Origin: Bacillota bacterium
GTDB taxonomy: Bacteria; Bacillota; Clostridia; Saccharofermentanales; Fastidiosipilaceae
Reading direction: 5' to 3'
Length of the DNA stretch: 36,940 bases
NCBI GenBank assembly: GCA_030057555.1
Contig: JASGUU010000016.1
Coordinates: 1-36,940, forward strand
The translations under genes were made by a program, and so were the position numbers. Each line of letters starts with the position of its first letter. Within the stretch, counting starts at the first letter, position 1. Under the pieces are notes generated by a model. That model was not told the origin of the DNA, did not search any database, and was given only the letters and a program-made list of their open reading frames with translations. Positions 1 to 36,940 of the stretch are shown here, piece by piece.

Positions 1-803
1 TTAAATGCTTCCCGTTATCCTTTCAAGAATTTTATTCATTTCGAAAAGGTGATAAGAGAGAAGCCTTAGATGAATATATTTTATTCGGTTCCTTGCCGTA
101 TACTGCTACAGAGCCGTACGTCCCCGCTAAAAGAGATTATCTGGAGATGGTGGCAAACACAGTTATTACCAGAGACATGCTTGAACGCTACGATATACGA
201 AATGAAGAAGTCTTTCGCGGGGTGATCCATGTTCTCTGCTCATCAATCGGTTCGGCGGTATCGCCGAATAGAATAGCGAATACATTGCAAAGCAGCGGAT
301 ACAAATCTGTTGATAATGAGACTGTTAGCCGTTATCTGGCACATATAGAGGACGCTTTTCTTTTTTATAAAGTCCAACGATATGATCTCAAGGGAAGAGC
401 CTATCTTAAAACCCTGAATAAGTATTATGCCTGTGACATGGGTCTTCGCAATGCGCTTATCCAGTACCGTCAGCTTGAAGTTTCTCGTGCAATAGAAAAT
501 ATCGTCTATGTGGAGCTTTTAAGGCGGAGTTACATTGTCGATATAGGGAAAAACAGGAACGAAGAGATAGATTTCGTAGCAAGAAACACAGAAGGAGGGA
601 AATACTATATTCAAGTTACTTACAGCATAGAGAATCCAGGTGTAAAAGAGAGAGAACTGTCCTCTTTCCGCGGCCTGGATGATGGCTATAAAAAAATACT
701 CATAACAATGGACCGGACACCATTTTCGAACCTTGAAAGAGGCTATCGCCTATTAACAGTTTTAGATTTTTTGGAAAACGATAACGCTATCGAGAACGCG
801 TAA
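1..803 (+). CDS. ATP-binding protein, DUF4143 family (5'-truncated by window edge)
   Basis: The frame is open from base 3 of the window and ends at the TAA at 801-803, so the start and the N-terminal AAA ATPase domain lie to the left. The first visible residues (KCFPLSFQEF, then ALDEYILFGSLP) match the linker that follows the ATPase core in AAA_14/DUF4143 proteins. The rest fits the DUF4143 C-terminal part: a winged-helix-like region (SPNRIANTLQ..., ETVSRYLAHIEDAFL), then a nuclease-like fold with the pattern ENIVYVELLRR...EEIDFVAR...YIQVTY. The E/D/Q residues there resemble a PD-(D/E)XK-type core. Family members are common in Bacillota, but their physiological role is not established. Any methionine or TTG start near position 93 would be internal and should not be used. 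Confidence 0.85.
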   Translation, partial: KCFPLSFQEFYSFRKGDKREALDEYILFGSLPYTATEPYVPAKRDYLEMVANTVITRDMLERYDIRNEEVFRGVIHVLCSSIGSAVSPNRIANTLQSSGYKSVDNETVSRYLAHIEDAFLFYKVQRYDLKGRAYLKTLNKYYACDMGLRNALIQYRQLEVSRAIENIVYVELLRRSYIVDIGKNRNEEIDFVARNTEGGKYYIQVTYSIENPGVKERELSSFRGLDDGYKKILITMDRTPFSNLERGYRLLTVLDFLENDNAIENA

Positions 804-810
804 GATATGT

Positions 811-847
811 ATGCGTAAAACTTTTAAATAGCAAAGGTTTTGCGTAT
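811..847. terminator. Imperfect inverted repeat, possible terminator after the DUF4143 gene
   Basis: ATGCGTAAAACTTTT (811-825) pairs with AAAGGTTTTGCGTAT (833-847) with one mismatch, around a 7-nt loop. It starts 8 nt after the stop of the upstream gene. No clear T-tract follows on the plus strand, so intrinsic termination is uncertain. It could also be an operator or a repeat relic. Confidence 0.35.
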
Positions 848-1363
848 ATTGCGTACGGTGCACACAGGATTTCCCAACGGGATTGGTACGAACGAAACAG
901 TCAGCAAGTACGCAATCGTTCGGACGCTCTTGTCTCCCTCATCCAAAACGAAAGATCTGACTTGGAGAATTTTTCATTAAGTTCAAAAGAGAAGTGCCGG
1001 GAAGCTTGCCTGTCTCACACCGTAGCCCTGACCATATACAGTCGGCATGAGGTGCAGGAAATTCTCACGATGATCTTGTCAGCGCCAGTCTTCTCCCGAA
1101 TATTTCTGCACGCAAATGCGAAATCAACTTGTATCAAGCCAATGTCACCTGCTTTTCAATTCGCAGATACTGGACGCTTACACCAGGCTCACAGATAAGC
1201 GCTCGTGGACGGCAGCAGCTGCTGCCCTCACGACGTTTTTTCTGGATCCAGGAGGCATTCGCTATGATGTACGCCAATGCATCCAGTTGCTCCAATTTAT
1301 CAGTTGCCAGAATCAGGTGACTTCGCTGCGGTCCAGGTAAGATGGGTCAGGACTTGCCAGCGC
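848..1363. other. Gene-poor stretch, possibly decayed sequence
   Basis: No frame here has both a convincing start and family-like content. On the minus strand, 1134-1343 can be read as about 65 codons without a stop. It includes the protein-like stretch TDKLEQLDALAYIIANASW and ends at TGA (1134-1136), but it has no start codon or ribosome site. It may be a gene fragment. Nothing else is supported. Confidence 0.3.
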
Positions 1364-1648
1364 TTACTTTTCCAAAGAATTATTATGCTGCTTTGCAACA
1401 TATTTTTCATAAATCTCTTGAGCCTTTTTTACTCCCTCTTCTGTAAGACAGACTGACTTGCTTCTACGGCTTCCCTGTCTGATATAGTCTTCCTCGTCAA
1501 GCTCATTAAGCACATCAAAATCATATCCCTTCCAGGCAAATACTCCTGAATCATTTTGACATTTTCTATTAACCGTAAAATGATTCAGATACATGAGCAG
1601 GAGCGTCAACTCTTTAACCACTTCTCTTGTTTTTTCTTCATGAAACAT
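1364..1648 (-). CDS. DUF6429 family small protein
   Basis: This 94-aa protein fits the DUF6429 pattern: an N-terminal helix ending in ELTLLLMYLNHF, a central FAWKGYDFDVLNELDEEDYI block, then SKSVCLTEEGVKKAQEI. The compact helical layout looks like a small winged-helix fold, but the function of the family is unknown. The ATG at 1648 is preceded by GAGGTGA at good spacing, which supports this start. It stands alone between two gene-poor stretches, with no partner that suggests a role. Confidence 0.75.
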   Translation of the reverse strand: MFHEEKTREVVKELTLLLMYLNHFTVNRKCQNDSGVFAWKGYDFDVLNELDEEDYIRQGSRRSKSVCLTEEGVKKAQEIYEKYVAKQHNNSLEK

Positions 1649-2230
1649 ACATCACCTCTCACTTTTACGATATTCAACTCAGCTTTTCCTTCACTATAGT
1701 TAAGTAGATAACGAAACTCCATTTATATCTCTGCACCGATATGCTCTCTCCTTTTTCCGTCCCTGTATCTGCTAAGTTGCTTAAGGCAGTTTCTGTTTCG
1801 ATTTTCAGACTTAGCCTTCCAATCCTGCAAAAGTTGGTACTCCGAGCAGATTAGAGGCGCTGGAATCTCACAGCTGTTCCCTCTGATGCAAAGAGCGTTT
1901 TGAAAAAGCCACCTGCTCGTTCGTCTGGAGCCAGCAGCGCAGCGCAAACGGAGCCACCGGCTCATACCATTGGAATCATCAAACCCCGTTCCCGCAAAGT
2001 ACTGATATACATGGCTTTCGGGCTTGACTCAGTAGAGGGCAGCGAAAACAAATGCCTGTCGATGGATATCCGGTCCAACTCGTCGACAAATCCCACGAAC
2101 CTTGTTGTCCATAGGGTGCGGCAATCCAGAAAAACACACACTGAAATCCCAGAAGTCCGGACAGCTTACAACAGGCACGACGACCTCTTACACCGGAACA
2201 CCGGAATTTCACCCGTTTAGTCCACAGTAA
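1649..2230. other. Intergenic stretch with no supported gene
   Basis: This 582-nt stretch separates the DUF6429 gene from the end of the response-regulator gene. It contains overlapping open frames of 77-106 codons on both strands, but none has a ribosome site, family-like residues or a consistent codon pattern. I see no RNA gene, and no clear terminator for the response-regulator operon. It may hold decayed sequence. Confidence 0.3.
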
Positions 2231-2866
2231 CTACTGAAGATTTTTATAGTAATATACCGCGAGCTCCGTTCTGTTTCTGAGATTCAGCTTCTCCAAAAGA
2301 GACGATATGTAATTTCGGATTGTCCCTTCGGAAAAGCTCATCTGTTGTGCGATTTCCTGATTGGACAAGCCCTGGGCGACCCAGTAGATGAGCTGGTTTT
2401 CCTTTTCTGTCAGACCTGTCAGATCCCTGATGCGTGAATCCTTTCTCAGGGCATGGGGCAGTCTGTCAACGATCTGGTCGCCAAAAATCCTCTGTCCTTT
2501 TAGAACCGCTTCCAGAGCAGGATAGATGCCGGCAAAGTCGGTCTTGATGATATAGCCCTTGGCGCCGATTTTCAGGGCCTCTATGATGTATTCATCTTCC
2601 AGGAAAGTAGTAAGGAAGATGATCTTGGCCTGCTCATCCCTTTCCATGATGATTCTGCCCGCCTCAATACCAGTCATTTCCGGCATCCTGATATCCATGA
2701 GAACCAGATCCGGTCGGTGACTGTCGTAGAGTTCTATGGCCTCCCTGCCGTTGGAGCCGGTGGCGCAGATAACGATATCGTCCTTTCTTCTTCTGGCTTC
2801 GCCTTCAAGAATGGTCTTAATGCCCTGGCTCACCAGGTGGTCATCATCGATGATCAGGACTTTCAT
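2231..2866 (-). CDS. NarL/LuxR-type response regulator
   Basis: This is a 211-aa cytoplasmic transcription factor of a two-component system. The receiver domain (about 1-125) has the acidic triad D7-D9, phospho-acceptor D58 in LMDIRMPE, T85/T86 and K107 in GYIIKTD. A LuxR/NarL helix-turn-helix occupies about 145-205, with TEKENQLIYWVAQGLSNQEIA followed by the recognition helix SEGTIRNYISSLLEKL. The ATG overlaps the stop of the kinase gene by 4 nt (ATGA), so the two are translationally coupled. The divergent ABC exporter starting at 4163 is the obvious target. Phosphorylation is expected to drive dimerisation and binding in the shared promoter region (inference). Confidence 0.93.
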   Translation of the reverse strand: MKVLIIDDDHLVSQGIKTILEGEARRRKDDIVICATGSNGREAIELYDSHRPDLVLMDIRMPEMTGIEAGRIIMERDEQAKIIFLTTFLEDEYIIEALKIGAKGYIIKTDFAGIYPALEAVLKGQRIFGDQIVDRLPHALRKDSRIRDLTGLTEKENQLIYWVAQGLSNQEIAQQMSFSEGTIRNYISSLLEKLNLRNRTELAVYYYKNLQ

Positions 2867-3975
2867 GCATGACCCTCCTCGTACGGAAACTTGATAAAGA
2901 TTCTAAACCCCTTTTCTTTGCTGATGATTAAGCTTCCGCCATGGGCATGAACTCTTTCTTCCATGGTCAATAAGCCGATGCCGGGATTCTGCGGATTTGG
3001 CTCGACATCCGTTCCGTTGTCAACAATCAGGAGAGCCCAGCCGCTTGAACCTTCTCTGAAGGTGATACTGACCCGGCTGGCATTGGAATGCTTGTTGATG
3101 TTGGCCAGAGCTTCTTTGACAATATTGATAATCGTATGTTTCAGGTGGACGCCGGGGTCTGTTCGAAAGTCCAGAGACAGCTTTATCCTGGCCTTGGTAA
3201 AGGCCTGGGCCTGCCTTTCCAGTTCGGCTCTAAGATCCAGAGCTTCATTGTGCTCATGATGGATGGCCGCTCTGACATTGTTCATACCGGAAGAGAGAAG
3301 ATCCCTGACAGTCCTGATCTGCTTTTGCAGGCAGGGATCTTCGATCTGGTATTCCATGGCAGCCAGCTGGATGATGGAAGCCGAAAGATCGTGACCCAGG
3401 TTGTCGTGGATTTCGGAGCTTATCCTTCTTCTTTCCTCGTCCCTGCCTTCCTTGACGGCAGAATTCTGAAGGCTGATTAAGTTCTTCTGCTCGAGGCGAA
3501 TCTTCTCATTGATATGACGGAGCCTGTCGATCTCGCTGTAGGAGGCCTCTTCGAGAACCAGGTATCGGCGCTTGAAGCCGGTCAGCATCATGGCCAGAAG
3601 GCAGATGATCAGCACGGAAAAAAGCAGAAGGATATTGATGTTCAGGATCACGGCATAGAGAAAAAAGCCGGACAGGACCGCGATCCAGGGCTCTTTTTCC
3701 ATGTCCATGGAATAGCTGAGGGCTGGCAGGAAATAGATAAAGAGTGTGTTTCCATATAGAAAAATGGCAAAGACAAACAGGATAATAAGCCTTATCAACA
3801 AGCTGCTTTTGGGATTTTGATTTGTATTAAAGAAAAGGGTGGCCATGACCAGAATGATAACCACTGCCCCGGAAAGAACAATATCCTGAACCGGCAAATT
3901 CTGGCTCAACAGCAGGAAGACAGCTGCCAGAACCAGGGCCAGACCTGTTGCGATATCCGATACAAAGACCTTCAT
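2863..3975 (-). CDS. Sensor histidine kinase, HisKA_3 (NarX/DesK-like) type
   Basis: This 370-aa membrane kinase has four to five hydrophobic segments in the first ~135 residues, with only short loops outside. That layout suggests sensing in or at the membrane rather than by a large extracellular domain. A coiled linker follows, then the HisKA_3 dimerisation motif ERRRISSEIHDNLGH, with the phosphorylated His at about 190. The C-terminal HATPase_c domain has the N-box EALANINKHS, G1 VDNGTD and G2 GIGLLTMEER. The ATG at 3975 is chosen because GAAAGGGG lies just upstream; an in-frame start at 3996 is possible. It precedes and overlaps its cognate regulator gene. Confidence 0.92.
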   Translation of the reverse strand: MKVFVSDIATGLALVLAAVFLLLSQNLPVQDIVLSGAVVIILVMATLFFNTNQNPKSSLLIRLIILFVFAIFLYGNTLFIYFLPALSYSMDMEKEPWIAVLSGFFLYAVILNINILLLFSVLIICLLAMMLTGFKRRYLVLEEASYSEIDRLRHINEKIRLEQKNLISLQNSAVKEGRDEERRRISSEIHDNLGHDLSASIIQLAAMEYQIEDPCLQKQIRTVRDLLSSGMNNVRAAIHHEHNEALDLRAELERQAQAFTKARIKLSLDFRTDPGVHLKHTIINIVKEALANINKHSNASRVSITFREGSSGWALLIVDNGTDVEPNPQNPGIGLLTMEERVHAHGGSLIISKEKGFRIFIKFPYEEGHA

Positions 3976-4034
3976 GATTCCCCTTTCCTCTCCCATCCAT
4001 CTTACCTTCCCTGCAGCCGCGCCAGACAGTGTTT

Positions 4035-4106
4035 TTCGTCACCGGAATCCAGAAACAGATGACGAACGTCACTCCAAACTCTTGAGGATCGACAATAGGA
4101 TTCCGG
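4035..4106. promoter_or_regulatory. Candidate operator: two inverted repeats in the divergent kinase/ABC promoter region
   Basis: The 187-bp gap between the divergent start codons holds two perfect inverted repeats. CCGGAATCC (4042-4050) is mirrored by GGATTCCGG (4098-4106), and TTCGTCA (4035-4041) by TGACGAA (4060-4066). NarL-type regulators commonly bind paired half-sites between such divergent operons. No convincing -35/-10 pair could be assigned, so this call rests on position and symmetry only. Confidence 0.45.
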
Positions 4107-4162
4107 GCGGCTTTTTCCGACAATACAAAACATAAAACACAGGCAGCGAGAAGGAGGAATCA

Positions 4163-5107
4163 ATGCTGGTAGAAATGAAGGATATCGTAAAGAGATACGG
4201 AAACCTGCTGGCTCTGGACTACTTTGACCTGGAAGCAGAAAAGGGTGAAATCTACGGGCTTTTGGGTCCCAACGGCTCCGGCAAGACAACCGCCATCAAC
4301 TGCATGCTTTCCCTGATCAAATTTGACAACGGCACCGTGAATCTCTTTGGCGAGAAGATGTCTCCGAAAAGAGATGACCTCAAGGAGCGAATCGGCCTGG
4401 TCATGCAGGATATAGGGGTCTATGACGAACTGACAGTAGAGGAAAACATCACGTATTTTTGCGGCCTCTACATCAGCGACAGAAAAAAAAGAAAAGCATA
4501 CGTTGAAGAGGCGATTGACTTTGTCGGCATGGACTCCCACAGGAAATTCAAGCCGCCCCGGCTGTCGGGCGGTCTGAAGAGAAGGCTTAACCTGGCCTGC
4601 GGCATCGCGCACAAGCCCGACCTGATCATCCTGGATGAACCGACCGTAGCGGTTGACCCCCAGTCGAGGAACCATATTCTCGAAAACGTCAGGGCTCTGG
4701 CCCAGGAGGGCAAAACCATCATCTATACGACCCACTACATGGAGGAAGTGGAGGCCATCTGTGACAGGCTGAGCATCATCGACCGCGGGAAAGTCCTGGT
4801 CAGGGGAACGACGGAAGAGATTAAGGCCATGTCCTCAAGCGGAGAGATTATTCATGTAAAGGCCTTCCATCTGGAAGATGATCTGCTGGACAGAATCAGA
4901 GACATGAAAGAAGTGGACGCCGTAAACTACGAGCCTGCCGCCGGCCAGCTGGTCGTTTATTTCTCCAAAGGCGAGTCGGGTCTGATGAGTCTGCTCAGGC
5001 TCTTTGAAGAGAAGAATACGGACTTTTTCGATCTCCATGTAAAAACCCCTTCCTTGAATGACGTTTTCCTTGAAATTACGGGGAAGGAGCTGAGAGACAA
5101 TGACTAG
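4163..5107 (+). CDS. ABC transporter ATP-binding protein
   Basis: This 314-aa cytoplasmic ATPase belongs to an ABC-2 type exporter. Walker A is GPNGSGKTT (35-43), the Q-loop is MQD (81-83), the signature is LSGGLKRRL (134-142), Walker B is LIILDEP (154-160), and the switch histidine is H191 in TTHYMEE. The C-terminal ~90 residues form the extension typical of drug/antibiotic exporter ATPases (CcmA/NatA-like). AAGGAGGAATCA precedes the ATG, which is a strong ribosome site. It overlaps the following permease gene by 8 nt. The substrate cannot be read from the sequence. The neighbouring two-component system suggests an inducible stress or antimicrobial exporter (inference). Confidence 0.94.
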   Translation: MLVEMKDIVKRYGNLLALDYFDLEAEKGEIYGLLGPNGSGKTTAINCMLSLIKFDNGTVNLFGEKMSPKRDDLKERIGLVMQDIGVYDELTVEENITYFCGLYISDRKKRKAYVEEAIDFVGMDSHRKFKPPRLSGGLKRRLNLACGIAHKPDLIILDEPTVAVDPQSRNHILENVRALAQEGKTIIYTTHYMEEVEAICDRLSIIDRGKVLVRGTTEEIKAMSSSGEIIHVKAFHLEDDLLDRIRDMKEVDAVNYEPAAGQLVVYFSKGESGLMSLLRLFEEKNTDFFDLHVKTPSLNDVFLEITGKELRDND

Positions 5108-6329
5108 GCACCTGGCCAGGTTTATGGGCAAGACGAATCTGCTGTCCAGGGATGGCTTTCTTTTGTCTATCATTCTGCCCTTCATTATTGGTCTCATTTT
5201 CCTCTTTTCCTTTGAGAATCTGCGGGAAGCTGCAAACCTGAACCCGGCCGGGATTGTCATCGAGCTGAAGGGAAATCCGGAAGAGAAAAAAGATGTCGAG
5301 GACTTCATTAAGGCGAGGGGCATGGAAGGACGGCTGACAGACCAGGGTCTGGAGCCGGTAGGCGAACCCGGTGACGAAGACTATCTCATCTACTACTTCG
5401 GAGATGATGATGTGGATGACCTTTTGGATGAAGGGACCATAAACGCCAAAGTCTGGATCGATAATACCGGCAAAAAGATGGACATGGAAATCTATGTGCC
5501 ATCGAACAAGGCAAATGACAGATCATCTTTTATGGCGTATCAGATGCTTAATTCATTTGCCAAGACATACCGGAATCTGATCAATAATACAGAAGCCTTA
5601 TATGCCCAGGCCATGGCCGGCAGGGATATGAGCTCTGTAGCAGGGCTGGTGGAACGTGCAGAAACAGGAATTGCTGTTGACGACATCATTGAGACAAAAG
5701 AAAAGGAGGGCATTAACAGCTTTACGCACTATGTCATGGCCACCCTCGGCTTCATCTGCCTCTATTACATCAGGGTGGGGGTAGATATCGTAAGGAAGAA
5801 CGAAGCCTATACCGGAGCTCTGGGCAAGCGGCTGGCCATCAGCCCGGTTTCCAGATCGCTCCGGGTTTTCATTTCCTTTTTGACCACGGGAATTCCCTGC
5901 CTTCTGACAACATACCTGCTTCTGTTTTGCTGCTGGCAGAGGGATTTGGGGCTTTCTCTGGACTATGCCGGGGTCATCCTGGTCGTGAGCCTTGGTGTCC
6001 TGATAGCGATTTTCATGGGGATGGCATTTGCTTCGCTCTTCAAGCTGTCCAAAGACCATGTCAATGTCATCAATGTCCTGATACCCGTATTGGGAGCCCT
6101 GTTTGGCGGGCTGATGGGCCAGGCAAGTCAGATACTGAGTACCTGGATAAACGATAATGCGCCGTTTCTGGCCAGTCTGAACCCGGCAGGCCTGGTATCG
6201 AGGGGACTGTACCAGTTGTCATTCTATCCGTCATACGACTCGTTCTATCAGACGATAAGAATCATGACAGTCTACCTCGCTGTCCTGGCAGTCTGCATTG
6301 GCTTGGGTATGAGGAGGACAAAGGAATAA
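5100..6329 (+). CDS. ABC-2 type transporter permease
   Basis: This 409-aa membrane protein has ABC-2 permease architecture: one N-terminal transmembrane helix (about 20-38, ending IIGLIFLFSF), a ~180-residue extracytoplasmic region, then five or six hydrophobic helices from about residue 215 to the C-terminus. The ATG lies inside the end of the ATPase gene, and the stop shares one base with the next start (TAATG), so the three genes are one operon. It probably pairs with the 400-aa permease that follows to form a heterodimeric channel (inference from tandem arrangement). Confidence 0.9.
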   Translation: MTRHLARFMGKTNLLSRDGFLLSIILPFIIGLIFLFSFENLREAANLNPAGIVIELKGNPEEKKDVEDFIKARGMEGRLTDQGLEPVGEPGDEDYLIYYFGDDDVDDLLDEGTINAKVWIDNTGKKMDMEIYVPSNKANDRSSFMAYQMLNSFAKTYRNLINNTEALYAQAMAGRDMSSVAGLVERAETGIAVDDIIETKEKEGINSFTHYVMATLGFICLYYIRVGVDIVRKNEAYTGALGKRLAISPVSRSLRVFISFLTTGIPCLLTTYLLLFCCWQRDLGLSLDYAGVILVVSLGVLIAIFMGMAFASLFKLSKDHVNVINVLIPVLGALFGGLMGQASQILSTWINDNAPFLASLNPAGLVSRGLYQLSFYPSYDSFYQTIRIMTVYLAVLAVCIGLGMRRTKE

Positions 6330-7531
6330 TGCAGATTTTCAAACTGTTTTACAGGCTGATTTTATCCAGAAAATACACCATAGCAGCCTTTACCGCCATT
6401 TTCTTTCTCATGATTATTCCTGCCAACTATGCCAACAGGCAGGCCAATGATGCGACGTTTAATCCTGAAATGAACAAGGTCATAACCGGTCTGGTTAATC
6501 TCGACGAAGGAGACCCGGTAACCGGGAACCTGATTGACTACCTGGGCCGGACAACGAAGATCGTCGCAGTGGAAAACGATGAAGAGCGAATCGTGGACAT
6601 GCTCTACAATCTGCAGATATCAGACGCCGTGATCATTCCAGAGGGCTATGGCAGGGCTCTGCTTGCTGCAGCCTTTGACAAGGATAAAGAGATTCCCGCC
6701 CTGGAAAGGAAAAAGGGCAACTTCCCTGAAAAATCGATCTATATTGATTCTCTGCTGTCCATGTATGTGTCCAACTTTATGGTCCATGCATGGCCGGTAG
6801 AGAACACGGATTCGCCGGACTGGCTGGAGGAGATGCTTCAGGCCCAGACCGCCAGCCTCCATGATGAGATCAGGATCAAACAGTCTGACAGAGAGGCCAA
6901 TATCGATGTTCTGCTTTACGGATTAACCTACAGCCTGTTAGCCAGCTACATTTACTACATGCTCTTCACGTCTTCGTATGGCACTCCGGCGCTGGCCATG
7001 AGAGAAAAGACAGTCCGGATCCGGGAGAAGATGACCTCCATATCAAGCGCCTCAAGGAATATGCAGTTTTTCCTGGGTTGTACCAGCTTCTTCCTGATCG
7101 TATGGGTACTGACGACGATCGCTGCCGTCTTCCTGTATGGCCCAGGGATCTTTATGGAAGAGATGGGCAGGTTTCTGGTTCTGTCTGCTTTCCTTTCCAC
7201 CTTTGGCATTTCAGGACTGGCTTTCTTTCTGGCGACCATATCGCCGAACTCCTACTTCCTGACCTTTTGCGAAATCGGCCTGGGCCTTTTCATCACCTTT
7301 GCCAGCGGCATTTTCACAGGAACGGAGATGGGCGGCATAATCCCCAAGATCGCTTCCTTTGCGACACCCATCTGGCAGGTAAGAGCCAACCTGGTAATCC
7401 TGTCCTCCGTCAGCCTGACTCCGGCTCAGATCAGCGAAATCTCCGGCTACTTCCTGATCATGCTGGTTCTTGGCCTGGCCTACTATGCGATTTCCTTCGT
7501 CGTCATGCGGTACAGAAGCCTCTCACGATAG
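6329..7531 (+). CDS. ABC-2 type transporter permease (second subunit)
   Basis: This 400-aa membrane protein has the same layout as its neighbour: an N-terminal helix at about 13-30, a ~170-residue soluble loop, then about six membrane helices. The two permeases are similar in plan but clearly diverged, which fits a heteromeric exporter. Translation is coupled to the upstream gene through TAATG. No obvious intrinsic terminator follows the stop, so where the operon transcript ends is not clear. Confidence 0.9.
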   Translation: MQIFKLFYRLILSRKYTIAAFTAIFFLMIIPANYANRQANDATFNPEMNKVITGLVNLDEGDPVTGNLIDYLGRTTKIVAVENDEERIVDMLYNLQISDAVIIPEGYGRALLAAAFDKDKEIPALERKKGNFPEKSIYIDSLLSMYVSNFMVHAWPVENTDSPDWLEEMLQAQTASLHDEIRIKQSDREANIDVLLYGLTYSLLASYIYYMLFTSSYGTPALAMREKTVRIREKMTSISSASRNMQFFLGCTSFFLIVWVLTTIAAVFLYGPGIFMEEMGRFLVLSAFLSTFGISGLAFFLATISPNSYFLTFCEIGLGLFITFASGIFTGTEMGGIIPKIASFATPIWQVRANLVILSSVSLTPAQISEISGYFLIMLVLGLAYYAISFVVMRYRSLSR

Positions 7532-7967
7532 TGCCGTTGCCACCACTGCGGACGCGGGGCCGGTGCAGCTTCCATCTCAATGCCTCTTCTTAAGTGGCAT
7601 TTTATGCAAAGCACGGCTCCGTTTCCCGCTGCTCCCTCCGGGATCTGCTCCCAGCGACGCGTTTGTAAGCCACTGTGCCGCTCCCGCTGTCTATGTCACC
7701 ACGTACTCCGGAACCTTAACAGCCCGGGATTGGAGCAATCGGGAGTAACACCTGCACACGGATCATAACGAGCTTCCCACACAACATAACACTAACTTCC
7801 CACAGTGTTATGTTGAGTGGGAAGCTAGTGTTATGTTCCCGCCTCTTGACACAGTTCCCGACAGCTCCGCAAGAAATCAGGCAGTCCACTACTGACACTG
7901 TGACCCCAGCTTAAGCAGCGTCCAGCGCTTCCTCGCTGCAAAGAAGATCTGACACCGGGCACCGGGT
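7532..7967. other. Intergenic region between ABC operon and AlbA_2 gene, holding a palindromic element
   Basis: The only clear structure in this 436-nt stretch is the nested inverted repeat at 7771-7836 (separate entry). The remaining open frames lack ribosome sites and family-like sequence. A minus frame at 7716-7898 reads straight through the repeat and is not accepted as a gene. Confidence 0.5.
7771..7836. repeat. Nested palindromic element, copy 1
   Basis: The outer arms AGCTTCCCAC (7771-7780) and GTGGGAAGCT (7817-7826) are perfectly complementary. Inner arms AACATAACACT (7783-7793) and AGTGTTATGTT (7804-7814) are also perfect, around a 10-nt loop that carries another ACTTCCCAC. A further AGTGTTATGTT follows at 7827-7836. 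Two related copies lie on the other side of the AlbA_2 gene, at 9412-9482 and 9582-9647. It could be a multi-site operator or a mobile palindromic repeat. Confidence 0.85.
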
Positions 7968-9389
7968 TCAAAGCACCCTGTATCGCTGCCTGGGACTGCG
8001 TGGAGGTTCCGTAGCCTCAATCGTCTTCTCGGCAATCAGTTTGTTAATCGCCCGCTGCACTGCTGTACGGCTGAGACCTGTCTTTTGCATCAGTTCACTT
8101 GTTGAGAAAGATTCGTTCTGCCTGAATGCATGGCGCACTTTTTCATCAGCGGACAGATAACGCTCATCCTGAGCCACCCTGCGGCGGTAAAAAACAATAG
8201 TAAAGCTGTTCAGATCAGCCCTGATCTCAGGCCGCGGCTGCAGATTCTCGGCGAGGGATTTCTCAATTACAGCGATACCAGTACCCCTGCCCTCAGCTAC
8301 AATCCCGCCACCGGGAAACTCGACCGTCTCAAGAAATGTCGCCAGGCGCTGATTGCGCGTGGAACTGATCCCGGCGGTTCCCAGTGTCTGCAGGGTAACA
8401 CCACCATATAGACCACCGGGACTTGTGATTTCAAGTCGATCCACAAACATGTTGACCTGCACCTGACTACCCTGCGCATGGGGGGAATAATCACGATGCA
8501 TGAGCGCGTTCACAACCGCTTCCCGCACTGCAACCAGTGGATAGTCGGGTATGTCCGTGCGATAGACGTCGCCAATAAGTGCCCCGATTCTCATATGATT
8601 CCGCACGAGTTCAACGGTTGACTCAACAAGCTCGGGAATTGCTCCTGACAGTGTCTCCCGATCCAGCAGACGCAGGCCGGAGCCAATTTCCCCCTTTGAT
8701 GTACCTGGAAATACAGAGAATGCTACGGTTAACCGTGGAAAGAACTCCTGTGGATAGTCTCCCAGTGCCAGCAATGCAGCGAGTGTCAGCTGGTCTTCGT
8801 GAAGAATCCGAAGCCGTTTCATGGCCACCTGCTCACCTTCAGCAAATGTTCGTGGTCTTATCGCCCGCTGTTTGTCGAGAAAGACCTTCAGCGCCTGAGC
8901 ATTGAGCTGCTCCAGACCTGTCTGCTCCACTGCTGCTTCATCCCAGCGCGGCTGTTTCTGTTCTTCGCGAATACGGTCTACTTCATACTGTGTCAGGCGG
9001 ACATCGGCATCACCAACCCGCTGATAGCTGCCGCCATAGATCCCACGCTCACGGATATAGGCCGGACGATCCCAGGACGGGAATGCATCAATCTGGGCAA
9101 CGAGCAGTTCGCCCTCCTCAAAAGGGACGATCTGGATGGCGGGCCGGACCGGAGGGCTGATCTGGCGGCCGCGCTCCAGGAGCTGGTCAGCAGCAGCCTG
9201 CGCATCGAAGTCAGGAACCCGCTGAAAGCCTTTTTCTTCGGATAATCCGACGACTATTATGCCCCCACCGGTATTGGCAAAAGCACTGAGCGATTCCAAA
9301 ATCGCTTTACCCACACCTTCCTTGACCTCAACAGTCTGATCATCGCTGCCAAGTACACGCAAATTCTCAACCAGCTGGTCTATATCCAC
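7968..9389 (-). CDS. AlbA_2 / HATPase_c_4 / winged-helix transcriptional regulator-like protein
   Basis: This 473-aa protein has three parts. Residues ~15-135 fit the AlbA_2 (schlafen-like) domain, with SLSAFANTGGGIIVVGLSEE and YIRERGIYGGSYQRVGDADV. Residues ~270-400 fit HATPase_c_4, with PLVAVREAVVNALMHRDYS, DRLEITSPGGL and the glycine-rich GGGIVAEGRGTGIAV. Residues ~415-473 form a winged helix (FSTSELMQKTGLSRTAVQRAINKL). Proteins of this plan are usually annotated as putative transcriptional regulators; nucleotide-dependent DNA binding is likely but unproven. GAGGGAAGA lies upstream of the ATG. The palindromic element at 9412-9482 sits directly in its promoter region, which suggests autoregulation (inference). 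Confidence 0.88.
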   Translation of the reverse strand: MDIDQLVENLRVLGSDDQTVEVKEGVGKAILESLSAFANTGGGIIVVGLSEEKGFQRVPDFDAQAAADQLLERGRQISPPVRPAIQIVPFEEGELLVAQIDAFPSWDRPAYIRERGIYGGSYQRVGDADVRLTQYEVDRIREEQKQPRWDEAAVEQTGLEQLNAQALKVFLDKQRAIRPRTFAEGEQVAMKRLRILHEDQLTLAALLALGDYPQEFFPRLTVAFSVFPGTSKGEIGSGLRLLDRETLSGAIPELVESTVELVRNHMRIGALIGDVYRTDIPDYPLVAVREAVVNALMHRDYSPHAQGSQVQVNMFVDRLEITSPGGLYGGVTLQTLGTAGISSTRNQRLATFLETVEFPGGGIVAEGRGTGIAVIEKSLAENLQPRPEIRADLNSFTIVFYRRRVAQDERYLSADEKVRHAFRQNESFSTSELMQKTGLSRTAVQRAINKLIAEKTIEATEPPRSPRQRYRVL

Positions 9390-9411
9390 CCGTCTTCCCT
9401 CTCAGCTCAGC

Positions 9412-9482
9412 TAACTTCCCACTCATCATAACACTCGACATCCCACTTGGGTATGTTTAGTGTTATGTTGAGTGTTATGTTT
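9412..9482. repeat. Palindromic element, copy 2 (rearranged)
   Basis: This copy is built from the same two words as copies 1 and 3, in a different order. TAACTTCCCACTC is followed by CATAACACTC, then TCCCACTTGGGTATGTT, then AGTGTTATGTTG and AGTGTTATGTTT in tandem. It begins 23 nt upstream of the AlbA_2 start codon, a typical operator/promoter position. Confidence 0.75.
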
Positions 9483-9581
9483 CCGATGAACAGCCTGCGG
9501 ACAGGCCGGCTCGCAACTGCAAATTGTGAAGTTACTGTCTCCTGTTCAGTCGACATCCCCTGATTCCTCAGGTCATCCGCG

Positions 9582-9647
9582 AGCTCCCCACACAACATAA
9601 CACCAACTTCCCACCGTGTTATGCTGTGTGGGAAGCTTGTGTTATGT
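9582..9647. repeat. Nested palindromic element, copy 3
   Basis: This element has the same orientation and layout as copy 1, with about ten differences over 66 nt. Outer arms AGCTCCCCAC (9582-9591) and GTGGGAAGCT (9628-9637) pair with one mismatch. Inner arms AACATAACAC and GTGTTATGCT pair with one mismatch. A trailing GTGTTATGTT ends the element. It lies about 115 nt upstream of the gene at 9762 and may control it. Confidence 0.8.
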
Positions 9648-9761
9648 TCCCTTACTTCTCCCATCCCCCGGTGCAGGCAATTCCGATCCAATTCCGCCAA
9701 TAGCCTGTCGCCAAAGTCACATTTCGTGACATACTCTCTGGCAGCGAAGGGAGGCAGCGTC

Positions 9762-10388
9762 ATGCACATCATTCGACCGTCGAGCGAGGCGGAGATGATC
9801 CGGGAGTTTCTCCGGATGGAGATGGCTTCGCCGCGCTATGAGGCTGAGATCTCTGCAGCGCTGGCAAAGCACGGCGCGACAGCGAAGCTGCTCCTTGACG
9901 CCGATCTGTCCAGCGACACAGAGAACCGGCTGCGGCGGGAAGTCCTTGGCAGCTTCCGCGGCTACGGGCAGAATCGCGGGCTCTTCGAGCGCTTTCCGAG
10001 GCAGGTCGACTGGTACCGGGCGGAGATGACGGCAGCAGATCTGCCGCAGCTGTGCTATATCGACTACTCCTACTGGAATGAGCTGTCACACCATACGGGA
10101 TCGCCGCTGATGGCGGCGAAGACGGTCGAGAGCGGGCTTTCGATATATGATGTGCCAAATGACCAGTTCCACGAAGCCAGACGGCAGCTGCAGGAGGGCA
10201 GGCGCTTCCCAACGCTGATTCTTCTGGGTGAACGGCTGCCGGAGAAGTCAAAGGGGACAGTCTGGTATCTGCTTGAGGGACATGTGCGGGCGACAGCCTA
10301 CGCCATGGCACCCGAATGTATGGACCAGGCCCCGGTTCTGCTGGGGATCGCGGATCAAAGCGAGCTGCAGTACTGGCATGACGGTTGA
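9762..10388 (+). CDS. Hypothetical protein, family not recognised
   Basis: This 208-aa soluble protein has no signal peptide or membrane segment. AAGGGAGGCAGCGTC precedes the ATG and supports the start. The C-terminal part contains FPTLILLGERLP then VWYLLEGHVRATAYAMAP. The EGHVRATAYA stretch resembles the 'D/E-G-H-x-R-x-x-A' element of ParB/sulfiredoxin-fold proteins, but the similarity is too short for an assignment. It starts a plus-strand run with the GNAT-VOC and methyltransferase genes, and lies divergent from the AlbA_2 gene with palindromic elements in between. Confidence 0.7.
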   Translation: MHIIRPSSEAEMIREFLRMEMASPRYEAEISAALAKHGATAKLLLDADLSSDTENRLRREVLGSFRGYGQNRGLFERFPRQVDWYRAEMTAADLPQLCYIDYSYWNELSHHTGSPLMAAKTVESGLSIYDVPNDQFHEARRQLQEGRRFPTLILLGERLPEKSKGTVWYLLEGHVRATAYAMAPECMDQAPVLLGIADQSELQYWHDG

Positions 10389-10516
10389 AGGCGGACAGAG
10401 GATGCCATGAAAGTCGAGCTGGTTCGCAATCCCTGTCGTGGAGTTGGCAGCTGCGCCGAAGGTATCATATTCATTGTATTTCGCTACAGGTAGAAGGACA
10501 AAAGGAGAGCCCATCC

Positions 10517-11452
10517 ATGGTCCACAAAGGCACAGTCACACTGGAATCCGGGAGACTCATCCTGCGGCGCTTTGAATTGTCGGATGCCGATGCCATGTTC
10601 AGGAACTGGGCGGGCGATCCGGAAGTTACAAAGTTCCTGATGTGGCCGACACACCAGGATGTGTCCGTTTCCCGGGAGGTCATCGGCAGCTGGCTGCCCC
10701 TGTACGAAAACCCCAGCCACTACAGCTGGGCGATTGTCCTGAAAGAGTCTGGCGAAGCGATCGGGAGCATTGCCGCAGTCGGACAGCGGGATGACATCAG
10801 GATGGTTCACATCGGCTACTGCCTTGGCAGGAGATGGTGGCGGCAGGGCTACACTTCGGAGGCCCTGGCACTCCTGATCCGCTTTTTCTTTGAAGAGGTA
10901 GGTGTCAACCGCATAGAGTCCAGGCATGATCCGCGCAACCCCAACTCGGGAAAGGTCATGGCGAAGTGTGGCCTGAAATACGAGGGCACGCTGCGGCAGA
11001 GTGACATCAACAATCAGGGTGGGCTCTGTGATGCCGCCTGGTACGCTCTGTGTGCAGAGGATTATTTTGAGAGACAGCAAAAAGGCCTTTCGCTCACCAT
11101 CGGCGATATTGCCATCGACTGCGAAAACCCTGAACGGACCCGGGATTTCTATCACGCCCTGATCGGCTGGGAGAAGCGGGACATGTACGGCTGTCCGGCT
11201 CTCATCGCCGATCACGGCCTGGTGATTCTCTTCATGCCCTGTGATTTCGACTACCAGCCTCCCGTCTGGCCGGAAGAAGCAGGTCAGCAGCAGAAGCAGA
11301 TGCACTTCAACTTCGAGGTCAATGACCTGCCTGCCGCTGTAGAAACGGCCCTCCGCCTCGGTGCCGGAAAAGCCGCCGCACAGTATGGCGGCGACCACTT
11401 CATCACCATGTTCGACCCGGAAGGCCACCCCTTCTGCCTCTGCAGAACGTGA
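10517..11452 (+). CDS. GNAT acetyltransferase-glyoxalase/VOC fusion protein
   Basis: This 311-aa protein contains two enzyme-type domains. Residues ~5-185 are a RimJ/RimL-type GNAT acetyltransferase: SGRLILRRFELSDADAMF, the acetyl-CoA loop LGRRWWRQGYTSEAL (103-117), and NPNSGKVMAKCGLKYEG. Residues ~192-311 are a VOC/glyoxalase-like fold: DIAIDCENPERTRDFYHALIGW, HFNFEVNDLPAAV and FDPEGHPFCLC. AAGGAGAG before the ATG at 10517 supports this start over longer options. Both families include resistance and detoxification enzymes, but no substrate can be assigned. The fusion suggests two steps on one small molecule, or acylation plus binding (inference). Confidence 0.88.
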   Translation: MVHKGTVTLESGRLILRRFELSDADAMFRNWAGDPEVTKFLMWPTHQDVSVSREVIGSWLPLYENPSHYSWAIVLKESGEAIGSIAAVGQRDDIRMVHIGYCLGRRWWRQGYTSEALALLIRFFFEEVGVNRIESRHDPRNPNSGKVMAKCGLKYEGTLRQSDINNQGGLCDAAWYALCAEDYFERQQKGLSLTIGDIAIDCENPERTRDFYHALIGWEKRDMYGCPALIADHGLVILFMPCDFDYQPPVWPEEAGQQQKQMHFNFEVNDLPAAVETALRLGAGKAAAQYGGDHFITMFDPEGHPFCLCRT

Positions 11453-11504
11453 GCGGAGCCATGAAACCGGCCACAGACGGTCAATAAACAGGAGAAACTA
11501 CCAC

Positions 11505-12311
11505 ATGTACAACTGGATCAACGCAGAAGACTACACGATGGACACCCTGCTCTACTTCGATCAGTGGGTGCTCGACTACCTGCTGAAGGATCAGGCAGGC
11601 TTCGATGGGGACTATCAGGAGCTGCTGGGCAGAGCTCTCAGCCGCTACCCCCATGTCGCTGACTACTGTCGTCATATGGCTCCTGAACGCAAAGACTATC
11701 TCGAAGCAGCGCTGTCCCGGGTACCGTCCGACCTGAGTGATCAGGAGGCCCGTCAGGCTGAAACCCGGTTCCTGCAGTACCACGAAACCTTCGTCGTCTA
11801 TGCCTGGCCGGAGGCGATGGAACAGGTGAACTACATCGCCGACTGGGATCGCAGATGGCTGGATGAGCTGATCGATCTGACCGGCATGGTTGTCCTCGAT
11901 GTCGGAGCGGGCACCGGCCGGCTGGCTTTCGCGGCCGCCCGTGATGCTTTGCGTGTCTATGCCAGCGAACCCTGCTACCGCCTGCGCGACTACATGCGTA
12001 TGCGGATCGAGAAGGAGAATCTGACGAAGATCAAGGTTCTCGATGGTTTCGTGACGGATCTGCCCTTTGAGGACAATACCTTCGATGCCGTCCTGTCCGG
12101 CCATGTCGTCGGCGACGATTACGACAGGGAGATCGAGGAGATGAGCCGGGTCACGAAGCCCGGCGGCTGGCTCGTCATCTGTAATGGCGATGATGAGTTT
12201 AAGCGCACAGCTCCCAATGCGGAGCTGCTGCAGCGCGGCTTCGAGGCCTTCCGCCACACAAGCCCTTCAGGCGGCATCATCTACAACTATCGCCTGCAGC
12301 GAAACACCTGA
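11505..12311 (+). CDS. Class I SAM-dependent methyltransferase
   Basis: This is a 268-aa cytoplasmic enzyme. Motif I (SAM binding) is VVLDVGAGTGRLAF at ~129-142, the acidic residue ending strand 2 is in VYASEP, and the post-I region is LPFEDNTFDAVLSGHVVGDD, as in Methyltransf_11/25 enzymes. The N-terminal ~125 residues are mostly helical and may form the acceptor lid; they do not identify a substrate. GGAGAAACTACC precedes the ATG. It follows the GNAT-VOC gene by 52 nt and converges with the HD hydrolase gene, only 4 nt separating the two stops. Confidence 0.87.
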   Translation: MYNWINAEDYTMDTLLYFDQWVLDYLLKDQAGFDGDYQELLGRALSRYPHVADYCRHMAPERKDYLEAALSRVPSDLSDQEARQAETRFLQYHETFVVYAWPEAMEQVNYIADWDRRWLDELIDLTGMVVLDVGAGTGRLAFAAARDALRVYASEPCYRLRDYMRMRIEKENLTKIKVLDGFVTDLPFEDNTFDAVLSGHVVGDDYDREIEEMSRVTKPGGWLVICNGDDEFKRTAPNAELLQRGFEAFRHTSPSGGIIYNYRLQRNT

Positions 12312-12315
12312 CAAA

Positions 12316-12756
12316 TCAGGAAGAAGCCCCTCCCTCAATGCGGTCGAGTTCTCCCAGGGCCCAGGTATAGCGGTCAAAGCGCTCCTGATCCCGCTCGGAG
12401 AAGGACGGCAGACGGGAGCGGTCGAGGTTGTGGAGGAGATCGAAGCGCTTGATGCGGCGCGCGAGGGGATTTTTGCAGAGACGTACGACGTACTCCTCAT
12501 AGCTCTCGTCCGTACGCCGCGACAGGGCGTCGACAGCGGCGACAACCTCCGCCGAAAAGCCGGCCCGGGCCAGGTCCTCCAGCGTCAGGTCGGAGTCCTC
12601 GATCGTGTCGTGGAGCAGGGCGACGGTCTGCCCCGTCTCGTCCGCGCACTGCAGCGCGACATAGACGGGATGGAGAAGATAGGGGGCGCCGCCGCGGTCC
12701 AGCTGGCCCTCGTGGGCCTGGGCTGCCAGGTACAGCGCGGTCTGTCGTGGGTTCAT
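12316..12756 (-). CDS. HD-domain phosphohydrolase, SpoT/MESH1-like
   Basis: This 146-aa single-domain protein carries the expected metal ligands: H29 in LLHP, H49-D50 in LLHDTIED, and D106 in FDLLHNL. The order and spacing match the HD_4/SpoT hydrolase family, where the TIED element follows HD. Small stand-alone members of this group include (p)ppGpp hydrolases. No synthetase domain is present and the true substrate is unknown. The ATG at 12756 has only a weak GGA upstream. It is divergent from the macro-domain gene, with 105 nt between start codons containing the inverted repeat CGGCAG/CTGCCG (12787-12792, 12804-12809). Confidence 0.82.
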   Translation of the reverse strand: MNPRQTALYLAAQAHEGQLDRGGAPYLLHPVYVALQCADETGQTVALLHDTIEDSDLTLEDLARAGFSAEVVAAVDALSRRTDESYEEYVVRLCKNPLARRIKRFDLLHNLDRSRLPSFSERDQERFDRYTWALGELDRIEGGASS

Positions 12757-12861
12757 GTCTGGTTCCTGCTTTCTGTGCCGGGGAAACGGCAGGCTGTAGT
12801 AAACTGCCGGCAGACCCCCCGCTTTCGCTGCCATCCGGCACTTAAAACGAAAGGTGCTCCC

Positions 12862-13860
12862 ATGCCGCTTACCATCATACGCGATGACATCACCCATCTG
12901 GCGGTCGATGCGATCGTCAATGCCGCGAATTCCGATCTGCTCCGGGGCGGCGGCGTCTGCGGCTCGATTTTCCGGACGGCGGGCGTGAAGCAGCTGGAGG
13001 CGGCCTGCGCCCCGCTGGCGCCGGTGCCGACGGGAGAGGCGGTGGTGACGCCGGGCTTTGCCCTGCCCGCCACCTATATCATCCACGCCGTCGGGCCCAT
13101 CTATCGGGGCGGCCGCCACGGCGAGGCCGGGCTGCTGGCCTCCGCCTACCGCCGTTCTCTCGAGCTGGCGCGGGACCTGAGGCTGGGGAGCATCGCCTTC
13201 CCCCTGATTTCGAGCGGGATCTACGGCTATCCGAAGGCCGAGGCGCTCCGGATCGCACGCGAGACGATCACGGACTTCCTGCTGGCGGAGGAGCATGAGC
13301 TCGAGGTGACGCTGGTGATCTTCGACCGCGCGTCCTATGAGGTCGCCGCCGGCCTGCTCGACGAGGTCGCGGCCTATATCGATGACAGCTATGTAGACCG
13401 GCAGAGCTTCCATCTCAGGGACCGTCTGCAGGCGAGGGAGTCGCCGCTGATGTCTAGGGCGCTCATGCCGGACATGTACGAAGCCGCCGCGGAGACGCTC
13501 GACACCGCCCTCGGCGGGCTCGCCGAGCCCTTCTCCGGCACCCTCCTGCGCCTGATCGACGCCAGCGGCCGCGGTGATGTCGAGATCTACAAGCGCGCCA
13601 ATCTGAGCCGCCAGCTCTTCTCGAAAATCCGCTCCAACCCCGACTACATGCCCTCGAAGCGCACGGCCCTCGCCCTCGCGATCGCCCTCGAGCTCGACCT
13701 CGACGCGACGAACGACCTGCTCGGCCGTGCCGGCTATACGCTCTCAAACAGCCGGAAGTCCGATGTTATCGTGCGCTATTTCATCGAACGCGGGCGCTAC
13801 GACCTCTTCACCATCAACGAACTGCTCTTCCAGTACGACGAGCCGCTGCTGGGATCCTGA
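12862..13860 (+). CDS. Macro-domain protein with C-terminal helical/HTH-like domain
   Basis: This is a 332-aa protein. Residues 1-~172 form a macro domain (ADP-ribose binding or hydrolysis): VDAIVNAANSDL, the first loop GGGVCGSIFRTAG, GEAVVTPGFALP, HAVGPIY, and the second loop SSGIYGYP. The C-terminal ~110 residues (from SGTLLRLIDASGRGD to the end) form a separate helical domain with VEIYKRANLSRQLFSKIRS and NDLLGRAGYTLS. It resembles an XRE-like helix-turn-helix, and I recall it as a recurrent partner of macro domains in Bacillota. A VWA gene follows 88 nt downstream, which I also recall as a conserved pairing. AAAGGTG precedes the ATG. Confidence 0.9.
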   Translation: MPLTIIRDDITHLAVDAIVNAANSDLLRGGGVCGSIFRTAGVKQLEAACAPLAPVPTGEAVVTPGFALPATYIIHAVGPIYRGGRHGEAGLLASAYRRSLELARDLRLGSIAFPLISSGIYGYPKAEALRIARETITDFLLAEEHELEVTLVIFDRASYEVAAGLLDEVAAYIDDSYVDRQSFHLRDRLQARESPLMSRALMPDMYEAAAETLDTALGGLAEPFSGTLLRLIDASGRGDVEIYKRANLSRQLFSKIRSNPDYMPSKRTALALAIALELDLDATNDLLGRAGYTLSNSRKSDVIVRYFIERGRYDLFTINELLFQYDEPLLGS

Positions 13861-13948
13861 AGCTTTCGCAAATGTCGCCTGGGAAGCGACCTCTCCCCTC
13901 CGCCGGGCTGCGATGATACAGACATCACAGAAACGGAGGGCTTCCCAC

Positions 13949-14623
13949 ATGACAAACGATCTTCACAGCGAGGCAAAGCAGCCTCAGCGCACCGAGCTCA
14001 TCTTCATCCTCGACCGCAGCGGCTCGATGGCCGGACTCGAGAGCGACAGCATCGGCGGCTTCAACACGATGCTCCGGAAACAGCAGGAGCTGCCGGGTGT
14101 CTGCCGCATCACGACCGTGCTCTTTAACCACGAGTACCGGCTGCTGCACGACCGTGTCGACATCGGCGCGGTGCGGCCGCTGAGAACTGCGGACTTTCAG
14201 GTGGGCGGAACCACGGCGCTGCTTGACGCCGTCGGCACCGCAATCGAGAGCATGGTGCAGAGGCAGCGGCTCTCCCGCCCTGAAGAGCGCGCTGATGCGG
14301 TGCTCTTCGTCATCATTACCGATGGCTACGAGAATGCCAGCCGTGAATTCAGCGTCGAGCGTGTCCGCTCCATGATCCGCTTCGAGAGCGAGACGTTCGG
14401 CTGGGAGTTTATCTTCCTCGGCGCCAATCTCGACGCGGTTCAGGCGGCGGCCGACATCGGCATCCGCCCGGAGCGGGCGCAGAACTTCCATGCCGACTCC
14501 CGCGGCGTGTCGACGAACTTCGCTGCTGTCAGCAACGCGATCCATTCGCTGCGCTTCTCGGCGAAGCTGTGCGATGACTGGGGGCAGGCAATCGAGCAGG
14601 ATTTCAAAGAGCGAAAGAGCTGA
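13949..14623 (+). CDS. VWA-domain protein (TerY-like, MIDAS intact)
   Basis: This 224-aa cytoplasmic protein is almost entirely a von Willebrand factor A domain. The MIDAS motif is complete: D22-R-S24-G-S26, T88/T89 in GGTTALLDA, and D125 in ITDGYENAS. Such proteins act as metal-dependent binding scaffolds rather than enzymes. ACGGAGGG lies 8 nt before the ATG. It follows the macro-domain gene and is probably co-transcribed with it, so it may present or regulate an ADP-ribosylated partner (inference). It is the last protein gene before the tRNA and prophage. Confidence 0.88.
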   Translation: MTNDLHSEAKQPQRTELIFILDRSGSMAGLESDSIGGFNTMLRKQQELPGVCRITTVLFNHEYRLLHDRVDIGAVRPLRTADFQVGGTTALLDAVGTAIESMVQRQRLSRPEERADAVLFVIITDGYENASREFSVERVRSMIRFESETFGWEFIFLGANLDAVQAAADIGIRPERAQNFHADSRGVSTNFAAVSNAIHSLRFSAKLCDDWGQAIEQDFKERKS

Positions 14624-14680
14624 GGACACAGCGGGAAAGCAGTCGTCAGCGGATGCTGCCGAGCGCCTCGTCTTCAGAGT

Positions 14681-14709
14681 TTGACAGAGTGCGCGTGACA
14701 AGGGATAAT
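14681..14709 (+). promoter_or_regulatory. Sigma-70 type promoter of the tRNA-Thr gene
   Basis: A perfect -35 TTGACA (14681-14686) is separated by exactly 17 nt from the -10 GATAAT (14704-14709). Transcription would start near 14716, about a dozen bases before the tRNA. This is the best promoter visible in the window. Confidence 0.85.
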
Positions 14710-14727
14710 AACGTTCGCGTCACGCGC

Positions 14728-14803
14728 GCCTTCTTAGCTCAGTAGGTAGAGCGCATCCATGGTAAGGATGAGGTCAAGGGTTCGATTCCCTTAGAAGGCT
14801 CCA
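14728..14803 (+). tRNA. tRNA-Thr (anticodon GGT), CCA encoded
   Basis: All cloverleaf parts are present. The acceptor stem is GCCTTCT (14728-14734) with AGAAGGC (14793-14799). The D-stem is GCTC/GAGC and the anticodon stem CATCC/GGATG. The seven-base loop ATGGTAA gives anticodon GGT at 14761-14763, reading ACC/ACU threonine codons. The T-stem is AAGGG/CCCTT with loop TTCGATT. Discriminator T (14800) is followed by genomic CCA (14801-14803). The 3' end is the probable integration site of the neighbouring prophage (inference). Confidence 0.96.
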
Positions 14804-14810
14804 AGCTGAA

Positions 14811-14841
14811 ACCCCGTAGCCCCAGCGGTTACGGGGTTTTT
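14811..14841 (+). terminator. Intrinsic terminator of the tRNA-Thr gene
   Basis: A perfect 8-bp stem, ACCCCGTA (14811-14818) with TACGGGGT (14830-14837), encloses an 11-nt loop and is followed by TTTT (14838-14841). It begins 8 nt after the tRNA CCA. Confidence 0.9.
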
Positions 14842-14867
14842 GTATGGGCGGAAAAGGCGCTCGCTCA

Positions 14868-14997
14868 GCTGTGTTTGGTACCAAATTGGTACCACTTCCC
14901 TCGGGAACGGTTCGGGAACCTATGCGTCTTACGTCAGATCACGGCAGATCACGGCAGGTCCGCTTGGCCTCCGCCCATGCCACGATGGCGGCGGAGG
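14868..14997. other. Candidate prophage attachment-region repeats
   Basis: Between the tRNA terminator and the first phage gene lie several short repeats. There is a 12-bp palindrome TTTGGTACCAAA followed at once by TTGGTACC. Two GGGAAC-containing words occur around 14903-14920. A tandem pair of CAGATCACGG lies at 14935-14954. An inverted repeat CCTCCGCC/GGCGGAGG occupies 14968-14975 and 14990-14997. Clusters of short direct repeats beside a tRNA 3' end are typical of tyrosine-integrase arm sites. That reading is inference, since the other att copy is outside the window. Confidence 0.4.
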
Positions 14998-15005
14998 TGT
15001 CCGCC

Positions 15006-15146
15006 GTGCACGTACTCACAGATGACCAACTCGCCGACAGCGAGTTGCAGCGGAGCGTCCTGTTGCAGATGGTGAGGGAGCTGATTGCGGAGATTCTCGG
15101 GCGATCAAAAAAGGCCGCCCACCCCGTAGGGCAGGCGGCTCCGTAG
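15006..15146 (+). CDS. Possible small phage protein, 46 aa
   Basis: A GTG at 15006 lies 8 nt after GGAGG (14993-14997) and opens a frame beginning VHVLTDDQLADSELQ and continuing into an amphipathic helix rich in L, R and E (VRELIAEILGRSKK). Small helical proteins of this look occur at lysis ends of Bacillota prophages. The reading frame runs through the minus-strand terminator at 15107-15140 and is convergent with the late operon, which weakens the call. The frame is also open upstream to 14820, and the upstream part may be an integrase tail (see findings). Confidence 0.35.
   Translation: MHVLTDDQLADSELQRSVLLQMVRELIAEILGRSKKAAHPVGQAAP
15107..15140 (-). terminator. Intrinsic terminator at the end of the prophage late operon
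   Basis: Read on the minus strand, AGCCGCC (15134-15140) pairs with GGCGGCC (about 15113-15119), with further inner pairing, and is followed by TTTTTT (15107-15112). It lies 22 nt after the stop of the holin-like gene and closes the late transcript. Confidence 0.85.
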
Positions 15147-15162
15147 TCTTTGATAGTCTTCG

Positions 15163-15561
15163 TTAGTTTTCGATAGCAGTCATCTTGACCGCCATCTTAT
15201 CGTCGCGGACAGCCTCCTCGATGCGCTGCTTAATCCACTGGTTAGCGTCTCCGGTCACCTGCCGGAGGATCTCCATCGTACTGTCTGACATCGTACGTCT
15301 GGCCAACTGTAAGGCTCTGTCCGCGGCAAGGCTGGCAGCCTCCGGAGACCACTCTCCGGACGCCCGGAGATCGTCAACGAAGGTCTGTGCCGTAGTAGAT
15401 ACCGCTGCGATGATCGAGCGCTCGGCCAGCATGAGGGCTGTCTCGATCTCGCTCGCTTTGGTGCGGGAGAGGATCCACTTTCGCAGCTCGACCACCGCCC
15501 AGGTGATGAGCGGCACGAGCAGCAGCTGTACGATCATGGTAATGAGTTCAGTGATGTCCAT
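15163..15561 (-). CDS. Phage holin, LL-H/superfamily 6-like
   Basis: This 132-aa protein has one N-terminal hydrophobic segment (ITMIVQLLLVPLITWAVVEL, about 6-25), followed by a long charged helical tail (KASEIETALMLAERSIIAA, then ATGDANQWIKQRIEEAVRD-like end). This matches the plan of LLH-type holins, which have one membrane helix and an amphipathic tail. The ATG at 15561 is chosen because GGAG lies 9 nt upstream and residues before it look out of frame. It is the last gene of the late operon, next to a second membrane protein and the endolysin, as expected for a lysis cassette. Confidence 0.75.
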   Translation of the reverse strand: MDITELITMIVQLLLVPLITWAVVELRKWILSRTKASEIETALMLAERSIIAAVSTTAQTFVDDLRASGEWSPEAASLAADRALQLARRTMSDSTMEILRQVTGDANQWIKQRIEEAVRDDKMAVKMTAIEN

Positions 15562-15565
15562 TTTT

Positions 15566-15955
15566 TCACTCCATATCATCATTGTCCTCGACCTTAGCCA
15601 AGGCGAGGTAGTCCTCGTAGGACAGGTGGCGAACGGGGACTTGTAGCGCGGCGTCAACCAGGGCGGCGATCTCCCCATTACCCGCGAGTCCCTTGTAGCT
15701 CGCTTGACCGTCTTTGATCATCGCGGCCTCGATGGGGGTCATCCAGTTCCGGTTGATCACGCGTGGGCAGAGCACAGAGAGGCGGTACTTCAAGATAGTG
15801 CGCACGCCGAGATCCTCGTACTGGGCCGTGGAAAGATATTTGTTTAGCTTAACGAGGATCTTTGCGATCGGGCGTCCGAGACCAATGGTCAGACCTGCAA
15901 TGGCCGTCAAGGCTCCCGACCACTTGGCGAGTTCCCAGATATCAATGTTGATCAT
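15566..15955 (-). CDS. Phage membrane protein in lysis cassette, holin-like
   Basis: This 129-aa protein has one predicted membrane helix near the N-terminus (about 10-28, SGALTAIAGLTIGLGRPIA) and a soluble C-terminal part ending in an acidic tail. It stands between the endolysin and the LLH-like holin; the next start is only 4 nt beyond its stop and the GGAG of that gene lies in its last codons. GAGGTGAT precedes its own ATG. Position suggests a second holin, an antiholin or a spanin-like accessory. No family is certain. Confidence 0.65.
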   Translation of the reverse strand: MINIDIWELAKWSGALTAIAGLTIGLGRPIAKILVKLNKYLSTAQYEDLGVRTILKYRLSVLCPRVINRNWMTPIEAAMIKDGQASYKGLAGNGEIAALVDAALQVPVRHLSYEDYLALAKVEDNDDME

Positions 15956-15974
15956 CAGCGCATCACCTCATTTC

Positions 15975-16925
15975 CTATGCCGGAATCCGCAGGACTGTCC
16001 CGACACGCAGCAGCGCGGGATCAATGCCGGGATTCAGGGCTGCAATCTCGGGCCAGCGTCTACCGTCTCCCAGCTCCTTCACCGCGATCGCCCATAGGGT
16101 GTCGCCTCGGCTTACAGTGAAGACTTTCTCTGCCTCTGCATCCCGGACATGCCATGCTTTTTCACTGTGGATGTGGTACCAGATGCCGGTGGCGGCATCT
16201 CGACCGAAGTAGTCCTCGCCTCTGTTGAGCCTGCGGTCGATCGTGAAGGTCTGGCCCTCAAACATGATCGGGCGCGTTCCACCGCGCCACAAAGGCTCCG
16301 CGTAGCCCTGGATGTCTCGGTTTGCGACGTAGGTGGCGTGGAATTCGTGCGTCTCATCGCCGATCGTTCCGCCACCACCTGGTACGTCCTCGGTCTGCTC
16401 GGGTGGCTGGTACTCCACGCTGTAATCAACGAATGTGTCGCGGAACCATTCCCGCCAGCGTGGATAGTCCCCGATGCGCATGCGACGCAGCCCGACCCTG
16501 CTGGAGAAGGCATCAACGAAGATCCAGTCCTGCCAGCGTTCTGCGCTTACATCGACGACGTAGCCGACATGCCCCTCATGCCAGAGCGTGATGCCAACCT
16601 GCCGCGGGATCGTGGCCAGAGGCCCTTTCTCACGTGCCGCAGCATGGCTCATAGCGTCATTGCGGTCTTGGGCCGCCTGGTAACGTCCCTGCCCGGCCAT
16701 GTTGCCCCAGAGGGCAGCTTTGAGGATCCCGATGCAGTCAACGGCTATCCTGCCATGAAATGTGTCCAGGAGGGCTCGCTGAGCTGCGTTCGATGAGTAC
16801 TGCCTGCACTTGTAATCAAGCAGGGAAGGAGTCACGACGTTCCCGAACGTGCCGCGGACGTAGACCCATTTCTCCCGATGCATCTGCTCCGCTGCCTGGG
16901 CGAGCTGAAGATTGGTAAGAGCCAT
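15975..16925 (-). CDS. Endolysin, NlpC/P60-like amidase/peptidase with C-terminal LysM
   Basis: This 316-aa protein has a catalytic N-terminal half with an NlpC/P60-type layout: C64 in VDCIGILKAALWG and H119 in LWHEGHVGYVVDV as the probable Cys-His pair. A linker with GGGG follows. About residues 215-260 form an SH3-like stretch, and a LysM repeat ends the protein (VFTVSRGDTLWAIAVKEL to VGTVLRIPA, ~268-316) for peptidoglycan binding. There is no signal peptide, so release needs the holin. AAGGAGG lies 10 nt before the ATG at 16925. Two hairpins just upstream (16941-16980) separate it from the tail genes. Confidence 0.87.
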   Translation of the reverse strand: MALTNLQLAQAAEQMHREKWVYVRGTFGNVVTPSLLDYKCRQYSSNAAQRALLDTFHGRIAVDCIGILKAALWGNMAGQGRYQAAQDRNDAMSHAAAREKGPLATIPRQVGITLWHEGHVGYVVDVSAERWQDWIFVDAFSSRVGLRRMRIGDYPRWREWFRDTFVDYSVEYQPPEQTEDVPGGGGTIGDETHEFHATYVANRDIQGYAEPLWRGGTRPIMFEGQTFTIDRRLNRGEDYFGRDAATGIWYHIHSEKAWHVRDAEAEKVFTVSRGDTLWAIAVKELGDGRRWPEIAALNPGIDPALLRVGTVLRIPA

Positions 16926-16940
16926 GTTGATGTTCCTCCT

Positions 16941-16980
16941 TGCCTCTTTTCGAGGCATAAAAATAGCGGCCTTCCGCCGC
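16941..16980 (-). terminator. Two adjacent hairpins upstream of the endolysin, one terminator-like
   Basis: On the minus strand, GCGGC-GGAAG-GCCGC (16966-16980) is followed by TATTTTTAT, a short terminator. Immediately after comes TGCCTC-GAAAA-GAGGCA (16941-16957), a perfect 6-bp hairpin ending four bases before the AAGGAGG of the endolysin. The first may attenuate read-through from the tail operon; the second could affect translation of the lysin. Confidence 0.6.
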
Positions 16981-17011
16981 CGGCTTCTCAGCACTACCGT
17001 TTCGTTCTTTG

Positions 17012-17539
17012 CTATCTCGCGAAATCTTCTGACCAATCCTCGTTTGTTCCTGGTTCAGAATCGTTCCAATCGATACGGGAGATATAAAGGCTCCCTCCGT
17101 AGGTAACACGATCCCCGGTACTGTAGTAGCCCATCGTACCCTGGGGCTTAACCCATTCCGGAGGTTGCTCATCCGGCTTCACGACACGGGCGTAATGGTT
17201 ATAGGCTGTGTTGGGTGGCTTGTCGGGAGAGGCATCATGCGGTAACTTTACGCGGTAGATCGACCCCTCATAGGTAAGGAAGTTTCCCGGTTTGTATCCC
17301 TTTGCGTCAGGCTTCCAAGCGTCGATATAGGCTTCTACGTCTGGCCCCCTCGCTTCGATCATCGCCGCGATGAGTTCATCCAGTCGCTCCTCTTCAGGAG
17401 TCTTACGCGTCGCGGCCCACGCCAGAATCGCAGTCATATGCTGCCCTAACTCGGATTCTGGTTCAGGTGTTTCGCGGGCGATCTCAAGCCCTCCTTCGCC
17501 GATCAAAATGAGATGGCCTTCTTCGATTACAATCCGCAT
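17012..17539 (-). CDS. Phage tail-associated protein with tandem CBM5/12-like carbohydrate-binding repeats
   Basis: This 175-aa protein has an N-terminal ~70 residues that are charged and helical. The C-terminal ~105 residues contain two copies of a chitin-binding type 3 (CBM5/12) pattern: KGYKPGNFLTYEGSIYRVK and MGYYSTGDRVTYGGSLYIS, each with aromatic residues spaced as in sugar-binding faces, ending in NEDWSEDF. It starts within the end of the tail-fibre gene (13-nt overlap). Likely roles are receptor recognition or decoration of the tail tip. The sugar bound cannot be predicted. Confidence 0.75.
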   Translation of the reverse strand: MRIVIEEGHLILIGEGGLEIARETPEPESELGQHMTAILAWAATRKTPEEERLDELIAAMIEARGPDVEAYIDAWKPDAKGYKPGNFLTYEGSIYRVKLPHDASPDKPPNTAYNHYARVVKPDEQPPEWVKPQGTMGYYSTGDRVTYGGSLYISRIDWNDSEPGTNEDWSEDFAR

Positions 17540-19992
17540 TTTTCTATGACGCCCTCCAGTCTTGCTATTCTCTGTTCGAGGTTTTGCACTCTTCGTTCCA
17601 GCTTATCTGCTCGATCTCGCTGAACCTTGTAGCCGTACAGAGCAAGCGTAGCTACTGCCAACGGCTTTAATCCGTACTCCGTCCGGACTTCGCCTGTTTT
17701 CTCCTTCTCGCCATCAGCGTTCTCGCGCTCGACTTCGATCTCTTCGCGCGTACCAATGAGCTCATAGCCGTCAACTTCTGCGAGGTCATCAGCAATGAGG
17801 CCAAGCTGTGATGAAAGCGCGTCTGGAGTGTCGCGGTACCTAAAGGCCACCACAGAGTTAGCGGCACGGTCAAGCAGCGCCAGCAGCACCGCCGCGTCCG
17901 GTGCGTGGATGTTGGTTTTGTGCGCGCGCCCGGAGGTCTGGATGACCCCGTTGACCGCGTAGACAGCCTTCCAGCGATAGCTGCCGCCGCCAAGGTAGGT
18001 GCGGTTATCGTAGTAAGGGCGGAGCAGGCCGTCCGCCCATGTCAGGATGCGGATGGCAGAGACAAGGCTCTCGTTGCCCCAGATGATGTCAAACGCGCCG
18101 CCGATTCCGCGCTCGCTGAAGACCATGACTTGATCGCCTTCGCCCGCGCCAGTGCCCATGTTGTACAGGCGCGAGATTCTTAGGCGCTGGATAAATCCGT
18201 TCAAAAACGCCCAGCCTATAGCGCCGACGCCGCCGTAGCCCGCGCCGGACTGTATCGGCAGAATTCCAAGATCCGTCGTCTTCATCCATCCGCCGCCGCT
18301 GCCTGCGCCGTTTGCGATCTGCCAGTGCCCGTCAGACGTCGTCCACCCTCGCGTCAGTGCATTAAGGTGCGCCCCATCCACGCTGTCCGCATTAATCCCG
18401 CCGCCATGACCGTACATGGCATCGGTCAGGATGCGCTGCCACGCCTGCCATGTGGCGCTCTTGCCGTGACGATACATCAGACGCCCATCGAGCGTGGATG
18501 CCGCTCCTGAAATCAGCTGCCACGTTTGATAGTCCGCGTTCCAGCCTCGAAACGTCAACCCAGACGCCCACGCAAAACCGTAGGTGTTGGCAAACTCCGT
18601 CGAGATTGCCTTATCGGTATACTCGCTCGGTGCGCGGTTTGTGTTCCGGACATCCTCTATGCCCCATGCCAGATGAGAGGTCTGTGTCAGATCGACATCC
18701 AGAGCTCCGCGCTCATGTCTTTTCCCGACCCCGATTCCGACGTCAGCATGTATGTCAAGCGGGACACGCTCTGTCGGGATGCTGAAGGTCGCTACGGTAG
18801 TACTAAATCGATCACTGATCGTTAGACGTATATCCCAGCTTGCGTCAACCGTTATGGCTCCGCCTCCGACCACATTGTTCCCGCCATAGGTCGTCTGCGC
18901 GTAGCTCTGCTCGAATCCGAGCGTCCAGGAGGATGCCGTAGATCGCTTGTACTCGACTTTAATGGTTAGCTGGTTCTTTTCGGCGCCGTTGACCACCAGG
19001 GACGAGATTGAGCCCGAGCGATTCACCCGGACGTAGGTACCGTTTTCTGCAGCCGCCCCGCCAGAGGTGCAGCGAAACGCCTCCGCGGACGTAATGCGAG
19101 GTGCACGGTGCGCAAGGAGTGTGACCTGAAGCGTCTTCGAGTCGGTACGGCCACGACTGTCCGTGACTTTGCCGGTCGCCGTAAGAGTCCCGGAGCGGTT
19201 TACGGTGCCGGTTGTACCTGACGCAGACTTATACGTTATGCCGTTAAAGGTGATCTCATATCCGCTGATACTAGCACCGTACCCGGCGGCTGCCGATACG
19301 ATATTAAACCGGATGCGGCTCAGCGCCTGCACAAATGCTCCGACCGTCGACGCGATGTTTGCTACCGTCTCAGTAGCCGTGAGAGATGCAATGCTGGGCA
19401 TGACGGTATTAGAGACAGTCACACCGGCATCGACGGTGCGCGTGCCGATAACCTCCGAACCGCGCTTTGTGACGACAGTCGCCCTCAATGTTCCAGAGAC
19501 GGCCGCCGGTAGCTTTGCGAGGATTGCCCGGCTCTCTGCCTGAGAGAGCTGTACGCTCGAGACGTCGCCTAGCGCGGTTCTCGTCGCAATGTTCGCGCCC
19601 CCGATGGAAAAGGTTACATCGTGGGTATTCCCCGATTGATTGGCGGTCAGGGTCAAAGGAACGTTCGTCGCGCTGTCGGCCACTTCGAACGCGGCCAATG
19701 ATGGCTGCGTGGGAGAATAGAGCGGAAGGTTCTGCTCGGTATTGATCCAGGCGTACTCATAGTAGCCGGAGTTCCCCGGCAGGTTGAACCGGATTGTAAC
19801 AGCGGGCCAGGACGCCTCGTCAACGACAAAGCCACCCGAGCGATAAGAGTACGCTGTTTGCGCGGTGACCTGCCCGGACGCTCCTGTCTTGGCTAGAGCC
19901 AGGGCTTGAGTCGAATAGGTGGGGATCGTTTGTTGGATAATGATGGTCGAGTTGTTTACTACGCCATTTAGAGTTGTTGGATCGCCGGCCAT
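17527..19992 (-). CDS. Phage tail fibre/minor structural protein (DUF859-like) with C-terminal S74-type chaperone
   Basis: This 821-aa protein has a repetitive beta-rich N-terminal ~430 residues that fit DUF859 proteins of Gram-positive siphophages, including the RVPLDIHADVGIGVGKRHERGALDV block. The middle is glycine-rich and fibre-like. The last ~135 residues resemble the S74 intramolecular chaperone: S687-G-R-A-H-K692-TNI provides the Ser/Lys pair, followed by FRYRD, LGLIADDLAEV and a C-terminal coiled coil (DKLERRVQNLEQRIARLEGV). In S74 proteins this part trimerises and then cleaves itself off. Cleavage here is inferred from the conserved pair only. Confidence 0.82.
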   Translation of the reverse strand: MAGDPTTLNGVVNNSTIIIQQTIPTYSTQALALAKTGASGQVTAQTAYSYRSGGFVVDEASWPAVTIRFNLPGNSGYYEYAWINTEQNLPLYSPTQPSLAAFEVADSATNVPLTLTANQSGNTHDVTFSIGGANIATRTALGDVSSVQLSQAESRAILAKLPAAVSGTLRATVVTKRGSEVIGTRTVDAGVTVSNTVMPSIASLTATETVANIASTVGAFVQALSRIRFNIVSAAAGYGASISGYEITFNGITYKSASGTTGTVNRSGTLTATGKVTDSRGRTDSKTLQVTLLAHRAPRITSAEAFRCTSGGAAAENGTYVRVNRSGSISSLVVNGAEKNQLTIKVEYKRSTASSWTLGFEQSYAQTTYGGNNVVGGGAITVDASWDIRLTISDRFSTTVATFSIPTERVPLDIHADVGIGVGKRHERGALDVDLTQTSHLAWGIEDVRNTNRAPSEYTDKAISTEFANTYGFAWASGLTFRGWNADYQTWQLISGAASTLDGRLMYRHGKSATWQAWQRILTDAMYGHGGGINADSVDGAHLNALTRGWTTSDGHWQIANGAGSGGGWMKTTDLGILPIQSGAGYGGVGAIGWAFLNGFIQRLRISRLYNMGTGAGEGDQVMVFSERGIGGAFDIIWGNESLVSAIRILTWADGLLRPYYDNRTYLGGGSYRWKAVYAVNGVIQTSGRAHKTNIHAPDAAVLLALLDRAANSVVAFRYRDTPDALSSQLGLIADDLAEVDGYELIGTREEIEVERENADGEKEKTGEVRTEYGLKPLAVATLALYGYKVQRDRADKLERRVQNLEQRIARLEGVIEKCGL

Positions 19993-19996
19993 CTAT

Positions 19997-21970
19997 CTAT
20001 CCTCCTATCCACCGAAAAACAGTGTGTCGACCGTCTGTGCCGTACTTTTCCATCTTGTGATTGCCGACCTGCAACGAGTTCACTATTGTCGCGGAGTTGA
20101 TGTACAGCGTTTGTCCGGTGATATAGGCAACAACGGCGCCCCCATCGACGAAGTTAATCCGATCATTTTGCACCTGGATTGATAGCGGTGAGTCAAAGGC
20201 TCCAACTGTTAGAAAGCCGTCATCGAACGTCATGTACTTCGTTACGTCAGAAAGTGTGACACTATGGTTATCCGTAGAGGCCTGTACTTGCTGAACGAGG
20301 ACAGCCCATTGATCCACTGTAAGTTGCGTAGATGCCTGGGCAGATACCAGATCCGCCAGATCCGCCGCACTGGCTGTACCTGCAATAGCGTTATCAATTT
20401 GGAGTAGCTCCGCCTCATATGATTCGCGGTCAACTTTCGTCACCAGCGATCCTTCAACCATTTGCAGGCTCGCCGCAGTGTTAGCGATCTGATCCGGGAG
20501 TGTAAGCGTTTCACTGACTCTAATTTTCTCGGCAGCTATCCCTGTCGTGTTAATGTGATCGGTGTCGATGCTGCCGGCAAGGATTTGTTCAGCGCCCACC
20601 AACCCTGCGCCGAGCCCGCTGCCGTCGAGGACAGTCGTAATCTTCCAGGTGTCATCCGGGTTCTTGCTGTCCGAGATGATCAGGCGTCCTGCGCCGAAGT
20701 AGATCATCTTGGTAGGGCTCTCGTCGATCGGTGCGTTGAAGCTGTACAGCCCTGCGGGCAGCTCGTAGGCGTTCCCAGCCTCGAGATCGTAGTTGTAGCC
20801 ATCCTCGCCCCAGTAGTCCTTCTCGATGCCCGCAATGAGTGCACGAGCCTGATCGAGGGCAGTAAGACGGGTGTCTTCCGCAGTCGATACGATCTCTTCC
20901 CGGATCGCCCGAAGCCGCCTGGCGGCGTAGCTTTCAATTCGGTCTCCAAGCTCGATCTCGACCTCTGTCGGGCGGAGGAGGTTGACAACACGCTTATAGA
21001 TGCGCGTCTTATAGCGGACCCCGACATCGTCCCGGATAATAGCCACCGTGTCACCGAGTCCGGTGTCGCCCTCATCCCGCACTACAGCGCGGTAGGTGAC
21101 AAGAGGCCGGGAGATCGTCTCGAGCTGGGCATAGGTCGCTGCCAGGAGCTCCTCCGGATCTTCCAGGTCAATGAACTCGGCGACGCCCATGCGCGGCTTG
21201 CCGTTGGGATAACCAAAAACAGCAGTCCGAGCAGGGATCTCGACATAGTTCTGCCCTGCCGGCTTATCGACGGGATCCCCGTTCGCGACAGACCAGACAA
21301 CATCTGTGAAGAGGATCCGGCGCCCGAAGGCCTCTCCGACCTCCTCCCCGCGGCCTCGCCCGATGAGAGCAGTTACCAGGTCAACGCGGTTATCTTCATT
21401 GATAACGTCCAGGAGGCCGGTGCCATGCGCAAAGCGCTTCCCGCGATCCGCGCCGAACTGGTCCGCCCAGTCTACAGTCCTGCCCGTGATCTGGGTGCCG
21501 GAGATCGATACCCGGAAACGAGCCTCGAGTCCCTGGCTGAAAAGCCACTTGAAGCAGTCCAGACGCGTCTGATAGTAAAAGGTGGTTGTGATCAGCCTAG
21601 TGCTGTCGACGACGCCCGTGGTCCAGCGCGAACCGTCCAGGAGCGTGTCGCTGATATTCCGGACGGTCGCATTCTCCGGTCGGCGATCGACGATGATCCC
21701 GTCCGCTTTCAGGTCATCGTACGCGCTCTCAATCGCCTCAAAAGCGTAGAGGCCGTTGCTGATGAGTTTGCGATGGATCTTGTAGAGCCGGAACGTGTCC
21801 GGATTCACCGGATCACGGTGAGCGACATAGCAGGAGGCTGGGTCAATCGTGTCAACGGTCACCCGCAGCGTTCCTGCCCCGTTGATGGTTTCCGTCATGA
21901 TCGCCTCACGCACAGACGCCGCAGGTGTAAGCCCGAGGAAGGTCTCGGAAGCGTCGAAGAAGTAAAGCAT
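19997..21970 (-). CDS. Phage tail-tip protein (Tal-like, minor structural protein family)
   Basis: This is a 657-aa protein. The N-terminal ~370 residues fit the gp27-like hub of siphophage tail-associated proteins ('phage minor structural protein, N-terminal region'): LTPAASVREAIMTETINGAGTL, KIHRKLISNGLYAFEAIESAYD, and GDTVAIIRDDVGVRYKTRIYKR. A helical linker (YAARRLRAIREEIVSTAED) leads to a region with TDHINTTGIAAEKI, common in antireceptor proteins. Order after Dit and before the fibre supports the role. It shares one base with the Dit stop (21970). No peptidase motif was recognised. Confidence 0.82.
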   Translation of the reverse strand: MLYFFDASETFLGLTPAASVREAIMTETINGAGTLRVTVDTIDPASCYVAHRDPVNPDTFRLYKIHRKLISNGLYAFEAIESAYDDLKADGIIVDRRPENATVRNISDTLLDGSRWTTGVVDSTRLITTTFYYQTRLDCFKWLFSQGLEARFRVSISGTQITGRTVDWADQFGADRGKRFAHGTGLLDVINEDNRVDLVTALIGRGRGEEVGEAFGRRILFTDVVWSVANGDPVDKPAGQNYVEIPARTAVFGYPNGKPRMGVAEFIDLEDPEELLAATYAQLETISRPLVTYRAVVRDEGDTGLGDTVAIIRDDVGVRYKTRIYKRVVNLLRPTEVEIELGDRIESYAARRLRAIREEIVSTAEDTRLTALDQARALIAGIEKDYWGEDGYNYDLEAGNAYELPAGLYSFNAPIDESPTKMIYFGAGRLIISDSKNPDDTWKITTVLDGSGLGAGLVGAEQILAGSIDTDHINTTGIAAEKIRVSETLTLPDQIANTAASLQMVEGSLVTKVDRESYEAELLQIDNAIAGTASAADLADLVSAQASTQLTVDQWAVLVQQVQASTDNHSVTLSDVTKYMTFDDGFLTVGAFDSPLSIQVQNDRINFVDGGAVVAYITGQTLYINSATIVNSLQVGNHKMEKYGTDGRHTVFRWIGG

Positions 21971-22725
21971 CAGAGCCTCCTCTCCCTGTAGGTGATCGTT
22001 AAAGCGGCGGCAGGAGTGCTCGTGATCGTATCTCCGGCTTTCACGGAGAAGCCTTCATAGTCGGACGCGAGTTCAAGCCGGTTTGCTGCCGGCTGCCCGT
22101 TCTCGGTCAGGATCGGGCTCCCCAGCCACGAGACTTTGTAGACCGCTCCTGCCGCGATCGGTCCAGTGATGTAGAGGTTGTGCTGCCCGCAGGTGATCCG
22201 CAAAGAGGCGCCAGCCGCCTCTGGGACGGCCACGATGCTCTCCAGGGCAACTGGATAGCCCGGTTCCCCGGCGAGCGTTCCTGTGCTCACCTGCGCAGCA
22301 CTACGGGCGTACGGGTCTGGGCAGACAAAGGTAAGCGTTATAACCTGCTGCCTTCGATCGTTTTTCGGCGCTTTGTAGCCGTGATAGAAAGCCTGAAAGA
22401 GCCACCCGGGGGCATCCGTAAACGCCAGCTCCTGAAGCCCTTTATGTAGCTTGGCATTGAGCTCAAGGGCCGCTTCGTTGTAGTTCAGGACCAGAGCCTC
22501 GACGTAGATGTAGCGCTCCGGAAGCCGGGCATGATCTACCCAAACGCCATCCCCGCCGACACGCGCTGTCATCGAGAGCTGGGGAGACATAAGCTCCCGT
22601 CCAGTGACGTTCAGCGTGCGGAAACCGGGGATGACTTCGTCAAGCACTGACCCGCCCCAGATAGTCCGGAGCGGGTCAGGGGTCTCGATGTTCGGGCCGC
22701 TTGTGTCCGTGAATTCATACGCCAT
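21970..22725 (-). CDS. Distal tail protein (Dit-like, siphovirus tail family)
   Basis: This 251-aa protein has a fold pattern like siphophage Dit proteins: an N-terminal region with beta strands (IPGFRTLNVTGRELMSP, RYIYVEALVLNYNEAALELNAKLHKGL) and the typical FVCPDPYA element around residue 130, followed by a beta-sandwich C-terminal half. Dit forms the ring joining the tail tube to the tail-tip hub. It sits between the tape measure and the Tal-like gene, overlapping both (11 nt and 1 nt), which is the standard position. Confidence 0.85.
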   Translation of the reverse strand: MAYEFTDTSGPNIETPDPLRTIWGGSVLDEVIPGFRTLNVTGRELMSPQLSMTARVGGDGVWVDHARLPERYIYVEALVLNYNEAALELNAKLHKGLQELAFTDAPGWLFQAFYHGYKAPKNDRRQQVITLTFVCPDPYARSAAQVSTGTLAGEPGYPVALESIVAVPEAAGASLRITCGQHNLYITGPIAAGAVYKVSWLGSPILTENGQPAANRLELASDYEGFSVKAGDTITSTPAAALTITYRERRL

Positions 22726-25627
22726 AGACAGCCTCCAATTGCTCTACCCTGCCCTGCTCCGAGCTGATGTCTGCCACGAAGGCGCGCAGGGTCTGTGTCC
22801 CGAGCTGGAGGTAGATCACAGCAGGGTTCCCGGGCGCCTCTCCGTCTGTGACGGTGGAGGGCAGAGTCGTGTCGAAGCCGGAGAGCACGCTTTCTGTGTC
22901 AAGCCCTGTAAGCGGAGCAATAAAATCATCAGCCGCTCGCTGCATGTCTCCGACCATCAAGCGCAGCCCGATGACACCGCCTTCGCCGATCATGCCGAAG
23001 AGGCGCTTCATGACTCGCGAAGGGGACTGGACTTGCATGATCGCGCGGATGCGGGATGTGATCGTGTTTGCGAAGTTTGCGGCGGCAGTTGCCAGCGCTC
23101 CCCTCCGGCTGTTCAAACCCGCGATTGCACCGTCTCCAATAGCTGCGCCCGCGCTTGTCGCGCTGCTTGTACCCGTGCGGAGGCCTCTCCCTACCTCTTC
23201 GCCCAGCTGCCGGCTCACCGTGTTCATGGCGTCCTTTTTCGCGTCGATTTCGGCGACTACTTCACTCAAGGTTTCCGCCGTGTAGCCCGGGATCGGTTCA
23301 ATCGCGTCCATCGCGAACTGAGCCGCGAGGTCATGCTTGTCCTGCCAGATTTGCGCGTGTTGTGCGAGCTCGTCATCCGTCATACGGTTGTACTCTTGGA
23401 TAAGTGAAGCGGCCTCTGGCCCCAGCTCTCGGAGCTGGTTGTAGACGTCTTCGCTCACACGGGTCTGCAACTCCTGCATGTTCGTAGCGTAGTTTCGGTA
23501 GCCTTCGATCTGCTGGATATTGAGTCGTGCGATCTCCGATGCCGTTGCCTTCCGGATGTCGACCTCCGTAGTTCCGAAGGCCTGCATCACGCGAAGGTTC
23601 TCCTGCGTGGCGGAGGTAACGTCGTTGTAGTACTGCTGCAGAACGCTAATATCGTGCTGCAGATCCTCCGCGCGCCGGTTCAGAAACGCTTGCAGATTGG
23701 CCTGCTGGGCCTCTCTCGCTGCGGCCTCGTCGCCCATGTAGAGCTTGGACTGCTCGTAGCGCGCCTGCTCCCGGTGCGAGAGATCCGCCCAGGTAACATC
23801 ATTTTCGACAGCAGCGGCGACAGCTGCCTGAGCAGACGCTGTGTTGCTCTCACGCGCAACTTCGAGGCTTTCATAGTCGCCCAGGAGCCGCCGCGTGATT
23901 TCAGCGTGTCTTTCCTGACGCGCTTCTTCCTGTGCTGTCAGATCATCGAGAGTGTTCTGGGCAATAGTCGAGTCTTCGACATACTTGGCCATAACGCCCT
24001 CAAGATAGGCCAGATCGACATTTCCGCGAAGCTCCTGCAGCTGCTTCTCGGCATCACTGACACCAAAAACTGCAAGTTCACCTGATTCATAAGCCTGGTT
24101 CACTCGCTCCTGAAGGGCCAGATACTCTTCATACGTGATGTTGAATCGGGCCAGCTCATCATCCCGCTTCTGCTCGGCCTTCATCAGCTGCTCGGTAGCC
24201 GTGATTTTCTGCTTGATATGATCCGCAAAGGCCGCATCGTCTGCCTCAGCGAGCTGCTTCTCGACGATGGCTCTCGTCTGGCGTTCGTACTGCCCGGTCA
24301 GGTCTTTTACGCGGTTGGTAACCTTGTCGATCTCGAGACCGAGCTCCGGGTAGAGCGCATTGAGCTCGCTCACAAGTTGACGCATCCGAGCCTGTTCTTC
24401 GTTGGTCAGACTCGTCTGATTGTTCAGCTGCTCAAGCTCTCTGTAGAGCTTATCCGCGGCTTCCTTCTGCGCGATAATGCGGGAGGTCGATGTCTCGTAG
24501 GCTTTGCTGGATTGCTCCGCTTCTTCACGAAGCTTACGCATGTTGTTCTTGGCGTTGTCCAGATTCCGGACAAAATCCCAAATTGCCTTACCTACGGCAA
24601 TTGCGGCCATTACAAGCGCGAACTTACCTGTTCCGCCGAGGGCGCCAGCAAGACCTGTCCCTGCCTCCTTCGCCAGATTGAGCCGGTTCTTCAGATTAGT
24701 GATCGTCTCACCGAGCTTGCCCACTACACTCATCGCAGGACCGATGCCAATGGCATACGCGCCAAACACATCGATAACAGACTGGGCGCTGTCGCTCAGT
24801 CCGCTGTACCAGTCCGCAGCACCCCTGACAGCCTCCGTCAGGCGCTGCATGCCGCCCAGGACGGGATTGAGGATCGGCTCACCGATCGCGGCCAGCATCT
24901 CCTGAAAGCTCTGCTTCAGGTTGCCCACCTGGTTCGCAAGCTCACCAGATTCGCGGGAAGCCTGGCCGGTTACTCCTGCCAGATCGTACATGGCCTGGGC
25001 ATACTCCAGACGCGCAAACTGCTTGTCCTTCTCACCTAGCTTGTCCCACTCAAGCCCGAGATCCTCCGCGGCCCAGCTCGCTAGCTGTGTCTCCTTGGCG
25101 AACAGGCCTATCGCCTCGCCGCCCTCGTAGTTGCCCTTGACGAAGCTGTTCAAGCTGCTCTGGGCAGACTCCATAGAGACATCGAAAAAAGCACCAGCAT
25201 CCGCGGCGAGGTTAACGGCGTCCGCCGCTCTCCCCATCGCCTCTTCCGTGCTCGCACCGAGGCCGCGGAACTGTGAGGTCAGGACCGTGTATGCCGGCTT
25301 GATCCGGTTCGGGAGCATTCCGAAATCCTCGGCCATCCGGTCGATCGACGTCTGCGCTGCTCCCTGCATATCCCCAAAGACCTGCTCGAACTGGGCGTCC
25401 ATTGCCTGCATCTCGCCAGCGGTCTCGACAGCCTTGGTCAGGAAAGCCACCAGAGGCGCCGTAAGAGCCACGGTCATCTTAGTCCCGGTGTTCTTCAGCG
25501 CCGTCGCGGACTCCTCCCAGGAGCGAACGAACTTCTCCTTCGCTTTTTCCGCTGCTCGGAAGGTGCTCGAATAGTTCAGATCTCTGGCTGTCAGAATCGC
25601 CTCAACACGCTCAGTCTGTGTTGCCAT
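22715..25627 (-). CDS. Tail tape measure protein
   Basis: This 970-aa protein is long, helical and alanine/glutamine-rich, with repeated coiled-coil stretches. Two hydrophobic regions occur around residues 285-345 (VIDVFGAYAIGIGPAMSVV and GKFALVMAAIAVGKAIWDF). The N-terminal part has the ASTEEAMGRAADAVNLAADAG and GEAIGLFAKETQLASWA pattern of TP901-type tape measures, and the C-terminal part has SPSRVMKRLFGMIGEGGVIGL, common to that family. It sets tail length and threads the tail tube. The ATG at 25627 follows AAGGAGG. It overlaps the frameshifted chaperone gene by 17 nt. Confidence 0.92.
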   Translation of the reverse strand: MATQTERVEAILTARDLNYSSTFRAAEKAKEKFVRSWEESATALKNTGTKMTVALTAPLVAFLTKAVETAGEMQAMDAQFEQVFGDMQGAAQTSIDRMAEDFGMLPNRIKPAYTVLTSQFRGLGASTEEAMGRAADAVNLAADAGAFFDVSMESAQSSLNSFVKGNYEGGEAIGLFAKETQLASWAAEDLGLEWDKLGEKDKQFARLEYAQAMYDLAGVTGQASRESGELANQVGNLKQSFQEMLAAIGEPILNPVLGGMQRLTEAVRGAADWYSGLSDSAQSVIDVFGAYAIGIGPAMSVVGKLGETITNLKNRLNLAKEAGTGLAGALGGTGKFALVMAAIAVGKAIWDFVRNLDNAKNNMRKLREEAEQSSKAYETSTSRIIAQKEAADKLYRELEQLNNQTSLTNEEQARMRQLVSELNALYPELGLEIDKVTNRVKDLTGQYERQTRAIVEKQLAEADDAAFADHIKQKITATEQLMKAEQKRDDELARFNITYEEYLALQERVNQAYESGELAVFGVSDAEKQLQELRGNVDLAYLEGVMAKYVEDSTIAQNTLDDLTAQEEARQERHAEITRRLLGDYESLEVARESNTASAQAAVAAAVENDVTWADLSHREQARYEQSKLYMGDEAAAREAQQANLQAFLNRRAEDLQHDISVLQQYYNDVTSATQENLRVMQAFGTTEVDIRKATASEIARLNIQQIEGYRNYATNMQELQTRVSEDVYNQLRELGPEAASLIQEYNRMTDDELAQHAQIWQDKHDLAAQFAMDAIEPIPGYTAETLSEVVAEIDAKKDAMNTVSRQLGEEVGRGLRTGTSSATSAGAAIGDGAIAGLNSRRGALATAAANFANTITSRIRAIMQVQSPSRVMKRLFGMIGEGGVIGLRLMVGDMQRAADDFIAPLTGLDTESVLSGFDTTLPSTVTDGEAPGNPAVIYLQLGTQTLRAFVADISSEQGRVEQLEAVYGV

Positions 25628-25940
25628 TCCTTGCCTCCTTCCGTCTGTGGTATTCGCGTACGCGCTTCGCGCGCTGCAGGAGGTCGTCATAGACCTCCGA
25701 GAGCATCCCTTCGCCCAGGACCTCCCTTTCGATCGCGCTAACGTCGATCAGGTCGTGCGGGGACTGGATGAGATATCGGTTGTTAGGACCGACCTGTCGG
25801 ACAGCGCGGCCGTAGAGAGCGGCAAAGGCGAGATCCTCCCGCCTGTCCGCTGTCCTGAGTCGGGCGGCCCGGAGCTGCAGCTCAAAATCGGCCCAGGGCA
25901 TTCGCCGCAGAACGGTGAGATCGGTCGAGACAACCCGCAA
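25611..25940 (-). CDS. Tail assembly chaperone, T-like part (probably made only by -1 frameshift)
   Basis: A 109-codon frame (first usable start a TTG at 25940) follows the G-like gene in the -1 frame and has no good ribosome site of its own. The same frame is open further upstream, back through QNDKRWVSSEEAYENLL to the heptamer at 26015-26021. So the natural product is probably a G-T fusion of about 250 aa (26362 to 25611 with one base reread). The content (MPWADFELQLRAARLRTADRREDLAFAALYG) is helical and arginine-rich, as in T domains, which contact the tape measure. The tape measure follows directly. Confidence 0.75.
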   Translation of the reverse strand: MRVVSTDLTVLRRMPWADFELQLRAARLRTADRREDLAFAALYGRAVRQVGPNNRYLIQSPHDLIDVSAIEREVLGEGMLSEVYDDLLQRAKRVREYHRRKEARNGNTD

Positions 25941-25948
25941 GCCTTGAA

Positions 25949-26362
25949 TCAGGAGGTTTTCGTAGGCCTCTTCTGACGAGACCCAGCGCTTGTCGTTTTG
26001 GGCGGCTCCAGCCTCCCCAAAGCTTCCGCGACGGGTGTGATTTCGTTTTTCATAAGCTTGGATGTCTCGTATAGCGACAAAAAACGCTCTCTCAAAGCCT
26101 CCAGATCCGTGTCTTCCGCTTCGAGATACGTATCAATCTCATCTTGCGTCGGCGGGATCTCCTCTGTGCAGGTCGCTGCCTGAATCACATCGGACAGAAC
26201 CAGAACATCGCCTGAATGCATGCTGAGATAGGTGTAAGACAGCCCCTGACCATACACCAGGCCGTCAGGGGTCTTCCGTTCAAACTTCTTGTCGAGCTCA
26301 CGGATAAAGGCAAGCCCGAAGCGCAGCGGGATTTCTCTCCCGCCGATACGTACACTATTCAT
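25949..26362 (-). CDS. Tail assembly chaperone, G-like
   Basis: This is a 137-aa protein (MNSVRIGGREIPLRFGLAF...) placed between the major tail protein and the tape measure, where lambda gpG-like chaperones sit. GGAGGAG precedes the ATG at 26362; a GTG at 26380 is less likely. Most ribosomes would end at the TGA at 25949-25951. A fraction is predicted to slip at TTTGGGG (codons TTG GGG, 26020-26015) and continue into the T-like frame. It binds and chaperones the tape measure during tail assembly (family knowledge). Confidence 0.82.
   Translation of the reverse strand: MNSVRIGGREIPLRFGLAFIRELDKKFERKTPDGLVYGQGLSYTYLSMHSGDVLVLSDVIQAATCTEEIPPTQDEIDTYLEAEDTDLEALRERFLSLYETSKLMKNEITPVAEALGRLEPPKTTSAGSRQKRPTKTS
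26015..26021 (-). promoter_or_regulatory. Predicted -1 ribosomal frameshift heptamer TTTGGGG
   Basis: The zero frame reads ..T TTG GGG at this site, fitting X XXY YYZ. After a -1 slip the A-site tRNA still pairs perfectly (GGG to GGG) and the P-site tRNA re-pairs TTG to TTT. The -1 frame downstream is open without interruption to the stop at 25611. A short GGCT/AGCC hairpin follows closely, but no strong pseudoknot was found. Confidence 0.7.
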
Positions 26363-26385
26363 TGCTCCTCCCTCCTGCACGTAGA

Positions 26386-26418
26386 AGCGGCGGCTCCCTT
26401 CGCCGGGAAGCCGCCGCT
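26386..26418. other. Strong 10-bp hairpin between major tail protein and chaperone genes
   Basis: AGCGGCGGCT (26386-26395) pairs perfectly with AGCCGCCGCT (26409-26418) around a 13-nt loop. There is no T-tract on either side, so it is more likely a partial terminator/attenuator or an RNA-end stabiliser. It would favour the abundant tail protein over the downstream chaperones and tape measure (inference). Confidence 0.6.
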
Positions 26419-26439
26419 ACGTAAATTCGGCCCTATTGT

Positions 26440-26943
26440 TTACGGCACCGGAGTGGTGTCTCGGAAGGCGTACATCGCCTCCTCCACTTCGGCATCGGAC
26501 AGAGTGGCGAAGCCTTCCTGGTAGGTCCCGTCGATGCTCATGGTCGTGCTGATGGTCTTGAAGGACCCAACATCGGACGGGGTGGACCAGCTGTTGAGCT
26601 GCCCCTGGGCGTACTTCGCGGCAAACTTGCCCGCGTTCTCGCCCGAGCCTTCCTGGTCGAGGTCAATTTCCCAAACCTCGAGCTTGTCTCCGTTCTTGAC
26701 AGACTCTTCGAGGAACGTGTTGACCTCGTCATAAGACGAAATAGCCTCAATGGACAGAGACACCTCGAGGCCACCGTCGGACGTGATGTTTCCATCCTTC
26801 GTCTGCGTGTTGTCGATCGTGCGGTTCATGTTCCAAGAGTGAGACGTCTGGAGCGCGAGCTTCAGAGCGCTCTTTGTCCCGGCGTCCGCCAGTCTCCGAA
26901 ACGCGAGAATGGACCGCTTACCTTTCTGCGGATTGCTGGCCAT
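26440..26943 (-). CDS. Major tail protein (TP901-1-like)
   Basis: This 167-aa soluble protein has a beta-rich pattern like tube proteins of Gram-positive siphophages: KLALQTSHSWNMNRTIDNTQTKDG, LEVSLSIEAISSYDE and DKLEVWEIDLD, ending in a flexible TTPVP tail. It is placed between the tail terminator and the tail chaperones, the standard location. The start codon lies 10 nt after the previous gene's stop with AAGGAGG upstream. It polymerises into the tail tube. Confidence 0.87.
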   Translation of the reverse strand: MASNPQKGKRSILAFRRLADAGTKSALKLALQTSHSWNMNRTIDNTQTKDGNITSDGGLEVSLSIEAISSYDEVNTFLEESVKNGDKLEVWEIDLDQEGSGENAGKFAAKYAQGQLNSWSTPSDVGSFKTISTTMSIDGTYQEGFATLSDAEVEEAMYAFRDTTPVP

Positions 26944-26953
26944 ATAGACCTCC

Positions 26954-27352
26954 TTAAAAAATGTTGTGGACGAGCGTAATCAAAGCTCGCCAAAGTCGGT
27001 TGTTTGTTGTCTGGTCCGGACGCAAGTCGATGCTGGACGCGCCTGAGTCCAGGTCAACCTGCAACCCATCCGGGAGCTCCAGAAGTTCGCCGGCCTTCAG
27101 AAAGAATTGACGTGCAAGGTCCGAGACAGCTCGACGATCCTTCTCACTTCCCCAGACGCTGATCATGGAGTAGCTCCGGCCCAGTAGACGGCTCTTCGTC
27201 GGCTGCAGCGTCAGCTGTACCGACCCGATCTGGATGTAGGGATAAGGTACGCCCTCAGGCGGAGCGTGTGTGTAGACGTTGGGGCTCAGCTCCAGAGCGA
27301 TGGTGTACAGCGCGTCGTAGACGGCCTGATCCGCTGCCCTTTGCGTACTCAT
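26954..27352 (-). CDS. Tail terminator/completion protein, DUF3168-like
   Basis: This 132-aa protein has the N-terminal helix AADQAVYDALYTIALELSPNVY, then YPYIQIGSVQLT and YSMISVWGSEKDRRAVSDLAR, and ends in a strand-rich segment WRALITLVHNIF. This order matches DUF3168 proteins that cap the tail tube. It overlaps the HK97 gp10-like gene by 4 nt, consistent with translational coupling. Confidence 0.78.
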   Translation of the reverse strand: MSTQRAADQAVYDALYTIALELSPNVYTHAPPEGVPYPYIQIGSVQLTLQPTKSRLLGRSYSMISVWGSEKDRRAVSDLARQFFLKAGELLELPDGLQVDLDSGASSIDLRPDQTTNNRLWRALITLVHNIF

Positions 27353-27690
27353 GACAGATCCAGTCTGGCCAGATCCGCCAGGAAGGGCTGTTCATGCTCA
27401 TAGAACGCAGGCCGCATGTAGGGCTGTGCCTCCATGAAGCGTGTTCCGTACTCGACATAGCCGGCGTAATCCGCATAGGCCTGAACGGCCCCGGTCATAC
27501 CGCCATCGAAGATTCGGATCTGGATGGAGCGCTTCAGGAAGCCCGTGTCCACAGGCACCTTCTCCACTGCCTTCCGGTGCACCTCAGCCGTGTGATACTG
27601 TACGACCTTCTTGACGGCCGCCAGACGCAACCGGCCATCTAGTGTTTTCGTCAAATCCTCAATGCCTTTCAGCTTGACCTCGACGATCAC
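27349..27690 (-). CDS. HK97 gp10-like head-tail/tail completion protein
   Basis: This 113-aa protein contains the HK97-gp10 signature: helix-rich N-terminus, EKVPVDTGFLKRSIQ, then YAGYVEYGTRFMEAQPYMRPAF. The VDTGxLKxSI and EYGT...PYMRPA elements are diagnostic. It acts in joining or completing the tail at the head-tail interface. It overlaps genes on both sides by 4 nt. Confidence 0.9.
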   Translation of the reverse strand: MIVEVKLKGIEDLTKTLDGRLRLAAVKKVVQYHTAEVHRKAVEKVPVDTGFLKRSIQIRIFDGGMTGAVQAYADYAGYVEYGTRFMEAQPYMRPAFYEHEQPFLADLARLDLS

Positions 27691-28001
27691 GGAGCACCTC
27701 CTCCCATTAGTTGTGTGGCAAGCACCGACGTTTTCCCGCGCCCGGTCCGGCTGGTTTCCGGCTTGTACTTCGCGCCCTGGAAGATCAGGTGATCCGCCTC
27801 CGGCATCGGCCCCGGGAAGATAATCCGCAGAGAGCGCGGGCTAATCTCCCCAAAGACCTGCACTTGCGTCGCCTCGTTCAGTTCGTGCACGTGGCACCAT
27901 TTCCCGACCGACGCGCTCTCGGGCCCCTCCCACTGACTGGTTTGCGGGTTGTATGTCGCATTGCCTTCCTGGACGAAGATGACCAGCTGATCAAATCGCA
28001 T
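27687..28001 (-). CDS. Head closure/head-tail joining protein
   Basis: This small 104-aa beta-rich protein (LVIFVQEGNATYNPQTSQWEG, LRIIFPGPMPEADHLIFQG, KYKPETSRTGRGKTSVLA) sits where head-closure proteins (SPP1 gp16/Phage_H_T_join type) are found, between the connector and the gp10-like gene. Sequence similarity alone is weak; synteny gives most of the support. Its start shares one base with the upstream stop. Confidence 0.68.
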   Translation of the reverse strand: MRFDQLVIFVQEGNATYNPQTSQWEGPESASVGKWCHVHELNEATQVQVFGEISPRSLRIIFPGPMPEADHLIFQGAKYKPETSRTGRGKTSVLATQLMGGGAP

Positions 28002-28390
28002 CAGTAGATCACCACCCTCCCGTACTTGCCTGCATGGTCCGCACCTTCCTGCGTAGCCACATAGGCATTCAGGTCCGGGAGAAAGTCGTCAAAGTCAGAG
28101 ACGGCGAAGGCCATCGAGTGTCCGTCCACCGCCTCCGAACTCATGCCCTCAGAGCCAATCCGATTGAAACGCCGGGCAGTAACTTCGTCCACGATCCAGG
28201 AGAGATCGGATGGAATCGCCGCGCCCGGCGGAAGGGCCGAAAGACCATAGCGCACCCGGACCTGACTCAGGAGCAGGCGCAATCGCGCCTCGGCATAGCC
28301 GACGATGAGCGAGATGAGATCATCCTTGCCGCTCTCGGTCTTGTCGCCCAGGAGCAGCAGGCGGAGATTCACCAGGCGTTCTGGGTCCAT
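28001..28390 (-). CDS. Phage head-tail connector (gp6/gp15-like)
   Basis: This 129-aa mostly helical protein starts MDPERLVNLRLLLLGDKTESGKD and continues ISLIVGYAEARLRLLL, a pattern seen in head-tail adaptor proteins (SPP1 gp15 / HK97 gp6). In these an N-terminal helix bundle docks on the portal. ARRFNRIGSEGMSSEAVDGHS is also common in this family. It is followed by the head-closure gene. Confidence 0.78.
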   Translation of the reverse strand: MDPERLVNLRLLLLGDKTESGKDDLISLIVGYAEARLRLLLSQVRVRYGLSALPPGAAIPSDLSWIVDEVTARRFNRIGSEGMSSEAVDGHSMAFAVSDFDDFLPDLNAYVATQEGADHAGKYGRVVIY

Positions 28391-28392
28391 GA

Positions 28393-28605
28393 TCAGCCCT
28401 CCTTCTTTCTCCTGGACGCGCGTCTCGGCACCGGTTTGGCCTGCTCAGGCTCAGGCTCAGACTCCGGCTTAATCTCTTCCATGATGAGTCCGAGCTCAAG
28501 CGCAAACTCGAGCTCGGACTCTGTCAGATCTGCTTCGGTCAGCCTGGTGCCGCGTGCGAAGTAACGCTGCGTCCGTTTGAGGTTAAACGGCTGCACTACG
28601 ATCAT
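28393..28605 (-). CDS. Small phage protein of unknown function
   Basis: This 70-aa protein starts MIVVQPFNLKRTQRYFARG, has an acidic middle (LTESELEFALELGLIMEE) and ends in a lysine/arginine-rich tail (PRRASRRKKEG). GGGAGGTGCTGA precedes the ATG. It lies between capsid and connector, where short proteins with basic tails occur in many siphophages, possibly a rho-N-like or head-decoration component. No family can be asserted. Confidence 0.6.
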   Translation of the reverse strand: MIVVQPFNLKRTQRYFARGTRLTEADLTESELEFALELGLIMEEIKPESEPEPEQAKPVPRRASRRKKEG

Positions 28606-28622
28606 TCAGCACCTCCCTGCCA

Positions 28623-29528
28623 TCAAGGAACCACGGTGGCCTTCAGGCTTGCGAACGCTTCATCCTTGAGGATCATGAAGCCGATGTCCATCGTTGCCCG
28701 CAGCGCGTGCATGTCCCGCTCGAAGAGATTGACAGGCTCACCGTCCGACCCTTTGATCGTGGTCAGCGTTGCATCGTTGGAGATGGCATAGTTGATGCCG
28801 TAGGGGATGCCGTAGTAGGCATAGTTGAAGTCACCCGCATAGAGCGTACCCTTCAGGAAGTCCGTGATGTCCTTGTGGACGTCGAACACCGGAACGCCAT
28901 CGAGGGTCTTCGCGCCACGGTCATAGACCCGCTCATTCAGGCCGTCGACATTACGGATCAGGCCGCGGAGGAGGCTGTTGTTCTGCACCTTCGAGATGTA
29001 GGCGTTCGGGACGAACCCCCCGTCGTTCAGCGCAGCCTCGAGCGCGTCGACCTTCTCCACCGTGATGTCGCCAGTGATAGCGCGGTCACCCGTCGCCGAC
29101 TCCTCGACGCTCTGCGTGTAGGGGTTGGCCACATTGCAGAATGTCGCAGCGTCAAAGGCCTTGTAGAAAGCCTCGGCGATGAGCGGACGCATCTTCGTGA
29201 AGAAGTCGCCGGCCTTGTAGTTCAGGTACTCTCGGGACACAGGGATGATGACACCGAGCTTGTGCGCATACATCTTCACCTTCGCCCAGGTGGCTTTCGA
29301 TGTCTGGATACGCTTACCCTCACCCACCCAGTAGGCGCCGGGCCCCTCGAGAAAGACGTCGAACTCCTTTTCCAGAGCGGACATCTCTTCATACTTCGCC
29401 AGCTGCATCATGAGAGAGTTGCTCATGACATCTTGGATGATCTCCTGGCCCTGCTGGACAGGCACACCACCTGTCAGGGTACTGAGCATCGCTGCATTTG
29501 CCGGCGTAAACGTTTCAGCTGTAGGCAT
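28623..29528 (-). CDS. Major capsid protein, HK97-fold
   Basis: This 301-aa protein has an HK97-type pattern: N-terminal arm (MPTAETFTPANAAMLSTL), EIIQDVMSNSLMMQLAKYEEM, then the E-loop region YWVGEGKRIQTSKATW and KLGVIIPVSREYLNYKAGDFF. P-domain and A-domain elements follow (LRGLIRNVDGLNERVYDRG, GTLYAGDFNYAYYGIPYGI). AAAGGTGA precedes the ATG, which lies 3 nt beyond the scaffold stop. There is no N-terminal delta domain, consistent with use of a separate scaffold. Confidence 0.9.
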   Translation of the reverse strand: MPTAETFTPANAAMLSTLTGGVPVQQGQEIIQDVMSNSLMMQLAKYEEMSALEKEFDVFLEGPGAYWVGEGKRIQTSKATWAKVKMYAHKLGVIIPVSREYLNYKAGDFFTKMRPLIAEAFYKAFDAATFCNVANPYTQSVEESATGDRAITGDITVEKVDALEAALNDGGFVPNAYISKVQNNSLLRGLIRNVDGLNERVYDRGAKTLDGVPVFDVHKDITDFLKGTLYAGDFNYAYYGIPYGINYAISNDATLTTIKGSDGEPVNLFERDMHALRATMDIGFMILKDEAFASLKATVVP

Positions 29529-29531
29529 GGT

Positions 29532-30083
29532 TTATTTCACCTTTCTGATTTCTCTCGCGAATTCAGCGAGGTCGCTGGTAGAGGTCTGGCCTGTTGCCGT
29601 TGCACTCACCAGCGGAGTGGTCTGTCTTGCCGAGGCTTTAATCGCCTCGTTGATCTGCTTGTCCCATTCGGCCTTGATGTCGGCCAGGACAGCCTCACAG
29701 GTCTCGCGCGTCGTGCCGGAGGCGAGGATCTCAGCAAAGGACAGGGGCAACCCCTGCTCCTGCAGCTTCCCTCTCAGATCGACCGTGAACTCACGGAGGT
29801 CCTGGGCAGCCTCTCGCTCTGCGATCGCCTTCTCGCGCTCGCTGAGCTGTCTGGTCGCCAGCTCCTCCGCCGAGAGCTTCGACTCCTCCTCCCACTTCGT
29901 GCGTGCCGTTGCGATCGCTTTCGCGACACGCTGGTCGAACACGCTCTGGTTCTTGGGGTCCTTCAGCACATCATCCAAAGTGGCTGGCTTTGCTGCCTGC
30001 TGCTCTGGTGCTGTCGAGTTAGCTCCCGTCTGTTCGGTGGTCTGTACCGTAGTTTCTGTGGTCTCTTTGTTCTCTTCCGACAT
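29532..30083 (-). CDS. Phage capsid scaffolding protein, DUF4355-like
   Basis: This is a 183-aa protein. The N-terminus is low-complexity and T/E/Q-rich (MSEENKETTETTVQTTEQTG). The middle is a charged coiled coil with WEEESKLSAEELATRQLSE and EREAAQDLREFTVDLRG. A short basic/hydrophobic C-terminus (LAEFAREIRKVK) probably contacts the capsid protein. This is the DUF4355 scaffold pattern. The ATG at 30083 follows AAGGGAGAG; an open frame continues upstream through repeats but lacks protein-like content. It directly precedes the capsid gene. Confidence 0.87.
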   Translation of the reverse strand: MSEENKETTETTVQTTEQTGANSTAPEQQAAKPATLDDVLKDPKNQSVFDQRVAKAIATARTKWEEESKLSAEELATRQLSEREKAIAEREAAQDLREFTVDLRGKLQEQGLPLSFAEILASGTTRETCEAVLADIKAEWDKQINEAIKASARQTTPLVSATATGQTSTSDLAEFAREIRKVK

Positions 30084-30096
30084 AACGCTCTCCCTT

Positions 30097-30177
30097 CCCC
30101 GCGATTCCTCTACGGCCCCGCGGATCCGCTTTATATTTCCGCCCCGCCGATTCCCCCCAAAAGGGCCCCGGCGATTC
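30097..30177. repeat. Four short GC-rich direct repeats upstream of the scaffold gene
   Basis: On the plus strand, CCCCGCGATTC (30097-30107), CCCCGCGGATCC (30116-30127), CCCCGCCGATTC (30142-30153) and CCCCGGCGATTC (30166-30177) share the consensus CCCCGSCGATTC, spaced 19-26 nt apart. They fall in the leader of the scaffold/capsid operon, just after the upstream terminator, and may be binding sites or RNA elements. Confidence 0.6.
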
Positions 30178-30248
30178 AGATGCAACAAAAGAGCCTTTTA
30201 ACGACATGCTCAGGTCGCAGGAGGTAGAAGCCCGGTATCCCGGGTAGT

Positions 30249-30294
30249 GGCCGATGCCAGACTCGAACTGGCGCTGGTGCACCTGCATCCGGCC
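30249..30294 (-). other. tRNA-like mini-element (acceptor stem and T-arm)
   Basis: On the minus strand the element has an acceptor-like 5' strand GGCCGGAT, then 14 nt including the palindrome GGTGCACC. A canonical T-arm follows, GCCAG-TTCGAGT-CTGGC (30256-30272), and then the 3' strand ATCGGCC. The 5' and 3' strands pair over 7 bp with one bulged G. D- and anticodon arms are missing, so it is not a functional tRNA. It lies just after a terminator and before the scaffold gene. Confidence 0.55.
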
Positions 30295-30297
30295 ATG

Positions 30298-30320
30298 AAA
30301 AAACCGCCCGAAGGCGGTCT
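30298..30320 (-). terminator. Intrinsic terminator between head-assembly and scaffold/capsid genes
   Basis: Read on the minus strand, ACCGCC (30313-30318) pairs with GGCGGT (30303-30308) around a TTCG tetraloop, followed by TTTTTT (30298-30303). It separates the terminase/portal/minor-head transcript from the scaffold/capsid leader. Confidence 0.9.
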
Positions 30321-30345
30321 TTTGTGTGTTTGAAAGCCTAGCCTT

Positions 30346-30525
30346 CTAGTACCAGGTAAAGGCTAGTCCATCCTCTTCTTCCTCAACCTCTGCTGCAGCC
30401 GTCTCCAGCTGCTGCAGGAATCCGTGGAAAAGATCTTTTTCCTCTTTTGTAGCTGGCTCACAGAGTTGGAGGCCTTTCTCCGTTCTCTCTACCTTCCCGA
30501 TCAGAGGTTCCGGTATCGTGATCAT
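30346..30525 (-). CDS. Small phage protein, 59 aa, function unknown
   Basis: The frame begins MITIPEPLIGKVERTEKGLQ and ends EEEEDGLAFTWY. Its ATG overlaps the stop of the minor head gene by 4 nt (ATGA), so it is coupled to that gene, and GAAGGAGAAA lies 5 nt before the ATG. The middle is helical (KEEKDLFHGFLQQLETAAAE), with an acidic stretch near the C-terminus. An 8-bp inverted repeat (CTAGCCTT/AAGGCTAG, 30338-30365) covers the stop region. No family is recognised, but length, coupling and position make it a real gene. Confidence 0.75.
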   Translation of the reverse strand: MITIPEPLIGKVERTEKGLQLCEPATKEEKDLFHGFLQQLETAAAEVEEEEDGLAFTWY

Positions 30526-32225
30526 TTGAGTTTCTCCTTCAGCACTTTAACGATTTCTTCCATTACACGGTTCCGCAGAGAGCTGCCAACCGACTCCGCT
30601 ATCGTTTCCGCTGAGTTCACAGAAGCGTATGTGCCTATCTCACTCTCCACCGTGACTTGATCATAACTCACACCAAGGTTTGTGAATGCCGTTCTAACAA
30701 CGTCAGATGAAAACTTCCGGCCTCTAAGCTCTCTCAGGACGAGCGCTTGTGCAAGCCGATCGCCCCCTCGGGGATCTACCCCCGCCTCCTGGAACGCCTG
30801 ACAGTACTCCAGCATGTGGGTCAGCTCGTGACGTATGATATCGCGAGCTCCATCTTTTGGCGTCCAAAAGCCTGCTTTCACGTTGGCGTCTATCATCCGT
30901 TTCAGCTGCTCTGGATCGGCAAAGCTCCGTAAATTAACGACAAGCCTTGTATGCACTCCTGCCCGCCCATCAAATCTAATACTCGCGGAAGCCGCGGCCT
31001 CTTTGCTGGACGTTACCGGCACAAACTCATTGATGAAGCCGTGCAGCTGTGGGAATTCTGTGTAAAACTCATCCAGTGTGTTAGCGATGTCTGTGAGGAT
31101 CGAAAGGTCAACATTCGTGGCCGTCACCTTCTGGAAGCCAAGCTCCTGCTGCAAGAACTCCCTGACAGCTGTCTTTGTCTTAAAATTCCGTCGGTCAGGA
31201 GGCGGAGGGGCCATAGCCCCGGACGCCTCTTTTACGTACTTCTCATACTCGGAGATCGCGGCCTCAACCTCGTCCCGGTCAGCATAAGCCACAGTCGAGC
31301 AACGACAGTTCGGATGTATCGGAGGCGCATTGATGCCAATCCGCATATCTTCTACAGCCGTCCGGTCTCCGTTCTTGGCTGCACAGATCGGGCAGGCGGA
31401 GGGCTCGGCAACGAACTGGAACGTCTCGTACCCAGCCTCTTCGTACGCCTTCTTCTGCGCGGCTACCTGGACGCGGGCGGTCTCGGTGACGGCGAGACGC
31501 TCCATGGCGTACTCTATCCCGCCCCGATCCTTTTTGCCCTTGAAGGCTTCCGTCATGTATCCGTCCAGCGTCTGCATCCAGGACAGCGGACTTTCTCCGC
31601 GCTGCAGGGACCGGGTCAGGCCCTCGTTCAAGCGCTGGCGGAGGACCTCTTGGTTCGCCCAGATATCCTCGGAGAAAGTCGTGCCGTGGAAACTCGCCTC
31701 TGCGATAGTCCTGGCATCGAAAGCTAGTTGCCTGGCGTCGGGCACGGACTGGGCCAGGAGCCCGGCCTGTCGTCGGAACTCCGTTACCGCCGTGTCCTTC
31801 AGATGCTCGCCGAGCGTGTAGGCCATATCGTCGGCCATCTTGATCAGCTCGAGCCCCATCTCACGCTCGAGCAGCTGCTGACGGTTCAGCTTCATCTGCA
31901 GGTTGTAGAGCCGCATCTCCGCGTTTGCCTGAGGGCTAAAGGCTATAAGCACATTCCTGCGATTCGCGACGTAATATTCCGCCTTCCGCGCCAGAGCTTC
32001 AATATCGGCCGCTGACGCGCGTTTGCGCGCCTCCGCTATCGTGATGCCCTCCGTTGTCGCGTAACGCGCCACCCATGCCTCTGCGTCTCTCCTGCAAGCG
32101 TCCAGCGTGTACTGTGCGATCCTCCCCATCTCTTGTCGGATAACCGTCTCATCGCGCCGAGCGCGAACGATGTGGAGGCGTTCGCGCTCTACGGCGTACT
32201 GAGTGTGTCGGTCATCAAGGGCCAT
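30522..32225 (-). CDS. Phage minor head protein (Mu F/SPP1 gp7-like) with C-terminal zincin-like domain
   Basis: This is a 567-aa protein. The N-terminal ~330 residues fit SPP1 gp7/Mu gpF minor head proteins, including AVTETARVQVAAQKKAYEEAG and the Cys/His cluster CPICAAKNGD...PPIHPNCRC at ~278-309. A proline-rich linker (APPPPDRR) leads to a separate ~210-residue C-terminal domain. There RHELTHMLEY gives HExxH (H466, E467, H470), and SAETIAES supplies a candidate third ligand (E540 or E544), as in gluzincins. The C-terminal part may be a protease injected with or acting in the head (inference). GGAGGAGG precedes the ATG; it overlaps the portal gene by 37 nt. Confidence 0.87.
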   Translation of the reverse strand: MALDDRHTQYAVERERLHIVRARRDETVIRQEMGRIAQYTLDACRRDAEAWVARYATTEGITIAEARKRASAADIEALARKAEYYVANRRNVLIAFSPQANAEMRLYNLQMKLNRQQLLEREMGLELIKMADDMAYTLGEHLKDTAVTEFRRQAGLLAQSVPDARQLAFDARTIAEASFHGTTFSEDIWANQEVLRQRLNEGLTRSLQRGESPLSWMQTLDGYMTEAFKGKKDRGGIEYAMERLAVTETARVQVAAQKKAYEEAGYETFQFVAEPSACPICAAKNGDRTAVEDMRIGINAPPIHPNCRCSTVAYADRDEVEAAISEYEKYVKEASGAMAPPPPDRRNFKTKTAVREFLQQELGFQKVTATNVDLSILTDIANTLDEFYTEFPQLHGFINEFVPVTSSKEAAASASIRFDGRAGVHTRLVVNLRSFADPEQLKRMIDANVKAGFWTPKDGARDIIRHELTHMLEYCQAFQEAGVDPRGGDRLAQALVLRELRGRKFSSDVVRTAFTNLGVSYDQVTVESEIGTYASVNSAETIAESVGSSLRNRVMEEIVKVLKEKLK

Positions 32226-33694
32226 GCGCCTCCTCCGATCGTGTCAGCCGCCGGCAGTACCGGCACTGCGTTCTCTGCCTCGACGCGCTCCATCTCCTGC
32301 TGCACGTCATCGACGAAGGACAGGAGGCTAAGCATCGTCTCCTGGCTCAGCTGGCCACCGGAGTTGATAAACGCCTGCAGCTCTTCGAGGTAGGCCGTCG
32401 GCAGGTTCTGCGAGAACTGGAAGTCGAGCTGGACGGGATCGCCGCTATACTCCTGGACGTTGCGCTTCAGGTTTTCCAAAAGCTTGTAGCGGACCCGGAA
32501 GCCTTTCGCGAGGAACTTCTCCTTGTCGCTTCGCTTCTGCTGCAGGCCGAAGAGTTTGTACTTCAGCGCCTCGCCCGACCGATTCCCAGCAAACGCCTCG
32601 TCGGAGAGATTCGGGACAGAAGCCTGCGAGAAGATGTCCTCCTTCAGGCGTGCCTTGTATGCCTCGACACCCGCGACGTCGTAGGACTTCGTCAGGTAGT
32701 GCGCTTTCACAGCTCCGCGCATTCCATCGCTGTCCTCACTCGGGATCAGAACGAGGAGATTTGCATCCTTCATCTTCCGCAGATATTCCGGATCGTCCGC
32801 GTTTTTCAGTAGCCCCTCGATGACCAGAATGGCGTCATTGAAGTCCGTCATGTAGTTGGCCGTGTCGGACTGTGCCGCGTCGTAGGCATCAATGAGAGGC
32901 AGCTGCTTCTCGTAAACGCCCATCCTGTAGCGGTCACTGCGATACTCGACGATCGGAACGCCCATGAACAGATGAGGCTCCGGAGGCGTGTCACTCAGCT
33001 GCAGCCGGCCCGTGGTCAGCGAATGCGGGAGGAAACGATAAATGAACTCCGGCGTGTAGAGCTCCACCAGGTACTTCGAGGTCGGGTCGAGCTCGTTTTC
33101 CGGGTAGTAGCGACACGCGCCGATGACCTTCGAGGCCACTGTACGATCGTAGATCATAAAGACCTCTCGCGGTTCGAGACGATAGATCTTGTCCTGGTCG
33201 TTTTCCGTGCGAACCAAAAGCTCAAAGGCGCGTCCGAAGTTGTTCTGATCCTTCCCGATCTCGAGGTTGTGGGCGTCGATGTCGTTCGCGATGCCGAAGT
33301 CGTCGACAATCCCAACAAAGTCTGACTGCTCCGTGGCATACACGTCCCGAACCTTGACCGGGATGGAAAGGACATACGTGTTCAGGAAGTCCGAGATCAG
33401 GCTAGCAAAGCTGTGGCGGATCCGGTGATCGCTCTTCCCCTGCTCCTGCCGGCGCTGGCCGGTGAGTATCTGACGGTTGTTGCCCAGGTAGTACGCCTCG
33501 AGCGTCTCGAGCCGCGGCACCTGGTACTCCCGGTGATGCCGGATCATGTCCAGCAGCAACTTGGGCGTCTCGAGGATCTGCTCAATGCTTTCCGCCCGGT
33601 AGCGCATCACCGACTCGTACGTGTAGGAGACGTACGCATCGGACGAAACGGCTTGCCTCTCGTTTGTTCCGTATTCCCATGTCGTATTGCTCAT
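32189..33694 (-). CDS. Phage portal protein (SPP1 gp6-like)
   Basis: This 501-aa protein has the SPP1-type portal plan: an N-terminal helical region with MIRHHREYQVPRLETLEAYYLG and SDHRIRHSFASLISDFLNTYVLS, the wing and stem with TANYMTDFNDAILVIEG, the clip region EDSDGMRG, and the crown-side SQASVPNLSDEAFAGNRSGEAL, typical of this family. Twelve subunits form the DNA entry/exit channel. GTAAGGAGACA precedes the ATG. It lies between TerL and the minor head gene. Confidence 0.92.
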   Translation of the reverse strand: MSNTTWEYGTNERQAVSSDAYVSYTYESVMRYRAESIEQILETPKLLLDMIRHHREYQVPRLETLEAYYLGNNRQILTGQRRQEQGKSDHRIRHSFASLISDFLNTYVLSIPVKVRDVYATEQSDFVGIVDDFGIANDIDAHNLEIGKDQNNFGRAFELLVRTENDQDKIYRLEPREVFMIYDRTVASKVIGACRYYPENELDPTSKYLVELYTPEFIYRFLPHSLTTGRLQLSDTPPEPHLFMGVPIVEYRSDRYRMGVYEKQLPLIDAYDAAQSDTANYMTDFNDAILVIEGLLKNADDPEYLRKMKDANLLVLIPSEDSDGMRGAVKAHYLTKSYDVAGVEAYKARLKEDIFSQASVPNLSDEAFAGNRSGEALKYKLFGLQQKRSDKEKFLAKGFRVRYKLLENLKRNVQEYSGDPVQLDFQFSQNLPTAYLEELQAFINSGGQLSQETMLSLLSFVDDVQQEMERVEAENAVPVLPAADTIGGGAWPLMTDTLSTP

Positions 33695-33706
33695 GTGCTT
33701 GTCTCC

Positions 33707-34969
33707 TTACAGCCCGAAGCGGCGCAGCGCGCTCACCTGCTGATCAATATCCGCCGGCTTTCCCTTAGGCCTCCGCAGAGGCTCCACTCCGTAGCGCAGG
33801 GCGGCCATGGCGTCATCCATGTACTCGACCGGCTCCTCCAGGTAGAGGCCTGTCCGTTCGTCTCTGCGGTATTTCCACTGCCCGATCTCTTTTAGTGTGT
33901 TCACGCAGCTCGGATGAATGCGGATCCTGTGCTGCCGCAGCACGTCGATCTGTGCTGAGACGGATCCAGGATACTTTTTAACCGGGCGGGCGCTGTAGCC
34001 TGCCTGCTTCCACATCTTGATCCGGTCCGGCTCCGCGCTGTCGCACCACATCGGGACACTCCGGTAGAGCCCGCGTCGGTTCGCGATGGCTATTAGCTCG
34101 GTCGTTGTTTTCTCGATCTCGTAGATCTCCCGGAGCACATTAATCTCGCCGTCCTTGTGCCCGAGCTCGAGGATGGCGTTCGCGTGGTTGAAGCCGAAGT
34201 CCTGTCCGTAAGTCAGGGAGTCAAAGTGATCGCGCTCCTGGCTGATCTCCTCGACCTGCCAGTTGCTCAGAATCAGGCCGCCGACCTCACCCCACTCGCC
34301 GAGACCGTAGACCTGGTAGCCGTCCGGATCGACGATCCGCCGGCGCTCCATGCGCTGGTAATAGGCCTTGTCAATGAACCGGTTGTCTCGGTAGGTCGAC
34401 TTGTGCGTCAAAACGTTTGGGTCCGGATAATCGAAGAACACACGCTTGATCCAGTGCGCCTTCGAGACCGGGTTGAACGTCATCTTGATCTGGTAGAACA
34501 GCCCGGCAGGCAAATCGCCGCGGAGGCGGTCGTCGATGACCTCGAAGTCCGGCTGCGTGATCTCCGTCGCTTCTTCAATCCAGACGTCCGTCAACTTGCC
34601 ATGCGCGAAGCTAATGGACTTCAGTTTCTCCCGTTGCCGCTCATCGTTCATGCCACGAAACAGGATGCTGTTGCCGTTGACGCAGCGAAGCATCAGCGGG
34701 CTAACAGTCGCCTGCCAGTAGGGCGCGAAACCCGACCGGTTAATCGCGCCGTAGAGCTCGGCGAAAGTAGAATCTCTGTTTGTGACCTCTGCCTTCCGGA
34801 CCGCCAGGAGGTTCCGGCCCTTGTCCTGCATCAGGCGGAGGATGTACTGCTGCGCAGTATCGTAGGACTTGCCAGAGCCGGCAGAGCCCAGCATGGCGAC
34901 ATATCGGTGCTTTGACTGATGGACTGGCTTGAAGATCGGGTTACTCTGAATCCGGATCGTCTTCGCCAT
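33707..34969 (-). CDS. Terminase large subunit (PBSX-type)
   Basis: This 420-aa DNA-packaging motor has an ATPase and a nuclease domain. Walker A is LGSAGSGKSYDT (27-38), Walker B is LTDVWIEEATE (126-136), and a coupling-motif-like TFNPVS follows at 164-169. The RNase H-like nuclease domain has acidic residues D257 in GQDFGF, D310 in WCDSAEPDR and D385/D386 in EYMDDAMAALRYG. The frame overlaps the TerS gene by 29 nt and GAGGTGG lies before its ATG. Length and motifs match PBSX-family phage terminases, usually headful (pac) packagers. Confidence 0.93.
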   Translation of the reverse strand: MAKTIRIQSNPIFKPVHQSKHRYVAMLGSAGSGKSYDTAQQYILRLMQDKGRNLLAVRKAEVTNRDSTFAELYGAINRSGFAPYWQATVSPLMLRCVNGNSILFRGMNDERQREKLKSISFAHGKLTDVWIEEATEITQPDFEVIDDRLRGDLPAGLFYQIKMTFNPVSKAHWIKRVFFDYPDPNVLTHKSTYRDNRFIDKAYYQRMERRRIVDPDGYQVYGLGEWGEVGGLILSNWQVEEISQERDHFDSLTYGQDFGFNHANAILELGHKDGEINVLREIYEIEKTTTELIAIANRRGLYRSVPMWCDSAEPDRIKMWKQAGYSARPVKKYPGSVSAQIDVLRQHRIRIHPSCVNTLKEIGQWKYRRDERTGLYLEEPVEYMDDAMAALRYGVEPLRRPKGKPADIDQQVSALRRFGL

Positions 34970-35378
34970 AGTCCACCTCGATCCGGAGCGCCATATCTCC
35001 CGTCATCTCCTGCCGGTCCGTGAACAGGCGATAGCGCCTGCCCAGGAGCTCGGCAGCACGCAGCCGCTCTCTGGCTGAAACATCGATGCTCGTGATTGTC
35101 TGCTCGCCTCCTCCGGTCCCGATCAGCGTCTCTTCCTGCTGCTCGCCTCGCATGAGCGAAGTTAGGTACTTCAACACTTCATCCTGCTTCGCGATCGAGG
35201 CCTCTTCCTTCTCGGCGATCCGCTGGTCAATCCGTTCCCGAATACTAGGTTTTGCTAAGTTCTCCGACCCTGTAGGATTCGGATGCTTATAGCCTGCTCG
35301 CCTGGCAGCCTCAGTCGCGTTCCCGCATATAAGGTACTCATCGACGAAGCGTTGTTGCTTGATCGTAAGCTTCTTCAT
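34941..35378 (-). CDS. Terminase small subunit
   Basis: This 145-aa protein begins with the Terminase_2 pattern MKKLTIKQQRFVDEYLICG, NATEAARRAGYKHPNP, then ENLAKPSIRERIDQRI: a helix-turn-helix that recognises the packaging site. The middle is a coiled oligomerisation region and the C-terminus is acidic (EVDYGEDDPDSE), where large-subunit contact is usual. AAAGGGGG, 9 nt before the ATG at 35378, fixes the start. A terminator lies just upstream. Confidence 0.9.
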   Translation of the reverse strand: MKKLTIKQQRFVDEYLICGNATEAARRAGYKHPNPTGSENLAKPSIRERIDQRIAEKEEASIAKQDEVLKYLTSLMRGEQQEETLIGTGGGEQTITSIDVSARERLRAAELLGRRYRLFTDRQEMTGDMALRIEVDYGEDDPDSE

Positions 35379-35403
35379 CGACGCATACCCCCTTTCAGGC
35401 ATC

Positions 35404-35427
35404 AAAAAAGCCGCCCAGGTGGACGAC
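35404..35427 (-). terminator. Terminator-like hairpin upstream of TerS
   Basis: On the minus strand, GTCGTCC (35421-35427) pairs with GGGCGGC (35410-35416; two G-U pairs) around a 4-nt loop, followed by TTTTTT (35404-35409). It would end transcripts coming from the SieB-like gene, implying that TerS depends on read-through or a separate late promoter. Confidence 0.7.
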
Positions 35428-35430
35428 TAC

Positions 35431-35486
35431 AAACATACCGCTACAAGAGTCACTCTTCGTCGAGATAAACAAGCGCTGGTATGTTT
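35431..35486. repeat. Nested inverted repeats upstream of TerS
   Basis: The outer arms AAACATACC (35431-35439) and GGTATGTTT (35478-35486) are perfectly complementary. Inside lies the 13-bp palindrome AAGAGT-C-ACTCTT (35445-35457). The position, 50-110 nt before the TerS start and in a stretch free of genes, suggests an operator, a packaging (pac) element or a structured leader RNA. Confidence 0.55.
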
Positions 35487-35595
35487 CCCGATAGTTTCAT
35501 TTCTTTCCGGATCAGAAAGCTCTTTTTGTTTTACCAACGTAACACTTTATTGCAGCGAAAACACAATACAAAGCTGCCCAAACCTCGGCAGCCCG

Positions 35596-36162
35596 TTATT
35601 CAAAGAAAGTCACCCTTCCGTACTTATCTTTTGACTCCTTTAGTTGCGCATATACGGTTGGGGATAGCATCATCTTATACTCTTTGCGTTCTTCGCCTTG
35701 GACCTCGGAAAAGTGTAACCAACTGTACTCATACAGCAAAGGGAAATCCCTTTCAGCGTGATAAGGCACAAACCCAAACGGACACGTATGAGGGACGTTG
35801 CCTCCCTCCATAAGTCTATCCACCACTTCTTTTTCGTCCGCCGATAACGAGTCGTATTCCGCCCTTATATAGTGCAACTGTCTGTTTCGTTCTAAGGTCG
35901 TTTCCTTCTCATGGATCTTTAATTCTATCTTTAGCTTTTTCCTCTCAGAGCACCGCTTCAACCAAAACACGATCGCGTGGGTTACAAGAAAACCGCCAAA
36001 AAAGAACAACGGTAAGAGCTTATCATGACCTAGTTTCTTGGCAAAACTGGAGCTATCCGGGACAAAATAAAACCCGAGAATGGCTACCACCACACCTACC
36101 CCTGTAGGGACTAAATGTTTATCAAGCAGGCGAATGAGGGCCTCTATTGCCTTCTCTCCCAT
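35596..36162 (-). CDS. Superinfection exclusion SieB-like membrane protein
   Basis: This 188-aa protein has two predicted membrane helices at ~17-35 (LVPTGVGVVVAILGFYFVP) and ~49-69 (LLPLFFFGGFLVTHAIVFW), followed by a ~120-aa cytoplasmic domain containing SLSADEKEVVDRLMEGGNV. This layout matches the SieB family, which aborts infection by related phages at the membrane. The match is by architecture and short motif only. The ATG at 36162 is chosen for its upstream GAGGAT; a GTG at 36201 is possible. The stretch is visibly richer in A+T than its neighbours, as expected for a moron gene. Confidence 0.6.
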   Translation of the reverse strand: MGEKAIEALIRLLDKHLVPTGVGVVVAILGFYFVPDSSSFAKKLGHDKLLPLFFFGGFLVTHAIVFWLKRCSERKKLKIELKIHEKETTLERNRQLHYIRAEYDSLSADEKEVVDRLMEGGNVPHTCPFGFVPYHAERDFPLLYEYSWLHFSEVQGEERKEYKMMLSPTVYAQLKESKDKYGRVTFFE

Positions 36163-36208
36163 CTGCACAATCCTCACGAGCTTTTGCCATGAGATTAGCA
36201 CAAAAGAC

Positions 36209-36310
36209 CTAAACCGACTGTGCTTTTTTCCGCCTCTCTATTATGTTGTAACTCTCAGTAAGATGCGTTTTTTCAAGGATCGCTATGTAATGCCCCATCT
36301 CGTGTAGCAC
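36209..36310 (-). CDS. Possible micro-protein with HExxH motif (uncertain)
   Basis: A GTG at 36307 opens a short frame VLHEMGHYIAILEKTHL... ending at the TAG at 36209-36211. HEMGH fits the zinc-protease consensus HExxH seen in ImmA/IrrE-type peptidases. Without its start restriction the frame stays open back to about 36385, through the terminator-like hairpin at 36316-36346. It may be a gene fragment, a micro-gene or chance. GGGGGAGGAAAGAG lies upstream. Confidence 0.2.
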   Translation of the reverse strand: MLHEMGHYIAILEKTHLTESYNIIERRKKAQSV

Positions 36311-36315
36311 GCAAA

Positions 36316-36346
36316 AGCGCCGAAGGCTCTTTCCTCCCCCGGCGCT
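36316..36346 (-). terminator. Hairpin after the late-regulator gene, weak terminator
   Basis: On the minus strand, AGCGCCG (36340-36346) pairs perfectly with CGGCGCT (36316-36322) and is followed by only TTTGCG. It is probably a leaky terminator separating the ArpU-like gene from the downstream SieB-like gene. Confidence 0.5.
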
Positions 36347-36410
36347 TCTGACAGCTCTGCTGTTTACATGATACACGATTTCAGGCGCTTGTCACGCGAA
36401 ACATTTGAAA

Positions 36411-36450
36411 GTTTTAGGAAGTTTTAGGAAGTTTTAGGAAGTTTTGTGAA
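36411..36450. repeat. Tandem 10-bp repeats GTTTTAGGAA
   Basis: Three perfect copies of GTTTTAGGAA (36411-36440) are followed by a fourth degenerate copy GTTTTGTGAA (36441-36450). They overlap the last codons and the stop of the ArpU-like gene on the minus strand. They may be slippage products or binding sites. Confidence 0.85.
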
Positions 36451-36932
36451 GTCGTTTCGCTGATTTCCTGCTTTTCCGCCTCTCGAAGCTCCCATTCCGT
36501 GTAAAAATCCTGTCTCGCCTCCCTGTAACGCTCTTGCACCCATCGGCTGCTGTACCCCGTGTCATCTGCCACCTGGGCGATCGTCCACTGCTTGAGGTGC
36601 ACACAGCAGATGATCTTGTCCGCGATCGGGTTCAAGCGGAGGCAGGTCTCACCGATCTCGTGGATCAGAGTCTCGATTTGTCCTTGGACAGTCCGGATCT
36701 CCGCGTCGAGGTCACGCTCGTGCTTGGTGTCGATCAGAGGCTCCGGCCCGGTCCAGGTACCGCCCTGGACGCTGGCGTGCTCGTACGGCCTGGGCGGCGA
36801 CACGGCCTCCAGGGCGGCCTCGATCGCTGCCCGACGTCCGTCCAGGTTGACAAGCAGCTGGCGAAGGCTGTCCAGGGCAGCCAGCGCATCAAACACCGGC
36901 GGCTCAAGCTGCCGTTCGCATTGTTCCATCAT
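36414..36932 (-). CDS. ArpU-like phage late transcription regulator (sigma-70 region 4-like HTH)
   Basis: This is a 172-aa soluble protein. The N-terminal half is helical (VFDALAALDSLRQLLVNLD) with a proline-rich loop. The C-terminal part has a region-4-like helix-turn-helix: ADKIICCVHLKQWTIAQVADDTG, then the recognition helix SSRWVQERYREAR. Proteins of this type sit just upstream of terminase genes in Bacillota siphophages and activate late genes (family knowledge). The start at 36932 or 36929 is close to the window edge and its ribosome site is weak, so the true start could lie outside. Confidence 0.72.
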   Translation of the reverse strand: MMEQCERQLEPPVFDALAALDSLRQLLVNLDGRRAAIEAALEAVSPPRPYEHASVQGGTWTGPEPLIDTKHERDLDAEIRTVQGQIETLIHEIGETCLRLNPIADKIICCVHLKQWTIAQVADDTGYSSRWVQERYREARQDFYTEWELREAEKQEISETTSQNFLKLPKTS

Positions 36933-36940
36933 CCGCTCTC

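Follow-up and report, generated by a model that had tools for sequence, protein, structure and literature searches.

A putative Schlafen-family effector cassette enclosed by arrays of a 10-bp DNA word

Introduction

Schlafen-like effectors have been reported from many bacteria, but how is a lone gene of this kind silenced, and how does it spread? The question is raised by a locus in a 36,940-bp stretch of DNA (the whole stretch that was analysed, hereafter the window), in which a single gene encoding a protein with an SLFN_AlbA_2 domain and a HATPase domain lies among three palindromic elements. The first-pass annotation of the window had offered two readings of these elements: a dedicated operator set for the gene product, or the borders of a mobile cassette.

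According to the available part of one report, proteins combining a Schlafen-family RNase with a minimal histidine kinase and a wHTH count among the backup suicidal effectors, and in no fewer than 1017 taxa they show close linkage to BREX-type core loci (PMC12839542). Another relative, TrlG, is present in 21 of 46 Photorhabdus genomes, and its mutations relieve growth restriction at 36 °C, as stated in the accessible text of the study (PMC7554251). Because of this published work on the same architecture, an effector role is putatively assigned to the gene studied here. In the titles and abstract starts that were searched (a scope outside which preprints and most subscription journals lie), arrays of this kind around such a gene were not described. 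The reading that I favour, as somewhat better than an even bet, is that the locus is a self-contained Schlafen-family effector cassette with an array-gene-array layout, that its own winged helix binds the arrays, and that recombination between the arrays removes the gene.

Results and Discussion

Three arrays of one word surround a single gene

Words recurring in three elements had been noted before, and this was borne out: the elements lie at 7769-7840, 9412-9482 and 9580-9651, extending slightly beyond the earlier coordinates. The near-identical pair consists of elements 1 and 3, which share 92% identity over 72 nt and are 1811 bp apart in direct orientation. The elements had been described as nested palindromes; the symmetry is real, but each is better described as an array of six half-sites of about 10 bp with the consensus AACWTMMCAC, three forward and then three reverse, 11-12 bp apart. 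The two words CTTCCCAC and AACATAAC are variants of a single word, AAC-T--CAC. The features of the locus are as follows.

7769..7840, no strand: array D (element 1), downstream of the gene, in direct orientation relative to U2
7771-7780, 7783-7792, 7794-7803 (plus) and 7805-7814, 7817-7826, 7828-7837 (minus): words of D
7968..9389, minus strand: cassette gene, GTG start, 473 aa, with SLFN_AlbA_2, HATPase_c_4 and a C-terminal winged helix
7971..8156, minus strand: winged helix, about aa 412-473, proposed array-binding domain (structure matches, covariation with the words)
8190..8471, minus strand: HATPase_c_4 (GHKL-type), aa 307-400 (Pfam, invariant residues)
8994..9341, minus strand: SLFN_AlbA_2, aa 17-132 (Pfam, conserved E21/K23 in VEVK, N39, GG42-43)
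9412..9482, no strand: array U1 (element 2), proposed operator, ending 22 bp before the GTG
9413-9422, 9425-9434, 9437-9446 (plus) and about 9448-9457 (two mismatches), 9460-9469, 9472-9481 (minus): words of U1
9483..9579, no strand: U2-U1 spacer, 97 bp, absent in G001/L034
9580..9651, no strand: array U2 (element 3), second upstream array, 92% identical to the downstream array
about 9582-9591, 9594-9603, 9605-9614 (plus) and 9616-9625, 9628-9637, 9639-9648 (minus): words of U2

With at most one mismatch, AACWTMMCAC has 21 matches in the window, 16 of them inside the three elements; shuffled sequences had a mean of 7.55, and none of 100 shuffles reached 21. With the looser pattern ARCWTMMCAC, the densest cluster in the window holds six words, as against a maximum of two in 40 first-order random sequences. 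Array D is located between two convergent genes. When the window's own genome (96% complete, 90 contigs) was searched with a 2-kb query, no match was found beyond the locus itself, and the exact two-word pattern matched element 2 only.

The cassette gene and its product

The gene is transcribed in the direction from element 3 to element 1. Its product matches PF13749 (9.1e-23) and PF04326 (2.8e-15), with bit scores above the Pfam cut-offs for both HATPase_c_4 (80.5, cut-off 26) and SLFN_AlbA_2 (57.3, cut-off 25.3). In HATPase_c_4, G325-G326, R345-N346, G369 and G371 are invariant, and so are N294 and H298, which lie shortly before the stretch matched by Pfam. At the C-terminus, HTH_11 scored 24.1 bits (3.3e-5), which is under the Pfam cut-off of 25. 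In the AlphaFold model (mean pLDDT 86), about residues 410-473 match winged helices with Z of about 9.4-10.6 and rmsd of 1.4-3.3 Å, and the SLFN_AlbA_2 domain matches the N-domain of SLFN13 (5yd0) with a Foldseek E of 7.7e-5. With both Pfam domains and the C-terminal winged helix, the protein belongs to the Schlafen AlbA_2/GHKL/wHTH family.

Two of the structural neighbours deserve mention. DIP2311 of Corynebacterium diphtheriae (PDB 3lmm), an uncharacterised protein with 18% identity to the window protein, aligns over residues 1-405 (Z 21.8, 341 residues, rmsd 12.0 Å); because the rmsd is high, the modelled structure suggests a domain arrangement differing from that of DIP2311. The centromere-binding protein AspA of pNOB8 (PDB 5k5q) matches the winged helix over 62 residues at 1.6 Å (Z 10.3), a match tied with those of many other winged helices and reflecting the shared common fold only.

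The three-part architecture is held in common with the BREX-locus Schlafen proteins, whose genes, in the available text, lie beside or within multi-gene defence loci, while the window gene stands alone between arrays (PMC12839542). TrlG of Photorhabdus likewise has Alba_2 and HATPase_c_4 domains, but it is a member of a three-gene operon for which the accessible part of the paper mentions no flanking arrays (PMC7554251). PADLOC matched the cassette protein to Argonaute-type models and to no Schlafen system. By analogy, the Schlafen-type gene is probably a virus-defence gene.

The array-gene-array layout recurs

Is this layout peculiar to the window? I compared the best 80 of 370 loci with related genes (37-88% identity, mostly Actinomycetota), which together with the window make 81 loci. 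A similarity score of at least 20 between the upstream and downstream flanks was found in 52 of the 81 (the window itself scores 43), whereas none of 399 control pairs reached even 15; among cross-locus pairs, 24 of 400 reached 20. The loci are not independent. Grouping at 80% protein identity gave 56 clusters, of which 35 had a member at 20 or above and 31 had all members at that level; in the clade of 38 rows that contains the window, 31 have such a match. Direct orientation scored better in 48 of the 52 matching loci, and the other four scored higher inverted, as can happen with strongly palindromic arrays. The commonest spacing among fully recognised arrays is 12-12-11-12-12 (17/52). Since 29 of the 81 loci have no match at 20, the downstream array is not essential.

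It had been proposed to look for the array upstream of AlbA_2-type genes in other genomes, and it is indeed there for many of them: within 250 bp of the gene, an inverted repeat with a score of 12 or above was found on the upstream side in 59 of the 81 loci and on the downstream side in 47, compared with 14 of 299 control windows. With one array as the query (E 0.001 or better), all 14 whole genomes examined had matches solely at the gene. Of 27 homologs that are more distant and come from genomes related to that of the window, only one had matching flanks at 20 (L018 was too short); hence the layout seems to be specific to a subfamily rather than general to AlbA_2/HATPase proteins. Array-gene-array may serve as a simple annotation signature for further members and their scars.

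Among the best 80 loci, the nearest relatives of the window protein after that of a genome of the same genus are in Actinomycetaceae. A search of 394 genomes of the class at E 1e-20 for near-identical cassettes returned only the query's own genome. Since the window's genome groups with a Bacillota MAG (G001) while the relatives of the protein are mostly Actinomycetota, sequence comparison makes it likely that the cassette was acquired by transfer from Actinomycetota. As for carriage of close relatives by phages or plasmids, two weak relatives (24-29% identity) were found in IMG/VR, and the matching records, 32 from phages and 161 from plasmids, were all below 60% identity.

The words vary together with the winged helix

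Different lineages use different array words. I assessed whether the similarity of the upstream-array words follows the distance between winged helices when the rest of the protein is controlled for. The partial r was -0.387, and none of 500 permutations was as low; in the same test the AlbA_2 domain gave +0.043 (378/500), the linker -0.008 (222/500) and the HATPase domain -0.037 (122/500). For this test 68 of the 81 loci were usable, 13 being dropped for a weak upstream palindrome or for want of an aligned winged helix, and pairs at a protein distance of 0.28 or less were excluded. The permutations ignore the relatedness of the loci, which is only partly controlled for, although the remaining domains serve as internal controls. 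Of the 12-residue segments, that of the wing (458-469) comes out on top (r -0.353), with 393-404 and 280-293, both outside the winged helix, close behind.

The strongest argument for array recognition by the protein's own winged helix is this covariation, and the cassette gene may be autoregulated through the upstream array as its own operator. The operator-set reading of the first-pass annotation is strengthened by the upstream array at many homologous genes, by the covarying words and by the confinement of the array to this gene in the 14 whole genomes, a support that comes from sequence comparison. The words would have diversified in step with the winged helix, which offers dozens of natural protein/DNA pairs for the study of recognition.

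The covariation also bears on a very different reading, in which the arrays are palindromes with a structural role, forming hairpins as RNA or single-stranded DNA in the manner of terminators or REP-like elements. Predicted folding is strong (DNA-fold z-scores of -5.2 to -8.4 for the six strands of the three arrays), as is expected for any dyad, and several of the solo arrays described below sit at gene ends. Yet the order of words often breaks a symmetric hairpin while the words are kept, the arrays are not dispersed in the genomes checked, and the words track a DNA-binding domain, so that I give this reading very little credence. Dispersed REP/REPIN repeats were rejected because the arrays are only at the gene in the 14 genomes and nowhere else in the window's genome, and a structured RNA because Rfam gave no match at gathering scores.

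Could the arrays instead be self-recognition DNA? The BstA/aba pair, a defence protein and its cognate DNA element, can serve as a model: in the available part of the report, BstA is suppressed by a cognate 63-bp element at its own start (PMC8585504). Bound arrays would then hold the effector inactive, and lower occupancy or array-free foreign DNA would release it. The resemblance lies in a short, variant-specific cognate element at the start of the gene, and the lineage-specific words do track the protein's own winged helix. BstA, however, is a prophage-borne protein of another family, and aba has terminal direct CCCGCC repeats, with no flanking pair described in the accessible text, where the window has flanking arrays of six words (PMC8585504). 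Moreover, the BstA element serves a replicating prophage, while no sign of phage or plasmid carriage was seen here for close relatives. This explanation appears improbable.

Related cassettes end near the array edges in four genera

Five loci (L039, L041, L043, L045 and L050) belong to four genera in four families, Brevibacterium being represented twice, and all 10 pairs among them have 84-88% DNA identity. The stretch in common begins at about 3878-3920 and extends to 5516-5565, which places both of its ends within about 30 bp of the array edges; outside it, the flanks give short weak matches only and are otherwise unrelated. Since unselected flanks would also decay at 84-88%, identity ending near the array edges alone does not prove array-exact insertion.

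Solo arrays and filled sites in Corynebacterium

In 242 Corynebacterium genomes, 28 have an array and a close gene, 20 an array only, 7 a gene only and 187 neither (Fisher p 1.6e-17). Arrays were called at E 1e-5 or better (48 genomes), and a close gene was defined by E below 1e-160 (34 genomes), to which the split copy in G186 was added to give 35; counting the split copy in G697 as well, 28 have both, 20 an array only, 8 a gene only and 186 neither (p 6.5e-17). One genome, G120, has two close gene copies.

It was found that at four chromosomal sites matching flanks enclose either a cassette or one solo array in different relatives, as judged from 200 nt of flank on each side (at the L043 site, 150 nt on the left). 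The first site is a junction of two genes that I take to be rmlD and rmlA, where L038, L040 and L042 have a cassette and G736, G703, G755, G752 and G122 have one array (flanks 77-95%). At the L054 site, G182 and G696 have one array (flanks 94.5-95.5%) with four words rather than six. One array is present at the L062 site in G772 (right flank 95.5%, left 72.7%) and at the L043 site in G647 (90% on each side). Because a given site holds the cassette in some relatives and one array in others, the gain and loss of what is probably a defence gene can be tested directly. At two candidate empty sites (78-79% identity), eroded arrays remain (half an array in G786, one word in G154), which suggests, as far as sequences can tell, loss followed by decay.

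The rmlD-rmlA junction also holds a second cassette type, in G149, G179 and G127 and as the split copy in G186. In the tree, L064 and L066 group with L062, apart from L038, L040 and L042; the junction has thus been filled more than once, or its cassette exchanged.

The first-pass annotation had regarded repeats at many unrelated loci lacking AlbA_2 genes as an argument against its proposal. Repeats without the gene do occur, in 20 of the 48 array-bearing Corynebacterium genomes, but nine of these 20 are tied to a site filled in a relative or to a gene remnant beside the array: G736, G703, G755, G752, G182, G696 and G772, with G131 and G132 doubtful because of short remnants. Three more have looser ties, namely a short fragment about 450 bp away in G180 and a more distant homolog within 3 kb in G700 and G121. 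For the other eight (G210, G682, G144, G687, G142, G751, G176 and G177), no filled counterpart, gene remnant or nearby homolog was found; G682 matches the L062 site on the right side only (86.5%, against 50.8% on the left). The collections hold one genome per species, so recent insertions and array-free sites are not visible in them, and the search turned up neither a target-site duplication nor a close relative with an empty site free of arrays. At the L050 site, G622 and G623 appear to be filled, judging from the gap length (about 1.6 kb), while in G624 the site shows no clear array but an unrelated stretch resembling a hairpin.

Operator, border or both?

Taken together, the sequences speak for a mixture of the two earlier readings, each of them partly right. 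The proposal of mobile-cassette borders is upheld in that identity ends about the array edges and relatives carry solo arrays; no recombination enzyme was found, and no transposase or recombinase domain is among the Pfam or NCBIfam matches of the unit's single gene. A simpler possibility is that the arrays are only a pair of operators, upstream and downstream, bridged by the autoregulatory protein, with solo arrays being scars of accidental deletion and the gene moving by ordinary transfer. Several points agree with this: the palindrome is commoner upstream than downstream, extra upstream arrays are present in L063, L070 and L073, the words covary with the winged helix, and the array states in the sister genome G001 (below) fit as well. 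It leaves unexplained, however, why identity across four genera ends near the outer array edges, unless the decay of unselected flanks is the reason, and why cassettes that are not sisters share the rmlD-rmlA site. I consider it a possibility to be kept in mind, at perhaps one chance in a few.

At the other extreme, the locus may be an autonomous site-specific mobile element, in which the Schlafen protein or a recruited partner would recombine DNA at the arrays, allowing cassettes to excise, circulate and land at array sites or at new ones. The array-exact presence or absence, the related cassettes in different genera, the two cassette lineages at one junction and the direct orientation of the ends are all in its favour. 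Nevertheless, the arrays occupy a single place in each of the 14 genomes checked, no recombinase domain is among the Pfam matches, target duplication was not seen, and RecA or slippage could leave the same scars. This seems rather unlikely. A further reading, which I hold to be doubtful though less so, is a new class of minimal mobile element of a single gene, about 1.6 kb, whose Schlafen-GHKL-winged-helix effector would bind lineage-specific arrays of six words at both ends, the arrays being operator, off-switch and recombination site at once. If it is true, defence cassettes could be exchanged, given up and taken back at fixed chromosomal landing pads by exchange between arrays.

The sister locus of the window

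The locus L034 in G001, of the same genus and at the same site, has a perfect upstream array and lacks the U2-U1 interval. Its downstream array, the apparent counterpart of array D, looks decayed. Since G001 has a single upstream array, it is of note that the flank of this array can be aligned with the outer flank of U2 in the window. The perfect upstream array, the missing interval and the decayed-looking downstream array together argue, at the level of sequence, that constraint acts on the upstream array and that the arrays recombine with each other.

A possible mechanism

The favoured reading, a self-contained effector cassette, may work as follows. The gene product has a nuclease-like SLFN_AlbA_2 domain, a GHKL-type ATPase domain and a winged helix that would bind the 10-bp words; as the dyad has 3+3 half-sites, up to six winged helices may be placed side by side. 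The upstream array occupies the region where a promoter and a ribosome-binding site are expected, and binding there would keep a costly effector off by autorepression until a putative trigger arrives, whereupon RNase or defence activity may be released. The downstream array, a second copy in the same orientation, would give the cassette its second end and may aid repression by bridging. Recombination between the direct arrays would delete the gene and one array and leave one solo array that erodes; the change at the four sites would then be a loss, for which host RecA, slippage or a dedicated enzyme may be responsible. Cassettes could reach new sites by the opposite exchange or by horizontal transfer.

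A scan of the array with the sigma-70 consensus gave no promoter. The frequent fourth word TGTTATGTT, which resembles an extended -10 element, was rejected as a promoter, being equally common at that position downstream (12/20) and upstream (19/32).

In phage lambda, operator groups (OL and OR) lie on both sides of an autoregulated repressor gene. The comparison is one of layout, not of sequence kinship: unlike OL and OR, the arrays of the window consist of six tandem half-sites and the downstream group is without a known promoter, while in both cases the sites flank a putatively autoregulated gene.

Overlap of the array with the neighbouring gene

The array (six half-site words of about 10 bp) overlaps the 3′ end of the adjoining gene at around 3903 in L038, a locus of a relative. 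The same overlap was found in four solo arrays, which lie at the cassette site without the cassette gene (L256, L261, L262, and L264). The adjoining gene was recognised as rmlD, and its TAA stop codon seems to come from the first array word, CATAACAC.

Variant arrays and other flanking repeats

Three consecutive arrays, spaced about 90-220 bp apart, lie 5′ of the gene in L063, L070, and L073, and there is little or no downstream array in these loci. L257 (genome G121) has a CTTCCCAC-type array with a more distant homolog some 430 bp away; this homolog is 29% identical to L108. In L093, the gene (around 1648-3096) lies between two directly repeated stretches of some 56 nt (upstream/downstream score of 56), which do not look like arrays. 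The L072 cassette is flanked by two copies of a roughly 330-nt repeat (3358-3678 and 5655-5991), each containing a small ORF, and both copies match L095 around 2075-2412.

Taxonomic oddities among the relatives

L075, titled Tissierella sp. Marseille-P2918, and L077 of Varibaculum match at 85% across 3.7 kb, which reflects either recent transfer or assembly contamination. L054 is titled Mycobacteriaceae; this title may be imprecise, because its genome (G111) is among those searched under Corynebacterium, the genus of G098.

Surroundings of the cassette gene in the window

The ABC transporter genes and the cassette gene are convergent, with the transporter ends facing the cassette gene. A prophage-like block lies elsewhere in the window, and eight of nine block proteins have PHROGs matches.

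4163-7531: ABC transporter genes (one ATPase and two ABC-2 membrane proteins)
14728-14803: tRNA-Thr
17527-34969, minus strand: prophage-like block, including by PHROGs match:
terminase large subunit
portal protein
head morphogenesis protein
major head protein
tape measure protein
distal tail and tail proteins
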